The notes beneath the pieces were generated by a model that saw only the letters and a list, made by a program, of their open reading frames with translations, ran no database searches and was not told where the DNA came from. The position numbers and the translations under genes were made by a program. A stretch of DNA of 64,000 nt from assembly GCA_913056455.1 (NCBI GenBank), contig CAJXMJ010000002.1, positions 663,665 to 727,664 on the forward strand, in the 5' to 3' direction. Below, one piece after another: positions 1 through 64,000 of the stretch. Each line of letters begins with the position of its first letter. Positions within the stretch are counted from its first letter, which is position 1. The DNA comes from an uncultured Fodinibius sp. GTDB lineage: Bacteria; Bacteroidota; Rhodothermia; Balneolales; Balneolaceae.

Positions 1-2002
1 ATTTATCGGTCTCTTTTGATGCAATCTTAATCACAGGTTTTGTGCTCGGGCGGTGGTATTTGAGAGCGTTGTTAATGAGGTTTTGAAAAACCTGTTGGAT
101 TGGAGTTTTAGAAGCTTCAATAACTGGGAGATCACCGAAAGTTATTTCAGCATCGTTCTCCTCAATAATGGATTGTTCTGCCTTAATGATTTCTTTTACC
201 AGATCATTTAGATCTATCTGGTCCCGTTCAAAATCATTATTATTCATCCTTGAGTAATTAAGCAGGTCCAGGATAATGCGTCGCATTCGATAAGCGCCAT
301 TAACTGCAAAATCAATATACTGTTGCGCTTTTTCATCGAGTTGGTCGCCGTACTTTTGTTCCAGGCGTTCAAGGAAGCTTGAGACCATGCGAAGGGGTTC
401 CTGGAGGTCGTGTGATGCCACGTAAGCAAACTGTTCTAACTCCTCATTGGCAGTTGCTAATTCTTCGGCGTGTTCTTCCAACTCTTGGTTTAGCTGTTTA
501 AGTTGCTCGTGATTTTCTTTTTGTTCGGTGATGTCAGTAAGAGAGCCAACTATGGCTATAGTTTTCCCATTTTCTACCACCGGAGCTTCATTAACGCGGA
601 CCCATATTTTTTTGCCATCCCTCTTTTGTAGCTGTAATGAATAGGCGGGTTGGATTTCTGCGGTTTCAATTGCTCGCTGGGTATGTTTAAATCCTTCTTT
701 ATTTTTAGGATGGTCTGTGATGAATTCGGTCCATCGCTGCTTCGCTTCTTCAGGAGGATAGCCCAGAAACTCTTGTGCTTGTGGACTTACATAATTAAGT
801 ACGTGATCGGTATCGTGCCGGTAAAACATGTTGGTGCTATGTTCTACAACGCTACGAAATTTTAGTTCTATTTCTTTACGAGCAGTTATGTTCTGGGTAC
901 TTCCAAATATTCGTATACAGTTTCCGTTTCGAAACTCGGGTTCTCCTACAGCACGGATCCAACGCTCATTGTTTTTGGCCGTGATTATTTTTAGCTCAAC
1001 ATCAAAAGGGTTCCCCTTTTCAATAGCTTGTTCAACAGCATCCAATATTCGCTGACGATGCTCTCCCTTTTTATAAAATTCAATGGCTGTTTCTAAATTG
1101 GGATTAAAGCCATCTTCCACTTCATGAAGCTTTTTTATAGCATCAGACCAGAAAAGCTCCTCATTAACTAAGTCAAGCTCCCAGTGGCCAATATCTGCTA
1201 TTTTATAGGCTTTATCGCGCTGACGTTCGGCTTCTTTTTCTTTAGATATATCTACCATGAGGCCGCGCAGGCGATCAGGTTTCCCATTTGCAGAAATGAC
1301 AGTTACATAATCCCGAAGCCATACGACTTCGTCATTAGCATCAAACATGCGATATTCAAAGGAGTGGTCGACTCCTTGTTGGGTCTTATGATGACAATAA
1401 TTTATGGCCTTCTGGCGATCATCGGGATGGATATGTTCTTGCCAGAAATTAGGGTTGCTAAGCCACTCTTCGGGAGTAAATCCCAACATTTCTTTAGACT
1501 GTGGACTTATATAACAAAATTTAAAAGTATCCGCATCGGCTTCCCATACAATACCGTTAACGGATTGTAATAATGACTCATACCGAGTGTGAGTTTTCTT
1601 AAGCTCGACACGTTGTTCTTCCTGTTCTTTGTAACGGACTGTTTCACGAAGTACAGAAGGTCCAAGCTGGTTCAGGTTTTGCTTTGATATATAATCTGAT
1701 GCTCCCTTGAGTATACTCTCCATAGCTTTTTCTTCATCGGGAGAATCGGATATTACAATAAAGGGCAGGTGGGGGTGATTGTCTCGGACGATGGTTAGCG
1801 CTTCAGCTAAGGTTAAGGAGGGATGGGGGAAAGAACTAATAATCAGGTCGGGGGGATTATTTTCGAGCCGCTCAGTGAGCTGGGCTTCCCTGCTAATAAC
1901 ATCCAGCTGCACAGTTATCTTGATTTTATCCAGCTCTGACTGGATGAGGTTAATATCGCTTTTCTCCTCCCAGAAAAGTAAAATTTGGGATACCCCGCTC
2001 AT
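1..2002 (-). CDS. multi-PAS sensor histidine kinase, partial (3' end outside window)
   Basis: Reading leftwards from ATG at 2002 (preceded by AAAAAGGGGC, a good ribosome site) the frame stays open to the window edge, giving about 667 residues. Residues 1-120 have the fold pattern of a response-regulator receiver, but the strand that should carry the phospho-acceptor Asp reads DLIISSF, so it is probably a pseudo-receiver. Three PAS regions follow (about 150-265, 270-380, 385-495). Next comes a HisKA dimerisation helix with FAYVASHDLQEPLRM near residue 529, where the His is the predicted autophosphorylation site; the ATPase domain begins before the edge. The protein has no clear membrane segment, so it is probably a cytosolic sensor kinase. 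Its second and third PAS regions closely resemble the first two PAS regions of the kinase at 2907-6125. The signal and the partner regulator cannot be identified here. Confidence 0.9.
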   Translation of the reverse strand, partial: MSGVSQILLFWEEKSDINLIQSELDKIKITVQLDVISREAQLTERLENNPPDLIISSFPHPSLTLAEALTIVRDNHPHLPFIVISDSPDEEKAMESILKGASDYISKQNLNQLGPSVLRETVRYKEQEEQRVELKKTHTRYESLLQSVNGIVWEADADTFKFCYISPQSKEMLGFTPEEWLSNPNFWQEHIHPDDRQKAINYCHHKTQQGVDHSFEYRMFDANDEVVWLRDYVTVISANGKPDRLRGLMVDISKEKEAERQRDKAYKIADIGHWELDLVNEELFWSDAIKKLHEVEDGFNPNLETAIEFYKKGEHRQRILDAVEQAIEKGNPFDVELKIITAKNNERWIRAVGEPEFRNGNCIRIFGSTQNITARKEIELKFRSVVEHSTNMFYRHDTDHVLNYVSPQAQEFLGYPPEEAKQRWTEFITDHPKNKEGFKHTQRAIETAEIQPAYSLQLQKRDGKKIWVRVNEAPVVENGKTIAIVGSLTDITEQKENHEQLKQLNQELEEHAEELATANEELEQFAYVASHDLQEPLRMVSSFLERLEQKYGDQLDEKAQQYIDFAVNGAYRMRRIILDLLNYSRMNNNDFERDQIDLNDLVKEIIKAEQSIIEENDAEITFGDLPVIEASKTPIQQVFQNLINNALKYHRPSTKPVIKIASKETDK

Positions 2003-2353
2003 ACTCAATGCCCCTTTTTAGAAACCCAGCCTTATTAACAAATCTTAAAATCCTTTAATATGATTATAAAACACAAATGGAATTTGTCCAAATTATTTAA
2101 GGTCGTCAGCAGATATAGTATTAATCTTGGTAGGTATACTATCAGCTGAAACAAAAGTATGGAAAACCAAGAAGGGCTTAATTATTAATATCAAGTAGTT
2201 ATGATCACAAAAGGTCTTTAGGGATAAAGGCGAATTTTGCTTCATCCGCAAAAATGAGGTGCAAAACCTAAGGTAGTGCGGCAAGCTATTTTTTAGCTTG
2301 TCTCTTTAAATTGAAGCGTTTTGGGAATAACAAATTATCGTTCGGAGAGTCTG
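2003..2353. other. intergenic stretch without convincing gene
   Basis: This stretch lies between the start of the partial kinase and the end of the small minus-strand gene. It should hold the kinase promoter near its left end. A 63-codon frame (2093-2284, minus) has no ribosome site and an unlikely composition, so I do not call it. Confidence 0.5.
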
Positions 2354-2593
2354 TTAGGCCTCAACAAGATTGCTGTTTGCGTGTTTATTTTTTGCATAGT
2401 ATTGATCAATAGCCTTAAAGACTTTAACCATCGCTTCTTCGGTATATATACCGCTGGCATAAATATTTTTCTTCCCGTTCGAAAAAATCAGGAATGTTGT
2501 TCTTGAGAACTGCCCAAAACGTTCTTTGACTTTATAAAATCCCTTATAGCGATCTGTCTGATAATATTTTCTGAAGCTTTGTTCTGTATTCAT
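2354..2593 (-). CDS. small conserved-looking hypothetical protein
   Basis: A 79-residue basic, aromatic-rich protein (FRKYYQTDRYKGFYKVKERFG near the N-terminus) without a signal peptide or membrane segment. The ATG at 2593 is preceded by AGGACATTATATC, a plausible ribosome site. It stands alone between two histidine kinase genes on the same strand. The middle part (TTFLIFSNGKKNIYASGIYTEE) could form a small beta sheet, which would fit a compact single-domain protein. I do not recognise the family and assign no function. The start and amino-acid composition make it a more credible gene than the surrounding short frames. Confidence 0.55.
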   Translation of the reverse strand: MNTEQSFRKYYQTDRYKGFYKVKERFGQFSRTTFLIFSNGKKNIYASGIYTEEAMVKVFKAIDQYYAKNKHANSNLVEA

Positions 2594-2906
2594 GATATAA
2601 TGTCCTCGGTATGGAAGTGCTGCTTGGGTTGTGGGGTTTGGGTACAGTTAAACATATAAATGGCTGACCTTAATAAGTACAAGAGGTAAATGGCCCTTCG
2701 CAGTGTAGTGGCTAATTTCAATTAGATGATAAGCACATTATTTCATTAAGGGAAATTAATGTTTGTAAATAATTGCCTTTATTTAATGGAGCATTCATTG
2801 GTAGGATTAGATCTTGCTTGCGGCGAGAATCAAAGGTGAGGCTGTTTCAACAGCGGCAATATTTATAAGAAAGGACAATATTGCCTTTTGTTGATGTTTG
2901 AAACGA
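2594..2906. other. intergenic stretch with one inverted repeat
   Basis: No gene is seen. GGCAATATT (2855-2863) and AATATTGCC (2877-2885) form a 9-bp stem. A short T-run follows it on the plus strand, where no gene lies upstream, so I do not call it a terminator for the neighbouring minus-strand kinase. Confidence 0.4.
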
Positions 2907-5900
2907 TTACATATTAGAATGGGCTCCCGTAACTTTTTTATTGAATGTAAATGAAATTTCAAATCCATCTTCCGTATGAGCTTCATACTCTGCCTGTAAC
3001 TGTTTAAGTAACATATTTACAATGGTAAGTCCTAAGGTTTCAGAATTGTCGAAGGAAGACTGATCAAACCCCCTGCCATTATCGCTGTAATAAACGTTAT
3101 AAGTATTATTGTCACTTTCAGTGATTGTTAGGTTGATAAAACCCTCTTTTTTGTCATCAAAAGCATATTTAAGGGAGTTTGTCAACAGTTCGTTAAGCAG
3201 CATTCCCAGGGGTATAATTTCATTGATGTTCATATCTATGTCGTCAATATCAATATTGATATCTATCTCATCCTTAATCTGCAGAGTATTAGTTATTGTA
3301 TTGACTAGATTAGAGATATAGTCTTTGACATTAACCTGCGAGAAGCTGGAGGCTTGGTATAAAAGTTCATGAACTTTCGCAATAGAATGAATACGGTTGA
3401 TACTTCTTTCTAAGGGAAGGCGTGAAAAGTCTTCTACAGATAATTCATCCAGTTCTAAGCTAAGGATGCCGGAAATAATAGCTAAGTTATTCTTCACGCG
3501 GTGATGAACCTCTTGTAGCAATACGATATTTTCTTTTTCCGCTTCCACACGATCAGTAATATTAATTGCACTACCGATCACATAAGGGCTTTCATTCAGG
3601 TTAATTCGGCTCCCATTCATGTAATAATGGTACTCCTTGTCATCCCCACCAATTAAGACGGTTTCAAGTTCGGCATACCCCTCCTTAAATGCTTTTCCAA
3701 TCAGCCTTTTGGCTTTATTTTGTTCTCTTGGAGCAACCAGTGTTAGAGCGTTGGTTTCTTGCAGTTCCTCTGCGGTTAAGTCGAAGAGCCGTTCAACATT
3801 TTTGTTGGTTCTCGCAAATGTCAGATCCTTTCCAACCATATAAAACAGCCCCGGGATACTGTCCAAAATATCGTTAAGAAGAGAAACCTGCCTGCTGATA
3901 CTTTGTTCTAACTCTTTTTGATTAGTAACATCCAATAAAATAGTATCCCATTGAATGGTGCCGTCTTCGAGCTTTTTAGGGGTGCCACGTCCGTGAATCC
4001 ATTTCTGTTTGCCACTGGGGTTCTCTATTCTCCATTTTTGATCCCAAGGTGTCAGCTGTTCAGCCGATTCTTGAACGGACTGCCTTACCATATCAATATG
4101 CTCATCAATAATTTGCTCCCATAGCAACTCAGATGATTTCATTACTTGTTGCGGGGTTACTTCATGTAAATCTTCAACCCCTTCGCTTACAAACATAAAC
4201 TCATCGCTGCCATCAGGATACAATCGATATCGATGTACCATACCATCGATGTTATTAGCAATATTCCGCAGCTGTGCTTCTTTTTCCTGAAGTTCTTGCT
4301 GCGTTTGTTTTCGTTGGCTGACATCCTTGAAATATACTGACAAGCCTTCTTCTGAAGGATAGGCACTAACATCGAGCCACATCTGCTGGGGCGGATAAAA
4401 TGCCTCAAAATGTACGGTTACTTGTTCTTCAACGGCTTTATGATATTGATCATAGAAATCCAGCTCAACGGCCTCTTCAAACACATCCCAAAGAACTTCT
4501 CCGACAATATCTTTTTTAGGTGTATCAAGAATCTGTTCGGCTTTGGTATTCCAGTAGGTTACCACCCAGTTGTTATCCAGTGCAAAAAAGCCATCGTCAA
4601 TACGTTCGAGAATGCGGGATTTTTCTTCTTCTGCTTTCTTTTGTTCAGTAATATCTTGTACAATACCGTGCAGTTGTTTGACCTCTCCACTGTTATCGGT
4701 TTTGGGGATGCCCTTTATATGAACATATTTTTCATTTCCTTTTTCCGTTTGAATCCAGGTATCATAACGGTACGGTATTTTTTCGTTGATAGCTTTTTCT
4801 ACTTTATCAAATAAAAAACTTTCTCCAGAGCTATATAGTTGGAGCAGTTCTTTATAGGGAGGTTCACCCTTGTCAGGATCCCGTTCCATGATAGAAAACA
4901 TTGTAGGAGACCACGTTACGCTGTTTTTTTCGATATCAAAAAACCAATCACCAATTTTTCCGATCTTTTGAGCTTCATCTAACCGATCACGCTCGCGTTT
5001 AAGTTGTTGTTCTGTTTCGATTTGTTCGGTAATGTCTTCCTGTATTGAAAAGAACTGTATAACGTCTCCATTGCCGTTCATAATGGGAGTAACATCCATT
5101 TTTAACCAGTAGAGCTGTTCGTCTTTGGTATAATTTCGTATTACTTCCGAAAATGATTGACGGTTATTAATTTTGCGAGCAATACGCTTAATGGCTTCAG
5201 GATCAGTTTCCGGACCTTGTAATAGATTTCCGGGATTTTTACCTATTACCTCTTCTTTGGTATAACCGGTAATTTTTGTAAAAGCTTTATTCACCCATTC
5301 GATTCGTTCATCAGGATCGGTGATAATCACCATGTTTTTGGTCTGTTGTGCTACCCTTGACAGCTTATTGAGTTCGTTTTGCTGTTCTTTGAGATCTGTT
5401 ATATCCGTTAAGGATCCTATAATTTCTGTTGTCTTTCCATTTTTCACGACAGGAGATTCATTCACCCGAACCCATATTTTTTTTCCGTCTTTTCCTTGCA
5501 ATTGAAGTTCATAGGGTTGCTGGGTCTCTCCCGTTTGTATCGCTTTTTTCGTATTTTCCAACCCTTCTTCATTTTTGGGATGGTCAGTTAAAAAATCGGT
5601 CCATTCTTGCTTGGCCTGTTCGGGAGGACAACCTAAAAATTGTTCTGATTGGGGACTTACATATGTAAGTTTATGGTCGGTATCGTGCCGATAGAACATG
5701 ATAGTACTGTGTTCTATCACTTGCTGGTAATCTTGTAAGGTTTTTTGTGTTTGTTTTTTTGTTTTGCGCTGTGCCGTAATATCTTGCGTGCTGCCAAAGA
5801 TTCGCACACACTGCCCATCTTCTATTTTAGGGTCCCCAATAGCCTTAACCCACCGTAAATTGCCTTTGGCTGTAACAATTTGGGATTCAACGGAAAACGG

Positions 5901-6125
5901 TTCGCATTTTTCAACAGCTTTGTCAACAGCATTTCGTACTTTCGTACGATGTTCTCCTTCTTTATAAAAAGAGAGGGCAGCCTCTAAAGTTGGTTCATAA
6001 TCCAATTCTACTTCGTGGAGACGCTTTAGCTGATCAGACCAGTGGAGATTATTATTTTGGACATCGAGTTCCCAATGGCCAATGTTTGCCAATTCATAGG
6101 CTTGTTTTTTGTGCACCTCATCCAT
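2907..6125 (-). CDS. seven-PAS sensor histidine kinase, HisKA_2 (HWE) type
   Basis: A 1072-residue soluble sensor kinase. About seven PAS/PAC regions can be followed by their repeated IGHWELD / GSTQDIT / YVSP / VVTYWN-type motifs (roughly 1-115, 130-245, 250-370, 385-490, 500-600, 620-730, 745-855). The transmitter is the HisKA_2 type, with EVHHRVKNN near residue 871 as the phosphorylated-His motif, then an HATPase domain with N-box (LLNELLTNSLKYAF) and G-box (DNGRGF). No transmembrane segment is apparent, so it is probably cytosolic. HisKA_2 kinases commonly phosphorylate stand-alone receivers, but no receiver gene is adjacent. The first two PAS regions are near copies of PAS regions in the upstream kinase (1-2002), which points to domain duplication between neighbours. 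Confidence 0.93.
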   Translation of the reverse strand: MDEVHKKQAYELANIGHWELDVQNNNLHWSDQLKRLHEVELDYEPTLEAALSFYKEGEHRTKVRNAVDKAVEKCEPFSVESQIVTAKGNLRWVKAIGDPKIEDGQCVRIFGSTQDITAQRKTKKQTQKTLQDYQQVIEHSTIMFYRHDTDHKLTYVSPQSEQFLGCPPEQAKQEWTDFLTDHPKNEEGLENTKKAIQTGETQQPYELQLQGKDGKKIWVRVNESPVVKNGKTTEIIGSLTDITDLKEQQNELNKLSRVAQQTKNMVIITDPDERIEWVNKAFTKITGYTKEEVIGKNPGNLLQGPETDPEAIKRIARKINNRQSFSEVIRNYTKDEQLYWLKMDVTPIMNGNGDVIQFFSIQEDITEQIETEQQLKRERDRLDEAQKIGKIGDWFFDIEKNSVTWSPTMFSIMERDPDKGEPPYKELLQLYSSGESFLFDKVEKAINEKIPYRYDTWIQTEKGNEKYVHIKGIPKTDNSGEVKQLHGIVQDITEQKKAEEEKSRILERIDDGFFALDNNWVVTYWNTKAEQILDTPKKDIVGEVLWDVFEEAVELDFYDQYHKAVEEQVTVHFEAFYPPQQMWLDVSAYPSEEGLSVYFKDVSQRKQTQQELQEKEAQLRNIANNIDGMVHRYRLYPDGSDEFMFVSEGVEDLHEVTPQQVMKSSELLWEQIIDEHIDMVRQSVQESAEQLTPWDQKWRIENPSGKQKWIHGRGTPKKLEDGTIQWDTILLDVTNQKELEQSISRQVSLLNDILDSIPGLFYMVGKDLTFARTNKNVERLFDLTAEELQETNALTLVAPREQNKAKRLIGKAFKEGYAELETVLIGGDDKEYHYYMNGSRINLNESPYVIGSAINITDRVEAEKENIVLLQEVHHRVKNNLAIISGILSLELDELSVEDFSRLPLERSINRIHSIAKVHELLYQASSFSQVNVKDYISNLVNTITNTLQIKDEIDINIDIDDIDMNINEIIPLGMLLNELLTNSLKYAFDDKKEGFINLTITESDNNTYNVYYSDNGRGFDQSSFDNSETLGLTIVNMLLKQLQAEYEAHTEDGFEISFTFNKKVTGAHSNM

Positions 6126-6320
6126 AAATCCTCATACTTAAAATAGCAACATTCCCCAATATAGAATTTGTATCTATAACATGTACCATAATAGATTTAA
6201 CATTTAAATCCAATGGGTGGCAATAGGATAGCCACTGATAGCCTATTTTTATTCACTGTAAAGGGTTGCAGGATTGTTGAGGATAAGTATGATAAGTAGT
6301 AGATATTGAATGTCAATAAA

Positions 6321-6350
6321 AAAGGCCTGCAATGTTACTTGCAGGCCTTT
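6321..6350 (-). terminator. intrinsic terminator of first DUF4382 gene
   Basis: Perfect 12-bp arms AAAGGCCTGCAA / TTGCAGGCCTTT with a 6-nt loop. Read on the minus strand the stem is followed by a T-rich tail, 46 nt beyond the stop of the gene at 6396-7205. It is nearly identical to the hairpin at 7438-7465. Confidence 0.85.
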
Positions 6351-6395
6351 CATTGAGGGTATAACAACGACTTCATTTAGCAGAAGTAGTTGTTA

Positions 6396-7205
6396 TTAGT
6401 TTTGGGACAATTCCACAGTTCCAATATCATTGGTTCCTTCAACGGTCACATCCACGCCGGTAACCGTTTTTTCACTGTAGTTGTCGTTTCGAGGATTAAC
6501 CGAAACATCATATGAACCCTCTTCCAAGCCAATCAGCTTAAAATATCCATCTGAAGTATCAGCAATCGTTGAGGCAAGTGTATCTGAGTTTGCAATTGCA
6601 TAGACAACGGGTTCAGCTTCAGCGGGATTCGCCGTCCCTTCAATATTTCCGGTAATGGCTTTCTCTTTAGCTTTTATTACGGGCTTCAATATATATGGAC
6701 GTTGATTATTTTGACCGGCTTTTACAACAGATCGACTGGCATCAAAATCCAGCAGTAAGACATATTCAATATCTTCTTCGATCTCTGCATTAATATTAAG
6801 TTTTATACCCGTTTGCGCTCCGCTAGGTATAAACATATCGTAAATATTGCCATCAATTTCGACACTGTGGCCGTCATTACTTAGGATTAATCGAATTTGT
6901 GGATAGGTTCCGGCCTCAAGTTCGGCACTTCCAATAACAGTTGTAGCACCATTGGTTAGCTCCAACAGATCGTATTCCTGTTGTGGCTCGTTAAGTGTGA
7001 CCCAGCCGTCTGAACTACCTTCTCTATTTACTTCCACGCGTTCAATGAACACGTTTACAGCATCAGCAGAATCAATTGGAGCATCAGCCATCTCAACGGT
7101 CATCGTACCTGATCCAGAATCTGAATCTGTACCACAACCGACAAAAATCATAGACAAGCTTATGAGTAGCGCAATTGGTAAAAGTGTTATTCTTTTTATC
7201 AACAT
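6396..7205 (-). CDS. DUF4382 lipoprotein with C-terminal carboxypeptidase-regulatory-like domain
   Basis: A 269-residue exported lipoprotein. The signal peptide (hydrophobic residues 6-22) ends in FVGC, so Cys24 would be lipidated and the protein anchored in a membrane facing outwards. Residues about 33-175 match the DUF4382 pattern (MTVEMADAPID, VNVFIERVEV, YDLLEL.NGATTVIGSAEL, GTYPQIRLIL). Residues about 180-269 look like a carboxypeptidase-regulatory-like beta-sandwich (ITGNIEGT, GYFKLIGLEEGSYDVSV). It is the downstream member of a tandem pair with the gene at 7511-8329, each with its own terminator. The function of DUF4382 proteins is not established; surface carbohydrate or ligand binding is only a guess. 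Confidence 0.85.
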   Translation of the reverse strand: MLIKRITLLPIALLISLSMIFVGCGTDSDSGSGTMTVEMADAPIDSADAVNVFIERVEVNREGSSDGWVTLNEPQQEYDLLELTNGATTVIGSAELEAGTYPQIRLILSNDGHSVEIDGNIYDMFIPSGAQTGIKLNINAEIEEDIEYVLLLDFDASRSVVKAGQNNQRPYILKPVIKAKEKAITGNIEGTANPAEAEPVVYAIANSDTLASTIADTSDGYFKLIGLEEGSYDVSVNPRNDNYSEKTVTGVDVTVEGTNDIGTVELSQN

Positions 7206-7437
7206 AAAATTAGTTTTTTAAATTATTGGATTGAAATCTATTCGGTAAGTTCGCGGTATTTTTTTTCTATGCGTATGACGATCGTAAAGCCAAATGGTTA
7301 CATGTTTTCTGTAATTGGTGAAGTGTGCTACATCTTTTCTTAAAAGGGAAGTACTTTTAGTTGTTGATTTAAATAACCAGGGGTTTGTTGTTATATAAGG
7401 GAAGGGGAGAATCCTTAGTTTCAAAGCTGAAAATAAA

Positions 7438-7465
7438 AAGGCCTGCAAAGTTAATTGCAGGCCTT
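7438..7465 (-). terminator. intrinsic terminator of second DUF4382 gene
   Basis: Arms AAGGCCTGCAA / TTGCAGGCCTT with a 6-nt loop. On the minus strand a TTTTTATTTT tail follows. It lies 45 nt beyond the stop of the gene at 7511 and has the same stem as the terminator at 6321-6350. Confidence 0.85.
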
Positions 7466-7510
7466 GCCTTGAGGGCAATACAACGACTCCTTCAGAAGAA
7501 GCAGTTGTAA

Positions 7511-8329
7511 TTAGTTTTGGGACAACTGAATCGTTCCTAATTCATTAGTTTGATCGACCGTTACGTCAACACCGGTCGTATCTTTGGATTGATAGTTTTC
7601 GTTTGTCGGATCGACCGAAACAGTATAGGAGCCTTCTTCGAGACCGATGAGTTTGAATGAACCGTCAGCGGTATCCGCTTTTGTGGAAGAAAGTGTATCA
7701 GAATCTGCAATTGCATAAACAAACGGTTCTGCATCGGCAGGTTCTACGGTTCCGGCGATATTTCCGGTAACTGCTTCGTTAGATGCTTTAATAACGGGCT
7801 TTAACAGATAGTCAATACCGGACTGTTCGTTTCCACGTTCGACCACAGAACGACCTGCCTCAAAATCAAGTAGCAGGGTATAAGTAATATCCGGCTGGAT
7901 TTCGGCATTTACATTTAGCTTAATACCCGTTTGGGCACCACTTGGGACAAACATACTGTGTTCTTGGCCGTCGACGACAACACTGTGTCCGTTGCGGTTG
8001 AGGATAAGTCGAATTTGTTCATAGGTTCCGGCCGGTAATTCTGCAGATCCGAGCACGGTTGTTGCACCGTTGACAAGCTCCAGCAAGTCATAGGATTGTT
8101 GGGGACTGCTGATTTCTACCCATCCGGTATCAGTGTCGGCATTATTTACTTCGACACGTTCAATAAATACATTGACTTCTTCATAATTAGCGGGAGCATC
8201 ATGCATTTTTACTTCCATGGTTCCCGTTTCGCCCGTTGTTCCAGTTCCCGATCCGTCACATCCGACCAGAACAATAGAAAGCGTTAACATAAGTGCTATT
8301 GGTATACTAAATAGTTTCTGTTGTATCAT
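7511..8329 (-). CDS. DUF4382 lipoprotein, paralogue of the gene at 6396-7205
   Basis: A 272-residue lipoprotein when started at ATG 8329. An upstream in-frame ATG at 8395 would put 22 hydrophilic residues before the signal peptide, so 8329 is preferred. The signal peptide ends LVGC with lipid-acceptor Cys24, exactly as in the paralogue. The DUF4382 region (MEVKMHDAPANYEEVNVFIERVEV) and the C-terminal regulatory-like domain (VTGNIAGT, SFKLIGLEEGSYTVSV) align with the neighbour over the whole length. Together with the matching terminators this indicates a tandem duplication of a complete transcription unit. Each copy probably has its own promoter. Role unknown; secreted or outer-surface location is inferred from the lipobox. 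Confidence 0.85.
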   Translation of the reverse strand: MIQQKLFSIPIALMLTLSIVLVGCDGSGTGTTGETGTMEVKMHDAPANYEEVNVFIERVEVNNADTDTGWVEISSPQQSYDLLELVNGATTVLGSAELPAGTYEQIRLILNRNGHSVVVDGQEHSMFVPSGAQTGIKLNVNAEIQPDITYTLLLDFEAGRSVVERGNEQSGIDYLLKPVIKASNEAVTGNIAGTVEPADAEPFVYAIADSDTLSSTKADTADGSFKLIGLEEGSYTVSVDPTNENYQSKDTTGVDVTVDQTNELGTIQLSQN

Positions 8330-8748
8330 AATATTTAGTGGTTTATTGAAAAAAGGTGAGTTAAAAACAATGGGGTTGTGATTTATTTCGTCCATATGAC
8401 GACTGTCCTGGCAAATCGTTACATAGAAATTTCATTTATTTTTAAGTAACAGCGGTAGAAATTGGAAATACCAAAACCTGCATCTAAAATATTAATAATT
8501 TTTAATATTAGTAAATCTTAATATTTTGGCTTGTATAGGTATCACTTCTGACTATCTTGTAAACAATATATTAGGCTTATTAAAGGTGTTGGCTATGCAG
8601 GCTAAGACTCATTCATCATGTTTGTTGAGATTATTGATTAATATTGACAGAAGTGATTCCTTTATCATTTAGGAGTTATTCATAGGGTCAAGGCTTTTTA
8701 AAAAGTATTTAGGAGTACGTTAACTTTTATAAAATCGGATAGTATTAG
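8330..8748. other. divergent intergenic region, promoters only
   Basis: AT-rich spacer between the divergent DUF4382 gene and the membrane kinase. It must hold promoters for both. I see no gene and no clear operator or RNA element. Confidence 0.5.
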
Positions 8749-10224
8749 ATGGGGTATCTAAAAAGAAAGGAATTTGAATATTCCATTGTATTGAGAGTAT
8801 TCTCATATACAATGGGAATAATGTTATTATTGGTCATAGAAGCGGATGCAAGCATGTCTGATTCTACGAATGTAAAGTCAGTTTCCGAAGTATTGGTAGA
8901 TGCCAATGAAAATGGGGAATTGGATTTGCTGGACCAGTATGTTAGGGTTGCTGGTCGAGCATCGGTGGGGTCATCTGTATTAAGTGAGCAGAATCTGATG
9001 GTGTATATACAGGATTCCAAGTCGGGCATACTCGTATTTTCAGATACGCTGAAACAAGATATTGCCACCGGGGACAGTCTAATTGTATCAGGTCGGTTAG
9101 AGCTGTATTATGGAAAACCGGAAGTTCTGGTTGATACGGTTAAAGTGGTTGAAGCTGATTCGCGAAGTCCAACTCCGATTTCCCTCCGGGATGCCTTTGA
9201 ACATCCCAAACAATATTTGGGTATGCTTGTGGAGGGGGAGGCCATCATTACTCGAAAAAATATAAGCTTTGGCTATGGAACATTAAACATATCTCCTTCG
9301 GATACCTCTGAGCTATCTCTAACAGTGTACGTAAATGATAACCACAGATATATTAATAGTTTTGATTTTAAAACACTGCGTATTGGGGATCATATTAGAG
9401 TAACCGGAATCATGGACACCTATACGTTCCAGGAGTCGGGAAGAACGATCTATGAAGTCCTGCCTCGTACTCCTGATGACTTAGAATATGTAGGGATACC
9501 TCAACGATATGCAATATACCTGCTTTGGGGAGGGGGCTTCGTTATCCTGTTGATTGGGGGATGGGTGTATTCACTAAAAAAACAAGTTCGCTCCCAAACA
9601 AGAAGTCTGCAGCAGGCACTTGAGGATAAACAACTTCTAATGCGAGAAATCCATCATCGAGTAAAGAATAATCTCTCGATGATCTCCGGGCTCTTGGATC
9701 TACAAATTGATACATCCAGCCTTAATGAGGTCAGAGATAGCTTGGAGAACAGCAAGTCTCGTATACAATCAATGGCTCTAATACACGATAAACTCTATCA
9801 AACTGAATCATATCAATCGGTACGTCTTGATAACTATCTACAAGAGCTTGTTGAGGCTATTCATAAAACATTCTCTGATAAGCAGAACAATGTTGACTTG
9901 CATTTTTCTCTTGACCCATTAGAAATAACTATCGATAAGGCGGTAACCTGTGGATTATTGGTTAATGAGTTGGTTGTGAATGCATATAAACATGCTTTTG
10001 ATTCTGCAGGTCAAGGAAAGCTGAAAGTAAAACTTGAGAAACATCAGGATAAGGCTACACTGATTATAGCAGATAACGGGCCCGGATTACCTGATGATTT
10101 TGGTGCCGGAACTGACAGTCTGGGAGCGATGCTTATTGATACCTTTGCAACCCAGCTTGAGGCCGAACTAGATATCAACGGCGAAAATGGGAGTACATTT
10201 TCATTTCATTTCCCATTGAACTAA
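8749..10224 (+). CDS. membrane histidine kinase with OB-fold-like sensor, HisKA_2 type
   Basis: A 491-residue membrane sensor kinase. An N-terminal hydrophobic segment (about residues 15-35) exports residues 36-250. That part contains two OB-like beta-barrel patterns (YVRVAGRAS...LMVYIQDSKSGILVF...GDSLIVSGRLE, and a second around LGMLVEGEAI...IGDHIRVTGIMD). A single membrane helix follows (about 252-272, YAIYLLWGGGFVILLIGGW). The cytoplasmic transmitter has EIHHRVKNN near residue 301 (predicted phospho-His), an N-box (CGLLVNELVVNAYKHAF) and a G-box (DNGPGLPDDF). It ends shortly before the element boundary and is convergent with the tRNA-Asp transcription unit. No response regulator is adjacent. 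The ligand of the sensor is unknown; OB-fold sensors may bind oligonucleotides or sugars, but nothing here decides this. Confidence 0.88.
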   Translation: MGYLKRKEFEYSIVLRVFSYTMGIMLLLVIEADASMSDSTNVKSVSEVLVDANENGELDLLDQYVRVAGRASVGSSVLSEQNLMVYIQDSKSGILVFSDTLKQDIATGDSLIVSGRLELYYGKPEVLVDTVKVVEADSRSPTPISLRDAFEHPKQYLGMLVEGEAIITRKNISFGYGTLNISPSDTSELSLTVYVNDNHRYINSFDFKTLRIGDHIRVTGIMDTYTFQESGRTIYEVLPRTPDDLEYVGIPQRYAIYLLWGGGFVILLIGGWVYSLKKQVRSQTRSLQQALEDKQLLMREIHHRVKNNLSMISGLLDLQIDTSSLNEVRDSLENSKSRIQSMALIHDKLYQTESYQSVRLDNYLQELVEAIHKTFSDKQNNVDLHFSLDPLEITIDKAVTCGLLVNELVVNAYKHAFDSAGQGKLKVKLEKHQDKATLIIADNGPGLPDDFGAGTDSLGAMLIDTFATQLEAELDINGENGSTFSFHFPLN

Positions 10225-10260
10225 TAGAAAGAGGAAGACTTCTGCTTTCCCAAAACAAAA

Positions 10261-10292
10261 AAGCCCTTAGCTCGCAGAAGAGCTAAGGGCTT
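10261..10292 (-). terminator. original terminator of the tRNA-Asp unit, left of the element
   Basis: Perfect 13-bp arms AAGCCCTTAGCTC / GAGCTAAGGGCTT with a 6-nt loop. On the minus strand they are followed by TTTTTTG. It lies just outside the left att repeat in the orientation of the tRNA gene, so before insertion it would have been the tRNA-Asp terminator. It may also serve the convergent kinase gene. Confidence 0.85.
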
Positions 10293-10300
10293 ATGTCGAA

Positions 10301-10344
10301 GCGATCCGGACGAGATTCGAACTCGCGACCTCCTGCGTGACAGG
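10301..10344. repeat. attL: 44-bp direct repeat, duplicate of the tRNA-Asp 3' end
   Basis: All 44 bases are identical to 44405-44448, which is the 3' half of tRNA-Asp from the anticodon-stem region through the T arm to the discriminator base. The match stops at once beyond position 10344. This is the expected footprint of tyrosine-integrase insertion at a tRNA 3' end. Confidence 0.93.
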
Positions 10345-10488
10345 TAGTGACAATATCTTATTTCATAATTTCTCATAATATTTTATAAAGAGCCCTAACT
10401 TATTGATATACATAGCTTTATGGTGTGATATTCGTTCTCATAAGGTTGCATGTCTTACCTAAATTTGGCATAGTACCTCATGATTGGG

Positions 10489-10509
10489 CTGTCCCATGGC
10501 TGTCCCAGA
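10489..10509. repeat. tandem CTGTCCCA arm-type motif, left end
   Basis: Two copies of CTGTCCCA with an 11-bp period lie between attL and the integrase start. 20 of 21 bases match 44302-44322 at the other end, in the same orientation. I interpret this as arm-type binding sites for the integrase N-terminal domain. Confidence 0.65.
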
Positions 10510-10543
10510 GATTTATCCATATTGAACTTTGAAAGAGGTGCAA

Positions 10544-11725
10544 ATGCAAACCAAGAAGCTAACGCATACTTATATAAAAAACATAGATCCTCCAGATAGA
10601 AGGATAGAGATTTATGATGAATTGATTGACAACTTGGCTGTAAGAGTTACTCCCACTGGCTATAAAACCTTTATCTATCGTTATGGTGCAAAGGGAAAGC
10701 GTTATACCATTGGAAAGTTTCCTAACGTAGGGCTGGCCGAAGCACGGGATATTGCTAAAGGCCTTGCAGCTGATATAGCAAAAGGCAAGGATCCCCAAGA
10801 GGAGAAAAAAACAAAAAGGAAGAAAAAAGACTTGCCCACATTTGGAGAGCTCGTTGAAGAGTTTAAGAAGTTACATTTACCTACCCTGCGGGAAAGTACG
10901 CGAAAAGAATATGAGCGAATTATTGACAATGAACTGCTTCCTGACCTTAAAACAATTCCTGCTAAAGAAATAAAGAAGGACTGAATTAGGGATTTGTTAG
11001 ACAAAAAAGCACTCAAGGGTAAGTCGCCAACAATGGCTAATCGGATTAGGGCTCGGTTATCAAAGATATATAATTTTGGTATTGGTAGGGGTTGGGTTGA
11101 AAGTAATCCAGTGCAGGGAATACCCACTTATAAAAACGGTAATACGAAGAGGGATAGGTTTTATAGTAAGAAGGAAATAAAAGAGTTGTGGAAGTTCTTT
11201 GAGATGCAGAAAGAACCCACCCAGTCGGTTTTGAAAATGTTGTTGATAACAGGTCAACGTAAAACCGAAACCATGCAGATGAAGTGGAGTGATCTTAACA
11301 ATGGAATCTGGACAATTCCAGCTGAACTGGCAAAGAATAAGGAGCCTCATGAAGTGCCGCTTTCTAAAATGGCTTTAGGTATTATTGAGGAAATGAGAAA
11401 AATAAATGGAGACAGTGATTATGTGTTCAAGTCTCCACAAAAAAAGAACGAACCTATTTCGTGGTTGACCAGAGCAAGAGTTTTTATCCAAGAAAATTCC
11501 AAAGTTCCGGATTTTCGCCCTCATGATTTAAGACGTACTGTTGCAACTTATATGGCTAAGTTAAAAGTGAGTCGCACTGTACTTGGTAAGATACTTAATC
11601 ATAAGGGATTGGCCGGAGATACACAGGTAACAGCTATCTATGATCGCCATAGTTATACTGATGAGAAAAGGGAGGCATTAAGCCAATGGTCAAACTATCT
11701 GAGAAATATAATTCATAAAACCTAA
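10544..11725 (+). pseudogene. P4-type tyrosine integrase interrupted by an in-frame TGA
   Basis: This is the integrase of the element. The start is ATG 10544, preceded by AAGAGGTG. An N-terminal DUF4102-type arm-binding domain (ADIAKGKDPQEEKK end motif) is followed by a SAM-like core-binding domain. The frame then meets TGA at 10982-10984 between KEIKKD and IRDLLDKKALKG, and continues in the same frame to 11725. The catalytic domain has the expected residues: Arg in TGQRKTET, HDLRR (HxxR), NHKG, and the nucleophile Tyr in AIYDRHS. A single C-to-T change from CGA (Arg) would create the stop. Read-through, re-initiation at TTG 10994 or a sequencing error would each restore some function. The gene lies 200 bp inside attL, as usual for this family. 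Confidence 0.88.
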
Positions 11726-11740
11726 CCACGAGAATTGGCT

Positions 11741-12436
11741 ATGAAATTAAGTTATACAAATGTGGCTGGAACACGTATTAAACTTACTGATATTAGTAGT
11801 ATCGTTTATGGGAGTGCCGAACCTGCTTTGGAAGATGAGTTCGAAAAGAAAATTTCTGAATTTTGGAAAGTACTTATACAAAAAAACTCAGACCATGGAA
11901 TAGGAGAAGTTAAGGCGATGAAGGAGTTATTGATTAATCAAATTGATAATTTAGATAAAGATAGGTCCAAACTAATGGACGAGTTAGCTGAGAATATGAA
12001 GTTTATGCTTGCTTTAAATAAGAGTAGAGTATTTCTAAAAAGAAAACTTGATATAATAGAAGGCTTTTTAGCTATTTATGCCCTCCAGGGAGTCGTTGAG
12101 GTCTCTGACAAAGAAAAGTTCAATTTATATGAAAAGACGCATTTAGGATATGCAATTGAAAGTGTTTCTTTAGCTATTTCAAAGAGTGAGCAGTCAGATA
12201 ATAAAGTTGAGACTATTCGAGCCTTTCTAACAGCTTATTATTATTTCAAAGAGACTTCATTGGGGCTTAAAAAGATCAGGAATTTTGTAATTGATGAGAA
12301 CAGTAATCAGACTGTTGTAAATCAATTACGGGAAACAGGCAATAGTACCTTAAATCATTGGAAAAATAAATTGGAAGAGAAGATTGATCAGATAAAACAA
12401 GATTCATTGTTATTCGAACAGAAAGAAGACGATTGA
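11741..12436 (+). CDS. hypothetical protein downstream of integrase, helical
   Basis: A 231-residue protein begun at ATG 11741; a TTG two codons upstream is the alternative. It begins 15 nt after the integrase stop and is probably co-transcribed with it. Residues 30-110 and 150-231 are charged and look strongly helical or coiled-coil (LLINQIDNLDKDRSKLMDELAENMKFML; HWKNKLEEKIDQIKQDSLLFEQKEDD). There is no signal peptide, membrane segment or recognisable enzymatic motif. Its position suggests a recombination-accessory or element-specific protein, but this rests on context only. Confidence 0.6.
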   Translation: MKLSYTNVAGTRIKLTDISSIVYGSAEPALEDEFEKKISEFWKVLIQKNSDHGIGEVKAMKELLINQIDNLDKDRSKLMDELAENMKFMLALNKSRVFLKRKLDIIEGFLAIYALQGVVEVSDKEKFNLYEKTHLGYAIESVSLAISKSEQSDNKVETIRAFLTAYYYFKETSLGLKKIRNFVIDENSNQTVVNQLRETGNSTLNHWKNKLEEKIDQIKQDSLLFEQKEDD

Positions 12437-12546
12437 TAGTCGTTCCAATACTCTTCCAATACTTTTCCAATAAGTTTTTTAAGGCTGTTTTTACTCATCT
12501 CCAGTAATATAGGATCAAGCAATCGCAATAAACACAATGCTTGATC

Positions 12547-12750
12547 ATGAACAATCTAATTATACGTCCCGCAGAATTAGCAGAGAAACTATCCATTTCT
12601 ATTGCCACCCTATACCGGATGAAAAAAGCCGGTAAGCTCCCTCCCCAAGTAAAAATCCATGAACGCGCCGTAGGATGGAAAGTATCTGATATTGAAAAGT
12701 GGTTAGATGAGAAAACGGAAATGAGTGAATCCAAGAAGCCTTCACGATAA
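12547..12750 (+). CDS. AlpA-family excisionase/regulator
   Basis: A 67-residue helix-turn-helix protein of the AlpA/Xis kind: LIIRPAELAEKLSISIATLYRMKKAGKLPPQV, then a wing with VGWKVSDIEKWLDEK. ATG 12547 is chosen over the TTG two codons upstream. Such proteins either activate or direct excision by an adjacent P4-like integrase. Its TAA stop overlaps the ATG of the next gene by one base, so the two are translationally coupled. It is a good candidate for the excision factor of this element. Confidence 0.8.
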   Translation: MNNLIIRPAELAEKLSISIATLYRMKKAGKLPPQVKIHERAVGWKVSDIEKWLDEKTEMSESKKPSR

Positions 12751-13493
12751 TGGATTCCTCAATTTACATAAAAGTGCCAGTTGAGATGGCTCAATACTGT
12801 TTAAGGGAAAATCATGTAAGAGAAGCCCAAGTTTATTTAGCCAGCTTATTAGAATATCCTGGAAAGGTCCGGATAGAAAATGACCCTACCAAAAATATTT
12901 CAAGTATTTGTAAGGTTTCAAAGCGAACAGTGAGACGCTCATTTAAATGGTTGCTTAAACGTGACTGGATGGGAAAAGATATAACTAATGGATGGTTTTT
13001 CTTTCGGGGATTAAATTGGGTTCATCAAGTAGAGGAATGGAAATATTGCCGAGGAGCAATTTTGCAAAGTAAGGATTTAAGCAAGATTAAAAGCTTTCTT
13101 ATCGGGACTGTTATATCCAGTCTCGTAAAAACAGGGAGGGTATCGGGAACAGGCCCAAAAAGTAGGGGGCCCGAGCAGTCCCGATACCCTATTTCCCTGT
13201 CTACTCTAATGAAGGTACTAAAGGTTTCAAGATCAACTGCCTACAACTATAGAAATATGGCTGAAAAATTAGGTTATATCAAAATGGAACCAAATTTACA
13301 TCAAGTTATGAATTTAGTTCCCGAGGATATAAAACACATCAAGAAAAATAATATTAAGCAGGTTTCCGTCGATCTTTTTGGTTCACCCAAATCTATTCAT
13401 GTTTCAGCTAATCGATTACGCATAAAACGGGGGTATGTTCATATACAAAGACCCAACATTATATATCCAATGATTCATTTAAAGAAGAGATGA
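12750..13493 (+). CDS. helix-turn-helix protein, possible element replication/regulatory protein
   Basis: A 247-residue basic protein coupled to the AlpA-like gene. It seems to carry two winged-helix regions, one around residues 48-72 (ISSICKVSKRTVRRSFKWLLKRDW) and one around 150-175 (ISLSTLMKVLKVSRSTAYNYRNMAEKLGYI). This layout is seen in some plasmid or element replication initiators and in regulators; I cannot tell which. Residues about 127-150 (RVSGTGPKSRGPEQSRYP) are encoded by a GC-rich inverted repeat (13131-13200) and look like a low-complexity linker inserted between the two domains. No catalytic motif is seen. Confidence 0.6.
   Translation: MDSSIYIKVPVEMAQYCLRENHVREAQVYLASLLEYPGKVRIENDPTKNISSICKVSKRTVRRSFKWLLKRDWMGKDITNGWFFFRGLNWVHQVEEWKYCRGAILQSKDLSKIKSFLIGTVISSLVKTGRVSGTGPKSRGPEQSRYPISLSTLMKVLKVSRSTAYNYRNMAEKLGYIKMEPNLHQVMNLVPEDIKHIKKNNIKQVSVDLFGSPKSIHVSANRLRIKRGYVHIQRPNIIYPMIHLKKR
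13131..13200. repeat. GC-rich nested inverted repeat inside a coding region
   Basis: GGGTATCGGGA (13138-13148) pairs perfectly with TCCCGATACCC (13179-13189). Outside it ACAGGGA pairs with TCCCTGT (13194-13200), and inside it GGCCC (13152-13156) pairs with GGGCC (13167-13171). A further TATCGGGACT at 13100-13109 is the reverse complement of 13178-13187. The block stands out from AT-rich surroundings and keeps the reading frame. Confidence 0.75.
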
Positions 13494-13556
13494 CACTGAG
13501 TATGTTATTATACCTACGGTATAAGGTATTAAATTTTGTCGATTTCTCATTTAGTA

Positions 13557-14438
13557 TCAGTTGGCTTCATACAGTTCATGTATCAGCTGAAACGTTCGGT
13601 GCGATAATTCCATTGCAAGCTTTTTATCTATCTCAATCTCATTATGGATTACTTCGTTGGTTCTTTTTCGCAAAGTGTGACATTCTTCTTGCAGGGATGA
13701 AAATTTATCCATCATGCAAAGTAAATCGATTTGATCCATTAGAGTGATTTTACTGAGATTCCATTCATTTCTTTCAGTTATTTTATTCTCCCTTAATCTA
13801 TCATCCCAGAAGTCCAATTTTTTATTCCATAGTTTAGTCTCAGTTTGATCATCAAGTTTGTTTTTGACACATAAGTCTTGGATTGAAATTTCCATTGTGG
13901 TTCTTAGTAAAGTAGCGGCTGCTAAATGCTTCCATAGAGCAAGGCATTCTCTGATTTCCTTAATATATCTTTCAAGGGATTCAGGAATGACACCGGCTTT
14001 AATCACAAGTAAATTAGCACGTACCTTATTCCATACGTAGTCGTACTCACTGAATGACATGCGGTAATCATCAGCAAGTTCTTCTAATTTGGCATCGGGA
14101 AATTCCGGTTCAAGGAACTTCAAAAATGCTTTTTTAAATTTTTCATCTGCCTCATTTAAGAAACTCTCAGGTATATTTGGGTCACCATGAATAGTTAACT
14201 TTTGTAGTTTTTCTCTCAAGCCTGATAAATACTCATTTTCAATTGAGAAGACGGACTCTTGCATCAGATCTAATAATATTTTGCCTTTAGTTTTTTTATA
14301 CTCAACAAGATATCCTCCATCCTTATCTGATATTCCCTCTTCACCAAGTTCATGGTATTTTTTTAATCCTTCTAAAATCTTTGGAAATAATTCTTCAAGC
14401 CGTTCAATCCTGTTCTGTAGAATACGTAGTTTCATCAT
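13557..14438 (-). CDS. helical protein with HEPN-like RX5H motif
   Basis: A 293-residue, mainly helical protein. The C-terminal part contains LRKRTNEVIHNEIEID: Arg followed by Asn two residues on, and His six residues after the Arg. This RxN...H arrangement on a long helix is characteristic of HEPN-fold ribonucleases and abortive-infection proteins (HEPN motif Rx4-6H). The preceding helix (CLALWKHLAAATLLRTTMEISIQDLC) resembles the first helices of DUF4145-like proteins. The N-terminal 130 residues are charged and coiled-coil-like. It is convergent with the HTH gene to its left and alone in its unit. HEPN assignment rests on this motif and on location in a defence island; catalytic activity is inferred, not shown. 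Confidence 0.55.
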   Translation of the reverse strand: MMKLRILQNRIERLEELFPKILEGLKKYHELGEEGISDKDGGYLVEYKKTKGKILLDLMQESVFSIENEYLSGLREKLQKLTIHGDPNIPESFLNEADEKFKKAFLKFLEPEFPDAKLEELADDYRMSFSEYDYVWNKVRANLLVIKAGVIPESLERYIKEIRECLALWKHLAAATLLRTTMEISIQDLCVKNKLDDQTETKLWNKKLDFWDDRLRENKITERNEWNLSKITLMDQIDLLCMMDKFSSLQEECHTLRKRTNEVIHNEIEIDKKLAMELSHRTFQLIHELYEAN

Positions 14439-14725
14439 AGTTTTACACTCCTGTTCGGTAAAGTATTTCGATTAAAGACCATGCTAACTGCCAAAAGATC
14501 ACTGTGATATGACTAACAAATGTTTTAATAGTTAGTTCTTTCTTTTAGATTAGTCAGTTACAGAACTAATTTAATTGTACTAAAAAATATGGCCAATAAT
14601 CAGCTTGACACCTCTGCCCTTGTAAACGGGCTCTGGGATGATTAGAGTAGAATACCAGTTATCTAAATATACAGTAAGCTCTATGCTATGTGGTTTTAGG
14701 GATAAAGAAACGCTGAACTTCTGAC
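14439..14725. other. spacer between divergent genes
   Basis: AT-rich, with no gene or clear motif. It presumably holds the promoter of the minus-strand HEPN-like gene. Confidence 0.4.
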
Positions 14726-14893
14726 ATGTCCGAAATTGATCTTAAAACTCTTAAACTATCTGACATTTCAGAGTTGTGTGATGATTTCTATGAAAGGACG
14801 CTAAGAAGAGATCTCAAAGAACTGGTCAACAAGCAGGTTTTAAAGGCCAAAGGTGAAAAGAAAGGGCGTATCTATTACCTGAATCGATCATAA
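14726..14893 (+). CDS. very small winged-helix protein or fragment
   Basis: A 55-codon frame that begins ATG 14726 and ends TAA 14891-14893. The sequence SDISELCDDFYERTLRRDL followed by KELVNKQVLKAKGEKKGRIYYL is a complete winged-helix signature: recognition helix RTLRRDLKEL, then a wing ending in YYL. Such a unit often forms the C-terminus of larger proteins such as Fic or DeoR-like regulators, so this may be the surviving end of a decayed gene rather than an independent regulator. No larger frame joins it upstream. Confidence 0.5.
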   Translation: MSEIDLKTLKLSDISELCDDFYERTLRRDLKELVNKQVLKAKGEKKGRIYYLNRS

Positions 14894-15043
14894 GTTTATG
14901 GGACATTTTTCGGACATTTGAATGAGAAAAATGATAGTTGATAAGCAAAAATTGGCCTTAAAACGTCCTTCCGGATCCAGAGATGGATTTTTTAAAACCC
15001 CAATGATGTATACTTATAGGACATTTAACGGACATCGTATATT

Positions 15044-15289
15044 TTATTCAGAGACAAAGTTGTTATTCCAGGGATCATTAATTTTGATAGTTTCTGAATA
15101 ATTGTTTAGCAAATAAGCAATCTCCCAAGCCTTTTCTTCGGTAATTTCTCTATTCAAGGTGATCTCCAAATGTTCATATTTCTCATACATTCCTGGGGTG
15201 TTAATAGGTTCCGAAATAATTGTCAATCGATCATTCTCATTTGAGACGATAAATCTCTGTTTGGTTGCATCAATCTGGATATAAGCCAT
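15044..15289 (-). CDS. small acidic hypothetical protein
   Basis: An 81-residue acidic protein with alternating beta-strand pattern (AYIQIDATKQRFIVSNENDRLTIISEP) and a C-terminal helix (EEKAWEIAYLLNNYSETIKI). No family is recognised. It lies 67 nt downstream of the XRE regulator on the same strand, so the two may be co-transcribed. In mobile elements a small acidic protein beside an XRE protein can be part of a toxin-antitoxin or anti-repressor unit, but no toxin motif is visible. Confidence 0.55.
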   Translation of the reverse strand: MAYIQIDATKQRFIVSNENDRLTIISEPINTPGMYEKYEHLEITLNREITEEKAWEIAYLLNNYSETIKINDPWNNNFVSE

Positions 15290-15356
15290 TCTTTGTGAGT
15301 TTATTTGAAAGCCAATCCCATAATAAGACCCTAACAGGTGAGAAGACAGGGGTAGA

Positions 15357-15599
15357 TTATTTCTTGGTTAGCTCTTCTACTCGTTGAATGATTTCATGAG
15401 GAGCAACTTCCAATGCATGAGCCAATCGAAATATTGAAAATAAGGTAGGCTGATAAACTCCTCTTTCCAGATCAGATATGAAGGTTCGGTTGAAGTCACC
15501 CAGCTCGGCCAGCTTAGCTTGGGACAGGCCTTTGGACAGACGCATTTCTTTGATGGCCAAGCCAAATGATTGTTCGATATGTTCTTTTTCTCCCTGCAT
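15357..15599 (-). CDS. XRE-family transcriptional regulator
   Basis: An 80-residue protein from ATG 15599; a TTG at 15626 would add nine residues. It is almost entirely one Cro/C1-type HTH domain: FGLAIKEMRLSKGLSQAKLAEL, then DFNRTFISDLERGVYQPTLFSIFRLAHALEV. It would bind DNA as a dimer. A perfect palindrome, ATGGTATACCAT (15637-15648), lies just upstream of the start, which suggests autorepression. The same 11-base core, TGGTATACCAT, occurs at 21365-21375 in the promoter region of the methyltransferase-kinase operon, so this protein is a candidate repressor of the island's main operon. Confidence 0.85.
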   Translation of the reverse strand: MQGEKEHIEQSFGLAIKEMRLSKGLSQAKLAELGDFNRTFISDLERGVYQPTLFSIFRLAHALEVAPHEIIQRVEELTKK

Positions 15600-15636
15600 C
15601 AGGGAGAAGTAAAGCGAAATGTCCAATCAAAACGAC

Positions 15637-15648
15637 ATGGTATACCAT
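15637..15648. promoter_or_regulatory. candidate XRE operator palindrome
   Basis: ATGGTATACCAT is a perfect 12-nt palindrome upstream of the XRE gene. It shares TGGTATACCAT with 21365-21375. Confidence 0.5.
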
Positions 15649-15773
15649 ACAAAAAAATGTATATTTATAGCCATAGGTAATGCTCTTGATGGAAATGTTA
15701 ATTCTATATGATTAAATAAGTTTGTTTATCAAATCAATAAACTTATTTATCCAAGCCTCAATATTATAAGACA

Positions 15774-16244
15774 ATGGATCAGGAACGGGCCAAAATACAT
15801 GCAAAATTCAAGGGAAAGGCTTTTGAATGGGAACGGATGACATATGAGCAATTGGCCAAAGAAATGATGGTGCTGGAGGAAAGAGCTGGGACTTCGATTT
15901 CAAGAGTCATCAATAAGTATGGCCATTATTTGGTTATGGGATGTATTTTTATCCTCATTTTCATCGTTTTCTGGTTTGTTGTAATCACTCTTTCATCGAG
16001 GGTAGCTGAGCTCTTCCCAGATAGGCCAAATATACGGTATGTATTTGTCGCAATTACCTTTGGACTCTGTATGAGTTTTCCTTTTTGGGGATTGTCCGAG
16101 GAGAAAGTAAAGAATCTATGGTCCCCGATGAAGAGGTGGGGGAATAGGGTAAAAGAACAGCAGGAGGCTTATGCAAAGCTTCAAGCTGTGAGATTTTACT
16201 ATCAAAAGAAGAAAGAAAACTCTAATTATCCCACAAATAATTAA
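15774..16244 (+). CDS. two-helix membrane protein, unknown
   Basis: A 156-residue protein with two transmembrane segments (about residues 57-82, YLVMGCIFILIFIVFWFVVITL, and 93-112, YVFVAITFGLCMSFPFWGL). They are flanked by a charged N-terminal region and a basic C-terminal helix (KRWGNRVKEQQEAYAKLQAVRFYYQKKK). No recognised family. It is divergent from the XRE gene and followed by another membrane-protein gene on the same strand. Small membrane proteins of this form are frequent abortive-infection effectors, but nothing in the sequence proves that here. Confidence 0.65.
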   Translation: MDQERAKIHAKFKGKAFEWERMTYEQLAKEMMVLEERAGTSISRVINKYGHYLVMGCIFILIFIVFWFVVITLSSRVAELFPDRPNIRYVFVAITFGLCMSFPFWGLSEEKVKNLWSPMKRWGNRVKEQQEAYAKLQAVRFYYQKKKENSNYPTNN

Positions 16245-16336
16245 ACGCTATTTGGTAAGTTTTTATTGATATTTGATAATACTTACCTCAATTATTACGC
16301 TTACAATATAAAGTTTTAGTTTGGGATAGAATCAGT

Positions 16337-17212
16337 ATGTTGAAATTAATAAAGTATTCTATCTACATATTCATAGCCCCCCTTGGAATTGGACTTATAC
16401 TGGTAGATTATTCCTTCTTTATTATATTTTTTGGTGCCTTCATTGTGGGGAGTGTGATAATTTATCCTTTTAAAAGAAAGCTTGCTGAAAGTTCTTCTCA
16501 AGGAATAGTAATTTTGTTAATAGTTCTGTCCGTAGGATTGGGATACATAGCTTATTTCCCAACTATGGACAAGGAGATTGGCTCGGGTACCGGTACATTA
16601 GCTGTAAAAAAGTATAAGTTAACAATCAATCCAATTAAAAAGGCGGAGGGTAATTTTGAGATTAAAGAACAAGTCTTATTAAACTGTCAAAAAGTGAATG
16701 CCATTTGTAATAGAGATAGTTTAATTACTTATTCAAAAGATACTGTTACAAGCTACAATAGGGGTTTGTTCTTTAAGGAAGTAAAAATAAATCCGCTGAA
16801 TATAAATTCGAATGGTGAAGTAAAAATATTTAAATCAAAAAAGGAATCATTGAGTTTTCGACTCTGTAATTTTAAATGCCCAGAGTCAACTATCAGAATT
16901 ATAAATTTTGATATAGGTTCATTTTATAAGGCTAAGTACTCCGATGTCAAAACACATAAATATTTCAATAATCAGGAAATTAGATGGAGTTCAAACTCGA
17001 TTGATGATGGAGTAGTATTTTCATATTTCCCAGCTCCATTTAATTATTTTTCAGGTATATTGAAACCAATAGCTGGGATCACTGGGATTGGAGAATATCT
17101 GATTGCCATATTGAGCTTTGTCACAGGAACTATAATAGGGCCATTAATTATAGAGTACTTAAAACAAAGGTTACAGGATATATTTGAAGTTAAGGAACAG
17201 GTTAGTACTTAA
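16337..17212 (+). CDS. membrane protein with large extracytoplasmic loop, unknown
   Basis: A 291-residue protein with about three N-terminal hydrophobic segments (roughly 4-24, 25-45, 56-75), a long polar region (76-240) rich in predicted beta strands, and one C-terminal membrane segment (about 245-270, ISGIGEY... LSFVTGTIIGPLI). Residues 110-185 contain four cysteines (NCQKVNAICNRD and LCNFKCPES) that could form disulphides if exported. No family is recognised. It lies 92 nt after the preceding membrane-protein gene. The function is unknown. Confidence 0.65.
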   Translation: MLKLIKYSIYIFIAPLGIGLILVDYSFFIIFFGAFIVGSVIIYPFKRKLAESSSQGIVILLIVLSVGLGYIAYFPTMDKEIGSGTGTLAVKKYKLTINPIKKAEGNFEIKEQVLLNCQKVNAICNRDSLITYSKDTVTSYNRGLFFKEVKINPLNINSNGEVKIFKSKKESLSFRLCNFKCPESTIRIINFDIGSFYKAKYSDVKTHKYFNNQEIRWSSNSIDDGVVFSYFPAPFNYFSGILKPIAGITGIGEYLIAILSFVTGTIIGPLIIEYLKQRLQDIFEVKEQVST

Positions 17213-17574
17213 ATATTTTTAAACCTTTTGCAGTATTAAGTTTTATAGAAAGTTAAGACTCATTAAAACAAGGCTGAAATATACGTTTTGAGGTCGAAAA
17301 CAAAGGTGATGGACAAACTTGTCTTGTCTTTTGGGTATTGCTGTAGTAGTTCCGAATATGGCGTTCAAAGCGTGTTATCGGCATGGTGTTAAATTAGTTT
17401 AACAGGCTGTCGGCCTCTATGTGCAGACAAGTTTATTTAAATGGTATTAAATCAATACCTGGAATCATGCTGCTGGAGTGGTTAAGATTAGGCACTTTAG
17501 CAGTCTGGGGCGCATAGTTTGAAACCCCGCAGTAGTTAAGTTCAGATGATTAATAATAGTTCTTCTATTTTAGG
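17213..17574. other. non-coding stretch beside the second recombinase
   Basis: No gene is seen. It contains GGTATT-N5-AATACC (17443-17459) and the palindromic TTAAATTAGTTTAA region near 17391-17404. It directly follows the recombinase stop and could hold its recombination site, but no second copy was found. Confidence 0.35.
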
Positions 17575-18189
17575 TTATTTAGTTTCTTTAGAGCTTGATA
17601 ATGCCTCTTCGACATCACTGTTAACCAAGTGGACGTAAATCATGGTAGTTGATAGGTCGCTATGACCCAACGCCTTTTGTACAACGGCTATCTCCTTCGT
17701 GTGCTTATACAGTCGAGTAGCAAAGGTGTGGCGCAGCGTATGAGGACTAATCTTCTTATTGATTCCGGCGCGCTTGCTGTACCGACGGATCATAGCCTGG
17801 ACATACCGGTCACTGAGTTGATTTCCTTTGGAGTTCTTCGACATTGTTGTGAAAACATATTCCGGTAATTCACTAAGTTCTTCTGTTTGTCGATCCTTCC
17901 ATTCCTGGAGTGCTGTTTTATCATCAACACCTCTCCAGTTATTATTTTTGATAAACAGTGTTCGATCTTTCATACCCTTTCCTTCTCGGATCATAAGGAT
18001 CTCCGTAAGAAATTCGATGTCCTCCCAACGAAGGTTTACCACTTCGGCCAGTCTCAGGCCCAGACTAAGCATCAGTTGCATCATTACTTTATTACGATGA
18101 CCGGTAACGTAACGTGGGTTGGCTTGGGCTGTTAACGCCTGAATTTCAGCTTCATTTAGGATCGTAGGGAGCTTCTTTGGTCTGGCCAT
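17575..18189 (-). CDS. short tyrosine recombinase, catalytic domain only
   Basis: A 204-residue XerC/D-like recombinase. The catalytic residues are all visible: Arg in LSLGLRLAEVVNLRWEDI, Lys in MKDRTLFIK, HTLRHTFATRL (HxxR), LGHSD (His) and the nucleophile Tyr in TTMIYVHLV. Usual family members have about 300 residues. Here the N-terminal SAM-like core-binding domain is missing and the protein begins just before the catalytic domain. The coding start is near a perfect palindrome (18213-18244). It is not the integrase next to the element's att site, so it may belong to an older insertion or work as an inversion or resolution enzyme. Only the catalytic identification is firm. Confidence 0.85.
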   Translation of the reverse strand: MARPKKLPTILNEAEIQALTAQANPRYVTGHRNKVMMQLMLSLGLRLAEVVNLRWEDIEFLTEILMIREGKGMKDRTLFIKNNNWRGVDDKTALQEWKDRQTEELSELPEYVFTTMSKNSKGNQLSDRYVQAMIRRYSKRAGINKKISPHTLRHTFATRLYKHTKEIAVVQKALGHSDLSTTMIYVHLVNSDVEEALSSSKETK

Positions 18190-18212
18190 AGCATCTAAGG
18201 TTAAATTCCAGG

Positions 18213-18244
18213 ATAGTATGTATAAAATATATTATACATACTAT
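18213..18244. repeat. perfect AT-rich palindrome upstream of the recombinase
   Basis: ATAGTATGTATAA and TTATACATACTAT form 13-bp arms around a 6-nt spacer, 24 nt upstream of the recombinase start. TACATACTAT recurs at 18295-18304. It is a candidate operator or recombination site. Confidence 0.65.
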
Positions 18245-18404
18245 ATAACAATAATTCAGATGTATAACACTTTGAAAGATAGGATCAGGTCTAATACATA
18301 CTATTTAACGTGAGTTGATAAGATCAAAGAGACCGATATGTTTGGCCAAATGTGCAGAAAGAATATGACTTTCCCTGGGATTACAAATCATTCTTGAATT
18401 TTAA

Positions 18405-18490
18405 AAGGGGGCCCCAAAGCTAATTTCAAGAAGGGGGTGCCAGGCAAAAAAAGTGGGTCCCTATTTTGGCTGAAATGAAGATCCCCATTG
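18405..18490. repeat. possible insertion-sequence end remnant (IS21-like repeats)
   Basis: Three GC-rich direct repeats lie in an AT-rich spacer: GGGGGCCCC (18407-18415), GGGGGTGCC (18433-18441) and GTGGGTCCC (18453-18461). They alternate with short A/T-rich segments and end in a TGAAATGAAGATCCCC segment. Repeated motifs of this form recall the ends of IS21-family elements. No transposase gene is present, so it is at most a remnant. Confidence 0.35.
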
Positions 18491-18510
18491 GGGAAACAGA
18501 ATGATTTAAT

Positions 18511-18735
18511 TTAATTTTCCTTTTCTTCTTTCCTTTTATAGTCAATTAATATCCAACCGGCGTGATACATTATTAAACTAAATATCACAAAATTAAAGTT
18601 GGTATGAGTGATTCTCCAAGAGTGTGGTGAATCCCCAAAACTAAGAGCAATTTGGCCCAATATTACAGGAATAAACCAATACCAATAAAAAGTACTTAAA
18701 AAACTCCCGATACGTTCGGCGATATTCTTTGACAT
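18511..18735 (-). CDS. small two-helix membrane protein, unknown
   Basis: A 74-residue protein with two hydrophobic segments (about residues 15-33, FYWYWFIPVILGQIALSFG, and 44-63, NFNFVIFSLIMYHAGWILI) and a basic tail (DYKRKEEKEN). It follows the 152-residue membrane protein by 12 nt on the same strand and is surely co-transcribed with it. No family is recognised. The pair resembles the small membrane modules often carried by defence islands, but there is no motif to support a role. Confidence 0.6.
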   Translation of the reverse strand: MSKNIAERIGSFLSTFYWYWFIPVILGQIALSFGDSPHSWRITHTNFNFVIFSLIMYHAGWILIDYKRKEEKEN

Positions 18736-18747
18736 GAGTGAAAGTAT

Positions 18748-19206
18748 TTAAACTAATCTATGGCGATTGTAGTCAAATCTATCCCAATTTCTTTCGATGA
18801 AAGGGACATAATATTTTGTAAGATATTCAAATGATATAGCGTGTATTAGAGAAAGTGGAAGTAAACATGTATATAAATTCTGTACCACAGATATAAAGGT
18901 TACTGGCATAATGAACACCAGTAGAATTGGGAAAAGAATTATGCCGTACATGGTATATGAAGTGCCTTTATAGAAGAGATAACCGGAGTAACCTGCCTCC
19001 GCGAATGAGAATAGATTTGTTAAAAGTACCAACACCGATGTAAAACGTAACAAATTCCAAATTTTAACTATAGTTTTGGTAGAGTCTGATGCATTTAAGG
19101 AGGAGCTAAACACATTGCTACCCCAGTACAATATTAAACCTGTCAATAGGAATAGGGAAACGTTTATATAAAGCGCCTTTTTACCAGTCTTAGTGAATGG
19201 TCTCAT
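18748..19206 (-). CDS. four-helix membrane protein, unknown
   Basis: A 152-residue protein with about four hydrophobic segments (roughly 11-27, 48-70, 80-105, 108-130) and a polar C-terminus ending FDYNRHRLV. It is the first gene of a two-gene unit with 18511-18735. I recognise no domain, signal peptide or catalytic motif. The promoter must lie in the 112-nt gap before the divergent gene at 19319. Confidence 0.6.
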   Translation of the reverse strand: MRPFTKTGKKALYINVSLFLLTGLILYWGSNVFSSSLNASDSTKTIVKIWNLLRFTSVLVLLTNLFSFAEAGYSGYLFYKGTSYTMYGIILFPILLVFIMPVTFISVVQNLYTCLLPLSLIHAISFEYLTKYYVPFIERNWDRFDYNRHRLV

Positions 19207-19318
19207 AGTAGCATATAAATGTTTTAAGCAATTATGTAAAAATGAGATTTGTATAATAATTCATTACTGTATGTACTAAGTTGATGACAAATAGTCCAAT
19301 GCGTTGGTTTAGTAATCT

Positions 19319-19783
19319 ATGTCTCTAAGTGATCAGGAGAAAGTCGAATTATTTATTGAGCGAGCTAAACTATCAGGATTTAATCCTCTTGTAGTCGGAC
19401 CAGAACATATGAATGATTATGCCAATGAGCTGGCAAATAGATTTGGTCAGGATAGATGGGACTATTATGCTACCGTGGCCGCGATCGGTTCTGTATATAC
19501 CATGATGATTAAAGAGTTTGAGGAAGATGGTCAATCCGATCTTATAAAATTATATAAGAATGCTATCAATGAATGGGATAAAGACGCACTTCAAAAGATT
19601 GATGAGTTAATGGAGTTTGTTTTGAAACATGAAATTACATCGAAAAGAGATTATTATACTTGTATTGGTATTTGGCTTATAGAGCAGGTAAAGGATTCTG
19701 AAATTGAGAATGGTAAAATGGATATAGCAACAGATCTTGGTAAACTTATCAGGACAAATATGAAAATTGCTATGTTACATTGA
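19319..19783 (+). CDS. hypothetical helical protein
   Basis: A 154-residue acidic soluble protein, predicted mostly helical (SDQEKVELFIERAKLSG..., NAINEWDKDALQKIDELMEFVLKHE). No signal, membrane segment or known motif. The ATG at 19319 follows an AT-rich leader without an obvious ribosome site. It is a single-gene unit, convergent with the sigma-54 regulator gene. Function unknown. Confidence 0.55.
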   Translation: MSLSDQEKVELFIERAKLSGFNPLVVGPEHMNDYANELANRFGQDRWDYYATVAAIGSVYTMMIKEFEEDGQSDLIKLYKNAINEWDKDALQKIDELMEFVLKHEITSKRDYYTCIGIWLIEQVKDSEIENGKMDIATDLGKLIRTNMKIAMLH

Positions 19784-19835
19784 ATGAAAAGCCTTGCATC
19801 GGCTCATGTAATTCTTATATGATTAGCTGCTTTAA

Positions 19836-21287
19836 CTAATCCAAGTAAGTCTCCCTATCCAGCCCATACTTATCCATCTTATTTTTAAGAGTATTTAACG
19901 CTATCCCCATTGCTTCGGCTGAATGGGTTTGGTTTCCATTGTATAAACTCATGACATAATCAATGTGTCTTTTTTCTATGTCCTCCAGTAGAAGCGATTT
20001 CTCGCTGTCATTTTCTTTAACAAAGCGTGGTATATCTTCTGCGGTTACTTTGTTTTCGGAGAATACATAGAGTCGCTCAATGAGATTTTCAAGCTCGCGG
20101 ATATTGCCCGGCCATCCATAACCCCGAAGTAGGCTTCGAGCTTCTTTTGATAGCTCAAGCTGAAAGTCCTTTTTAAGTGTCTTCTTTTTTTGTTCTATGA
20201 AGAAGCTAATAAGCTTTTCAATTTCGTCTTGACCTCTCTCCTGCAAACTGGGTAATTCCAATGGTGCTACATTTAGTCTATAAAAAAGATCCCATCGAAA
20301 CTGGTCTTCCTTACAGAGTTCTACTAAATCTTTATTACTGGCAGTTATTATTCTTACATCAACTTTTTCAGGTGTCCCGCCAACCGGCGTAATCTCTTTC
20401 TCTTCGAGAACTCTAAGTAATGCTTGCTGCATATATGATGATATATCTCCTATCTCATCTAAAAAGACTGTTCCTCCGTCTGCTTTTTTTAAGATCCCCT
20501 CTTTATCCTCATTAGCACCAGTAAAAGCTCCTTTCTTATGGCCGAAAAGTCTGGATTCTAAAAGATCATCATTAAAGGCCGAGCAGTTAATAGGAATATA
20601 TGGACTGTTATGTCTGATAGAGTTTTCATGAATAAAACGAGCAAGGTGTTCCTTACCAGTGCCAGTCTCTCCTTGAATTAAGGTAGTTACGTTATCGGTT
20701 TGGGCAACTTTATAGGCATTCCCATAAACAGGTTTGATAGAGTCTGTTATCAGATAATCTTCGGTATGTTCAAAGGTATCTGATGAGGTTTGCTTCTGTT
20801 TTAGAATAACTCCCTTGGGTATTTCTGTAGGCTCAACATCTATGAAGAGACGTTCAGGTTTATCGTCATCGGAAAAACGGGGAGACCTGAGTTGGATTAA
20901 GCGGGTTTGTAATCCAAGGGTTGTATGACAAATGTACCAGGCCAACTGCATCGCAGAGGTACCGGGAGAAAAGAAAATATCTATCTCATAATCTGAATAT
21001 TCTAAAAGAACTTGCTCGACTTTTGTTTTGATCTCTTTGAGATCAATAGGATCATCGATACTAATGATCTTTGCCTCGATATTATGTTTGGGGAAGTCGG
21101 CATCAAGTTTATTTTTAAGTTTGATGACGGGAAGGTTCTCATTTGATTCAGTTGCTAATAGGAGATGCTGATCATAGTCTTCCTGCTCAAAGAAGTATTG
21201 ATGGTAATTATATGTCGGCCCAGCTGTATTTACCTGGCCGTTATCGAAATCATTATTGTAGGCAAGCCAAGAGACGAGTATTCTCAT
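19836..21287 (-). CDS. RtcR-like sigma-54 activator with N-terminal CARF domain
   Basis: A 483-residue three-domain activator. Residues 1-155 form a Rossmann-like region with FFSPGTSAMQLAWYIC (105-120) and TRLIQLRSP. The spacing and the G-T-S/T-x-M motif follow the CARF domain of RtcR, the activator of RNA-repair genes, which senses RNA ends or oligonucleotides. Residues about 180-410 are an AAA+ sigma-54 interaction domain: Walker A GETGTGK (206-212), GAFTGA loop (253-258), Walker B FLDEIGD (275-281). Residues 440-475 form a Fis-type HTH. It is transcribed divergently from the methyltransferase-kinase operon across 136 bp that contain a sigma-54-like element, so that operon is the likely target. 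No rtcA/rtcB genes are nearby. The CARF call is from motif recognition; the ligand is unknown. Confidence 0.88.
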   Translation of the reverse strand: MRILVSWLAYNNDFDNGQVNTAGPTYNYHQYFFEQEDYDQHLLLATESNENLPVIKLKNKLDADFPKHNIEAKIISIDDPIDLKEIKTKVEQVLLEYSDYEIDIFFSPGTSAMQLAWYICHTTLGLQTRLIQLRSPRFSDDDKPERLFIDVEPTEIPKGVILKQKQTSSDTFEHTEDYLITDSIKPVYGNAYKVAQTDNVTTLIQGETGTGKEHLARFIHENSIRHNSPYIPINCSAFNDDLLESRLFGHKKGAFTGANEDKEGILKKADGGTVFLDEIGDISSYMQQALLRVLEEKEITPVGGTPEKVDVRIITASNKDLVELCKEDQFRWDLFYRLNVAPLELPSLQERGQDEIEKLISFFIEQKKKTLKKDFQLELSKEARSLLRGYGWPGNIRELENLIERLYVFSENKVTAEDIPRFVKENDSEKSLLLEDIEKRHIDYVMSLYNGNQTHSAEAMGIALNTLKNKMDKYGLDRETYLD

Positions 21288-21364
21288 ATCAATATTTGAT
21301 AACTATATTAAATTATTGATAGTCTAATATACATATTATGTGGATTTAATGTCTAATTAGGGGT

Positions 21365-21380
21365 TGGTATACCATTTGTA
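21365..21380 (+). promoter_or_regulatory. candidate sigma-54 promoter of the defence operon
   Basis: TGGTATACCATTTGTA matches the sigma-54 layout TGG-N8-TTG, with GG (21366-21367) and GT (21378-21379) separated by exactly 10 nt; the consensus is GG-N10-GC. Transcription would start near 21391, about 33 nt before the ATG at 21424. The -24 half overlaps the palindrome TGGTATACCA shared with the XRE promoter, so part of the match could instead reflect an operator. Confidence 0.5.
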
Positions 21381-21392
21381 CTAATTAGTACA
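21377..21392. promoter_or_regulatory. perfect 16-nt palindrome over the predicted start site
   Basis: TGTACTAATTAGTACA is fully self-complementary and covers the predicted -12 to +1 region. It is a candidate operator for a dimeric repressor or the response-regulator system. Short direct repeats GTCTAAT at 21322-21328 and 21351-21357 lie upstream and could be activator sites. Confidence 0.5.
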
Positions 21393-21423
21393 CGAACTTG
21401 AAGTGAAAATGTAGATAGGCAGT

Positions 21424-24186
21424 ATGACTTTAGCTGATGCAATTGGAAAGATACTTGATAAAAATGAGCGCCCAATGTCTATATCAGATTTGGTAGATGT
21501 AGGTATGTACTTTGAGCAGCTTGAGGTGGATGAGGTTACTGAAAATGACATCATAAAATGTGTGAAAGAAAATAATGATCAGTTTGAAATTCGAAATGGG
21601 TTTGTATCTATAGTTGGCCAAAAGTATTCGGAGGAAGATTTATCGGAGATCATTGAGAGATTGAGAGGTGAGTTTGGCAGTGAAGGATATGATTTATTTA
21701 TCATAATACTTTTCTATTTGAGATATAGTGCCACAAAGGAAGTGCTTGGGCTCAAGGGAGATAGGTACCATGTTGAATATGTCTTGGAGGAATTGAAGGT
21801 GTCAGATAATGGTCTAAATACTGATGACCTGATAGATCCGTTTAATGCAATTTTTCATGATTACTTTGGAAAGTCCCCTCAAGATTTTGCCGATAATGGA
21901 CCAATATTTGAGATTCACAAATTTGAAGTGGTTGGAGAGAAGAACCTACCCTTTAAATTTTATAACCTTTTATCTAATTACGATTGGTCGCTTTCTGCAG
22001 TTGATGTAGAAACCTTTGATGCTTTTATAGGCAGGATATTTAAGAACTTAGTTCATCGTACTGGTCATGGCGAACAGTACACACCAAATCAACTTTCAAG
22101 ATTTATAGCTCAGCTGTTTAACAATTCACAACATGAAAAGGTTTTAGATTTACAGACGAGTTATGGGGAGTTAACTGCTGAGTTTATTAAAAATAGTTCT
22201 TATCAACCCAGTATAACTCTCGGTCAAACAGACCCAAGGATACTCACTTTATCAGCTCTAAGAATGATATTACTTGGTGTTCGAGAGATAAACCTATTAG
22301 ATAATCCGATCTTTACCCAAAAAAGCCCGTATGATCTACTATTAACTGTACCACCGTGGGGGCGACTAAGCAAAAGCTTCTGGGAGAAAGCTTTAGAAGG
22401 TAGGGATGTGCCGGTTAGATCTTTGGAAGAACTTTATGTAAAAATTGGTTTTAGTAGGCTTCGAAAAACTGGAGAAGCATGTATTGTAGTACCAGAAGGT
22501 TTTTTGTTTAGGGATAGTTCTTTTTTAAAAAATTTCAGGGAAAAACTAATTAAAAGAAAAAATCTTAAAAGTGTTATCTACTTACCCAGTAGGACATTTG
22601 CTCCTTATACAGGTATCAAAGCTTCAATTCTTATATTATCGAAGTCAGAGAGTGAAGATTTACCACAGTTAATCAATGGACGGGAGTTAACAACTTCTAA
22701 TGGTAATTCCAATAATATTTTTGGAGAAATTCTGCGCATTTATAGAGAGAAAAATGATGAAGCCAGCATATCGAGATATGTCACATGGGATGAGATTGCA
22801 GATAATGAGTATAAACTTGGATTACAACGTTACTTTAATCCCAAAGTCTATTCAGAATCTTATTTAAGAGATCAGGATGAAGAGATCCTAAAGTTATCAG
22901 AAGTTTCAAGTAGACTTAAACTATCTCGAGAAGAAGTAGATGGAAGTTATCCATTGATTAATATGTCTAATTTAGCTGATGATCCTGTTGATCTTGTATT
23001 AGATATATCCAATCGTTCCACCAAATCAGATTACAATTCCAAGTTAATGGTTTTGGATCGGGATGCGGTATTGGTTGGTAAGGTGGGTAACAAACTAAAG
23101 CCAAGCTTGTTTAAATATGAAGGGAAACCTATATACGTAGGCAAAAATGTTATTGCATTGGAACCTAATGATGATTTGGATTCGGAGTACTTGATAAGTG
23201 AACTCAATTCGGAATTTGTTAGAGATCAAGTTTCGAAACTTCCTAAAGGATCGACTATACCTAATATTCGGATAAAGGATCTGATGAGCATATATGTCCG
23301 GATACCACAAAGTCTAAATAAACAGGCTTCATATTTTAAAGACTGGATAAAAGGGGTGGCTAAGTCAAGATTTGCAGAAAATGAAAATATTAGTTCTCGT
23401 TTAAAATTAGTTGAAAAAGATTTTCTTTCTGGTTTTAAACATGATTTTATGCAAATTCTTGGAAATGTATCTTCCGGTATTAATAACATTTCCAATTATA
23501 TTCAGGCATTAAATGAAAGGGATATAATTTCTTTGGAGGAACCTGTTGCACCACAGTTTCCGGGTGAAGAAGTAAAACCAGAAGAAACTATTAAAGGTAC
23601 GTTAGATCGAGTACAATATAATGTACAATCGGCCATCGACTTTTTGGAAGTGGAAATGGACAGAATTGTGAGTGGAGTTGATAAGGGAAGGTTTCAAGAA
23701 GTTGAATTATTACAGTTTTTAAAAGATTGGAAACAAGGAGTAAATATTGATGATACCTATTCAGTTCGAATAGAGAAAAGTGAAAATTGGCCATCTAAAG
23801 GACTTACTGTATCTCTTGTTCCTGCCTTGTTTAAAACGGTACTTACAAATCTTCTGGACAATGCTATCAAGCATGGGTTTACGGAAGACAAATCTGATTA
23901 TGAGTTTGTTTTGACTGTTGGCTTGATTGAAGAGAGGGATGGTTTTTTTGCAAGACTTTTAATAGCAAATAATGGAAAGCCGTTTCCAGATGGATATACT
24001 TTTGAAGATTATGTTACGGCAAGAACATCCGCTGGAAAAAATAGAGGTACCGGTTTGGGAGGGGCTCAAATAAAAAGGATAGTTGAAGAGCATGACGGCA
24101 TATTCCGAGAGCCTGAAAATCCTATGCCGGAAGAAATGTGGCCAGTACAATTTGAAATTTTAATGCCAATGATAGAAGAAGAATAA
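21424..24186 (+). CDS. degenerate N6-methyltransferase / target-recognition / histidine kinase fusion
   Basis: A 920-residue protein with an unusual architecture. Residues 1-70 resemble a HARE-type winged helix (LADAIGKILDKNERPMSISDL). Residues about 195-430 have the layout of an N6-adenine methyltransferase of the HsdM kind, but motif I reads VLDLQTSYGE (from residue 240) in place of D-P-x-x-G-S-G, and motif IV reads VPPW (309-312) where N/D-PP-Y/F is required. Residues about 470-640 look like an HsdS target-recognition region (LSEVSSRLKLSREEVDGSYPLINMSNL; GSTIPNIRIKDLMSI). Residues 655-920 are a kinase transmitter: GFKHDFMQIL with His673, N-box NLLDNAIKHG (N809/N813) and G-box GTGLGG (875-880). 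It should bind DNA without methylating it and signal by phosphotransfer. The next gene, overlapping by 1 nt, encodes the likely receiver. Confidence 0.85.
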   Translation: MTLADAIGKILDKNERPMSISDLVDVGMYFEQLEVDEVTENDIIKCVKENNDQFEIRNGFVSIVGQKYSEEDLSEIIERLRGEFGSEGYDLFIIILFYLRYSATKEVLGLKGDRYHVEYVLEELKVSDNGLNTDDLIDPFNAIFHDYFGKSPQDFADNGPIFEIHKFEVVGEKNLPFKFYNLLSNYDWSLSAVDVETFDAFIGRIFKNLVHRTGHGEQYTPNQLSRFIAQLFNNSQHEKVLDLQTSYGELTAEFIKNSSYQPSITLGQTDPRILTLSALRMILLGVREINLLDNPIFTQKSPYDLLLTVPPWGRLSKSFWEKALEGRDVPVRSLEELYVKIGFSRLRKTGEACIVVPEGFLFRDSSFLKNFREKLIKRKNLKSVIYLPSRTFAPYTGIKASILILSKSESEDLPQLINGRELTTSNGNSNNIFGEILRIYREKNDEASISRYVTWDEIADNEYKLGLQRYFNPKVYSESYLRDQDEEILKLSEVSSRLKLSREEVDGSYPLINMSNLADDPVDLVLDISNRSTKSDYNSKLMVLDRDAVLVGKVGNKLKPSLFKYEGKPIYVGKNVIALEPNDDLDSEYLISELNSEFVRDQVSKLPKGSTIPNIRIKDLMSIYVRIPQSLNKQASYFKDWIKGVAKSRFAENENISSRLKLVEKDFLSGFKHDFMQILGNVSSGINNISNYIQALNERDIISLEEPVAPQFPGEEVKPEETIKGTLDRVQYNVQSAIDFLEVEMDRIVSGVDKGRFQEVELLQFLKDWKQGVNIDDTYSVRIEKSENWPSKGLTVSLVPALFKTVLTNLLDNAIKHGFTEDKSDYEFVLTVGLIEERDGFFARLLIANNGKPFPDGYTFEDYVTARTSAGKNRGTGLGGAQIKRIVEEHDGIFREPENPMPEEMWPVQFEILMPMIEEE

Positions 24187-25124
24187 TGGATAGACCTATA
24201 AGTGTATTACTCTTGGATGATGAAGCGGACAAAATGATTGACTTTATTCAAGAAGCAAAAAGTGAGCGGGTACTGATAAAGGAGAAGCTGACAAATGCCC
24301 AGGAGGGTATTCAAGAAATTCGAGATAATTATGATAAATATGATGCTGTAATTTTAGATGCACTATTCTTTGAAAAACCAGATTCAGCAAAATTACGTGA
24401 TGCCGGTGCTCTTGCTGATACACTTGCTGAAATTAGCAGATTAGTTCATGTTGAAGAAAAGTATCTCCCCCATTGTATCTATACCGGACATTTTGATAAA
24501 GTAAATTCAGACACAGTTACGCGAAACAAAGAAGTGTTTGTTAAGGGCCGTGATCAGAAAGAGATGTTTACGTATCTGAAAGATGAGGTTTCAAAATCCG
24601 ATGATTATGCGATAAAAAATAAGTATAACGATGTGTTTGAAGTATTTGATCGAGGTTTTATGCCAACGGATAAGATGCCAGATTTAATAGAAATATTGGC
24701 ACAACTTGAAAGTGATGCTAAATATAATAGAGATGGGGCATTCACTCCTCTAAGAAAAATGTACGAAGCTTTTGTCAAAAGCTTTTATGATGAAGCATAC
24801 AGTAATGATAAGGATCAGGATCTGGTTCCTTTGGACCTTTTTTCTGGTGATTACGATGAACGAGTAAATATTAAAGGTTCCTGGTTCTATTTTTCAGGGA
24901 TGGAGATAAGAGATCAGAATGGTAACACAATTGTTGGTAAAAGGTCAGAAAAAGTTTTCCCAGAACACATAAAAAACTTAACAAGTGGATTTGTAGATTT
25001 GGTACAAACAGAATCACATGATTATCCTGAACCTGTAACAAAGTATGCTTATCGTTCAGCTGTTAATACTTTGTTAGAATTGTTATTGTGGTACAAAAAC
25101 TTTTGCATCAAAAATTTTAAATAG
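24186..25124 (+). CDS. receiver-domain protein with uncharacterised C-terminal output domain
   Basis: A 312-residue protein, coupled to the kinase fusion by the TAATG overlap. Residues 1-130 are a receiver domain: acidic pair D11-D12 in VLLLDDEADK, phospho-acceptor D58 in YDAVILDALFF, then a Thr in YTGHF and a Lys in FVKGRD at the conserved switch positions. Residues 150-312 are not a DNA-binding output of a known type. They look helical, with AFTPLRKMYEAFVKSFYDEAY and a final QTESHDYPEPVTKYAY...LLELLLWYKNF segment. Phosphorylation by His673 of the upstream protein is the simplest reading. The output may act on the restriction enzymes encoded next; hsdM starts 14 nt downstream. Confidence 0.8.
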   Translation: MDRPISVLLLDDEADKMIDFIQEAKSERVLIKEKLTNAQEGIQEIRDNYDKYDAVILDALFFEKPDSAKLRDAGALADTLAEISRLVHVEEKYLPHCIYTGHFDKVNSDTVTRNKEVFVKGRDQKEMFTYLKDEVSKSDDYAIKNKYNDVFEVFDRGFMPTDKMPDLIEILAQLESDAKYNRDGAFTPLRKMYEAFVKSFYDEAYSNDKDQDLVPLDLFSGDYDERVNIKGSWFYFSGMEIRDQNGNTIVGKRSEKVFPEHIKNLTSGFVDLVQTESHDYPEPVTKYAYRSAVNTLLELLLWYKNFCIKNFK

Positions 25125-25138
25125 AAATACGTTGGCGA

Positions 25139-27556
25139 ATGGCCATTAAAAAAAGCGACCTATACTCTTCCATCTGGAAAAGCTGCGATGAGCTGCGTGG
25201 CGGGATGGATGCCTCTCAGTACAAGGATTATGTGCTGACCATGCTCTTCATTAAATATGTATCCGATAAGTACGCGGGCCAGGAGGATGCCCTGCTGGTG
25301 ATTCCGGAGGGATCCAGCTTTGAGGATATGGTCAAGCTCAAGAACAAAAAGGATATTGGGGATAAGATTAATAAGCAGATCATTGCTCCGATTGCCGAAG
25401 CCAATGATCTGAAAGGAGTCATTGACCAGACCGATTTCAACGACGATGAGAAGCTGGGCAGCGGGAAGGAGAAGGTAGAGAGGCTCACTAACCTTGTGGG
25501 TATTTTCCAGAATGAAGCGCTGAATTTTGCGGATAATCGCGCCGGTGGCGATGACCTGCTGGGCGATGCCTACGAATATCTGATGCGCCACTTTGCTACT
25601 GAATCCGGGAAGAGTAAGGGACAGTTTTATACACCTGCGGAAGTGTCCCGTATCCTAGCCAAGGTGGTTGGAGTAGAAAAGGCCGACAGCCCGACTGACA
25701 CTGTATATGATCCGACCTGTGGAAGTGGATCCCTCCTGCTGAAAGTGGCAGATGAAGCGGATGTTGATATTACAATTTACGGGCAGGAGATGGACAATGC
25801 GACCTCGGCCCTGGCCAAGATGAATATGGTGCTGCATAACCAACCTACGGCGGTGCATAGTATTAAGCGAGGTAACACGTTGGCCGATCCCAAGTGGACG
25901 AATAACGGCGCGCTAAAACGCTTTGACTATGTGGTGGCTAATCCGCCTTTTTCCTATAAGGCGTGGACAAACGGGCTGGATCCGCAAAATGATTTTTACA
26001 ATCGCTTTGATGGGTTTGGGGTACCGCCCAAGAGTAATGGTGATTACGCTTTTCTGCTTCATATCGTGAAGTCGATGAAGAATACCGGCAAGGCAGCGGT
26101 TATTTTACCTCACGGAGTACTGTTTCGGGGCAATGCCGAGGAGGAAATTCGACGTAACCTGATTGAACGTGGCTATATCAAAGGTGTAATCGGGTTGCCG
26201 AGCAACCTGTTTTATGGGACTGGTATTCCGGCTTGTGTGTTGGTGCTGGACAAGGAACAGTCTGGAACGCGTGATGGCATCTTTATGATCGATGCCAGCG
26301 AGGGCTTTAAAAAAGATGGCAACAAGAATCGCCTGCGTGAGCGGGACATCCACAAGATCGTGGACTATTTCCGAAGCCAGAGTGAGGCCGATGGTTATGC
26401 TCGGATGGTTCCGTTTGAAGAAATTCGAGCCAACGATTACAACTTGAACATCCCGCGCTATATCGATACCACCGAAGATGAGGACATTCAGGATCTCCAG
26501 GCCCACCTGAAAGGCGGGATCCCTGAGCGGGATATTAACGAGATGGATCGTTTCTGGCAGGTGTATCCCACGCTGAAACAGGACCTGTTCGAACCGCTTC
26601 GGGAGGGGTATATTGCACTAACGGTGGATAAGGACGCTATTAACGATACTATCTTCGCCCATCCGGAGTTTCAGCAGTATCAACAGAAATTGGATAGGGT
26701 ATTTGAAGAATGGAAGAATGAGCATTACGAAGACTTGAAGGGGATCACCAAAGACACCAGTCCTACGGAATTTATAGAAGATCTTTCGGAAGATTTGCTC
26801 AAGGCCTATTCGGATACCACGCTCATTGACAAGTATGACGTCTACCAGCACCTGATGGATTACTGGGCCGATACCATGAAGGATGACGTCTATATGATTG
26901 TGGAGGACGGATGGAAGGCCACCCTGGAGCCGGTGCGGACCAGCACGGGCAAGATTAAAAAGGGACAATTTGAATGTGAGCTGATTCCCAAGTCATTGGT
27001 TATTGATCGTTACTTTCCCGAAGAGCAGGCTGAGATCGAGCAACTGAAACAGAAGCAGGAAACGGCTGACCAGACCATGGATGAGCTGGAGCAGGAACAT
27101 GCCCACGAAGACGGGCTGCTGGGTAACTGTCTCAGTGATGCGGGTAACGTGACTAAAACGAACCTAAAGAGCCGGTTGAAGGAGATTAAAAACAGTCCCG
27201 AAGATGCAAAGGAATACGAAGTAGTCCGGGAATACAAAGATGCCTACGATGCGGCTTCCAAGGCTAAAAAGAAGGTGAAGAAAGCCGAGAAGGCGCTGCG
27301 TAAGAAAGTGAACGAGAAATACCCCGAACTAACGCCTGATGAGGTAAAAACGCTGGTGGTGGACGACAAGTGGCTGCCCGACATATGCGGAAAGATCGAG
27401 GATGAGGTGGAGGCAGTTTCCCGAAGCCTTACCCAGCGTCTTAAAGAGCTGGCCAAACGTTATGATCGCGCCGTTACTGAAATTGATTCAGAAGTGGATA
27501 CGCTGGAAGAAAAAGTGAATGATCACTTGGAAACGATGGGGGTGGAATGGAATTAG
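25139..27556 (+). CDS. hsdM: type I restriction-modification methyltransferase subunit M
   Basis: An 805-residue HsdM. The N-terminal helical domain (DLYSSIWKSCDELRGGMDASQYKDYVL) is followed by an intact N6-adenine methylase: motif I DPTCGSGSLLL near residue 190 and motif IV NPPF with Asn near 268. Most HsdM proteins have about 500 residues; here a C-terminal extension of about 300 residues carries charged, coiled-coil-like helices (IEQLKQKQETADQTMDELEQEHAHEDG; KAKKKVKKAEKALRKKV). This long form is known from one class of type I systems. It acts with HsdS to methylate adenine in the target sequence. The gene is visibly more GC-rich than the two genes before it. It overlaps hsdS by 10 nt. Confidence 0.95.
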   Translation: MAIKKSDLYSSIWKSCDELRGGMDASQYKDYVLTMLFIKYVSDKYAGQEDALLVIPEGSSFEDMVKLKNKKDIGDKINKQIIAPIAEANDLKGVIDQTDFNDDEKLGSGKEKVERLTNLVGIFQNEALNFADNRAGGDDLLGDAYEYLMRHFATESGKSKGQFYTPAEVSRILAKVVGVEKADSPTDTVYDPTCGSGSLLLKVADEADVDITIYGQEMDNATSALAKMNMVLHNQPTAVHSIKRGNTLADPKWTNNGALKRFDYVVANPPFSYKAWTNGLDPQNDFYNRFDGFGVPPKSNGDYAFLLHIVKSMKNTGKAAVILPHGVLFRGNAEEEIRRNLIERGYIKGVIGLPSNLFYGTGIPACVLVLDKEQSGTRDGIFMIDASEGFKKDGNKNRLRERDIHKIVDYFRSQSEADGYARMVPFEEIRANDYNLNIPRYIDTTEDEDIQDLQAHLKGGIPERDINEMDRFWQVYPTLKQDLFEPLREGYIALTVDKDAINDTIFAHPEFQQYQQKLDRVFEEWKNEHYEDLKGITKDTSPTEFIEDLSEDLLKAYSDTTLIDKYDVYQHLMDYWADTMKDDVYMIVEDGWKATLEPVRTSTGKIKKGQFECELIPKSLVIDRYFPEEQAEIEQLKQKQETADQTMDELEQEHAHEDGLLGNCLSDAGNVTKTNLKSRLKEIKNSPEDAKEYEVVREYKDAYDAASKAKKKVKKAEKALRKKVNEKYPELTPDEVKTLVVDDKWLPDICGKIEDEVEAVSRSLTQRLKELAKRYDRAVTEIDSEVDTLEEKVNDHLETMGVEWN

Positions 27557-29433
27557 TTACTGAAAAGCCGTTAGCAAAAGTCATTCCCGAGGGATATAAA
27601 CGGACTGAAATAGGTATGGTTCCCGAGGATTGGAGGATTCTTAAACTGGAAGACTATACTACAAAAATTGGAAGCGGTATTACACCAAGAGGGGGTAGAA
27701 AAGTATACAAAAAGGAAGGTCGCCCTTTTGTAAGAAGCCAGAATATAGGTTGGGGATATTTAGATTTAGAAGATTTGGTTTTTATAGATGAAAGGACTCA
27801 TAAAAGTTTTGATGCAACCGAGTTATTGGAAGATGATGTTTTGTTAAACATAACAGGAGCTTCCATTGGTAGAAGTGCAATGGTTTCCGACAAGATAGTT
27901 GGCGGCAATGTAAATCAGCATGTGTGTATTATTAGAACCTTGAAAGATTACATTGAGCCGGAGTATCTAAATTATTTTTTGATCTCTGGTTCTGGTCAGG
28001 ATCAGGTTGCCAGTCATCAAGCTGGAGGTAACAGAGAAGGATTAAATTTTGGACAGATTGGAAAGTTCAAGATCCCCCTTCCACCAACCCTCGAAGAACA
28101 GCAAGCCATCGCCGAGGCTCTGAGCGATGTGGATGCCCTAATTGCCGAGCTTGACGTCTTGATCGAAAAGAAGCAGCAGGTCAAAAAAGGCGCCATGCAG
28201 CAGCTGCTTACCGGTAAAAAACGGTTGCCCGGGTTTGAAGGTGAGTGGGAGGAGAAAAGGTTGGGGAATGTGCTTTATGTACAAGGTGGATATGCCTTCA
28301 AAAGTACCAATTTCCAAAAGTTTGGTGTTCCTATTATCAGAATATCAAATATTCAAGATGGTGCGATAGACTTAGAAGAGTCAGTATTCTATTCTCCTGA
28401 TTCACATATTCCCAATGAATTTAAGATAGAAAAAGGTGAAGCATTAATTGCGATGTCTGGTGCTACCACTGGGAAGGTTGGTCTTTACAGTCATGATCAA
28501 GTAGCCTACCAAAATCAACGCGTTGGTAAGTTTGTCGTGAATGATTCAAGACATACGGATGATTCTTACATATTACATTTAGTCAGCTCTGACCATTTCA
28601 GAAAGGTTCTTTCAAAAGAATTAGAACAGGGTGCTCAACCTAACGTCAGTGCTAAACAATTGGAAGGCTTAGTATTTAATATGCCTAATGATGTTGAAGA
28701 ACAAAAAGCCATTGCCAATATCCTCGGCGACATAGATGCGGAGATCCAGGCTTTGCAGTCCAAACGGGTCAAGTACGAGCAAATAAAGCAGGGTATGATG
28801 GAGGAGCTGCTGACGGGAAAGACTAGATTGGTGGAAACTACTAAAGAGGAAGAGCAGGCTGGTTCTGCTGAGCGAAAACGAAGTTGGGCTTTTGAAGAGG
28901 CGGTAATTATTTCAACACTTATTGAACACTTTAGTACCGAGGACTTCTTTCCCAACCGTTTTCGATACGTAAAGTATTCGTATTTACTCAAGCGTTTTAA
29001 TAAAATGGGTGTAAATCGGTATCTCAAGAAGGCCGCAGGTCCCTATAATCCACAGACGCGCTACGGAGGACCTGAGCGAATTGCCAAAGAGAAAGGCTAT
29101 ATCACTCCAGTTTCATCAGGCGAATTTGAAGGGTTCAGGCCGGGTGATAACGTTGAAGAAGCAATTAATTATTTTAAGGACTGGTATGGAACAGACGTAT
29201 TGGATTGGCTTGAAGAATTTCGATATACAAAAAGTAATAGACTCGAACTTTTGGCTACCGTTGACAAAGCAAGAGTTGAATTAGAAGAAGATGGACGGGC
29301 TGTGACATTGTCTAACATTAAACAGGTTATTGAATCTGACCCTGATTGGAAACTCAAACTTAAACGGGAAATATTTTCGGATGAGAATATTGAAAGAGCT
29401 GTTAAAGAATCTTATAAACTATTTGGATCATAA
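27547..29433 (+). CDS. hsdS: type I restriction-modification specificity subunit S with C-terminal extension
   Basis: A 628-residue HsdS. Two target-recognition domains are clear: TRD1 about 15-195 (GYKRTEIGMVPEDWRILKL...) and TRD2 about 235-410 (EGEWEEKRLGNVLYVQGGYAF...). Each is followed by the conserved spacer helices (LEEQQAIAEALSDVDALIAELD; VEEQKAIANILGDIDAEIQAL). Residues about 440-628 are additional: FFPNRFRYVKYSYLLKRF, KAAGPYNPQTRYGGPERIAKEKGYI, and helical segments to the end. This part is absent from standard HsdS and its role is unknown. The ATG lies within the last codons of hsdM. The spacer DNA is GC-richer than the recognition domains, fitting TRD exchange. Confidence 0.93.
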   Translation: MELVTEKPLAKVIPEGYKRTEIGMVPEDWRILKLEDYTTKIGSGITPRGGRKVYKKEGRPFVRSQNIGWGYLDLEDLVFIDERTHKSFDATELLEDDVLLNITGASIGRSAMVSDKIVGGNVNQHVCIIRTLKDYIEPEYLNYFLISGSGQDQVASHQAGGNREGLNFGQIGKFKIPLPPTLEEQQAIAEALSDVDALIAELDVLIEKKQQVKKGAMQQLLTGKKRLPGFEGEWEEKRLGNVLYVQGGYAFKSTNFQKFGVPIIRISNIQDGAIDLEESVFYSPDSHIPNEFKIEKGEALIAMSGATTGKVGLYSHDQVAYQNQRVGKFVVNDSRHTDDSYILHLVSSDHFRKVLSKELEQGAQPNVSAKQLEGLVFNMPNDVEEQKAIANILGDIDAEIQALQSKRVKYEQIKQGMMEELLTGKTRLVETTKEEEQAGSAERKRSWAFEEAVIISTLIEHFSTEDFFPNRFRYVKYSYLLKRFNKMGVNRYLKKAAGPYNPQTRYGGPERIAKEKGYITPVSSGEFEGFRPGDNVEEAINYFKDWYGTDVLDWLEEFRYTKSNRLELLATVDKARVELEEDGRAVTLSNIKQVIESDPDWKLKLKREIFSDENIERAVKESYKLFGS

Positions 29434-29455
29434 TTAGAAGTAAAAGTTGGATTTT

Positions 29456-31279
29456 ATGGGTGCAAAATATTCAGAACGTGTTAGTGAACTATTTGAACAT
29501 TTTATTGGTCAATTCTTATTAGCTAAGAATAGCATTCTTACCCAGCACAAGAATGTATTAATAGAAGAGGTGATAGGTGATTGTTATGATAGATATGTCA
29601 AAGGAGGTATAGAGGGCGATCGAAGTTACAAAGAAAAGATCAACGAGCAGTTTGGTGATGCCGAATTTGAAACAAGATTGGTTTTTGCTCATGCAGAATG
29701 GTTATGGTCGTATGCAGTAAGCGATATTAATGAGGATACCAAGAAAGGGTATACCAGGTATCTCCTGAATTTAGAGGAAGACCAAAGTTTTGAGTTACAA
29801 GACGTGTATGCCATAGGATTTGGCAGTGGTGGAGAACGCCATACAAGAAATAAATATAGTGAGATTAAATTTTCCTTTCTGATTATCAAATACTTGTTTG
29901 AAAGGATCGAAAGTGGTGAACTTACAACAGTTGAAGAAGTAAAGGCCCGAGTAGAACAGATCTGTTTATTTAAAAAGTATGGTACAGAAAATGAAGCGCT
30001 TGATTTGAATGATCCATTTTTTAGCGATATAACCAGCGAGCAGCTGGCCATGCCGAATATTCTTCTTCACCTTGCTTATCCTGAAAAATATGAGCGTATT
30101 GCTTCGAATAAAGATAAACGATTGATCTACAATTCATTTTCTCCCTTGCTTGATGAGGAGGTTCGTGAAAATGAAAATCTAAATCTCGATGAGAAGCTCA
30201 AAATACTGCGAGATCTGCTTACTGATCAGACCGGAGATTATATAGATTTTTATAATCGTGACTTAAAAAAGGTTTGGAATTACAGCTTAATAGAAGATGA
30301 CTTTGATGAGATTCAAGGGTTAGAGTATAAAAAGGCGATCATCTTGTATGGTCCACCGGGTACCAGTAAGACTTATTCGGCCAAACAACTTGCTGAGACT
30401 TTGATAACCAAGTACTATTTAAAAGACAAAGGGAATGTTGCCTCCTTTTTTGATCAACTGGATAAAGACTACACCGATAAAAATTATCTAAAGGATCGGA
30501 TCCATCATTTGCAACTTCATCCCAGCTATACCTATGAGGATTTTGTTGCGGGTATGCAGTTGCGGGATGATGAGACAAAAGCAGTTGAAGGTAAATTATT
30601 TGATATATGTGAGAAAGCAAGAAAGGATAAGAGAAATGACGAACGGGATGATATTCCCCACGTTTTGATCCTGGATGAGATTAATCGAGTGGATCTGTCT
30701 CAGTTATTTGGAGAAGTGTTTTCGGCCTTGGAAAATCGTGAAGAGCCGATAGAGGTTAGCGTTCAAAATGAAGACGAATTTGAACTTACTATACCGCGTA
30801 ATTTATACGTAATAGGTACAATGAATGAGATTGATTTCTCATTGGAACGAATCGACTTTGCACTGCGGCGACGTTTCCTATGGTTTGAATACCCATTCCG
30901 GACAAATAGATTGAAAACAATCGTTAAAGATAAGTTTGATAGATTCAACGGTAGTCTTAAAGAGGATGAGTTGGATCGATTTACTCGAAATGCCAACCAA
31001 TTAAATAAGAAGCTGACTTCTTATGATGAGTTGGGAACCCAGTATCAGGTAGGGCATACTTTCTTCTCTGAAATTGCAGAAATATATGAGAGTTATTTAA
31101 AGCTACATGATAAATCATACCTGCAAAATAAAATTTACAAGAATCGAGGCGATGGACCTGCCCAAAAGCTTTGGGATTATTCGATAGAACCTATTATTGA
31201 TTCCTTTTTCGGTAGTATCAATACAGAACTGAAAAAAGATCGAATAGAAGAGTTAAGGAAGATATACTTTCAGGAGTAA
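29456..31279 (+). CDS. McrB-like AAA+ GTPase
   Basis: A 607-residue protein from ATG 29456; a TTG three codons upstream is the alternative. The N-terminal half (1-270) is an unrecognised, probably DNA- or substrate-binding region. The C-terminal half is an McrB-type AAA+ motor: Walker A GPPGTSKTY near residue 300, HPSYTYEDFVAG, Walker B LILDEINRVDLSQLFGE near 408, and GTMNEIDFSLERIDFALRRRF, the McrB signature loop with an altered MNxxD segment. McrB hydrolyses GTP and drives cleavage by McrC. It is placed 22 nt after hsdS and 3 nt before the McrC-like gene, so this restriction motor is built into the type I operon. Confidence 0.88.
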   Translation: MGAKYSERVSELFEHFIGQFLLAKNSILTQHKNVLIEEVIGDCYDRYVKGGIEGDRSYKEKINEQFGDAEFETRLVFAHAEWLWSYAVSDINEDTKKGYTRYLLNLEEDQSFELQDVYAIGFGSGGERHTRNKYSEIKFSFLIIKYLFERIESGELTTVEEVKARVEQICLFKKYGTENEALDLNDPFFSDITSEQLAMPNILLHLAYPEKYERIASNKDKRLIYNSFSPLLDEEVRENENLNLDEKLKILRDLLTDQTGDYIDFYNRDLKKVWNYSLIEDDFDEIQGLEYKKAIILYGPPGTSKTYSAKQLAETLITKYYLKDKGNVASFFDQLDKDYTDKNYLKDRIHHLQLHPSYTYEDFVAGMQLRDDETKAVEGKLFDICEKARKDKRNDERDDIPHVLILDEINRVDLSQLFGEVFSALENREEPIEVSVQNEDEFELTIPRNLYVIGTMNEIDFSLERIDFALRRRFLWFEYPFRTNRLKTIVKDKFDRFNGSLKEDELDRFTRNANQLNKKLTSYDELGTQYQVGHTFFSEIAEIYESYLKLHDKSYLQNKIYKNRGDGPAQKLWDYSIEPIIDSFFGSINTELKKDRIEELRKIYFQE

Positions 31280-31282
31280 CCA

Positions 31283-32596
31283 GTGGATACTACAACAATA
31301 ACAAAAATAGAAACTACGGACTGTACGGAGTTTCCAGAGGACTATGATGATATTATTCATGATTTTGTAACAAAATCGGACCAATTTGAGCGCTTTCGAT
31401 TTAGTGAAAGCCAAGATGATTTACCTATCGCCTTTTTTGACTATAAAGAAACCAATTGGAGAGCAGGAAGACTTGTAGGGGATGCACAATTTGAGTCAAA
31501 TGGGAAGGAATATTTACTGTCAATTAATCCCAGGTTTGGAGAAAAGCATCTATTTTGGATGTTGGAAGAGATATTCAATGTTCGTCTGATAGAATCTAAA
31601 CACACCTATGACAGATCGGAGTCAAGGCAACAATTGATACGTAAATTGATAGCTTTTCTTTGGTTGAACCTTCTGGCTAAAGGGAATCGTCACGGACTTC
31701 CTCGTATATTTCAAAGCAAATCTTATTACGGAAATAAAATAAGAGGACGAATTAATGTCAGAAAATCCATCATTCCGGTAAAAACAGAACAAAAAGTTGT
31801 AAGTACATACAGGCAAAAGAAATTTGATGAAAGAATAATACGATTGTTGAAACAGGCGTATGAGATTTTATTATCGGACTATCACTTGGGAGAAATCGTA
31901 CAGCCTCAAAACGCTAAATATGCACTGGACCAATTAAATCGAATTAAGCTGCCTTCACGGCGATTAACAGATCAAGGGTTTAAAAACATCAAAGTGAAGC
32001 GGATTTATCAGTCATTTAAGCCTGTACTTAATTTGTCCTGGGATATTATCAAAAACAACCGCGCCGGAAATCAACGTGAGAGTCAAAAGCAGTCGTTTAG
32101 CTATTTTATCGATATGGCCGAAATCTGGGAAATGTATCTCAGATCATTACTTGAAAAAAGACTTTCTATAGAAGGGTGGAGTTTGTTGGAACAAAAGGTT
32201 GTGACTTACTCGGACAAATTGTTTAAGCGTGGGTTGATACCTGACATCGTTTTTAAAAAGGGAAATCAGGTAATCGTACTTGATGCTAAATATAAACGAA
32301 TGGAATTTGATCCCAATGATATTGATAGATCAGACTTCTTTCAGATTCATACCTATATCCAATATTACCAGCAAAAATATGAAGTAATTGCTGGTGGGCT
32401 ATTGTATCCTTTTTCAGAAGAGTTTAATGAGAACAGGCAAATTCAAAGTTTGAGTGAGACCCTGTTTGGTGAAAGTTCAGGGGATACAAAATTCTTTATC
32501 GACGGTATAGATTTAGCAGACTGTGGAGAGGATGATTTTGATTTTGACAAAAAAGAGAAAAAGTTCTTGGATAGAATGGTTAGGCATATCGTGTAA
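31283..32596 (+). CDS. McrC-like PD-(D/E)XK endonuclease
   Basis: A 437-residue McrC-family nuclease partner of the preceding AAA+ protein. GTG 31283 is the start, preceded by AGGAG at 31272-31276. Residues about 60-250 contain the McrC architecture (YLLSINPRFGEKHLFWMLEEIF; GKIRGRINVRKSI; SFSYFIDMAEIWEMYLRSLLEKRL). The catalytic site is PDIVF near 318 followed by DAKYKRM near 333, the PD...D-x-K form. In the McrBC system this subunit is activated by the GTPase and cuts modified DNA. The last 17 nt overlap the end of the convergent metallo-beta-lactamase gene. Confidence 0.88.
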   Translation: MDTTTITKIETTDCTEFPEDYDDIIHDFVTKSDQFERFRFSESQDDLPIAFFDYKETNWRAGRLVGDAQFESNGKEYLLSINPRFGEKHLFWMLEEIFNVRLIESKHTYDRSESRQQLIRKLIAFLWLNLLAKGNRHGLPRIFQSKSYYGNKIRGRINVRKSIIPVKTEQKVVSTYRQKKFDERIIRLLKQAYEILLSDYHLGEIVQPQNAKYALDQLNRIKLPSRRLTDQGFKNIKVKRIYQSFKPVLNLSWDIIKNNRAGNQRESQKQSFSYFIDMAEIWEMYLRSLLEKRLSIEGWSLLEQKVVTYSDKLFKRGLIPDIVFKKGNQVIVLDAKYKRMEFDPNDIDRSDFFQIHTYIQYYQQKYEVIAGGLLYPFSEEFNENRQIQSLSETLFGESSGDTKFFIDGIDLADCGEDDFDFDKKEKKFLDRMVRHIV

Positions 32597-33761
32597 CTTG
32601 AATATCATCAAGATCGAGATTACCGAAGGCATTTTTGTCCTCCGTATGAATTGGTATAAGCTTGTCAGGATCAATATCTCGGATTAACTTTTCTAACGTT
32701 TCAATTTGGGCGTGTCCGCTGCAGTGGATGTGGTGAACATCTTCGTTTTTCCAGATGCCTTTAGTGTAACCGCTCCATTGTGAGTACACGAGCGTAATGT
32801 TATTCAAAAGATGATCATCAATAAGATGGGTCTCCACATATCTATTCGATTTAAGCACGTATTTTTTAGGGTTGTTCTGAATCCTACTCTTGGTAATCTT
32901 TGCCCGCGAAAATTGGTTGAGCTGCTCCTGTGCTATAGCCCGGGTATTGCTGTCGGCAGCAAACAAAATTCCGATATTGTTCCAAAAGTACTGGGGAATC
33001 TTGTCCGAGATAGGTTTCAGCTCCTGGAGTGTATATGCGGTGTAGGGATCAATAATCAGCGTACGGCCTGTTTTTAAACAGGCTTTGAATACACTAACCA
33101 GCCGATCAATATTCTGAGAGGAAAAAGTAATGAGGCAAAGGTTGGAGTTATCTTTCAAAAGGTCAGTAAGTTTATCTTGTACTTCTTGTTCTGTTTGTAT
33201 GCCTTTGTATTTTCTGGTCAGTAAGGTCCCCTCAAGGATAAACGAATCAATATTGTCAGAGAGCTGTTCTGGTAGTTTCTTGGTCATATATTGTTTTCGG
33301 CCGTGATCTCTTATATCTCCGGAATAGAGGATGTTTTTGTCACCGTCGGAAATCAGAAAAGCCCTGGAGTCAAAGCCCGAATGATCAATTGCAATGGGTG
33401 TTACGGAAATGCCTGCATTTGGAATCGTAATGTCTTCTTTATCCAGAGCAATGACGTTGGTGGGCTTGTACTGCGTATGACCAAATTTGTACGCGACTTC
33501 GATAATTTTTTTGCATCCATGGCTCATGTAGATCGGAGTATCATGTTTTAGCCAGGTTAACATTTCGTAGTGATCGGGATGTGGATGGGAGATGAAAATG
33601 GCGTTGGCCCGTTCGGCAATATTATTAAACGTTTCTGAGCTAAGTGAAGGGTTAGCATTTACTGGTATGCCGGCATCTAAAAGAATTGAGTGGTCACTGG
33701 ACTGAATTTCAACACAGTTCCCACCCAGCGTGTTGGCTCCCTGGTGGATAGCTATTTCCAT
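32580..33761 (-). CDS. metallo-beta-lactamase fold hydrolase, RNase J/beta-CASP-like
   Basis: A 393-residue protein with the metal site ISHPHPDHYE (H59-x-H61-x-D63-H64), a second ligand region LYSGDIRDHGR and a late HCSGHAQ...LIPIHTED. A middle segment (about 170-310, SFILEGTLL..., TGRTLIIDPYTAYTLQEL) fits a beta-CASP insertion. Enzymes of this group are RNA or DNA 5'-exonucleases or endonucleases. It is the last gene of a minus-strand trio, its ATG overlapping the end of the upstream nuclease gene by 10 nt, and it is convergent with the McrC-like gene. A nucleic-acid substrate is inferred from fold and context; a small-molecule substrate is not excluded. Confidence 0.82.
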   Translation of the reverse strand: MEIAIHQGANTLGGNCVEIQSSDHSILLDAGIPVNANPSLSSETFNNIAERANAIFISHPHPDHYEMLTWLKHDTPIYMSHGCKKIIEVAYKFGHTQYKPTNVIALDKEDITIPNAGISVTPIAIDHSGFDSRAFLISDGDKNILYSGDIRDHGRKQYMTKKLPEQLSDNIDSFILEGTLLTRKYKGIQTEQEVQDKLTDLLKDNSNLCLITFSSQNIDRLVSVFKACLKTGRTLIIDPYTAYTLQELKPISDKIPQYFWNNIGILFAADSNTRAIAQEQLNQFSRAKITKSRIQNNPKKYVLKSNRYVETHLIDDHLLNNITLVYSQWSGYTKGIWKNEDVHHIHCSGHAQIETLEKLIRDIDPDKLIPIHTEDKNAFGNLDLDDIQVTRYA

Positions 33762-34549
33762 GGATCGTTGTGCATATTAGTAGGATAGTGGTGATCAATA
33801 GTGAATACTCCAATATTTAGTTTTTTGAGCAGTTCGAAAAGGTTGTAATATCGGTCTCTGTTTTCTGGTCGTAATTCTCTTGGTATGCCTGCAATTTCGT
33901 TGGTAGCGTAAAGAACTGCGTAACGGACGGCAAACTTATTATTTTGATGCTTTATTAGGTTGTGTTTTTTATAGCGATGAGCAAGCACTTTTTTAAAATA
34001 GTTTCTAAGCTTAGAGTAATTGGTTAGGTGACCATAGGTCGCTATTTCCAATCCGGCCCGTAACAATGTTTCATATTTGTGATCTTTGGAGGCCCTTTTT
34101 AGTTCTATCAGATAAAGAACCTTATTCTTTCTGTTATAACTGATTAAGTCTATTTCACCATAACTTTTAGCATTATCTATGTTTTCTTCTCGCTCACTAA
34201 GTGGTACTTCGTAGTCTAATATTCTACCCAATTTTGTTACTTTATGACCATATAGAGATTTAGCAAAAATCTTTTCTACACTGCTATTATTAAACTTTAT
34301 GTCTACTTTATGATGACTACGTTCAAAATAGTCGTTTCGTTTGCTTATTCCCTTTAATGGTTCAAGTATTTCTTGGCCTGTGTTAAGTTCAAGAAGCCTT
34401 TTTGCTATATAATCTGTATAGGGTTGTTCGGTAGTTCCTCGGGGACCCGTTCTATTAACAATTTCCTCATCATAAAAATCAATATAGTTTTTTGAACTTG
34501 TTAATTGTTCTATTTGTCTATCAATCTTTGAATAATAGTCTTTACTCAT
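33752..34549 (-). CDS. PD-(D/E)XK nuclease-like protein
   Basis: A 265-residue protein. SYGEIDLISYNRKNKVLYLIELKRA gives the nuclease core: E132 and D134, then E149-x-K151 on the next strand, the standard PD-(D/E)XK geometry. A further helix (YETLLRAGLEIATYGHL) may supply the usual Gln/Glu helix of the fold. The N-terminal 110 residues are charged and not recognised. It is the middle gene of the antisense trio, 9 nt after the 109-residue protein and overlapping the metallo-hydrolase. A DNA- or RNA-cleaving role in defence is likely but inferred. Confidence 0.75.
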   Translation of the reverse strand: MSKDYYSKIDRQIEQLTSSKNYIDFYDEEIVNRTGPRGTTEQPYTDYIAKRLLELNTGQEILEPLKGISKRNDYFERSHHKVDIKFNNSSVEKIFAKSLYGHKVTKLGRILDYEVPLSEREENIDNAKSYGEIDLISYNRKNKVLYLIELKRASKDHKYETLLRAGLEIATYGHLTNYSKLRNYFKKVLAHRYKKHNLIKHQNNKFAVRYAVLYATNEIAGIPRELRPENRDRYYNLFELLKKLNIGVFTIDHHYPTNMHNDPWK

Positions 34550-34558
34550 CTGATCCCT

Positions 34559-34888
34559 TTAAACTAAGTTGATGTTTTCTTGAACATACCGCTGAACGAT
34601 CTTTTCGTCCTTAAATCGTTTATAAAACGTGCTTTCCAGTAGCTCATTCGGTTTAAAACGACTTAGATACCGGATATGCGGTTCTGCTTTTTCCATCATT
34701 TCCTCTTCCAGCCCGTACTCACAAAAGAGTTCGTAGTTGTACTCATATTGCTTAATGCTTAACAGAGGAAAGGTATCCTTTTCTATCTGAGCTCGTTTTT
34801 CTATGAACTCTAATTCTTCCTCGTTGGGTTGTGCGTCAACTGTTTCCGCCCCAAATATTTTTTCTAAATCCTTTTGGTTAACCGCCAT
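34559..34888 (-). CDS. hypothetical acidic protein, first gene of antisense cassette
   Basis: A 109-residue acidic protein, predicted helical (EEELEFIEKRAQIEKDTFPLL; FCEYGLEEEMMEKAEPHIRYLSRF). No known domain. It starts the minus-strand trio that interrupts the type I restriction locus, with the promoter in the 245-nt divergent gap before hsdR. Its size and charge would suit an adaptor or inhibitor of the nuclease encoded 9 nt downstream, but this is inference from position only. Confidence 0.6.
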   Translation of the reverse strand: MAVNQKDLEKIFGAETVDAQPNEEELEFIEKRAQIEKDTFPLLSIKQYEYNYELFCEYGLEEEMMEKAEPHIRYLSRFKPNELLESTFYKRFKDEKIVQRYVQENINLV

Positions 34889-35133
34889 ATAAATTTGTTG
34901 GTCTAAAATTAGTTGGTCACTCTATTACTTATACGTTGTAAGTCGAAAATATTTCAACAGATTCGAGGAATCCTAATGTTTATTAGCTATCTCTAATATT
35001 ATTGATCTAAAGAATGGTACAGTTGTAGTAGAACCGCGATCTATAGTTTTACCTGTTTATTAAACATTTTTCCCTTTTATTTACTATAAATATTCATGTG
35101 ATAAGTAGATTTATATAATACTAAAAATATAAC

Positions 35134-38100
35134 ATGAGTGACGTTGGCCAAATAGAGCGTAATACCCAAGACCGTTTAGTTAAGCTATTTCAGAAACGAC
35201 TGGACTATGATTACCTGGGGGATTGGGAAGAGCGGGAGGATAACAGCAATGTAGAAGTAGAGCTGCTTCGCCGCTTTTTGAACCGGCAGGGCTATGATAA
35301 GCCCCTTGTCGAGAAAGCTATATTTGAGTTGGGACGAGCAGCCCAGTCTCAAGCCGACTCGCTCTACAATACGAATAAGGAAGTGTATAGGCTTCTTCGC
35401 TATGGTACCGAGGTACGGGCTTCCCAAGGAGAAAACAAGCAGACGGTTCACTTTATCGACTGGGAAGATCCGCAGAATAATGATTTTGGCATTGCCGAGG
35501 AAGTATCGGTCCGTGGCCAGCATGACAAGCGTCCCGATATAGTGCTTTACGTAAACGGGATTGCAGTTGGAATCCTGGAGCTCAAACGGTCCAAGGTATC
35601 GGTCAATAAAGGGATACGGCAGAACTTGGACAATCAAAAGCCGGAGTTTATTAAATCCTTCTTTAATACCATGCAGTTGGTCATGGCTGGTAATGATACA
35701 GCAGGGCTACGCTATGGTACCGTTGAAACGCCGGAGAAATACTACCAGAAGTGGAAAGAGGATACGGACGAGGAATTTAATTATCTGTTAGATAAGCATG
35801 TGGTCCAGCTATGTAACAAAGAGCGGTTAATAGAGGTCATTCATAATTTTGTTCTCTTCGATGCGGGAACAAAGAAAATATGTCGTCCGCATCAATATTT
35901 TGGCGTTAAAGCCTCCCAGGAGAATGTAAGAAAGCGAGAAGATGGGATCATCTGGCATACTCAGGGAAGTGGCAAAAGTCTGACCATGGTTTGGTTGGCC
36001 CAGTGGATCCGAGAGCATGTAGATGATTCGCGAGTACTGGTCATTACCGACCGTATTGAATTGGACAAGCAAATCGTTCGCGTCTTTGATGATGCCGGAG
36101 AATCGATGGAGCGCGCCGAAAGCGGATCTGACCTGATCGATAAGCTAAATAAAAACGAGTATCCCCTAATTTCCTCACTGGTCCATAAGTTCGGCACCAA
36201 GGATGAGGGAGAGTATGAAAGCTATATCAAAGAGATCCGCCAAAATCTGCCCAAGGATTTTAAAGCCAAAGGGGATATTTATGTTTTTGTAGATGAGTGT
36301 CACCGCACGCAGTCCGGCAAGCTGCACCAAGCTATGAAAACCATCCTGCCGGATGCCATGTTTGTTGGATTTACGGGTACGCCGTTGCTAAAAAATGACA
36401 AAAAGACCAGTCTTGAGGTATTTGGTCCTTACATTCATACCTATAAGTTTGATGAAGCAGTTGAAGACAACGTGGTGCTGGACTTACGCTATGAAGCTCG
36501 GGATATTGATCAGAAGATTACCGACCAACAGAGCATCGACGAGTGGTTCGAAGCAGAAACAAAAGGGTTGAACGATGTGGCGCGGGAAGAACTGATGAAA
36601 CGCTGGGGGACCATGAAGAAGCTGCTCAGCTCGAAAGATCGTTTGCAAAAAATAGTCTATGACGTTGCAAAGGATTTTAATACAAAAAACCGGTTATGTA
36701 CCGGACAAGGTAATGCCTTGCTTGTAGCCAACAGTATCTATGATGCTTGTAAATTCTATGAACTTTTCCAGGATACTTATCTGGCGGATCATTGTGCTAT
36801 TATAACCTCCTACAACCCCAGTATCGATAAGATAAAGGGGGAAAGCACCGGCGCGGGTGAAACCGAGGAGCTCCATAAGTATAAAGTGTATGAGGATATG
36901 CTTGACGGGAAGAGCACTGAGCAGTTCGAGGAAGAGGTCAAAAAGAAATTTGTGAACGAGCCCGCCCAGATGAAGTTGCTCATTGTGGTCGATAAACTGT
37001 TGACCGGCTTCGATGCACCACCGGCCACCTATCTATATATCGATAAACCAATGCAGGATCATGGACTCTTTCAGGCAATTTGTCGTGTAAACCGATTGCA
37101 TGAAGACAAGGAGTACGGTTACGTTGTAGATTATAAGGATTTGTTTAAGAGCCTGGAGCAGTCCATAGCTGACTATACCTCCGAAGCCTTTGAAGGATAT
37201 GATAAGGACGATGTTGAAGGTCTATTAAAAGATCGGTACGAGCAGGCCCGTAATAAACTGGATGAAGCACTGGATGCAGTGGAAGCACTCTGCGAACCTA
37301 TTCATCCCAAAACAACCAAAGAGTTTATCCGATACTTCTGTGGTGATCCCGAAAACGAGGAGGATCTTCAAGAAACCGAAGAGCAACGGACGACGCTATA
37401 TAAGTTGACCTCTTCCCTGATTCGAGCCTATACCGACATTGCCAATGAAATGCTGCGCGCCGGATATACCAAGCAGGAAGCCAAGGAGATTAAAGATCGG
37501 GTACAGTTCTATTCCGACGTTGGTGATGAAGTGAAACATGCCAGTGGTGATTATATCGATCTGAAAACCTATGAACCGGGTATGCGTCAGCTAATCGATA
37601 TGTATATCAGTGCCGAACCCAGCGAGAAGATTTCAGCCCTGGATGATTTGTCGCTTATCGACCTTGTAGTACAACGGGGAGAAGATGCAGTTAATGAATT
37701 GCCCGAAGGAATACGTAACGATCCGGAAGCTGTGGCTGAGACGATTGAAAATAACATCCGTAAGCGTATCATTGAAGAGCGACCAACAAATCCAAAGTAT
37801 TTCGAAAAAATGTCTGATATTTTGGAAGAGTTGATCCTAAAGCGCAAGCAGCAGGCGTTAGATTACAAGAAGTATCTCCAAGAGCTGGTTGAACTGACCA
37901 AAAAAGTCAAGCAACTTGATGGACAAGATTATCCGGAACAGATTAAAACATCTGGGCAGAAAGCCTTGTATGACAACTTGAATAACGATGGTGAGCTTGC
38001 CAAAGTAGTTGATAAAACCGTTAAATATACCGCCAAAGATGGCTGGCGCGACAATAAAATCAAGGAGCGGGAAGTTAAACGAGCGATTAAACGAAAGCTT

Positions 38101-38160
38101 CCAGAGAGTTTTAGCATACAGGAAGTCTTAGATGTAATTAAGAACCAGGATGAATACTGA
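35134..38160 (+). CDS. hsdR: type I restriction enzyme R subunit
   Basis: A 1008-residue HsdR, the translocating and cleaving subunit. The N-terminal nuclease site is RPDIVLYVNG...GILELKRS near residues 132-151 (PD...E-x-K). The SF2 motor has Walker A QGSGKSL near 275, DECHR near 386 and FVGFTGTPL near 411, then motif VI around QAICRVNRLHEDKEYGYVVDY. The C-terminal helical domain of about 300 residues is expected to bind the methylase. It is separated from hsdM and hsdS by the McrBC-like genes and the antisense cassette and has its own upstream region, so restriction and modification subunits need not be expressed together. It overlaps the next gene by 11 nt. The GC level is like hsdM. Confidence 0.95.
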   Translation: MSDVGQIERNTQDRLVKLFQKRLDYDYLGDWEEREDNSNVEVELLRRFLNRQGYDKPLVEKAIFELGRAAQSQADSLYNTNKEVYRLLRYGTEVRASQGENKQTVHFIDWEDPQNNDFGIAEEVSVRGQHDKRPDIVLYVNGIAVGILELKRSKVSVNKGIRQNLDNQKPEFIKSFFNTMQLVMAGNDTAGLRYGTVETPEKYYQKWKEDTDEEFNYLLDKHVVQLCNKERLIEVIHNFVLFDAGTKKICRPHQYFGVKASQENVRKREDGIIWHTQGSGKSLTMVWLAQWIREHVDDSRVLVITDRIELDKQIVRVFDDAGESMERAESGSDLIDKLNKNEYPLISSLVHKFGTKDEGEYESYIKEIRQNLPKDFKAKGDIYVFVDECHRTQSGKLHQAMKTILPDAMFVGFTGTPLLKNDKKTSLEVFGPYIHTYKFDEAVEDNVVLDLRYEARDIDQKITDQQSIDEWFEAETKGLNDVAREELMKRWGTMKKLLSSKDRLQKIVYDVAKDFNTKNRLCTGQGNALLVANSIYDACKFYELFQDTYLADHCAIITSYNPSIDKIKGESTGAGETEELHKYKVYEDMLDGKSTEQFEEEVKKKFVNEPAQMKLLIVVDKLLTGFDAPPATYLYIDKPMQDHGLFQAICRVNRLHEDKEYGYVVDYKDLFKSLEQSIADYTSEAFEGYDKDDVEGLLKDRYEQARNKLDEALDAVEALCEPIHPKTTKEFIRYFCGDPENEEDLQETEEQRTTLYKLTSSLIRAYTDIANEMLRAGYTKQEAKEIKDRVQFYSDVGDEVKHASGDYIDLKTYEPGMRQLIDMYISAEPSEKISALDDLSLIDLVVQRGEDAVNELPEGIRNDPEAVAETIENNIRKRIIEERPTNPKYFEKMSDILEELILKRKQQALDYKKYLQELVELTKKVKQLDGQDYPEQIKTSGQKALYDNLNNDGELAKVVDKTVKYTAKDGWRDNKIKEREVKRAIKRKLPESFSIQEVLDVIKNQDEY

Positions 38161-38857
38161 GCAAACACAAATAACTGTTTCTGGCATTGACATAGATGTC
38201 ATTAAAAAAGACATCAAGAACATGCACCTGTCGGTCCATCCGCCTACGGGACGGGTACGTATCTCCAGTCCCAAGGAAATGGAAACGAAGTCTATTCGAC
38301 TGTTTGCTGTTTCGAAACTCGGCTGGATCAAGAAGCATATTCGGAATATGCAGGAGCAAAATCGTCAGCCGGAACGAGAATATATCCAGCGGGAAAGTCA
38401 TTACTTTCAGGGTCAACGGTATTTGTTAAATATTATAGAACATGATGCCCCACCAAAGGTTGGGATCCGCAATAAAAAGTACATGGATCTGTATGTACGG
38501 CCCGGTAGTGACAAAGAGAAAAAGAAAGAAATTATCAAAGAGTTTTACCGGTCTGAGTTAAAAGAGCAGATCCCTCCACTTATTGAAAAATGGGAAGAAA
38601 AAATGGGAGTCCAGGTGAACGACTGGATCGTTCGCCAGATGAAAACGAAATGGGGATCATGCAACACCGATGAGGGACGCATCATACTTAACCTGGAGCT
38701 GGCAAAAAAGGCTCCAGAATGCTTGGAGTATGTCATGGTACATGAGATGGTCCATTTGCAAGAACGGCTCCACACGAAGCGATTTAAGGCTCTCTTGGAT
38801 AAATATATGCCCAGCTGGAAGGAACGGCGCGAGGAGTTGAATGAGCTGGTGTTTTAG
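38150..38857 (+). CDS. YgjP-like metallopeptidase (DUF45 family)
   Basis: A 235-residue protein whose ATG lies in the last codons of hsdR. The zinc site HEMVH (H198, E199, H202) is followed by a helix with the third ligand region (LHTKRFKALLDKYMPSW). VRQMKTKWGSCNTDEGRIILNLEL is the typical strand-turn segment of the YgjP/DUF45 family. These proteins frequently sit next to hsdR genes, and a protease role on a restriction or phage component is suspected but unproven. The N-terminal beta domain (about 1-90, ITVSGIDIDVIKKDIKNMHLSVHPPTGRVRIS) is also typical. Confidence 0.88.
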   Translation: MNTEQTQITVSGIDIDVIKKDIKNMHLSVHPPTGRVRISSPKEMETKSIRLFAVSKLGWIKKHIRNMQEQNRQPEREYIQRESHYFQGQRYLLNIIEHDAPPKVGIRNKKYMDLYVRPGSDKEKKKEIIKEFYRSELKEQIPPLIEKWEEKMGVQVNDWIVRQMKTKWGSCNTDEGRIILNLELAKKAPECLEYVMVHEMVHLQERLHTKRFKALLDKYMPSWKERREELNELVF

Positions 38858-38869
38858 TATAAAATGTTA

Positions 38870-39997
38870 TTAAACATTTTCAATCTTTGAGATATACCAT
38901 TCGTAAACTGTGAAAAAGTGATTTAGATTTTCATCGTCTGTTAAATTTGTAAAGGGAATGGTAGGTCTTTTGGTAATATTTGATTCTGGAATATTTACAT
39001 CCGTAATCTTATTTAGCTTTTTAAGAAGCTCCAATCTCAAATCTTTAGAGTTAAAGGGTTGTTTGTTAGCATACCATTGGAAATAAATCTCAACCTCACT
39101 GCTGGTCCAAACTGCAAAAGCTTGGTGTTTTATATCGTTTCTAAAGAATTGCGGGACAAATGATCCTCTTGTTTTACCTTTTCCGAACCAAATATTGTCT
39201 GCTTTTTGCTGAGCCCAATTGAATAATTTTCGCGCAACTTGAACTTCTTTTTCTGGGGCGTCCTCACTTAGAACTTTGAAGAAGCGTTCCTTAGTCCAAT
39301 TATCTCTACGACTATAAGAGGAACTTTTACGTTTTTGGGCCTCACTGGTGTTTCCATATATAGAGGGTACAAGAGTTTGGAGGCCATCTGATTTATATTG
39401 TTTTATTTCCAAAGCTAAAACAGTGGCCGGATCCATCTGCTCGTTTACAAACTCAACAATTCGTTTTAATTCTATAGGTATTTCATCAGCCAGAAATATC
39501 ATTCGAATTTTACCAGCTGTTAAATTTGTTTTCACTTGATCCCAATACGTTTCATAGTCAGTATCAAAAGCATTTCGTATTAATTGTTCTGGATCTTCAT
39601 TGGTGTTTTCACAACGGGTTTCCAGAATGGATATAATCTGCTCGATAGGCCAGTATGTAATTGCATTAGCCGCATAGTCAAACATTTGGCCAACAACTTC
39701 TCTCCGAATACGAGTATCAGAACTTCTTTTAACTTCTACTAATGTTGGAATGCCATCCTGATCCAGAAAAAGATGATCAAGTGACCAGCGATTGCCTCCG
39801 TCTTCTTCACCCGGTACGCCAACTTCTCGATCTACTAACAGCCATGATCTGGGTTCTTCGGGATTAATCAATTTTCCGGAAAGTAGATTAGGATAGTTTT
39901 CGAGTAGCTCTTGGAAAATATCTTCACTTTGAAAATCAGTTTCCTCAAGTTCTACTAATTCATTTTTTTCATTGATTAGAAATATCCCTGTAGGCAT
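38870..39997 (-). CDS. PD-(D/E)XK nuclease family protein
   Basis: A 375-residue protein. Residues 70-110 contain SLDHLFLDQDGIPTLVEVKRSSD, giving D74 and E88-V-K90, followed by a helix with REVVGQMFDYA (Gln104/Tyr108) as in many restriction-like nucleases. Residues 110-375 are unrecognised, with a polar linker near 225-235 and a C-terminal part (AFAVWTSSEVEIYFQWY) that looks like a beta domain. It is convergent with the metallopeptidase gene, 12 nt apart, and followed upstream on the same strand by a small membrane protein and a RAMA-domain protein. It may be a solitary restriction or anti-phage nuclease; the target is unknown. Confidence 0.78.
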   Translation of the reverse strand: MPTGIFLINEKNELVELEETDFQSEDIFQELLENYPNLLSGKLINPEEPRSWLLVDREVGVPGEEDGGNRWSLDHLFLDQDGIPTLVEVKRSSDTRIRREVVGQMFDYAANAITYWPIEQIISILETRCENTNEDPEQLIRNAFDTDYETYWDQVKTNLTAGKIRMIFLADEIPIELKRIVEFVNEQMDPATVLALEIKQYKSDGLQTLVPSIYGNTSEAQKRKSSSYSRRDNWTKERFFKVLSEDAPEKEVQVARKLFNWAQQKADNIWFGKGKTRGSFVPQFFRNDIKHQAFAVWTSSEVEIYFQWYANKQPFNSKDLRLELLKKLNKITDVNIPESNITKRPTIPFTNLTDDENLNHFFTVYEWYISKIENV

Positions 39998-40034
39998 AAA
40001 TTATGTTTTTGGGTTTAATAAGATTTTAAGAATC

Positions 40035-40202
40035 CTACTTATAGTCTTCTATTATTTTTGCAATAGGATCTAACGATCCATTCGGATCCGTTATAATATT
40101 TTGCTGTATCTCTGCTGCAAGCTCCCGTTTACCTCTTGTCATACCGAAAGCCATTCCAATTACGAAACCAATACAAAATGCGGCTCCTATCAAATAATAC
40201 AT
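40035..40202 (-). CDS. very small single-helix membrane protein
   Basis: A 55-codon frame from ATG 40202 to TAG 40035-40037. The N-terminal helix (YYLIGAAFCIGFVIGMAFGM) would span the membrane and is followed by a basic turn (TRGKRELAAEI) and an acidic tail (DPIAKIIEDYK). Composition and reading frame look genuine although it is short. It lies 35 nt after the RAMA-domain gene on the same strand and 37 nt before the PD-(D/E)XK gene, so the three are probably one unit. Function unknown. Confidence 0.55.
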   Translation of the reverse strand: MYYLIGAAFCIGFVIGMAFGMTRGKRELAAEIQQNIITDPNGSLDPIAKIIEDYK

Positions 40203-40237
40203 TACTATAGAGTTTAATATTGGTTAGGTTTCTAACA

Positions 40238-41176
40238 TTAATTTCTTTCTTCTTTTTGGAGATATTCTTCTCGTAAATCTGCAATAAGGTTACCCTCCTT
40301 TGTTTTCCAACTTGTCCAACCATTAACTGTTTGACGATCACTACCCGCATCTTGAATACCTGCTAATGCAGCATAGCTCGGACTGCTAAATTTTTGGCCC
40401 AGTAACTCTAACGATCCGTCATCATGAACCAAAGCTGAATATTGTTTTTGCTCACCATTTCTGGGTTTGTAGTCCATAATTAATTCTTCATTTACTGAAA
40501 TTAATCCTGTCTCAATTAGATCTGAAATTGACACATCATATCTTGTAATTTCCTGTCCTGATTCATCAACTCCTTCTTCTTTTTCGGTGTCAACTTCTGG
40601 TTTGAACTCCTCTGGAAATTCATAAACAACGTTTGATGAGTTTTTAAACTCTACAAACTTCGAGATAACCCAGAGCTTAACATTATATTTTAACGTTCTT
40701 GCCCATTCTTTTAAGTCAGAAGAAATGTTATCAATCGGAACACCAATGACTGGTTCCTTTTCTAAAATATCTTGGATAACCTTTCTAACATTTAGTTCTT
40801 TAATTCCAAGCTCCTGAAATTTTTCTTTGGTTGTTTCATCACTTGAATAAGTTTCAACAGCTAAATCTTGAATAACTTTTTTTGAATAGGGTTGTAGAGA
40901 GGCAATAACTTGTTTGGAAACTTGTGGCGCAATATGATTCCAAACTGTGTGATGTAACAACTCAGCTTCAACTAAATACCATTTATGGGATGCTAAATCT
41001 ATGGCAAACCCATCGGGGATAGTTCCTGCACCATCACCTGTTTTAATTTTCTTTTTGGGTAAATAAATAGAAGAAGGGCCAAAAATATGCTCGTAATTAT
41101 CTATGATGACTTGTTCAAGTTCAGCCTCATTGTCAAATGGTGACTTGATGAATTTTCTGTCGTTTAAAATCAGCAT
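40238..41176 (-). CDS. PD-(D/E)XK-like protein with C-terminal RAMA domain
   Basis: A 312-residue two-domain protein. Residues about 15-130 show a restriction-like fold, TIPDGFAIDLASHKWYLVEAELL, giving D55 and E70-x-E72; the Glu in place of Lys is a tolerated but weaker catalytic variant. Residues about 235-305 match a RAMA domain (YSALVHDDGSLELLGQKF, SSPSYAALAGI, TVNGWTSWKT), which is found attached to adenine methylases and nucleases and is thought to read modified DNA. Together they suggest a modification-dependent nuclease or reader. It begins a minus-strand unit with the small membrane protein and the nuclease at 38870. Confidence 0.75.
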   Translation of the reverse strand: MLILNDRKFIKSPFDNEAELEQVIIDNYEHIFGPSSIYLPKKKIKTGDGAGTIPDGFAIDLASHKWYLVEAELLHHTVWNHIAPQVSKQVIASLQPYSKKVIQDLAVETYSSDETTKEKFQELGIKELNVRKVIQDILEKEPVIGVPIDNISSDLKEWARTLKYNVKLWVISKFVEFKNSSNVVYEFPEEFKPEVDTEKEEGVDESGQEITRYDVSISDLIETGLISVNEELIMDYKPRNGEQKQYSALVHDDGSLELLGQKFSSPSYAALAGIQDAGSDRQTVNGWTSWKTKEGNLIADLREEYLQKEERN

Positions 41177-41348
41177 TGGGCAGTGGTTGATTTAACTTTG
41201 ATCTAAAAGTGCTTTATAGGCTTAAATGGTAGGTACCGGGGTGTTGAAAAGAATGCATAGGAAAGAGTAACCAATAATAGATAAGTAGGCAAGAATGGGT
41301 GAGGCCTGTTTATGTAAAGCTCCTTTTAAAAGGGTTAGCGAAGTTAAT

Positions 41349-42590
41349 TTAAATTAGGGTATTACTTTCAATAAAAGACAATAAATTTAATTTGTCTGAC
41401 CGCCCATTATAGTATTCTGTAAATACTTTTAGATTGAAGATTATAGCTCCTTCACTCTCTTCTTTATAGTTTATTACTTCAATTTCTAATTTCTCAAATT
41501 TTGTGTTCAACATTGCAACTCTTGTTACAATATGATTTAGGCAGCGGCTCAATTTAGGTGCAGGAACTTCTTTTGAAAATCGTTTACCATCAATGTTTCC
41601 AAATACTTGGGAAGGGCTGTCAAAACCTGATCTTTTCTTAGCAATACATTTTATCTTACTTTCACCTGTTATTATTTCAATATTCTCAGCTACAAGATCA
41701 TTTTCTGAAATAATATTTGAGACTAATTGAATTACGCGTCGGTCAGTTAGATCTTTTGTTGGGCCAAGGTTAAGCTCTTCTTGTTTATCAAAAACAAATA
41801 GACTAAGTGCAGCTGCTTGGGCTATAAAATTTAATTCTAAGGCATTCGTAATATTCTTAAATCTTGTGAATGTTATTTTCTTAGAGTTATTCCTATCTAT
41901 GAACTTTATATCATTTTGGGTCCCATATTCGAAGCTCTTATGGCTTATAGAATTTCTTATGAGTTTATCCACCCCCAAGCAAAGTAGATCTATGTCGTTT
42001 TGTAAATCGTCCGTTGGATGTTCTAATATTTTTTTGGATTTATAGGACAGATCATCCTTAAAGTGTTTTTCAATGGGAGCATTTGCATCTCTTTTATGTT
42101 CAAATATAACATCAAGACCAAAGACTGGTAAGGTAATAGTGTGTTTTACCAAAAACTCATAAAGCGTATGATATTTATCCATTAAAGCCTTGAATCGAAC
42201 CTCAATGTCTGCATCTTCCACCTTTTCTAACTGTACAATACTATGATGGAGGTCTTCTTGTCCCTCCATGATTCTGCTCATTGTTGTGTTATAACCCTCA
42301 ACAATTTCATCCCTTTTTCCAAGTCCAAATAGTAAATTCAGAACTTCAATATATGCCCTTATTATATTCTCCCAATCCTCAAGAGGATCTTTTTTGCTAT
42401 GAAAAAGGGTTTGGGCAGATTGGTATCCTGCTACAATACTTGGTAGTAAGTTTTCAGGAATTTCATCAAGATCACGATCAAATAAATCTTGGATGCGTTC
42501 TTTTATGTCAGGTAGCATTAGTAAAAAAGGAAGTACTGTATGCTCCCTTTCAAATGATTTCTTGTTTCTGTTGTAATAAGGAAGACTCAT
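41349..42590 (-). CDS. large helical protein with HEPN-like RX4H motif
   Basis: A 413-residue, largely helical soluble protein. DLLCLGVDKLIRNSISHKSFEYG carries RNSISH (Arg, Asn, three residues, His), the Rx4H motif expected on the third helix of HEPN ribonucleases and common in abortive-infection proteins. The surrounding helices, including a hydrophobic one (LNFIAQAAALSLFVF), fit that fold. The N-terminal 150 residues (DIKERIQDLFDRDLDEIPENLLPS...) and the C-terminal 110 residues are not recognised. It is a single-gene unit. The HEPN call is motif-based; a toxin or RNase role is inference. Confidence 0.55.
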   Translation of the reverse strand: MSLPYYNRNKKSFEREHTVLPFLLMLPDIKERIQDLFDRDLDEIPENLLPSIVAGYQSAQTLFHSKKDPLEDWENIIRAYIEVLNLLFGLGKRDEIVEGYNTTMSRIMEGQEDLHHSIVQLEKVEDADIEVRFKALMDKYHTLYEFLVKHTITLPVFGLDVIFEHKRDANAPIEKHFKDDLSYKSKKILEHPTDDLQNDIDLLCLGVDKLIRNSISHKSFEYGTQNDIKFIDRNNSKKITFTRFKNITNALELNFIAQAAALSLFVFDKQEELNLGPTKDLTDRRVIQLVSNIISENDLVAENIEIITGESKIKCIAKKRSGFDSPSQVFGNIDGKRFSKEVPAPKLSRCLNHIVTRVAMLNTKFEKLEIEVINYKEESEGAIIFNLKVFTEYYNGRSDKLNLLSFIESNTLI

Positions 42591-42805
42591 GATGAAATTT
42601 TGTTTATCTAATCAGTCTTATTGAGATAAAATGAATGTTATTCATTGTGTTCGTAATATCCTAAAAGCCTTTTTTAGAATTATATATCAAAAAATAGTCA
42701 CATTCTTTGGTTGATTCGAGTACATCCTAATACAGGTGTTGAAATATTTATTTAATCCATTAGGCCTGACGAGAAATAGATATACAATAATTTGAATTAC
42801 AAGTA
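42591..42805. other. divergent spacer
   Basis: AT-rich region between the HEPN-like gene and the HTH gene. No gene; promoters for both are presumed. Confidence 0.4.
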
Positions 42806-43051
42806 ATGAATGTATTTATCTCAACAAAAGAAGAGTTTGAAGGAGCAATCTATAAAGCCATTAGAGAAGCAACCAAGAGGCAATGGTTAACAACTAATGA
42901 AGTAATGGAGATGCTTCAATGTTCACGCCGACACATTCAATATTTAAGGGATAGCCGTCAGATTCAATTCTCACAGAATGGTCGTACTATTCGATATAAA
43001 ATTGAAGATGTTGAGGCTTTTTTGAACGGTAGAAAAGTAAACAAAAATTGA
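42806..43051 (+). CDS. excisionase-like helix-turn-helix protein
   Basis: An 81-residue HTH_17-type protein: WLTTNEVMEMLQCSRRHIQYLRDSRQI, then a wing IQFSQNGRTIRYKIEDVEAFLNGRKV. This MerR/Xis-like fold is common in excisionases and small regulators of mobile elements. It lies near the right end of the element, opposite the AlpA-like protein at the left end. Either could be the directionality factor. The N-terminal 28 residues form a predicted amphipathic helix. Confidence 0.75.
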   Translation: MNVFISTKEEFEGAIYKAIREATKRQWLTTNEVMEMLQCSRRHIQYLRDSRQIQFSQNGRTIRYKIEDVEAFLNGRKVNKN

Positions 43052-43062
43052 ACATCTATTTA

Positions 43063-43449
43063 CTATCGTACGAAAGGCCAATGGCGAATCCTCTCATATT
43101 CTTCTCCGGATCCGAAAATCAAGAATACAGCAACCAGGACGGCAAGAATTATAGCGAGTAGTGATAAAACGGGATGGTCGTCTAGGAATGGGAATATGGA
43201 AAATACAGTCGTTATTAGGACACCGATAAATGCTAACAGGTAAAACAATCCTATTATTAATAGTGGTATTATAAAGAATATGAATCCTAATCCCAGAATA
43301 GGGTTAGGGAATGAAAAATCAGCAATTTCAACTGTTGGTCCTGAATAAAACGCACCAATAAGTATCATTACAAAGCCAGTAATGAAAAGAAATATAAGAG
43401 ATCTACTTACATACTTTTTTGCCTTATTTTTCAACTTCGCATAATTCAT
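43063..43449 (-). CDS. multi-helix membrane protein, unknown
   Basis: A 128-residue hydrophobic protein with three to four membrane segments (about 16-34, 48-75, 78-90, 96-115). A basic N-terminus (KLKNKAKKYVSRS) precedes them and the protein ends GSGEEYERIRHWPFVR. It follows the coiled-coil membrane protein by 26 nt in a two-gene unit. No family is recognised. Confidence 0.6.
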   Translation of the reverse strand: MNYAKLKNKAKKYVSRSLIFLFITGFVMILIGAFYSGPTVEIADFSFPNPILGLGFIFFIIPLLIIGLFYLLAFIGVLITTVFSIFPFLDDHPVLSLLAIILAVLVAVFLIFGSGEEYERIRHWPFVR

Positions 43450-43475
43450 TAATAGCAGCTATTCTAATAAACCAG

Positions 43476-44120
43476 TTAAGTTTCTGTACCATAGATTTTT
43501 CTAAATTCCAGTTCAATTTCTAATCTAATTTGCTTCACCTCCTCAAGTATGGGATCAAGTTCATCTTTTCCCCATATACCAGCAACATAAGTGCCATGAT
43601 TAACCTCTTTATTCCTCTTTATATCTTCTGGAGACAAATCAAAAAGCCCATTATGGTAAATTTTGATAAAGTTATCGATTGAACCAATCATGTCATCTAC
43701 TTTCTTTCCTAACTCTTCTGAAAATATTAGTCTGTTTTTTTGGAATACTATTTTGAACTCATGTCTAAATTTTATCAGTAGCTCAACTTCTTCTTTTGGT
43801 TCAATTGGTTGAGTAAAATTTTCACCGTTTTTTATATAATCGAGATGCCCAGTCATCTTCTGAAACTTTTGATAAATCGTGTGAATAGCATCTAATTGTT
43901 TTTCATAAGTACTACTAAATTTAATTAGATCTTGATCGAGTGCCGCCTGAAATTCTTTTAGTGATTTTTGTGGTAATGATTCAATTGAGCTTTTCAAATA
44001 GCTAACTGACAACCAAATTATGAGTATGAGAATAATGAATAGTATTATTCCCCAAGTGCCAAAGACTGATTGAATTTGTTCTAATTTAGAAATTACGTTT
44101 TCAATATTTTCAATATCCAT
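43476..44120 (-). CDS. membrane-anchored coiled-coil protein, unknown
   Basis: A 214-residue protein with one N-terminal membrane helix (about 23-43, WGIILFIILILIIWLSVSYL) and a long cytoplasmic helical region (KSLKEFQAALDQDLIKFSSTYEKQLDAIHTIYQ...). No catalytic motif. It is the first gene of a two-gene unit with the membrane protein at 43063-43449 and the last gene before the right end of the element. A sensor-plus-channel pair is a possible reading but rests on topology alone. Confidence 0.6.
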   Translation of the reverse strand: MDIENIENVISKLEQIQSVFGTWGIILFIILILIIWLSVSYLKSSIESLPQKSLKEFQAALDQDLIKFSSTYEKQLDAIHTIYQKFQKMTGHLDYIKNGENFTQPIEPKEEVELLIKFRHEFKIVFQKNRLIFSEELGKKVDDMIGSIDNFIKIYHNGLFDLSPEDIKRNKEVNHGTYVAGIWGKDELDPILEEVKQIRLEIELEFRKIYGTET

Positions 44121-44301
44121 TAATTTCTGTCTTACATATTAAAATTATTCATTCGATTGGCTGACTAATTTAATTGATTGTCTAAACTTTACAGGTATTG
44201 AAGTTAACCGATCAACTAAATTAAAGATATTGGATAGGCACTTATTATACTAAGAGGTTCCCAAATGTGTAAACTATAATAGGCAGGTGACGAAGATTTT
44301 A

Positions 44302-44322
44302 CTGTCCCATAGCTGTCCCAGA
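44302..44322. repeat. tandem CTGTCCCA arm-type motif, right end
   Basis: Tandem CTGTCCCA with an 11-bp period, 20 of 21 bases identical to 10489-10509 and in the same orientation, 82 nt inside attR. Confidence 0.65.
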
Positions 44323-44365
44323 ACGATCTCATTAGTTTTGAGGAAGGAATAATTTATAAACAAAA

Positions 44366-44396
44366 AAGCCCCTAACTCTATGTGAGTCAGAGGCTT
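44366..44396 (-). terminator. element-borne terminator for tRNA-Asp
   Basis: Arms AAGCCCCTAACTC and GAGTCAGAGGCTT pair over 13 bp with two G-U wobbles and a 5-nt loop. On the minus strand they are followed by TTTTTTG. It sits 10 nt after the tRNA, as the lost original terminator (10261-10292) did. Confidence 0.8.
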
Positions 44397-44404
44397 AGTT
44401 TGTT

Positions 44405-44448
44405 GCGATCCGGACGAGATTCGAACTCGCGACCTCCTGCGTGACAGG
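44405..44448. repeat. attR: 44-bp direct repeat within tRNA-Asp
   Basis: Identical to 10301-10344. It covers the 3' portion of the tRNA gene, so insertion left the tRNA intact. Confidence 0.93.
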
Positions 44449-44479
44449 CAGGCGTTCTAACCAGCTGAACTACCGGACC
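44406..44479 (-). tRNA. tRNA-Asp (anticodon GTC)
   Basis: 74 nt. The acceptor stem GGTCCGG pairs with CCGGATC (one G-U), the discriminator is G, and CCA is not encoded. The anticodon loop reads CTGTCAC within the stem GCCTG/CAGGA..., and the T arm contains GTTCGAATC. It is the integration site of the element; transcription runs leftwards into the element's own terminator. Confidence 0.96.
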
Positions 44480-44602
44480 AAATGAGAGCCCAAATATAAC
44501 GACCTTTTACCTCCTATGTCAAGCATAATTTATGCAATTTTTGTTCTTTTGATTCACATAGGGATTTTATTACTATAGGAAAAAATTAAGCCAATTTATT
44601 TT

Positions 44603-44995
44603 ATGTATCAGCCCACATTTGTAGAGGTTTCCCACGATATTAGTGTTGAGGTCATGCCTACTTATTTAGAAGAAGAATCAAGCCCTGTTGTTGATAAACA
44701 TGTATTTGCTTACTTCGTAACTATTCGAAATATGGGAAACCAGCCGGTACAATTGCTGCGAAGGCATTGGGAAATAAAAGACTCCGGGGGACAAGATCAT
44801 GAGGTGGATGGAGCAGGTGTAATTGGGTTACAACCTACCATTGAGCCGGACGCCGAGCATGAATACAATAGCTTTTGTGTGCTAAAATCGTATCGCGGTA
44901 GTATGCGCGGGTATTATACTATGGAGCGTAAGGATGGGAAATTAATTAAAGTGCGAATACCGGAGTTCTTACTTACATCACACCTATTGAACTAA
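44603..44995 (+). CDS. apaG: ApaG (DUF525) protein
   Basis: A 130-residue single-domain ApaG protein, near the usual length of about 125. The family's fibronectin-III-like fold is evident from FAYFVTIRNMGNQPVQLLRRHWEIKDSGG, then GVIGLQPTIEPDAEHEYNSFCVL and GSMRGYYTMERKDG. The glycine-rich GxGVxGxQP-type motif is conserved. The cellular role of ApaG is not settled; it is linked to dinucleoside-polyphosphate metabolism and magnesium or cobalt homeostasis in enterobacteria. It is the first chromosomal gene right of the element, divergent from tRNA-Asp. Confidence 0.93.
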   Translation: MYQPTFVEVSHDISVEVMPTYLEEESSPVVDKHVFAYFVTIRNMGNQPVQLLRRHWEIKDSGGQDHEVDGAGVIGLQPTIEPDAEHEYNSFCVLKSYRGSMRGYYTMERKDGKLIKVRIPEFLLTSHLLN

Positions 44996-45002
44996 ATAAA
45001 AA

Positions 45003-45033
45003 GGAGGACCGCAAGTATCAGTTACGGCCCTCC
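45003..45033 (-). terminator. terminator of glutathione peroxidase gene
   Basis: GGAGGACCG / CGGCCCTCC pair with one mismatch around a 13-nt loop. On the minus strand they are followed by TTTTTATTT, 40 nt after the stop at 45073. It may also stop the convergent apaG transcript. Confidence 0.7.
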
Positions 45034-45072
45034 GTCGGGATGGTGATGGGATGTATTAGGGATACATCATAT

Positions 45073-45627
45073 CTAACTGTTTAGTTCCTTTTCTATTGCC
45101 CTTAAAATCTCATCGCTCTGGGGTTTAACATCACTTCGATAGCGATGAACCAGATTTCCGTTCTTGTCAATAAGAAATTTTTCAAAATTCCACTTTATTT
45201 CGCCGGTAAAGTCAGGATTTTCAGCGGTCGTCAAGTAGGAAAACAAGGGATGCTGATCATCGCCTTTAACAGATACCTTTGAGAACATTGGAAAACTTAC
45301 ATCATAATTCACCTTACAAAACTGTTTAATCTCTTCGTCCGTTCCCGGTTCCTGTCCACCGTAGTTATTAGCGGGAAACCCCAATATGACAAGCCCATCA
45401 TCACTGTACTTTTCATATAATGTTTGAAGACCTTCATATTGCGGCGTATAGCCACACTCGGAAGCGGTGTTGACGATTAACAAAACTTTTCCTTCATATT
45501 TATTTAATGATGTTTCTTCTCCGTCAATGTTTGTAGTTTTGAACTTGTAAACGGAATCTGTAGTTGTGGTATCAGTTGAATGTAAAGACATTGATAATAG
45601 TATTATTAAGAGTCCTACGGTTTTCAT
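45073..45627 (-). CDS. glutathione peroxidase family thiol peroxidase, exported
   Basis: A 184-residue peroxidase. An N-terminal hydrophobic segment (LLIILLSMSLH) suggests export or membrane attachment. The core shows YKFKTTNIDGEETSLNKYEGKVLLIVNTASECGYTPQYEGLQ with the peroxidatic Cys (Cys form, not selenocysteine), then ILGFPANNYGGQEPG with the catalytic Gln, and WNFEKFLIDKNGN with Trp-Asn. Bacterial members of this type usually take electrons from thioredoxin rather than glutathione. It reduces hydroperoxides, here probably in the envelope. Single-gene unit. Confidence 0.93.
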   Translation of the reverse strand: MKTVGLLIILLSMSLHSTDTTTTDSVYKFKTTNIDGEETSLNKYEGKVLLIVNTASECGYTPQYEGLQTLYEKYSDDGLVILGFPANNYGGQEPGTDEEIKQFCKVNYDVSFPMFSKVSVKGDDQHPLFSYLTTAENPDFTGEIKWNFEKFLIDKNGNLVHRYRSDVKPQSDEILRAIEKELNS

Positions 45628-45660
45628 AGATTTTGCATACTTATTTAATGGGTGGTTTAT

Positions 45661-46449
45661 ATGAAATGTAAAGCTACAATAAAGAATTCCCTTATTTTTG
45701 AAAAAAGATATAAAGGATTAATCTCCTACGTATCAGTTTTATTTATTCTGATGGCTGTAAATACAGTACCCTTACAGGCACAGATGTTCTCAGTGGGCGA
45801 AACAACATCTAACTATAACCGCCCCATGTCTGAATTATTTATAGGGATGGGACCCATAGATGCTAATTTTAAGGGGAGTCTCGGGGTAGACGGTGCGGGA
45901 GCTTTTGAATACAGTGGACCAGTGATCTCAATAGGATATAATACCCCAGGAGTGAATTTATATCTTTCCACGGGGGGTAAGGTTACGGGAGTAGAGGACA
46001 GATCGTATTTTCATACCGGCGGGAATTATAATTTTGGGCTTAGCCTGTATCGAAGTCCAAAGGTAAGTGTTAGGGTTCCTCTCCGTATTACGTCCCAATA
46101 CACAAATATTACAAGTGATAGATCCTGGATATATTCAACTGCAAGCAGATTCCAATTTGGGATGATTGCGGTTGGAGGCGGATTTAAGGGAATGTGGAAG
46201 CCTGCCAAGAATATACGAGTTCAAGTTGGAGCAGTTCCCACATATGGATTTTCGTTTGCTACAGGTGGATCGGTAGGTGGATCAATAGGAACGGTTACAG
46301 CCCATGGAAAGCTATATTTTGATCGTTTGTTTAACGATAAGGGATTATCAATTGGATATAAATATGACTTTCGCAGTTATGATATCGAGGACGATATCTA
46401 TGATTACGATTTGAAAGGGCATAGTTTTGAAATAGGAATTACGTTTTAA
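45661..46449 (+). CDS. exported beta-barrel-like hypothetical protein
   Basis: From ATG 45661 (a GTG at 45652 is possible) this gives 262 residues. A hydrophobic signal segment (ISYVSVLFILMAVNTVPLQAQ) precedes a glycine-rich mature part with alternating strands (AFEYSGPVISIGYNTPGVNLYLSTGG; FNDKGLSIGYKYDFRSYDIEDD) and a C-terminal strand ending in EIGITF. An aromatic C-terminal residue is typical for outer-membrane barrels. It is probably an outer-membrane protein of unknown function and is followed within 5 nt by a small cytoplasmic gene. Confidence 0.7.
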   Translation: MKCKATIKNSLIFEKRYKGLISYVSVLFILMAVNTVPLQAQMFSVGETTSNYNRPMSELFIGMGPIDANFKGSLGVDGAGAFEYSGPVISIGYNTPGVNLYLSTGGKVTGVEDRSYFHTGGNYNFGLSLYRSPKVSVRVPLRITSQYTNITSDRSWIYSTASRFQFGMIAVGGGFKGMWKPAKNIRVQVGAVPTYGFSFATGGSVGGSIGTVTAHGKLYFDRLFNDKGLSIGYKYDFRSYDIEDDIYDYDLKGHSFEIGITF

Positions 46450-46453
46450 GCTG

Positions 46454-46762
46454 ATGAAAACTGAAAAATTGCTTTTAGAACTTGAGGAGCTTGTTGAACA
46501 ACTGGGCTATACCATTCGAAAGGAAAAAGGAACATTTCGAGGGGATTCTTGTGTGATGGAGGGACAAAAATTAGTGGTTCTAAATAAAAAGAAGCCCGAG
46601 CAGCAACAGGTGGGATTATTGGCTCGTGTTCTTAAGAATAAAGATCAGGAATTAGCAGATATTTATATAAAACCGGTGATTCGAAAGCAGCTTGAAGAGC
46701 TTTGGAGTCGATTTGAGAAGTACAAGGACAGCGAAATTGAAGAAATGGATATTGATATTTAG
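46454..46762 (+). CDS. small hypothetical protein
   Basis: A 102-residue soluble protein with an N-terminal helix pair (LLLELEELVEQLGYTIRKEKGTFRGDSCVMEGQKLVVLNKKKPEQQQV) and an acidic end (DSEIEEMDIDI). This small alpha/beta pattern is widespread in Bacteroidota-like genomes next to metallo-hydrolase genes, but no function is known to me. It lies 4 nt before the phosphodiesterase gene and is clearly in the same operon. Confidence 0.75.
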   Translation: MKTEKLLLELEELVEQLGYTIRKEKGTFRGDSCVMEGQKLVVLNKKKPEQQQVGLLARVLKNKDQELADIYIKPVIRKQLEELWSRFEKYKDSEIEEMDIDI

Positions 46763-46765
46763 ACG

Positions 46766-47527
46766 ATGGAGTTAACGTTTTTGGGTACCGGAACTTCGAT
46801 GGGCGTACCAACAGCCGGTGGATTTGGGAAAGAGCAAATCGATGGTGATCCACGCAATATTCGCTGGCGATGTTCAGCGTGGATACGAACCGAAGAAACC
46901 TCAATTGTAATTGATACCGGACCCGAATTCCGACTGCAAACCATTCGTGCCGGACTTTCGGAAATTGACTTGGTGCTTATTACGCATGAGCATATGGATC
47001 ATATTGCAGGACTTGATGACCTGCGGCCATTCTGTTATAAGCAGGATCAAACCATCCCCGTATATGGCAGTTCTACTTGTTTAGATGCTATTCGCCGTCG
47101 CTTTGAGTATATGTTTGGTCCCAACCGTTATCCCGGAGCAACGGATATCGACCTGCAGGAAATTAGTGAGACGATGACTTTTCGAGATTTAGAAATTACC
47201 CCGCTTCCTGCTATCCATGGCAAAGTTACAGTGTTGGGCTACCGGGTGAATGATGTGTCTTATATTACGGATGTCAAAAAGCTGCCGGATGCAACGAAAG
47301 AAAGCATTCGAGGCTCAAAAATAATGGTGCTAGACGGATTGCGGTGGAAGCCGGAGCATCCTACACATATGACCATTCCTGAAGCGGTGGATATTGCCAA
47401 CGAGCTTGATATCCCCCAAACGTATCTCTGTCATATGAACTCCTATGTAAATCATGAGGAATCCAATAAGCGACTTCCTGATCATGTTCGCTTAGCCTAT
47501 GATCAGCTGACTCTTACTATTGATTGA
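46766..47527 (+). CDS. metallo-beta-lactamase fold phosphodiesterase, PhnP-like
   Basis: A 253-residue MBL-fold hydrolase. It begins MELTFLGTGTSMGVPT, typical of the PhnP/RNase Z branch. The metal site is ITHEHMDHIAGLDDLR (HxHxDH). Further ligands are in LPAIHGKV, YITDVKKL and TYLCHMNSYVNHEES. The family includes phosphoribosyl 1,2-cyclic phosphate phosphodiesterase and related cyclic-phosphate hydrolases. The exact substrate here is unknown; no phosphonate genes are nearby. It is co-transcribed with the two genes before it. Confidence 0.88.
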   Translation: MELTFLGTGTSMGVPTAGGFGKEQIDGDPRNIRWRCSAWIRTEETSIVIDTGPEFRLQTIRAGLSEIDLVLITHEHMDHIAGLDDLRPFCYKQDQTIPVYGSSTCLDAIRRRFEYMFGPNRYPGATDIDLQEISETMTFRDLEITPLPAIHGKVTVLGYRVNDVSYITDVKKLPDATKESIRGSKIMVLDGLRWKPEHPTHMTIPEAVDIANELDIPQTYLCHMNSYVNHEESNKRLPDHVRLAYDQLTLTID

Positions 47528-47542
47528 TAAGGACTCCTCTAA

Positions 47543-48628
47543 TTATACAAATCGCTTTAGGTCGTCGTCCTTTCGAAGCTTATTGACCACCTTTTTAACT
47601 CCCTGAGAACTGTCCAGATCACAAACTAAAATGGCACTATCCGTTTCTACCACCGCAAGATTTTTAACGCCGACAAGTGCAATCATTTTGCCACTTTCAC
47701 TTTGGATAAGATTATTCTTTGCATCAGCGGTGGCAGATGTATCGGTTTGTATGACGTTACCGTTCTCATCTTTTGATCTCAAATCGTAAACGGCCCGCCA
47801 GCTTCCTACATCATTCCACTCAAATGAGCCGGGAACAACAAAGACACTATCCGATTGTTCCATAATTCCATAGTCGATAGAAATGGAGGTGCAGCCATAA
47901 TAAAATTCATTAATAGCCTCTTTTTGATTATCCGTTCCCACCGAAGACTTTAGTTTTTCCACTTCATCAAAGATAGTGGGCAGATGCTGTTTGAACTTCT
48001 CGAGAATGGTTGATGCCTTCCAAATAAACATCCCACTATTCCATAAGAAATTACCCGACTTAACAAACTCTTCTGCGGTATCGAGATCAGGTTTTTCACG
48101 GAACTGCTTCACCGTTTTAACTTGGTGGCCTTCAATGTTTTCGGAAGTATCCTCATCAAACTCAATATACCCGTAACCGGTTTCAGGATGATTGGGGTTA
48201 ATGCCAATCGTAACAAGGGCACCGGGTTCCCGGGCTTTGGCCCGAGCGGTTTCCAAAATGGATAAAAATGTCTCGGGCTTGCCAATCAAGTGATCCGCGG
48301 GCAGGACAACCATCGTTCCATTGGGATCTTTCTCCTCGATAAGCGTGGCAGCCGCAGCAACACAGGGTGCGGTATTTTTACCCACCGGTTCACCTACGAT
48401 ATTATTGGCCGGTACGTCTGGGAGCTGCTCTTGCACCAAATCTACATACTTGTCGTTGGTTATAACCCAGACACGATCGGCGGAAACCAGGGGTTTGATC
48501 CGATCAACAGTATCCTGCAGCATGGTGCGGTCGCCGAAAATATTCAAAAATTGTTTAGGGCGATTCTCAGTACTGTGCGGCCAGAATCGGGTGCCCGATC
48601 CACCGGCCATAATTACGGCATGTAACAT
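47543..48628 (-). CDS. manC: mannose-1-phosphate guanylyltransferase
   Basis: A 361-residue nucleotidyltransferase making GDP-mannose from GTP and mannose-1-phosphate. The signature VIMAGGSGTRFWPHSTENRPKQFL is at the N-terminus. Other family motifs are VVLPADHLIG, GYIEFD, EKPDLDTAEEF, NSGMFIW and EWNDVGSW. The length equals that of the single-domain form, without the C-terminal isomerase domain of the bifunctional enzyme. The product feeds polysaccharide and glycan synthesis. Single gene, convergent with the PhnP-like operon. Confidence 0.94.
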   Translation of the reverse strand: MLHAVIMAGGSGTRFWPHSTENRPKQFLNIFGDRTMLQDTVDRIKPLVSADRVWVITNDKYVDLVQEQLPDVPANNIVGEPVGKNTAPCVAAAATLIEEKDPNGTMVVLPADHLIGKPETFLSILETARAKAREPGALVTIGINPNHPETGYGYIEFDEDTSENIEGHQVKTVKQFREKPDLDTAEEFVKSGNFLWNSGMFIWKASTILEKFKQHLPTIFDEVEKLKSSVGTDNQKEAINEFYYGCTSISIDYGIMEQSDSVFVVPGSFEWNDVGSWRAVYDLRSKDENGNVIQTDTSATADAKNNLIQSESGKMIALVGVKNLAVVETDSAILVCDLDSSQGVKKVVNKLRKDDDLKRFV

Positions 48629-48722
48629 ATAAGTAAATGGACGTTAGTGTTGATGAATTTGGATAGGGAAGGTATCGAAAATCCGAACAAGTGTGAAGAA
48701 TTTTGTCCGTACTATTATGTCT

Positions 48723-48974
48723 TCAAACGGTAACGGTGTATTCTTCGTCGAGGTGATGCTTGTTGATTAGATAAATAATTTCCCGGGCGGACTCTTCAAA
48801 GGCTGTACCGGGATAGTGCTCTACAATTCTTTCGGCGGCAAAAATGGCTTCAAGATATTGTTTGTTTACTACCTTCATCCGAGCCTTTTGCAAGATAGGC
48901 ATTGCCTCATGTGATCCGCAGGCTGTGATAAGCCCGGTAATGAGAAAAATGATGGTTGTTTCGGGATTATTCAT
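48723..48974 (-). CDS. small lipoprotein downstream of the PhoR-like kinase
   Basis: An 83-residue protein with a short signal peptide ending ITACGS, a plausible lipobox, and a helical mature part resembling a single tetratricopeptide pair (PILQKARMKVVNKQYLEAIFAAERIVEHYPGTAFEESAREII). It begins 18 nt after the kinase gene and is likely in the same operon. A tether for a periplasmic assembly is possible, but function is unknown. Confidence 0.65.
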   Translation of the reverse strand: MNNPETTIIFLITGLITACGSHEAMPILQKARMKVVNKQYLEAIFAAERIVEHYPGTAFEESAREIIYLINKHHLDEEYTVTV

Positions 48975-48992
48975 TGGTATATAACGTGATAT

Positions 48993-50087
48993 TTAACTGG
49001 TGCGATCAGCTTTTGATGCAGGGAAATCAGCTCTGCTGAGCGTAAAACTAAATGAGGAACTGACATTAGGTGTACTTTCAATAAACAGCTCTTCATTATG
49101 AGCCTGTATGATATGCTTTACAATAGCCAGTCCCAAGCCGGTGCCTTCGCCGTCCTCTCGAGAGCGAGACTTATCTACGCGAAAGAACCGCTCGGTTACA
49201 CGTTCAATATGCTGCTGACTAATTCCAATACCGGTATCCTTTACATATACTAATAAGCGGCTTTCATCTTCTGCCCACGGTTTTACACCAACGGTTACTT
49301 TACCGCCTTCAACATTATATTTAATAGCATTGTCTATTAAGTTTATAAGAACTTGTTTAATTTGGTTGGGATCGGCCCTGACGATGTGATCTATCGGGAT
49401 GTCTGTTTTAAGTAATACGTCAGCTTTTTCGGCTTTATATTGCAGGTTATTAACGATCTCCATGATCGTCTCTTTGAGATTTATATTTTGGATATCCGAT
49501 TTTAATTCCCCGGTCTCAAGCTTGGAGATCTCCATCAGGTCTCTGGTGAGATAAATAAGGCGATTGACGTTTCGCATTGCCTTTTCAAGGAACTTTCTGT
49601 TAACCTCCTCATCATCTATTGCACCGTTTAGTAAGGTTTCGATAAATCCCTGGATTGCAAATATTGGTGTTTTAAGCTCATGCGATATATCCCCTATAAA
49701 CTCTTTACGATAATTTTCAATTCTGTTGAGGCGCTGTATTTCGCGCTCAACGGTTTTACTGGCTCGCACTGACTGCTTGATCAGGTAGTCGAGCTCATCG
49801 TGATTTTTTGTTTGAAGTTCCTCGTAATCCCGGAAGCGTTTCTTCAGGATGTTTTTGTTAATTTGGTCGAGGATTTTCAGGCGGTGAAATTGCTGCTTAT
49901 ATGTTACGAAGTATACGATTACTCCTGATAACAGGAACATTCCACCGCCAAGAAGAAATGATTTTGGCAATGTAGTGTCTAACAAAAAATGAGCTGCAAT
50001 ACCTACGACGATACCAATGAACAGTGCTGAATACAGGGCACTGCGAAATGCAAGGAGGGATGATTTTTGGAAAGGTTTTTTCCTCAT
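48993..50087 (-). CDS. PhoR-like sensor histidine kinase
   Basis: A 364-residue membrane kinase with two close N-terminal helices (about 12-32 and 40-60), so it has almost no extracytoplasmic sensor. A HisKA region follows (GDISHELKTPIFAIQGFIETLL with the phospho-His), then the HATPase domain: N-box NLIDNAIKYN, G-box DTGIGISQQHIERVTERFF and GEGTGLGLAIVKHI. It overlaps the response regulator gene by 4 nt. The pair resembles PhoR/PhoB or the WalK/WalR group; which one cannot be said without comparison. A role in phosphate or envelope sensing is inference. Confidence 0.92.
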   Translation of the reverse strand: MRKKPFQKSSLLAFRSALYSALFIGIVVGIAAHFLLDTTLPKSFLLGGGMFLLSGVIVYFVTYKQQFHRLKILDQINKNILKKRFRDYEELQTKNHDELDYLIKQSVRASKTVEREIQRLNRIENYRKEFIGDISHELKTPIFAIQGFIETLLNGAIDDEEVNRKFLEKAMRNVNRLIYLTRDLMEISKLETGELKSDIQNINLKETIMEIVNNLQYKAEKADVLLKTDIPIDHIVRADPNQIKQVLINLIDNAIKYNVEGGKVTVGVKPWAEDESRLLVYVKDTGIGISQQHIERVTERFFRVDKSRSREDGEGTGLGLAIVKHIIQAHNEELFIESTPNVSSSFSFTLSRADFPASKADRTS

Positions 50088-50764
50088 TCTTTAAATTTAT
50101 AACCGACTCCTTTAACCGTTTCAATATATTCGCTGCCGATCTTCTCACGAATTTTTCGGATGTGGACATCAACTGTGCGATCAACGACATAAACATTGTT
50201 ACCCCAAACTTGGTCAAGCAATGTTTGCCGATCTAAAACTTTGCCTTTTCGGCTTGCTAAAAAGTAGAGAAGCTCAAACTCTTTGCGTGGCATTTGAAAC
50301 TCCTCATCACCTTTAGTAACTATATATCGATCTTTGTCGATGACGATATCATGTACCTCAATCTTGTCCGTCATTTGACTGGTTTCCTCAAACCGGCGTA
50401 AGACAGCATTAATCCGGGATATTAATTTGGTGGTACTGATCGGTTTGGTAATATAGTCGTCTCCTCCCTTATCTAAACCCTCAACTTCTGTTTTTTCATC
50501 ACCGCGGGCCGTCAGAAAAATGATGGGAATATGCTTGAGATTTTTATCGGCGCGCATGCGTTCTACTACTTCCATGCCGTCCATCTTGGGCATCATGATA
50601 TCCAGCAGGACAAGGCTGGGGTTGTGTTCCCGGGCCATCTCCATACCCTCTTTGCCATCTTTGGCTTTTATGACATCATACCCTTCTTTCTTAAGGTTAT
50701 ACTCGATTAAATCGAGAAGATCCTGTTCATCGTCGACTACTAAGATGGTTTGTTTGTCAGACAC
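50084..50764 (-). CDS. PhoB-like response regulator (OmpR family)
   Basis: A 226-residue regulator. The receiver domain has VVDDEQDLLDLIEYNL, phospho-acceptor Asp in LVLLDIMMPKMDG, Thr in FLTARGDE and Lys in DYITKPIS. The winged-helix output domain has PRKEFELLYFLASRKGKVLDRQTLLDQVWGNNVYV and the recognition helix RTVDVHIRKIREKIG. It is the first gene of a three-gene operon with its kinase and a small lipoprotein. The C-terminal GVGYKF ending is typical of this family. Confidence 0.94.
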   Translation of the reverse strand: MSDKQTILVVDDEQDLLDLIEYNLKKEGYDVIKAKDGKEGMEMAREHNPSLVLLDIMMPKMDGMEVVERMRADKNLKHIPIIFLTARGDEKTEVEGLDKGGDDYITKPISTTKLISRINAVLRRFEETSQMTDKIEVHDIVIDKDRYIVTKGDEEFQMPRKEFELLYFLASRKGKVLDRQTLLDQVWGNNVYVVDRTVDVHIRKIREKIGSEYIETVKGVGYKFKE

Positions 50765-50940
50765 GCCTGAAATATTTATTGCTGTGTGAAATTAAGGTAA
50801 GAAAAACATTGCTGATAAATTAAGACGCAATAGTACGAAGCCCCGTCCGCAATTGAAACAGCAAGCCTGTTAAATAATTGTTATGAATTTTGGGATATAA
50901 CGCTATTGTACAGCAAGTACTGATATGAGTGAGGTGAATG

Positions 50941-51543
50941 CTATTTATCCATCTGTGAGAGTGCCTTTTTGACCAGCTTTTGTACGTTGCCATCAAAGTC
51001 TTCCCCCTTGGCAGCAAGCTCGATCGACTCCTCGGCATCCCGCTTTTTAAAGCCAAGCGATTGTAGGGCAGAAACCGCTTCCTCTTTTACATTGCTGCTG
51101 ATGGATGTCGTACCGTCGGAAGAATAGGTGGCATCTACCATCTCAGAAATTTTATCCTTTAGTTCAAGGATCATGCGTTGGGCCGTTTTCTTGCCGATGC
51201 CCTTAATTTTTGACAGAGCAGACTTGTCTTCTTGAACAATAGCCCCCGTAATTTCCCGGGCGGGAAGGCCGGAAAGAATTGTGAGGCCAAGTTTAGGGCC
51301 AACCCCTTTTACCGTGATCAAGAGTTCAAAAAGATCCTTTTCATTTTGATTGGCAAAACCAAAGAGTCGCTGATCGTTATCGGTTACGTGGTGATAAACA
51401 AGTAATTCCACCTCATCGCCTGTAGTCGGCAGCTCATCATAGGTTTGATTGGATATTTCAAGCAGGTAGCCCACATCACGGACATCAACAATAACTTGAT
51501 CAGGAGACTTATCGTGGATAATACCTTTTAGATATGCAATCAT
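50941..51543 (-). CDS. ruvA: Holliday junction branch migration protein RuvA
   Basis: A 200-residue RuvA. The N-terminal OB domain (MIAYLKGIIHDKSPDQVIVDVRDVGYLLEIS) is followed by the double helix-hairpin-helix region (LFELLITVKGVGPKLGLTILSGLP; LSKIKGIGKKTAQRMILEL) and the C-terminal RuvB-contacting domain (EAVSALQSLGFKKRDAEESI). It binds four-way junctions as a tetramer and drives migration with RuvB, which is not in this window. It lies 16 nt after ruvC, in the same operon. Confidence 0.96.
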   Translation of the reverse strand: MIAYLKGIIHDKSPDQVIVDVRDVGYLLEISNQTYDELPTTGDEVELLVYHHVTDNDQRLFGFANQNEKDLFELLITVKGVGPKLGLTILSGLPAREITGAIVQEDKSALSKIKGIGKKTAQRMILELKDKISEMVDATYSSDGTTSISSNVKEEAVSALQSLGFKKRDAEESIELAAKGEDFDGNVQKLVKKALSQMDK

Positions 51544-51559
51544 GAAAAATGGAGACGTT

Positions 51560-52138
51560 TTATTTAACTCTGTCGGGATTATTTTCTACGAAATCAGCCC
51601 AGCTTGACTTACTGTTATTCTGATGCGTTTTCTTTTGGGATTCGGGGGCTTGCCGGTTAAAACTGTTTTGCTTCATCAGGTGACACCATGCCACGGCCAG
51701 CGCATCAGTGGCATCTTTGGATAACTTTTCATTGGGCAGACTAACGGTTTTTCTCAGCATAAATGCTACTTGTTCCTTGCTGGCGTTGCCGTTGCCTGTA
51801 ATGGATTTCTTTACTTGTTTGGGGTAATACTCCGTGACCCCAATATCCTGATTAGTGATAGCCAGCATGGCTGCTGCTTGGGCCCGACCCAGTTTGAGCA
51901 TGGCCAGTGGATCTACTCCATAAATAGGTGTTTCTACGGCGCAGGCATCGGGATTAAAGGAGGAAATAATCTTGGAGACTTCCTCGAAAATATACTGAAG
52001 CCGATCGGAATGATCATCCATGTGTGCCATCTTCAGTACATCGCATCGTAGGGCAACCAGTTTATTATCCTCTTCAGTGAGGATAGCGTAGCCCGTATTG
52101 CGCGAACCGGGATCGATACCAAGAATGACGTCAGCCAT
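51560..52138 (-). CDS. ruvC: Holliday junction resolvase RuvC
   Basis: A 192-residue RuvC endonuclease resolving Holliday junctions. Catalytic acidic residues are visible in ILGIDPGSRNTGYAIL (Asp), CAVETPIYG (Glu) and SKDATDALAVAWCH (Asp pair). The C-terminal 25 residues are a polar tail longer than in the E. coli enzyme (about 170 residues). It is upstream of ruvA in the same direction, a common arrangement, with ruvB elsewhere. Confidence 0.96.
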   Translation of the reverse strand: MADVILGIDPGSRNTGYAILTEEDNKLVALRCDVLKMAHMDDHSDRLQYIFEEVSKIISSFNPDACAVETPIYGVDPLAMLKLGRAQAAAMLAITNQDIGVTEYYPKQVKKSITGNGNASKEQVAFMLRKTVSLPNEKLSKDATDALAVAWCHLMKQNSFNRQAPESQKKTHQNNSKSSWADFVENNPDRVK

Positions 52139-52222
52139 AACTAAATCCGTTAGGTTGATTTATTTGAATATAACAGATTTAAGCTGGATTCCTCATCCCC
52201 AAAATAGTATTGGACTGAAACG

Positions 52223-53626
52223 CTATTCAAAAGTTTCAAAGGTGTCGATCCGTTCAAAATAACTGGTGGCAGCTTCTTTGACTTTGGGAGCCAACAGGAT
52301 TGTGGATACCATTGTAGGAATCGCCATCAGGGCAAACATGCCGTCGATTAAGTCAATTACGGCGCCGATTGAAGCAACCGAACCAAAAATGATAGATCCA
52401 ACATAGAAATAGTTGTACCAGTGCTGTTTATCTGCTCCAATTAGATAGCCCAGGCATTTGGTCCCGTAATAGGAGTAGGTGAGCATTGAGCTGATGGCAA
52501 AAAATACCACACAGATGACCAGTAAGTACGTACCAAACTCTGGAAGCGCTTCATTAAAAGCATTAAGGGTAAGTGTTACTCCGTTAGCTTCGGTTGATTT
52601 CCAAACGCCGGTGACCAGAATGGCGAGGGCAGTCATGGTACAGGTGATAATCGTATCAATAGCAGGACCGAGCATGGCGACCAATCCCTCGCGGACGGGC
52701 TCTTTGGTTTTAGCCGCGCCGTGGGCCAGGGCTTCGGTACCGAGTCCGGCCTCGTTAGAGAATACGCCACGTTGAATTCCAATAACAATAAGGGATCCGA
52801 CCGCACCCCCCATAACGGATTTACCGGTAAAGGCATCGGTAACAATTAGGCCGAGATAATGAGGAATTTCTGTTATGTGAGCAGCCAGGATAGCGATTAC
52901 GCATCCCACATAAATCACAACCATAGCAGGAACCAGTTTGGAGGTCACTTTTCCAATACGGGTAATACCACCGAAAATAACGATAGAGACCAATACAACC
53001 AGTACAAGACCGGTGATGAAGTCGCCTCCAATATGTGCGTTAGCGGTAACCCATCCTTGGGGAATATAGATACTGTCTCGTAATATCTGTGTCAGCTGGT
53101 TAGCTTGAAAAATGGGTAATGGACCAAAAATACCGGCTAATGCAAATAATCCGGCCAATGGTTTAAAAATATATGTCCAGTTGTCTCCCCATTTCTTTTC
53201 GAGACCTTCACGGATAACATACATGGGGCCCCCTTGCACTTTCCCTTCGGAATCTTTCCCGCGATACAAAATGGCTAGGGTACAGGTGAAAAATTTAGTG
53301 GCCATACCTACAAAAGCGCTAACCCACATCCAGAAGAGAGCACCGGGGCCGCCCATAAAAATAGCTACTGCCACACCGCTTATATTACCCATTCCAACCG
53401 TTGCAGCAAGAGCACTGGACAGTGCTTCGAAGTGGGTGATATCGCCGGGGTCATCGGGGTCATCATATCGACCTCGAAGAATATTAAGTGCGTGTTTAAA
53501 ATACTTAAAGGGGGCAAAGCGAGAATAAATCAGAAAGAAAAACCCGCCGCCTACCAGTAGGTAAACAAGCGGCATGCCCCACATAAAACTCGAAAAAGCG
53601 CTAAGTGCCTGTTCTATAAATTTCAA
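52223..53626 (-). CDS. sodium:alanine/glycine symporter, AGCS family
   Basis: A 467-residue inner-membrane transporter with about eleven hydrophobic segments. Family motifs seen are GGGFFFLIYSRFAPFKYFKH, LSSALAATVGMGNISGVAVAI, FWMWVSAFVGMATKFFTCTLA, RGVFSNEAGLGTEALAHG and TCTMTALAIL. It imports alanine or glycine with sodium, in keeping with a sodium-rich habitat. No glycine riboswitch fits in the 41-nt upstream gap before dinB-like gene. Single-gene unit. Confidence 0.94.
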   Translation of the reverse strand: MKFIEQALSAFSSFMWGMPLVYLLVGGGFFFLIYSRFAPFKYFKHALNILRGRYDDPDDPGDITHFEALSSALAATVGMGNISGVAVAIFMGGPGALFWMWVSAFVGMATKFFTCTLAILYRGKDSEGKVQGGPMYVIREGLEKKWGDNWTYIFKPLAGLFALAGIFGPLPIFQANQLTQILRDSIYIPQGWVTANAHIGGDFITGLVLVVLVSIVIFGGITRIGKVTSKLVPAMVVIYVGCVIAILAAHITEIPHYLGLIVTDAFTGKSVMGGAVGSLIVIGIQRGVFSNEAGLGTEALAHGAAKTKEPVREGLVAMLGPAIDTIITCTMTALAILVTGVWKSTEANGVTLTLNAFNEALPEFGTYLLVICVVFFAISSMLTYSYYGTKCLGYLIGADKQHWYNYFYVGSIIFGSVASIGAVIDLIDGMFALMAIPTMVSTILLAPKVKEAATSYFERIDTFETFE

Positions 53627-53667
53627 ACTATAAGCCGGTTTAATTAATATTTTGGAGGATGAATATA

Positions 53668-54135
53668 CTAATTCGTTCGGGTAAAGAAGATAAAATCAGT
53701 AGCTGGAGGGTCAACCTTTGCATTTCGTAACAATTTGGCGATCTGTGCTCGGTGATGTTGGCCGTGAATAATTACATGATATAGAATGTCAGCGAGGGAA
53801 GTGTCGTAGGGGGTACCTTTTGAGTTGGAATAAGAGATCATTTTATTCAAGCTATCTCTGTGAGTACTAATCAATTTCTTCCATTGTTGATTGAGAGTCT
53901 TGAGTTGTTGCAATGCTTCGGGTAGCCCATAATCCGGCCAAATGGCAATATCTTCCAGTGATTCGCCTTTAATGCGATTTATCCACATTTGTTGTGATCC
54001 TGCAATATGGGCAATGTATTCAACGGCTTTCTCGGCCCCTTCAAAATCGAGATTATCTTGAAGACTCAACAAAACTTGTTCGTTGGCCCAGTTATCGTAC
54101 TCAAATAATCGAAAAAGACGATCTGCTGATTCCAT
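53668..54135 (-). CDS. DinB/YfiT-family protein
   Basis: A 155-residue four-helix-bundle protein of the DinB superfamily. LFEYDNWANEQVLLSLQ is the typical first helix, followed by EYIAHIAGSQQMWINRIKGE and DILYHVIIHGQHHRAQIAKLLR. The three metal-binding His positions are visible (AHIAG, and HGQHHR). Members are often thiol- or metal-dependent transferases, or proteins of unknown use. No partner is adjacent apart from the upstream coaX in the opposite direction. Confidence 0.88.
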   Translation of the reverse strand: MESADRLFRLFEYDNWANEQVLLSLQDNLDFEGAEKAVEYIAHIAGSQQMWINRIKGESLEDIAIWPDYGLPEALQQLKTLNQQWKKLISTHRDSLNKMISYSNSKGTPYDTSLADILYHVIIHGQHHRAQIAKLLRNAKVDPPATDFIFFTRTN

Positions 54136-54269
54136 GATCTTAGGTTTTATTGAATGTACTCAACGAAGGTTGAGCATATCAGAAATGATAATATAATACA
54201 AATTTTGAAGTAGTTGGGAGCCATCCTATTTTAGTTGTTTGATAATATTAAATAAATAACGGTACAGCT

Positions 54270-55031
54270 ATGCTGCTTGCTCTCGATATTGGCAATAGCA
54301 ATATTGTAATTGGTGCTTCATCAAACGGTAAATGGAATCACCAGTGGCGCATCCAGACCGATACCGATAAGACGGCCGATGAATATGTGGTGCTTTTCAA
54401 TAGTCTGTTTAGTGAAGCAGAACTTGGATTCAGTGATTTCAATCGGATTATAATTAGCAGTGTGGTACCTCAGCTTACTCAGACGATCAGCGAGGTTTTT
54501 GAGAAAAAATCTCATACGGAGGCATTAATTCTGGATGGAGAAGTTGAGACAGGGCTTAAGATTAAGCGTGTAAATCGCAAGAGCGTGGGTGCAGATCTTA
54601 TTGCGGATGCAGTTGGTGCTTATGAATTATTTAAGGATGATTGCATTATAGTAGATTTTGGGACAGCAACTACGGTGATGGCGGTGAAGGCCCCCGGAGA
54701 ATTTATCGGCGGATCAATTTCTGCGGGGCTGAAAGTGACTATTGATGCCTTGGTAGGAAAAACCGCTCAGCTTTCACAGATTCCATTGGAACCTCCAAAG
54801 CAGGTTATTGGCGGTAGCACGATGGAAGCCATGCAGTCGGGGCTGGTGCTGGGGCACTTATGCATGATTGAAGGATTAATCGATCGGATGCAAAACCAGT
54901 TGGGTGAATCGGCAAAAGTAATTGCTACCGGAGGGCTATCAGAAAAGATAGCTGAGCATACCGATTATTTTGATGTCATCGATCCCATGCTAACACTGGA
55001 CGGCTTGCGCATCATTATGGAAAGGCAGTAA
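54270..55031 (+). CDS. coaX: type III pantothenate kinase
   Basis: A 253-residue kinase catalysing the first step of coenzyme A synthesis. It shows the ASKHA phosphate motif MLLALDIGNSNIVIG, the Asp-containing VGADLIADAVGAYEL, IVDFGTATTVMAV, GGSISAGLKVTIDALVGKTAQL and the late ATGGLSEKIA. The length and motifs are standard for CoaX, which is not inhibited by CoA and needs a monovalent cation. It is a single gene ending in its own terminator. Confidence 0.95.
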   Translation: MLLALDIGNSNIVIGASSNGKWNHQWRIQTDTDKTADEYVVLFNSLFSEAELGFSDFNRIIISSVVPQLTQTISEVFEKKSHTEALILDGEVETGLKIKRVNRKSVGADLIADAVGAYELFKDDCIIVDFGTATTVMAVKAPGEFIGGSISAGLKVTIDALVGKTAQLSQIPLEPPKQVIGGSTMEAMQSGLVLGHLCMIEGLIDRMQNQLGESAKVIATGGLSEKIAEHTDYFDVIDPMLTLDGLRIIMERQ

Positions 55032-55051
55032 AGTAATGGCAAACGAAAAAT

Positions 55052-55080
55052 CCAGATGACAAAAAGGAACGTCTGGTTTT
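55052..55080 (+). terminator. terminator of coaX
   Basis: CCAGATG and CGTCTGG form a 7-bp stem (one G-U) around an 11-nt loop, followed by TTTTATT, 21 nt after the coaX stop. Confidence 0.75.
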
Positions 55081-55128
55081 ATTAATAGTATAAAACCATT
55101 TGTCTTTTTGCTTCTCTCTTTTGCCTCC

Positions 55129-55803
55129 TCAAACTCCAAAAAAACTCGAAATACCATTTAGGATAAACTGCACACCGATGGCCATGGCGATAAAGCCCAT
55201 CATCCGGGTAATGGCATTCATTCCGGTGGGACCGATATATCTTGCAGAAAAGGGCGCCAGCCGCAATACTCCGTACGAAATAAGGGCTACCACCACAATG
55301 GCTGCACTTGTAATAACTAAGTCAATGAAACCTTCTGCCTGGGAAGCTAATCCGATGACAACAGCAATACTGCCCGGTCCCGAGAGCATAGGCATTGCCA
55401 TGGGGCTAAAGGAGATATCTTCTTTTTCTTTAGCAGCTTCTTGCGCTTCATCTGATATCTTTTTTTCTGACACGTCGGGATTTAACATTGCATAGGCAGC
55501 ACGTAAAATAATAAGTCCGCCTGCAATGCGGATTCCCGGCAGGCTGATACCGAAAAAGCTCATAATATAGGTCCCAATTAACAGAAAAATAATCAGCACC
55601 AAGAACATGTAAAAAGAAGATTTCTTGGCAACATAGATCCGTTCGGTATCAGTATTGCGATCAGTTAGGGAAAGAAATACCGGCATGGCCGCCAGAGGGT
55701 TTGCAACCGATATGATGGAAGTAAAGGCAGCAATAAAAAGGGCGACCGATCCGGATATGTACGATGTAAAAATGTCGCTTTGACTCAAAAATTCTTCAAA
55801 CAT
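55129..55803 (-). CDS. MarC-family integral membrane protein
   Basis: A 224-residue protein from ATG 55803; an in-frame ATG at 55869 would add 22 polar residues in front of the first helix and is less likely. About six hydrophobic segments are present. Family motifs include SIISVANPLAAMPVFLSLT, GISLPGIRIAGGLIILRAAYAML and MAMPMLSGPGSIAVVIGLA. MarC proteins are probable transporters of unknown substrate; an early link with antibiotic resistance was not upheld. Single gene, divergent from the methionine-sulfoxide reductase gene. Confidence 0.9.
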   Translation of the reverse strand: MFEEFLSQSDIFTSYISGSVALFIAAFTSIISVANPLAAMPVFLSLTDRNTDTERIYVAKKSSFYMFLVLIIFLLIGTYIMSFFGISLPGIRIAGGLIILRAAYAMLNPDVSEKKISDEAQEAAKEKEDISFSPMAMPMLSGPGSIAVVIGLASQAEGFIDLVITSAAIVVVALISYGVLRLAPFSARYIGPTGMNAITRMMGFIAMAIGVQFILNGISSFFGV

Positions 55804-55926
55804 AAGTGCCAAAGATAAAAAATGGGAGGTAAAAGTTGAACAGTTTTTATCATGAAGATTGCTTTTCAAATGTTTAATTTAACCTTAGATTTAGGCTTCA
55901 AATATTAAGTGTTTAATAGATTATTG

Positions 55927-56403
55927 ATGAAGAAAAAAGAAGTACAGAATTACGAGTCACTAGTAAATGCAACCCGCAAGATTGTAGATCGTGGAGATAC
56001 ATCGCGCGAGCATAAACTGCAACGGATCTGTGAGTTGTTGGCTGAAAATGTAGAAGCTTTTGACTGGGTTGGATTTTATCTTGTTGACCCCGACGCAGAT
56101 CGGGAGCTGGTACTTGGCCCGTATGTAGGTGAAGAAACCGATCATACACGCATTCCGTTTGGAAAAGGCATTTGTGGTCAGGCTGCTGAAACTAATGAGA
56201 CGTTTGTAGTTCAAGATGTGAGCAAGGAGGACAACTATCTGGCATGTAGCGTGCATGTAAAAGCAGAGATTGTTGTGCCGGTTAAAAAGGATGGAGAATT
56301 TGTTGCAGAGTTGGATATTGACTCACACACGAAGGATTCTATGACCGATGATCATCGTGAGATGCTGGAGAGGATTTGTGAGACTGTCGCCTCACTGTTC
56401 TAA
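55927..56403 (+). CDS. free methionine-(R)-sulfoxide reductase, GAF domain
   Basis: A 158-residue GAF-domain enzyme from ATG 55927; a GTG at 55909 would add six residues. Motifs of the fRMsr family are DWVGFYLV, VLGPYVGE, RIPFGKGICGQAA and NYLACSVHVKAEIVVPV. The two cysteines in GIC and LAC match two of the three redox cysteines of the E. coli enzyme. The acidic DIDS near the end closes the ligand pocket. It reduces free Met-R-sulfoxide with thioredoxin. The gene is followed after 5 nt by the DUF4920 gene. Confidence 0.92.
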   Translation: MKKKEVQNYESLVNATRKIVDRGDTSREHKLQRICELLAENVEAFDWVGFYLVDPDADRELVLGPYVGEETDHTRIPFGKGICGQAAETNETFVVQDVSKEDNYLACSVHVKAEIVVPVKKDGEFVAELDIDSHTKDSMTDDHREMLERICETVASLF

Positions 56404-56408
56404 CAAAA

Positions 56409-56930
56409 ATGAATAAATCAATTATGAAATATTTGACAGCTATCATTGTTGGATTTTTTTTGATAACAAATATGGGAGCTGCCCAAAATACCGACGAAGT
56501 CCCACAGCTGGCGAAACCGGTAGAAACGGGGGAAAACTATAAGGTATATGGCAGTGAATTTCCGGATGATGCCCGGTTTTTTGCACCCGGGTATTTGGTG
56601 CGTAATGCCGATATTTTTAAAGGAGATAAGGTGGCTACAAAGGGAACTATAAAACAAGTTTGCCAAAAGAAGGGATGCTTTTTTATGCTCTCTGCCGGCG
56701 ATCAAAAAATACGCGTGACTTTTAAAGATTATAGGTTTTTTATCCCTACCGATGCGGTTGGATCAAAAGTGCAGCTGACGGGGACCTTCAAGGTTAAGCC
56801 GCTTACCGAAGATCAGGCGAAGCATTATGCCGAAGATGCGGGTGAAGATCCGGACAACGTAGAAATGACAGAGAAAGAGTATAATATAGTGGCAACCTCG
56901 GTAAAGATAATTGAGGAGAACGAGGGTTAA
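56409..56930 (+). CDS. DUF4920 exported protein
   Basis: A 173-residue protein with a signal peptide (YLTAIIVGFFLITNMGAAQ) and a beta-rich DUF4920 domain. GTIKQVCQKKGCFFMLSAGDQKIRVTFKDYRFFIP contains two cysteines in the Cx4C arrangement characteristic of this family, which may bind a metal. VGSKVQLTGTFKVKPLTE continues the fold. The family is common in Bacteroidota-related genomes; its function is unknown. Its stop overlaps that of the convergent methyltransferase gene by 4 nt. Confidence 0.85.
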   Translation: MNKSIMKYLTAIIVGFFLITNMGAAQNTDEVPQLAKPVETGENYKVYGSEFPDDARFFAPGYLVRNADIFKGDKVATKGTIKQVCQKKGCFFMLSAGDQKIRVTFKDYRFFIPTDAVGSKVQLTGTFKVKPLTEDQAKHYAEDAGEDPDNVEMTEKEYNIVATSVKIIEENEG

Positions 56931-57958
56931 CGTACCTTACAGATAAGCCCGTTGTGGGCTTTGATATATCCGGCGCGCAGGATATCAAACCCATGTTCCC
57001 AGGCGTAAAGTCCCATCTGTTGAATATCCATAAGCTCCCGGTAACCGTAATTCATATAGTCGCTCATTACGGTATAAAATGCTTTACTCCGCAACTGATT
57101 TCGAGGAGTAGTGAGAATGGCATAGCCATTCGGTTTTAGGAAACGGCGGTGCATCTCAAAGGCCTCATGCTTGTACTCATCTGGGAAGTGTTCAATCAGC
57201 CCAATACTAACCACAATATCGAACTCCTTGCCATATTTTAGGTTTCGGATATCTTCGACCACAAAATCGATATTCATATCCTCTTTATAGTAGACCTTAT
57301 GGTTGCCGGTGGCGGGATTGTTGCCCAGAAATGGATATTGAGCGGGGAATTTACCATAGCGGTCGGTTTTGCAAAACTCATCGTAATCCACCAGTACGGC
57401 ATGTCCGCCGGGATATTGGGCCATCAGTTGCATGGCCTCGTAGCCATCGGCCGCACCTAAAAAGAGCACTTCGGGGATTTCCACGTCGAGATCTTCAAAG
57501 AGAGCCCGTTTGCCTCGTGGGTCCCATATGGCATCTTCTACGCGGTGTACCTTATTCCATACTAAAAGCTGCACGAGTTCTTCGAGCGCTTCGCCTGCCC
57601 CATGAATATCCATGCTCATTAGGTTTTTCCAGATAGCTGAACGTGCTTGCTGCTTTTCTTCAGGTACGTCTTTGATAAATAGCTGATGAAACGATTTGTT
57701 GAAATGTTTCCATCCCTCCTTGACGCCCATGCGTTCGCCGTGTTCCTCCTCCCACTTCTTTTTGCCCTCAGCCCATTTGTCCACTTTGTAGGGTCTGTTG
57801 ACCTTCTCCCAGCTCAGGCTTGACCAATCGGTAAGACTGACGTCTTCAAAAACATCGGGTGGTGTATCGCGGAGATCACGAACATGGGTAGCCAGCCGTT
57901 TAAAATACCCAACCTCGTGTTCGGGATGTTTTGTGGTAGTTTGGGCGGATTTATCCAT
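56927..57958 (-). CDS. SAM-dependent methyltransferase, class I
   Basis: A 343-residue protein. The C-terminal two thirds form a class I methyltransferase: motif I EVLFLGAADGYEAMQLM, the acidic end of strand 2 in VLVDYDEF, FDIVVSIGLIEHFPDEY (motif IV) and FLKPNGYAILTTPRNQL. The first 130 residues are a helical domain of unknown role. The lack of a conserved substrate motif prevents a specific assignment; lipid, quinone or small-molecule methylation are all possible. Single gene, divergent from the serine hydrolase gene. Confidence 0.82.
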   Translation of the reverse strand: MDKSAQTTTKHPEHEVGYFKRLATHVRDLRDTPPDVFEDVSLTDWSSLSWEKVNRPYKVDKWAEGKKKWEEEHGERMGVKEGWKHFNKSFHQLFIKDVPEEKQQARSAIWKNLMSMDIHGAGEALEELVQLLVWNKVHRVEDAIWDPRGKRALFEDLDVEIPEVLFLGAADGYEAMQLMAQYPGGHAVLVDYDEFCKTDRYGKFPAQYPFLGNNPATGNHKVYYKEDMNIDFVVEDIRNLKYGKEFDIVVSIGLIEHFPDEYKHEAFEMHRRFLKPNGYAILTTPRNQLRSKAFYTVMSDYMNYGYRELMDIQQMGLYAWEHGFDILRAGYIKAHNGLICKVR

Positions 57959-58126
57959 AGTGACGGCAATTATTTGTGATTATATTTTTATTATAATCAA
58001 CCGAGGGATGAAAATCATAAGTTAAATTATTTGGCTATAGGATAGGAGGATTTGTACGCTCGTAACAATCATTGGTGATTAACGTGAGCAGTTTGTTGGA
58101 TAAATTTTAATAACAAGGGATGAAAA

Positions 58127-60016
58127 ATGAAACGACTTCTATTAACTCTTCTGGGTTCACTTTTACTTTTTACAGCAGCTATGGCACAAGCACCATGGCC
58201 TGATTCAACGGCGCTCGATTCGTACATGGATGGGTTGGTTAATTCTTATATGCAAGAAAATGATATTGCTGGTGCTACCGTGGGTATTGTCAAAGATGGA
58301 GAACCGGTGTTTCTCAAAGGATACGGCCATGCTGATCTTGAAATAAATAAGAAGGTAAATTCCGACAGCACGCTTTTTCGTATCGGCTCGATATCAAAAA
58401 TGTTTGTGTGGACGGCGGTAATGCAGCTCGCAGAGCAGGGAAAGCTGGACCTCGATGAGGGTATCAATAAGTATATAGAGGATTTTCAGATTCCGGACAC
58501 CTTTGAAGAACCAATTACACTAAACCATCTGATGACTCACACAGCTGGGTTTGAAGAATATTTTATCGGACTTTTTGCAAGAGATACTACCAGGCTTCGT
58601 CCGTTGGGCGAAATTCTTTCCGATGAAATGCCGGCGCGTGTTCGTCCACCGGCCGAATATTCATCGTACTCAAATCACGGTACGGGTATGGCCGCCTACA
58701 TCGTTGAGCAAGTGTCGGGACAATCGTTCGAGGAATATGTTGAGGAGCATATTTTATCACCGCTTAATATGAACAGAACGACCTTTCGCCAGCCTGTTCC
58801 CGATCACCTGGAAGAATATCTTTCAAACGGATACTCTTTTGAAGGCGGAGAGTTTAGGAAGAAGAATTTTGAGTACGTACCACTGGGTCCCGTTGGTGCC
58901 GCCAGTGCTACGGCAGCAGATATGATCAATTTTATGCAGGCGCATCTGCAATATGGTCAGTTGGACGATAGCACTATTCTGGACTCAACCACTGCCCGGG
59001 AGATGCAGCGTCCAGCTTTTCGGCATCATCCCAAAGTCAACCCAATGTGGCACGGGTTTATTGATATGAGTCAAAATGGGGTAGAGATAATCGGTCACGG
59101 TGGTGACACGTTTTGGTTCCATTCGTCCATGGCCTTGTTTCCTGAGCACGACCTCGGATTGTTTATCTCATTTAACAGTGCTGGTGGAAGTGGGACGTAT
59201 GGAGATGTACTTCGCGACTTTGTGGATCACTATTTTCCCGAGAGGAATCTTTCGTCCGATACATTACAGATGAGTCAGGAAGAGCTTAACAGGTTTGCCG
59301 GGAACTATCGGGCGAATCGCTATCCGAATAAACGATTTACCTACGTGATGGCTCTGTTGGGATCCAGTACCGTGGATGTTGCTAGTGAAGATACTTTGAA
59401 AACAATGGATGACGGGAAGGCAAAATTCTGGATACCAGTTGACAGTCTTACCTTCCGAAACACAGAAAGCTCCAATGTTATTGCTTTTGAGGAGAATGAA
59501 AATGGAAAGATAACGCACATGTTCCGCGACAATTTGCCTATCATGGCGTTCGAAAAAGTTCCGTTTATATCGAGTCAAAAGCTGCACTTTACACTTTTCG
59601 GCTTGGCAGGCGGAGCATTTTTGCTGACGCTTATTTATTGGCCGCTGGCATTCGGTATCCGCAGAAGGTATCAGCCAGAGTCCTATGCAAAACAGCCCAT
59701 CAGTTTTGATAAGAAGACCACAGCGTGGTGTAATGCATTAGTCATATTAATCTTTTTTGTGTGGATAGGAGTAGCGATTAGTGGTAGCAGTGGCAGGGCT
59801 ATAGCTTATGGGATTTCGACTTCATTAAAGGTTGCATTTGCCCTGCCACTCATTTCGATGGTGTTAACTGTAGCAATGGGATATTACACCTTTAAAATAT
59901 GGCGACAAAGTGAAAGCGGAATTTGGAGCCGCATTTGGTACAGCCTACTATTTCTGTTCTCGGTTACGATGTTGTGGCAACTTAACTACTGGAACCTGTT
60001 GGGGTTTCAGTTTTAA
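58127..60016 (+). CDS. serine hydrolase, beta-lactamase/PBP class C fold, with C-terminal membrane domain
   Basis: A 629-residue exported enzyme. After a signal peptide (LLLTLLGSLLLFTAAMAQA) comes the class C penicillin-binding fold: SxxK motif in RIGSISKMF (Ser near 88), YxN motif in SSYSNHG (Tyr near 181) and HGG in IGHGGDTFWF near 325. Residues about 380-480 form a separate beta domain. Residues about 490-629 contain four or more membrane helices (HFTLFGLAGGAFLLTLIYWPLAF...). Such proteins hydrolyse D-Ala peptides or esters outside the cytoplasm. Single-gene unit; an esterase or peptidase role cannot be separated here. Confidence 0.9.
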   Translation: MKRLLLTLLGSLLLFTAAMAQAPWPDSTALDSYMDGLVNSYMQENDIAGATVGIVKDGEPVFLKGYGHADLEINKKVNSDSTLFRIGSISKMFVWTAVMQLAEQGKLDLDEGINKYIEDFQIPDTFEEPITLNHLMTHTAGFEEYFIGLFARDTTRLRPLGEILSDEMPARVRPPAEYSSYSNHGTGMAAYIVEQVSGQSFEEYVEEHILSPLNMNRTTFRQPVPDHLEEYLSNGYSFEGGEFRKKNFEYVPLGPVGAASATAADMINFMQAHLQYGQLDDSTILDSTTAREMQRPAFRHHPKVNPMWHGFIDMSQNGVEIIGHGGDTFWFHSSMALFPEHDLGLFISFNSAGGSGTYGDVLRDFVDHYFPERNLSSDTLQMSQEELNRFAGNYRANRYPNKRFTYVMALLGSSTVDVASEDTLKTMDDGKAKFWIPVDSLTFRNTESSNVIAFEENENGKITHMFRDNLPIMAFEKVPFISSQKLHFTLFGLAGGAFLLTLIYWPLAFGIRRRYQPESYAKQPISFDKKTTAWCNALVILIFFVWIGVAISGSSGRAIAYGISTSLKVAFALPLISMVLTVAMGYYTFKIWRQSESGIWSRIWYSLLFLFSVTMLWQLNYWNLLGFQF

Positions 60017-60255
60017 TTTGATTCAACCCATATAAATCAAATTCCAAGGTTATGTTGGTCGTTGTTCAATAATCCGGTAGCACTGATGGTTGGTTGAGGA
60101 AAAGCTCATAACTTCTTTAGCAATGTTATATCCAGCCTATTTCAAGGCTGTACGTTCATACTTTGTGGCAGGGCTGTGATCGTCCATTTGTTATATCGTG
60201 ATTTTAAGACGGTGTCGAAGAGTTAATGGAATCTATTAAAAACCGGTTCTATCTA

Positions 60256-61584
60256 TTATTCAGTGTTTTGTGCTACGTTGATGATGGCCGTCCCCATCGT
60301 GAGGATATCATCCTTGCCCACAGGCCAGGTAACGCGGAAACTTCCGTCAGGCAGTGCGACAAGTCCCTGCGTTTCTCCACCATTTATAAAACGTTCAGAA
60401 CGTGGGCAGGTCTTGCGATTTGAGATTTTCTTATTCCTGCTGAACGTTTGACCACCATCATATGAGATGGCAACATAGTGCTGAAAGCAGTCGCCTTCTG
60501 AATCATTACGCCGATCGTTCCAGGTGACGGCTACAACCCCATCGTTATTAACAGCAGTCATGGCTGTGCTGTGATTTGAATTAAATCCGCCGTCGTTTAC
60601 ACGGTTCGGTTCACTCCAAGTCCGTCCACCATCCCGGGAGTGAACAGCCACTACCTGCAGGTGACCATCAATAATAGTGGTCCACGCGGTGTAAGTACTT
60701 CCATCAAACTTGCCTCCCGTTTTGTCCACTGCAAGGGAGGGAGCTTCGAGCCCTTTGGATGTTAATCGTTGATCCCCGGCAGCGTTGCCATATACCAATT
60801 TTTCACCAATATGATGAGGTCCCGACCATGTTTCTCCCTGATCATCAGAGATTAGAAGTAACCGTTCACCGCGAGCGATTCCCTCGCTTCTGGATTTGTA
60901 TCCGTGATAGACCAGGTATGGAAGAAGTACTGTTCCATTATTCCGTACTACTAAATCTGTTGGTGTATTAATGTTTTGATTATCGGAAGAGATGATCGTG
61001 GTTTCGCTGAAACTTTGTGCACCATCAAGCGAGCGGTGTGTCACAAGAACATGCTGTCTTTCTTTGGTATCGATTGTTTTTGCTGCCGCGTAGATGGGAA
61101 GCGTTGAGCGATCAGATTTTTGAGCGGCCGCAATCCACTGCCGATCATGGGTTAACTCTTTATCAATATGCACGGGCTCAGACCACGTACGACCACCGCC
61201 AGTAGAATGCCAGACGGTGAAGGTTGGTGTTATAGTCGTAAAGTATGCTCGTCCATTGCCATCAAAGGCAAGCATCGGATCGCCACCGGGGAATACACCA
61301 TTATTTCCATTTTTCACGTTTTGCCATGTCGAACCGCCATCCCATGTTGCATAAACGATTGAGGAATCAGTGGATGTGGACACGGCAGAAGCGAGCATAT
61401 TATCGGGATTTGTGGGATTTGCCGCTAAGAACGTTTCAACCAGTGGAAAGGGCGGTTGGTTTGCAATTTGTTTAACCTCGCTAACAGTGATAGAACTGTG
61501 AGAGCTGCTGCTTTGAGCGTGGGCCAGCGTTATTGTAGCGATTCCAACTACTACGATGAGCAAGAATAATTTGCGGAATATCAT
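60256..61584 (-). CDS. exported BNR/Asp-box repeat protein, sialidase-like fold
   Basis: A 442-residue secreted protein with a signal peptide (FLLIVVVGIATITLAHA). At least five Asp-box repeats S/T-x-D-x-G-x-T-W/F are visible: TWDGGSTWQ, STGGGRTWSE, SDDQGETWSG, SRDGGRTWSE and SYDGGQTFSR. They mark a six-bladed propeller as in sialidases. The arginine triad of true sialidases cannot be confirmed from reading, so enzyme activity is open. No carbohydrate operon surrounds it. Single-gene unit, divergent from the kinase gene. Confidence 0.85.
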   Translation of the reverse strand: MIFRKLFLLIVVVGIATITLAHAQSSSSHSSITVSEVKQIANQPPFPLVETFLAANPTNPDNMLASAVSTSTDSSIVYATWDGGSTWQNVKNGNNGVFPGGDPMLAFDGNGRAYFTTITPTFTVWHSTGGGRTWSEPVHIDKELTHDRQWIAAAQKSDRSTLPIYAAAKTIDTKERQHVLVTHRSLDGAQSFSETTIISSDNQNINTPTDLVVRNNGTVLLPYLVYHGYKSRSEGIARGERLLLISDDQGETWSGPHHIGEKLVYGNAAGDQRLTSKGLEAPSLAVDKTGGKFDGSTYTAWTTIIDGHLQVVAVHSRDGGRTWSEPNRVNDGGFNSNHSTAMTAVNNDGVVAVTWNDRRNDSEGDCFQHYVAISYDGGQTFSRNKKISNRKTCPRSERFINGGETQGLVALPDGSFRVTWPVGKDDILTMGTAIINVAQNTE

Positions 61585-61669
61585 ATTAACGGAAATAAGA
61601 GTTGAATAGATTGTGAAACATCAACCTAACAATCGTCTTTGGCGTGGTGTACTAACGAAATCTTAAAAA

Positions 61670-61687
61670 TGTTAATTAAATGTTAAC
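61670..61687. promoter_or_regulatory. possible regulator binding motif upstream of kinase gene
   Basis: TGTTAAT (61670-61676) and TGTTAAC (61681-61687) are direct repeats one helical turn apart, 65 nt before the kinase ATG. They resemble the three YGTTARC repeats at 63821-63868. Confidence 0.4.
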
Positions 61688-61751
61688 GGGTGGAGGTAAG
61701 GAATTAACTTTTATAAATTTTAAAAAAGCGAAGTTGAATAGATGATTAGAT

Positions 61752-63053
61752 ATGGTCTTCTCTCCCCAAAAGATATATCTGGTTATTGCGCTCACGCTAC
61801 TGGCCCTTGTTGGTATTCTCGTAGTTCAATTTTTTTGGGTTGATGCTGCAGTTGATGCAGAGAAAAGTCAGTTTGACCGAGAGTTTTCTGTCATTGCCCA
61901 AGATCTAAGAAGTGATATAGAATCGGACTCGCTGCTTCAAAAGCCGATACTAACCTATATTTCGGAAGTCCCGGGTCAGCACCCCGACAGCCTCTCTGAA
62001 GAAAAAAATGCATTCAAAGCGCATCTGCGTACTACAATCGATTCTGTTTTCAACCGGAACAAGATGGATATTGAATATGAGTTTGGACTTGTATTACATG
62101 AACCCGGCTGCAGGGACGGAGCCGAACAAGAAGAGGTCTTGTTTAGCACGATGTCTGCCCAAAACTCTGATCCCATCCTAAATACCAAGTACAAAACCTG
62201 CAACTGTGTGCTGAATGATCAGGCACATATTAACTTCTACTTCCCCAACAAAAGTTTCTTTATTGCCAAACAGATAGGATGGATGCTTGGGCTCTCTATT
62301 CTCTGTATTCTAATTGTTGTGGGATGTTTTGTCTTTACTATTATGACGATACGTCGGCAAAAGCGACTGGCTGAAATGAAGAATGATTTTATCAATAATA
62401 TGACGCATGAGTTTAAGACCCCCATATTCTCAATATCACTGGCCTCCAAAGCGATTAGAAAGATCGAGGAGATTCAAGAATCCCCCAAATTAAAGAAGTA
62501 TCTCAACTTAATTGACGATGAAAACAAGCGGCTCAAAGATCAGGTCAACAAGGTGTTGCAAATGGCGCTGGTCGATGCCAGTGAATCACGCCTTAATAAA
62601 GAAGAAGTGGATATCCACCGAGTTATCAAAGACGTTGCCAGCAGTTTTGACCTGAAGTTGGAAGAACAGGGTGGGGCCATTAATTTCCAGCTTAATGCCA
62701 ACAAGCACTTGATCAAAGCGGACGAGACGCATCTTTCCAATATCTTTCGGAGCCTAATTGATAACGCCATTAAATATTCTGAGGAGCAGCCCGAAATAGT
62801 GATATCCACTCGGGACAAGGAAGACGGCGTTTGCTTTAGCATTGCGGATAACGGAATAGGGATGGATTCCCAAACCCAGGAGCATATTTTTGATAAGTTT
62901 TATCGTGCGCAGTCGGGGGACCGCCATGACGTGAAGGGATTTGGTCTGGGCCTCAGCTATGTGAAAAATATTGTAGAAGCGCATCAGGGCTGGATCAAAC
63001 TCAAAAGTAAAGTTAACAAGGGGAGTACGTTTACCATTTTTCTGCCCGCTTAA
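61752..63053 (+). CDS. membrane sensor histidine kinase
   Basis: A 433-residue kinase with two membrane helices (about 10-30 and 175-200, IGWMLGLSILCILIVVGCFVFTI). They bracket an extracytoplasmic domain of about 145 residues with several cysteines (EPGCRD, TCNCVLN). The transmitter has NNMTHEFKTPIFSISLASKAI with the phospho-His, N-box FRSLIDNAIKYSEEQ, G-box DNGIGMDSQTQEHIFDKFYR and GFGLGLSYVKNIVEAHQG. The response regulator gene starts 11 nt downstream. The architecture is frequent in Bacteroidota-like envelope-stress systems; the signal is not known. Confidence 0.93.
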   Translation: MVFSPQKIYLVIALTLLALVGILVVQFFWVDAAVDAEKSQFDREFSVIAQDLRSDIESDSLLQKPILTYISEVPGQHPDSLSEEKNAFKAHLRTTIDSVFNRNKMDIEYEFGLVLHEPGCRDGAEQEEVLFSTMSAQNSDPILNTKYKTCNCVLNDQAHINFYFPNKSFFIAKQIGWMLGLSILCILIVVGCFVFTIMTIRRQKRLAEMKNDFINNMTHEFKTPIFSISLASKAIRKIEEIQESPKLKKYLNLIDDENKRLKDQVNKVLQMALVDASESRLNKEEVDIHRVIKDVASSFDLKLEEQGGAINFQLNANKHLIKADETHLSNIFRSLIDNAIKYSEEQPEIVISTRDKEDGVCFSIADNGIGMDSQTQEHIFDKFYRAQSGDRHDVKGFGLGLSYVKNIVEAHQGWIKLKSKVNKGSTFTIFLPA

Positions 63054-63064
63054 TATTCCGTGTT

Positions 63065-63745
63065 ATGAGTAATCAGCTGTTACTTGTAGAGGATGATGAA
63101 AATTTGGGATACATCCTCAAAGAATACCTACAGATGAATGAGTTTGCTGTTGACTGGGCAAAAGACGGGGAGGAGGGATTGTCTGACGTAAAAAGTAACG
63201 ATTATGATCTCTGTATCTTGGATATCATGATGCCGAAAAAGGATGGGTTCACGTTGGCCAAAGAAATAAAAGATCTCAATAAAGAGTTGCCGTTTATTTT
63301 TCTGACGGCTAAAACGCTGAAAGTTGACAAGCTAAAGGGATTTGATCTGGGAGCCGATGACTATATCGTAAAGCCGGTGGATGAAGAACTGCTAATTGCC
63401 CGAATTAGAGCCGTCTTAAATCGCTTTGACGATGATCCGTCGGCCGATACAGGTACATATACCGTTGGCGACTATACGTTTGAGGTGGACAAAAGAAGGT
63501 TGGTAAATGGTGATCAAGAACAATCATTAACACCTCGGGAGGCCGACTTACTAAGCTTGTTTTGCGAGAGAAAGGGAGAGCTATTGACCCGAAAACATGC
63601 ACTGAAAGAAATATGGGGCGAAAAAAACTACTTCAACCGACGTATTATGGATGTCTATATTTCAAAGCTTCGAAAGTATTTGTCCGATGACCCTGATGTG
63701 GAAATAAAAAATGTGCACAGCAAGGGATTTATCCTCTCTGATTGA
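63065..63745 (+). CDS. OmpR-family response regulator
   Basis: A 226-residue regulator paired with the preceding kinase. The receiver domain has LVEDDENLGYILKEYL, phospho-acceptor Asp in LCILDIMMPKKDG, Thr in IFLTAKTLK and Lys in DYIVKPVDEEL. The winged-helix DNA-binding domain has TPREADLLSLFCERKGELLTRKHALKEIWGEKNYFN and RRIMDVYISKLRKYLS. Candidate binding sites are YGTTARC repeats after its stop, in front of the next gene, and upstream of its own operon. Confidence 0.94.
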   Translation: MSNQLLLVEDDENLGYILKEYLQMNEFAVDWAKDGEEGLSDVKSNDYDLCILDIMMPKKDGFTLAKEIKDLNKELPFIFLTAKTLKVDKLKGFDLGADDYIVKPVDEELLIARIRAVLNRFDDDPSADTGTYTVGDYTFEVDKRRLVNGDQEQSLTPREADLLSLFCERKGELLTRKHALKEIWGEKNYFNRRIMDVYISKLRKYLSDDPDVEIKNVHSKGFILSD

Positions 63746-63820
63746 TTCCCCTTCTTTACGTCATCATTTCTTATAGTGGAGTATTCTTATAATATATATT
63801 AGCCCCCATAATTTAAGTTT

Positions 63821-63868
63821 CGTTAACGTTTTTAAGGTTTTGTTAGCGCAATTTAACCTCTCGTTAAC
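63821..63868 (+). promoter_or_regulatory. three phased YGTTARC repeats
   Basis: CGTTAAC (63821-63827), TGTTAGC (63841-63847) and CGTTAAC (63862-63868) lie in the same orientation at 20- and 21-bp intervals, two helical turns apart. They are 67 nt upstream of the next ATG, which suggests side-by-side binding of an OmpR-type regulator. Confidence 0.5.
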
Positions 63869-63934
63869 TCACACTTCGGTCATATATGCGTATGATCAAG
63901 TGAATAATAATGAGTAACCAAACGGAGGTTAATT

Positions 63935-64000
63935 ATGAAGACGATCAAAATGATAAGCCTGCTTTTTATAGCTTTTTTCACACTGGCGATTACGGCAACA
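63935..64000 (+). CDS. start of an exported protein, partial
   Basis: ATG 63935 is preceded by CGGAGGT at 63922-63928, the best Shine-Dalgarno in the window's right part. Only 22 codons are visible (MKTIKMISLLFIAFFTLAITAT), a typical signal peptide core. The mature part is outside the window. The YGTTARC repeats upstream suggest control by the two-component pair before it. Confidence 0.7.
   Translation, partial: MKTIKMISLLFIAFFTLAITAT

Follow-up and report, generated by a model that had tools for sequence, protein, structure and literature searches.

A degenerate HsdM-like methylase fused to a histidine kinase beside type I restriction-modification genes: a putative two-component sensor of defence systems

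Gene content of the locus

The analysed DNA (hereafter the window, 64,000 nucleotides) carries MTHK (21424..24186, forward strand, ATG start), which encodes a 920-aa fusion of a pseudo-methylase, a TRD-like domain and a histidine kinase. The next gene on the same strand (24186..25124) encodes a 312-aa receiver-domain protein (D11, D12, D58 and K120) with a helical C-terminal domain, the predicted phosphorylation partner. Further along the forward strand lie HsdM (25139..27556), HsdS (27547..29433, 628 aa, two Methylase_S stretches), a McrB-like AAA protein (29447..31279, AAA_5, reading TMNEID) and a McrC-like protein (31283..32596, PF10117); a metallo-beta-lactamase-fold protein with an RMMBL domain (32580..33761) and a 265-aa protein (33752..34549) occupy the reverse strand; HsdR (35134..38160), assigned by homology to a Myroides plasmid gene annotated as type I subunit R, and a putative YgjP/M48-type metallopeptidase-like protein (38150..38857) return to the forward strand. 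With HsdR (by homology), HsdM and HsdS together, the surroundings of MTHK have the predicted make-up of a type I restriction-modification (RM) system.

Divergent from MTHK is a gene for a CARF-AAA-HTH sigma-54 activator of the RtcR_PspF2 type (19836..21287, reverse strand; PADLOC PDLC01995, E 5e-134; Pfam Sigma54_activat). A possible sigma-54 promoter precedes MTHK (21365..21380, forward strand), weak with two mismatches and partly conserved in locus L134; it is no more than suggestive, as the window contains 82 instances of the pattern with up to two mismatches against 70 expected, and 7 of 100 shuffles reach 82. This regulator, the adjacent receiver-domain protein and the occurrence of the TRD as a single unit were absent from the original prediction made for this DNA.

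Domain architecture of MTHK

In the predicted product, an HsdM-like domain is followed by a single HsdS-type recognition domain and then by a complete histidine-kinase transmitter; all features below are on the forward strand. The N-terminal segment (aa 1-75, 21424..21648) was delimited by alignment to the N-terminus of the L018 homologue (23% identity); Pfam recognised HARE-HTH at the N-terminus of homologues L018 and L145, and did not detect it in the window MTHK. The N6_Mtase-type domain (aa 201-476, 22024..22851; Pfam N6_Mtase at aa 214-476, E 7e-27, above the curated cut-off) carries a degenerate motif I, VLDLQTSYGE (aa 240-249, 22141..22170), and a degenerate motif IV, VPPW (aa 309-312, 22348..22359). 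It is followed by the TRD-like domain (aa 485-640, 22876..23343), which belongs to a conserved family and was identified by fold matches and by Methylase_S (aa 497-634, E 9e-6, 26.4 bits against a curated cut-off of 22); only one such stretch is present, against the two TRDs expected of HsdS. The transmitter consists of His673 (23440..23442), which homologue alignment points to as the phosphorylation site, and a kinase ATP-binding (CA) domain (aa 791-918, 23794..24177) with N809/N813, NxGxPxP and GTGLGG (aa 875-880), where HATPase_c matches aa 802-894 (E 5e-7, above the curated cut-off). Judged by sequence, MTHK thus has the H-box His together with the N-box and G-box expected of a histidine kinase. 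Because the Pfam domains exceed their cut-offs and the motifs of the HsdM next door are intact, chance explains neither the domains nor the loss of the motifs. The residues named in the original prediction (both degenerate motifs, His673, Asn809, Asn813 and the GTGLGG box) all lie where it placed them, and its TRD-like region after the methylase part and its complete transmitter were likewise recovered, the former as a single TRD unit by both Methylase_S and S-chain fold matches.

AlphaFold gave a weak model of MTHK (mean pLDDT 64, pTM 0.33). The CA domain fold was matched with Z 16.2 (156 residues, rmsd 3.2), and the TRD matched type I S chains with Z 14.3-15.5, among them 7vru_C of the PacII M1M2S complex (Z 15.5, 161 residues, rmsd 4.2); MTHK has the TRD fold, and lacks the two TRDs, diversified between loci, that characterise HsdS. 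The top Foldseek match is 7eew_A (E 9e-17), an M protein whose structure was solved together with the DNA mimic Ocr, although the MTHK model is poor in the matched part. For the methylase part, VIA-align listed no HsdM rows; this carries no weight, because the model is poor there and that part was barely tested.

Loss of methylase motifs across homologues

Under a strict motif rule (motif I D...G[STA] plus motif IV [ND]PP[FYW]), both motifs are kept in none of the 30 MTHK homologues, compared with 18 of 18 HsdM controls from 18 of the same loci. The window MTHK, reading DLQTSYG and VPPW, does not have the HsdM motifs, and the adjoining HsdM has both intact (DPTCGSG and NPPF), as had been predicted along with the catalytic degeneracy itself. 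A looser rule, in which N is allowed for D in motif I, would pass three homologues (L017, L067 and L141, with NPFAGLA at motif I and NPP[FY] at motif IV), so SAM binding may persist in some relatives. Homologues with intact motifs, which the original prediction named as its refutation, were thus not found, with these three as the reservation. Nearest to intact, besides these three, are L130 and L146, where motif I is good and motif IV reads DLP, L128 (DPTMGVG/EPPF) and L145 (DPVAGIG/DLPA). In L012, L013 and L131, the motif I segment fails to align. The N6_Mtase match spans more than 180 residues in eight of ten rechecked homologues and about 145 in L012 and L013. Under the strict rule, motif loss in the methylase part is a family-wide trait, and the motif count ruled out an intact methylating enzyme.

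Kinase conservation and the receiver-domain protein

His673, the predicted phospho-acceptor, is kept in every one of the 29 homologues that could be read; N813 is present in 28 of 28 and N809 in 24 of 28. The gene after MTHK encodes a receiver-domain protein in each of 28 loci, and D58 and K120 are present in all 27 aligned proteins. In the window, the receiver part of this protein has a REC fold that matches PorX (Z 14.0 over 117 residues, rmsd 2.4), making it the predicted candidate for the cognate response regulator of MTHK. Because the receiver gene comes next in 28 of 28 loci, MTHK is likely to give its output by phosphorylation.

The C-terminal domain of the window receiver protein had no Pfam match, and fold searches matched the receiver part; a PDB profile search likewise returned the receiver part only, apart from one weak match (7jrq, E 0.45). 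A few relatives carry S1/cold-shock-like or Schlafen-type domains, suggesting that the output of the receiver protein is possibly RNA-directed. Its R190...SH motif could be read as HEPN-like, a reading we do not claim.

Divergence and exchange of the module

The window was compared with L011, the operons of the two being near-identical. The most variable stretch of MTHK in this pair is aa 281-480, with 101 identical and 89 different residues, versus 308 and 7 in HsdM; aa 81-160, outside the methylase domain, is variable too. Two pseudo-methylase segments have dN of 0.22 and 0.41 with dS of 0.92 and 0.83, and two further segments have dN of 0.34-0.45 with higher or saturated dS; HsdM has dN 0.01 and dS 0.78. 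The pair L132/L133 shows a dip in an overlapping segment (identical/different 62/58 versus 286/35), and in L142/L143 it is DruH that stands out and not the pseudo-methylase. The fast-changing part of MTHK is therefore the dead methylase in two of three close pairs, and its identity is below that of HsdM in 113 of 153 locus pairs and not in the other 40. Fisher p values are descriptive here, because the segments were chosen after the profile had been seen. As dN/dS is below 1 in every segment with measurable dS, relaxed constraint can account for the divergence without an arms race.

Type I HsdM genes lie downstream of MTHK in 17 of 30 loci, and in two (L142 and L143) MTHK stands beside or before Druantia III, a non-methylating system; in L018, L128 and L146, a defence system beside MTHK was not recognised. 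The MTHK module is exchanged separately from the RM genes: L010 and L125 share HsdM at 96% identity and MTHK at 30%. With regard to distribution outside Bacteroidota, a scan of genome contigs gave at least 48 loci; among the 20 with a listed reading frame, five are MTHK (L016-L020), the other 15 having been judged only from the length of the frame and its first residues.

Variation of the TRD-like domain is uncoupled from that of the operon HsdS. Between the window and L011, it is 80-82% identical and the HsdS recognition domains only 21-30%, which indicates that it is untied to the target site of the operon. Mutual links among 24 TRD-like segments are much stronger than their links to HsdS, forming one family, and matches to the HsdS of the own locus are otherwise present at weak E-values. 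A TRD that copies the operon's own HsdS was ruled out, the own HsdS being the best HsdS match in just one of 16 compared loci (L020). A basic residue at K559 is mostly conserved, with exceptions in L019 and L134.

Comparison with known systems

Type I HsdM and HsdS, which MTHK adjoins in genuine form, share with it the succession of N6_Mtase and Methylase_S-type domains; MTHK differs by loss of the motif pair in 30 of 30 homologues (strict rule), one undiversified TRD and a fused kinase. MAD2 and MAD5 of MADS (methylation-associated defence system) are weakly similar to its methylase and specificity parts, with scores far below the curated cut-offs (25.4 bits against 720 and 19.7 bits against 400), and MADS membership was ruled out.

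A distinct RM-linked two-component family is already known, namely HEF_HK / Response_reg_2 (PF19191/PF19192), a soluble kinase-like and receiver-like pair (PMC8011034). As with MTHK, a kinase/receiver gene pair is tied to restriction-modification; however, the link is especially to type II RM and C5-methylases, and a methylase-kinase fusion does not figure in the sections cited (PMC8011034). PF19191 and PF19192 gave zero matches up to E 10 among three MTHK and three receiver proteins, in a search that drops most weak matches, and membership of this family was ruled out.

Also described, next to BREX and BREX-related systems, is a Schlafen RNase carrying a minimal histidine kinase and a wHTH, and inactive nuclease domains were proposed there as decoys (PMC12839542). 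This resembles MTHK in placing a kinase domain in a defence island and in a dead copy intercepting phage inhibitors, and differs in that the kinase sits on an RNase rather than a dead methylase and that the cited sections name no receiver partner (PMC12839542). In PARIS, PrrC/EcoprrI and Ronin, a second defence is triggered by phage anti-restriction proteins, and modification subunits of an RM-like system were proposed as the sensor of Ronin; they act through a toxin or nuclease, and the description includes no His-Asp relay (PMC12409349). By analogy, we infer that MTHK might share this trigger. Two-component genes were reported in methyltransferase-associated McrBC operons and announced for a later paper; they belong to the NxD GTPase branch, and the cited part names no kinase-methylase fusion (PMC11090510). 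The TMNEID of the window McrB is taken as NxxD, which differs from that branch. Judged by titles and the starts of abstracts, no description of an MTHK-type fusion was recognised in the open-access full-text literature.

Putative function of MTHK

We read MTHK and its receiver as a putative two-component sensor module for defence systems, and the data suggest a swappable alarm rather than a DNA-modifying enzyme. Our tentative preference, held with somewhat less than even confidence, is that MTHK is a cytoplasmic sensor in antiviral operons, a decoy through which anti-restriction proteins of phages are detected. The kinase dimer would pair two pseudo-M/TRD arms, resembling the M2S core of type I enzymes; a phage product, most likely an anti-restriction protein (for instance a DNA mimic) that attacks M.S complexes, would bind the pseudo-M/TRD face; binding would shift the helices leading into the H-box and promote autophosphorylation of His673; the phosphate would pass to Asp58 of the receiver, whose helical output domain, possibly RNA-directed, would start a back-up response. 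A phage that disables the restriction enzyme would thereby trip the MTHK alarm.

Several results support this decoy: the dead methylase diverges while the active HsdM does not (window/L011 and L132/L133), the TRD is constant, unlike the HsdS of the operon, the module is exchanged independently of the RM genes and also stands before Druantia III, the top Foldseek match is the M protein solved with Ocr (in a poor part of the model), and motif loss, His673, D58/K120 and the receiver position are constant throughout the homologues counted above. Defences triggered by anti-restriction proteins are also on record in PARIS, PrrC and Ronin (PMC12409349). It is weakened by the L142/L143 exception, the 40 of 153 pairs, the variable aa 81-160, the weak AlphaFold model, dN/dS below 1, the three relatives passing the looser rule and the three loci without a recognised defence system. 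More doubtful is the generalisation to a class of immune sensors, in which a dead methylase decoy would signal through a kinase and His-Asp phosphorelay to an RNA-directed back-up and could be exchanged between islands of type I RM, Druantia III and possibly McrBC.

The original prediction was a sequence-specific, methylation-aware DNA sensor. Its dead-methylase sensor part agrees at the sequence level with the motif loss and kinase conservation, and "sequence-specific, methylation-aware" was not supported, the TRD-like family being uncoupled from HsdS and the module occurring beside Druantia III as well. In a modified form of this idea, the pseudo-methylase/TRD would bind a fixed sequence, or a general feature such as unmethylated or modified adenine, independently of the HsdS site and would signal when bound. 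This is rather unlikely: the TRD-like fold with its mostly conserved K559 and the HARE-HTH, a putative modified-DNA binder, of L018 and L145 speak for it, and the conserved TRD-like domain fits DNA binding as well as protein binding; yet the variable part is the pseudo-methylase rather than the TRD, the TRD is uncoupled from HsdS specificity, and a place before Druantia III is unfit for a reader of RM methylation. We consider it unlikely that MTHK replaces an HsdM subunit alongside HsdS/HsdR and reports on assembly or inhibition of the restriction enzyme; its architecture imitates an M subunit joined to half of an S subunit and HsdM is downstream in 17 of 30 loci, but the module and RM genes are exchanged independently (L010/L125) and the same family precedes Druantia III. 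Improbable, too, is a pseudo-methylase that retains SAM binding and signals when SAM-degrading enzymes of phages deplete it: 13 of 30 homologues have NPFAG at motif I, but motif I is gone in the branch of the window (DLQTSYG; segment unaligned in L012, L013 and L131), so SAM sensing cannot be a mechanism common to all. A decaying fusion, with a non-functional leftover as methylase part under relaxed constraint and a kinase that alone works, on unrelated input, is very improbable, since higher dN and freely varying motif residues are offset by open frames and a domain kept in highly diverged proteins.

If the decoy reading is true, two-component signalling, normally devoted to environmental cues, would monitor antiviral enzymes inside the cell with a dead enzyme copy as bait, and two roles usually lumped would be split between HsdS (target-site recognition) and the dead methylase (attack recognition); whether a restriction-neutralising phage sets off the phosphorelay then becomes a testable question. 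The order of pseudo-HsdM, TRD and kinase followed by a receiver protein may also serve as a marker for regulated defence islands. Finally, 50,697 phage records contained eight matches to a relative (the L010 protein, E 1e-8), all of which lie inside its methylase part.

Domain architecture and methylase motifs

The gene at window positions 21424-24186 (plus strand), from an assembly of 3,281,480 bases in 7 contigs, encodes a 920-aa protein, termed MTHK together with its homologues, which contains an N6_Mtase domain (aa 214-476), a Methylase_S domain (aa 497-634), and a HATPase_c domain (aa 802-894), all above the curated Pfam cut-offs. The protein's named relatives suggest that the genome is of Bacteroidota type. 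The original prediction described it as a dead methylase with a recognition domain and a histidine kinase, acting as a methylation-aware DNA sensor, and every residue it named was in place when the sequence was re-read. The methylase motifs were aligned for 30 MTHK proteins, including the window's (contig ends truncate L067 and L144; L numbers denote loci in other genomes, plasmids or contigs), and for 18 HsdMs, one from each of 18 of these loci. Under a strict rule (motif I, D...G[STA]; motif IV, [ND]PP[FYW]), motif I was kept in two MTHK proteins (L130, L146) and motif IV in four (L011, L017, L067, L141); the predicted motif loss was borne out, as none of the 30 kept both, compared with 18/18 HsdMs, while L017, L067, and L141 would keep both if N were permitted for D in motif I. 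Relaxing motif I to D...G.G added L128 and L145, both still lacking motif IV. Two patterns of loss were found: 13/30 proteins carry NPFAG at motif I, and in the window's branch the motif is unrecognisable (DLQTSYG, DLHTSYA) or unaligned (L012, L013, L131). Catalysis is judged from these motifs to be lost in the methylase domain, and the NPFAG group may still bind SAM.

The transmitter also appears complete, as predicted, with HATPase_c above cut-off, the H-box histidine in 29/29 readable proteins, N813 in 28/28, N809 in 24/28, and both later G2-motif glycines in 28/28. H-x4-P, the usual context for HisKA, surrounds the histidine in 9 of the 24 aligned proteins and is absent from the window protein. 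The AlphaFold model of MTHK is weak (pLDDT 64, pTM 0.33); its top Foldseek match was 7eew_A, an M protein whose structure was determined together with Ocr, a DNA mimic. A target-recognition domain (TRD) of HsdS type was recognisable, matching 7vru_C from the PacII M1M2S complex at Z 15.5 (161 residues, rmsd 4.2) and HsdS 3okg at Z 14.3, as was the CA domain of the kinase, at Z 16.2 (156 residues, rmsd 3.2). Structures matching the TRD also include 8vsq and 8vsr, both of proteins called Esub1; the title of 8vsr describes a co-crystal with Prx.

Receiver protein

A receiver-domain protein, in the window at 24186-25124 (plus strand), is encoded by the gene following MTHK in all 28 loci with readable sequence. 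It was identified by sequence search in 26 of these, including the window, whose own protein was the query, and by alignment in L130 and L146. All 27 receiver proteins that were aligned, which omit the L019 copy cut by its contig end, have D58 and K120, and at least 90% of them have R190 and H278. For the window receiver, AlphaFold gave a model (pLDDT 79) that has a helical C-terminal part and resembles receiver domains, most strongly that of PorX (Z 14.0, 117 residues, rmsd 2.4); no Pfam family matched this protein up to E 10. Schlafen AlbA_2 was found in 2/27 receiver proteins (E 4e-17) and an S1/CSD-like match in 2/27 (E 2e-4), neither being present in the window receiver. These few relatives hint at an RNA-related output. 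As read from the alignment, the AlbA_2-type receivers are those of L130:2438-3382 and L146:8260-9189.

Genomic neighbourhood

In the window, a divergent CARF-AAA-HTH sigma-54 activator of RtcR_PspF2 type lies at 19836-21287 (minus strand), and MTHK is followed on the plus strand by the receiver, HsdM (25139-27556), HsdS (27547-29433), a McrB-like AAA protein, and McrC; past McrC come two minus-strand genes, then HsdR (35134-38160) and a gene which we take to be YgjP-like. AT-rich palindrome-like repeats (e.g. TATCAATATTTGATA) at 21285-21385 separate the RtcR-type gene from MTHK; they also occur upstream of MTHK in L011, a locus of the same genus, are partly kept in L134, and are candidate activator sites. 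HsdS has 628 aa, of which residues 431-628 lack a Pfam match and are 54% identical in L011. The HsdS-HsdR interval holds McrBC and an MBL-fold gene in the window (29447-34549) and two GmrSD-type genes in the otherwise similar operon of L011 (4977-8712).

Single WYL and RtcR queries were run with phmmer to score context across the 30 loci. In 19 loci MTHK adjoins a WYL-type regulator (counting L128, where it is one gene away), and in three (window, L011, L134) it adjoins one of RtcR type; phmmer recognised neither in eight, including L130, which starts near a contig end. In 17/30 loci a type I HsdM gene is found downstream, at a distance of one to four genes. L145 encodes an R-like protein and a fused M-S protein on the other side of MTHK, and L126 has an HsdR-like gene upstream and HsdM fragments about 8 kb off. 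DruH and DruE of Druantia III (PADLOC) follow in L142 and their homologues in L143, McrB/McrC-like genes in L130, and AAA_15, PLD-like, and UvrD-type genes in L012; GmrSD-type genes occur in L011, L015, and L127. No defence gene was recognised beside MTHK in L018, L128, and L146, and the sequence ends too early for neighbour context in L019, L064, L067, and L144. At L145:8215-17559 transcription runs from the R-like gene through the HsdM-HsdS fusion (1033 aa) to MTHK and then the receiver; the module here trails the restriction genes rather than leading them. Druantia III directly follows the kinase-receiver pair at L142:11498-19998 and L143:1-8155.

Divergence between related loci

Between the window and L011, HsdM (95.5%), receiver (95%), HsdR (94%), and RtcR (91%) are highly identical, compared with only 46% for HsdS and 77% for MTHK. 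Within MTHK, identity is 97% over the N-terminal 80 residues, 52-70% at aa 81-160, 62-67% at aa 201-280, 32-62% per 40-residue block at aa 281-480, 74-85% in the TRD-like part, and 92-97% in the kinase. Two pseudo-methylase segments gave dN 0.22 and 0.41, their dS values (0.92 and 0.83) being close to the HsdM value, and the other two dN 0.34-0.45 with dS 1.4 or saturated; the corresponding values were dN 0.09-0.12 and dS 0.7-0.9 for the MTHK TRD, 0.01 and 0.78 for the HsdM methylase domain, 0.03 and 0.89 for HsdR, and 0.8-1.1 and 1.5 or saturated for the HsdS TRDs. The operon is a mosaic, since the kinase part and receiver domain show low dS (0.1-0.2). Counts of identical/different residues, in segments picked after the profile was seen, were 101/89 for MTHK aa 281-480 versus 308/7 for HsdM (p 2e-36) and 129/30 for the TRD (p 4e-8).

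Similarly, L132 and L133 gave 62/58 at MTHK aa 161-280 (window 259-381) versus 286/35 for HsdM (p 4e-16), with 131/20 in the TRD and HsdS 42% identical. In L142 versus L143, the pseudo-methylase is not singled out as divergent, but DruH is (46-75% per segment; DruE 72-78%). The pseudo-methylase had lower identity than HsdM in 113 of the 153 pairs that 18 loci provide, and did not in the other 40. Between L010 and L125, HsdM is 96% identical, whereas MTHK, receiver, and WYL are 30%, 30%, and 46%, indicating that the signalling genes were exchanged apart from HsdM. No close-pair segment with measurable dS had dN/dS above 1, giving no sign of positive selection.

The 24 TRD-like segments of MTHK were also compared with 17 HsdS proteins. 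Each matches 17-23 of the other 23 (BLAST, E below 1); a profile built from them scores its own members at 132-204 bits, high by construction, and matches 13/17 HsdS proteins at 74.5 bits at most. The own-locus HsdS was the best HsdS match in only one (L020) of the 16 loci having both, and so the TRD-like domain does not appear, from sequence, to read the operon's own target site.

Possible function and known systems

Sequence and fold establish a module of a pseudo-HsdM, one TRD, and a kinase, with a receiver partner, a defence context, and exchange. MTHK and the receiver very probably act in defence operons as a two-component sensor module whose input part is a non-catalytic methylase. The favoured specific reading, though somewhat less likely than not, is that MTHK is a decoy, its dead methylase copy serving as bait, because in two of three close pairs it is the dead copy of the enzyme that changes rather than the domain that reads DNA, with the live enzyme constant, because M proteins are known targets of anti-restriction proteins (title of 7eew; passages of PMC12409349), and because the module also precedes Druantia III. 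Paired MTHK arms would then form a dimeric M2S-like face on which a phage product would act as trigger; a phosphorelay would run from the kinase, and an RNA-directed output would end the pathway. In passages of PMC12409349, phage anti-restriction proteins trigger PARIS, PrrC, and Ronin, which would share the trigger proposed for MTHK.

The closest published gene pair, HEF_HK/Response_reg_2 (PMC8011034), is likewise RM-linked but of a different family. Sections of PMC11090510 report two-component genes in methyltransferase-associated McrBC operons, which belong to another McrB branch than the window's, and sections of PMC12839542 report that Schlafen RNases encoded near BREX can carry a minimal histidine kinase as a fusion partner, and mention inactive domains as possible decoys. 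The passages searched of a Druantia III preprint (PMC13192584) treat DruH as the likely sensor and name no two-component partner; L142 and L143 would accordingly have two sensors. No description of a pseudo-methylase/TRD/kinase fusion was found in searches of an open-access full-text library, and the input domain of MTHK is an unusual one.

Distribution and a possible island edge

MTHK was matched by sequence search at E 1e-40 in 6/296 genomes drawn from the phylum. With a seven-row profile, searched against overlapping samples, kinase-reaching matches were found in 8/92 genomes of the window's family, 8/346 of one order, and 5/299 within one genus, where a sixth genome has a match truncated at the end of its contig. 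In the remaining 49 matching genomes of the order sample the match lies in the methylase part; G595, among these, has in addition a second match broken by three stops. MTHK was also found at E 1e-20 in three Myroides plasmid records (72,556 plasmid records searched), in one IMG/VR contig (L064), and in at least five loci from a genome-contig scan (20 examined among 48 listed). L064 (IMGVR_UViG_2744054598_000002) is a contig classed as viral that bears the kinase-receiver pair.

In the window, adjoining plus-strand ORFs at 10529-10984 and 10994-11725 resemble, by eye, one phage-type integrase split in two, a possible edge of the island, and a tyrosine-recombinase-like ORF lies at 17575-18189 (minus strand).
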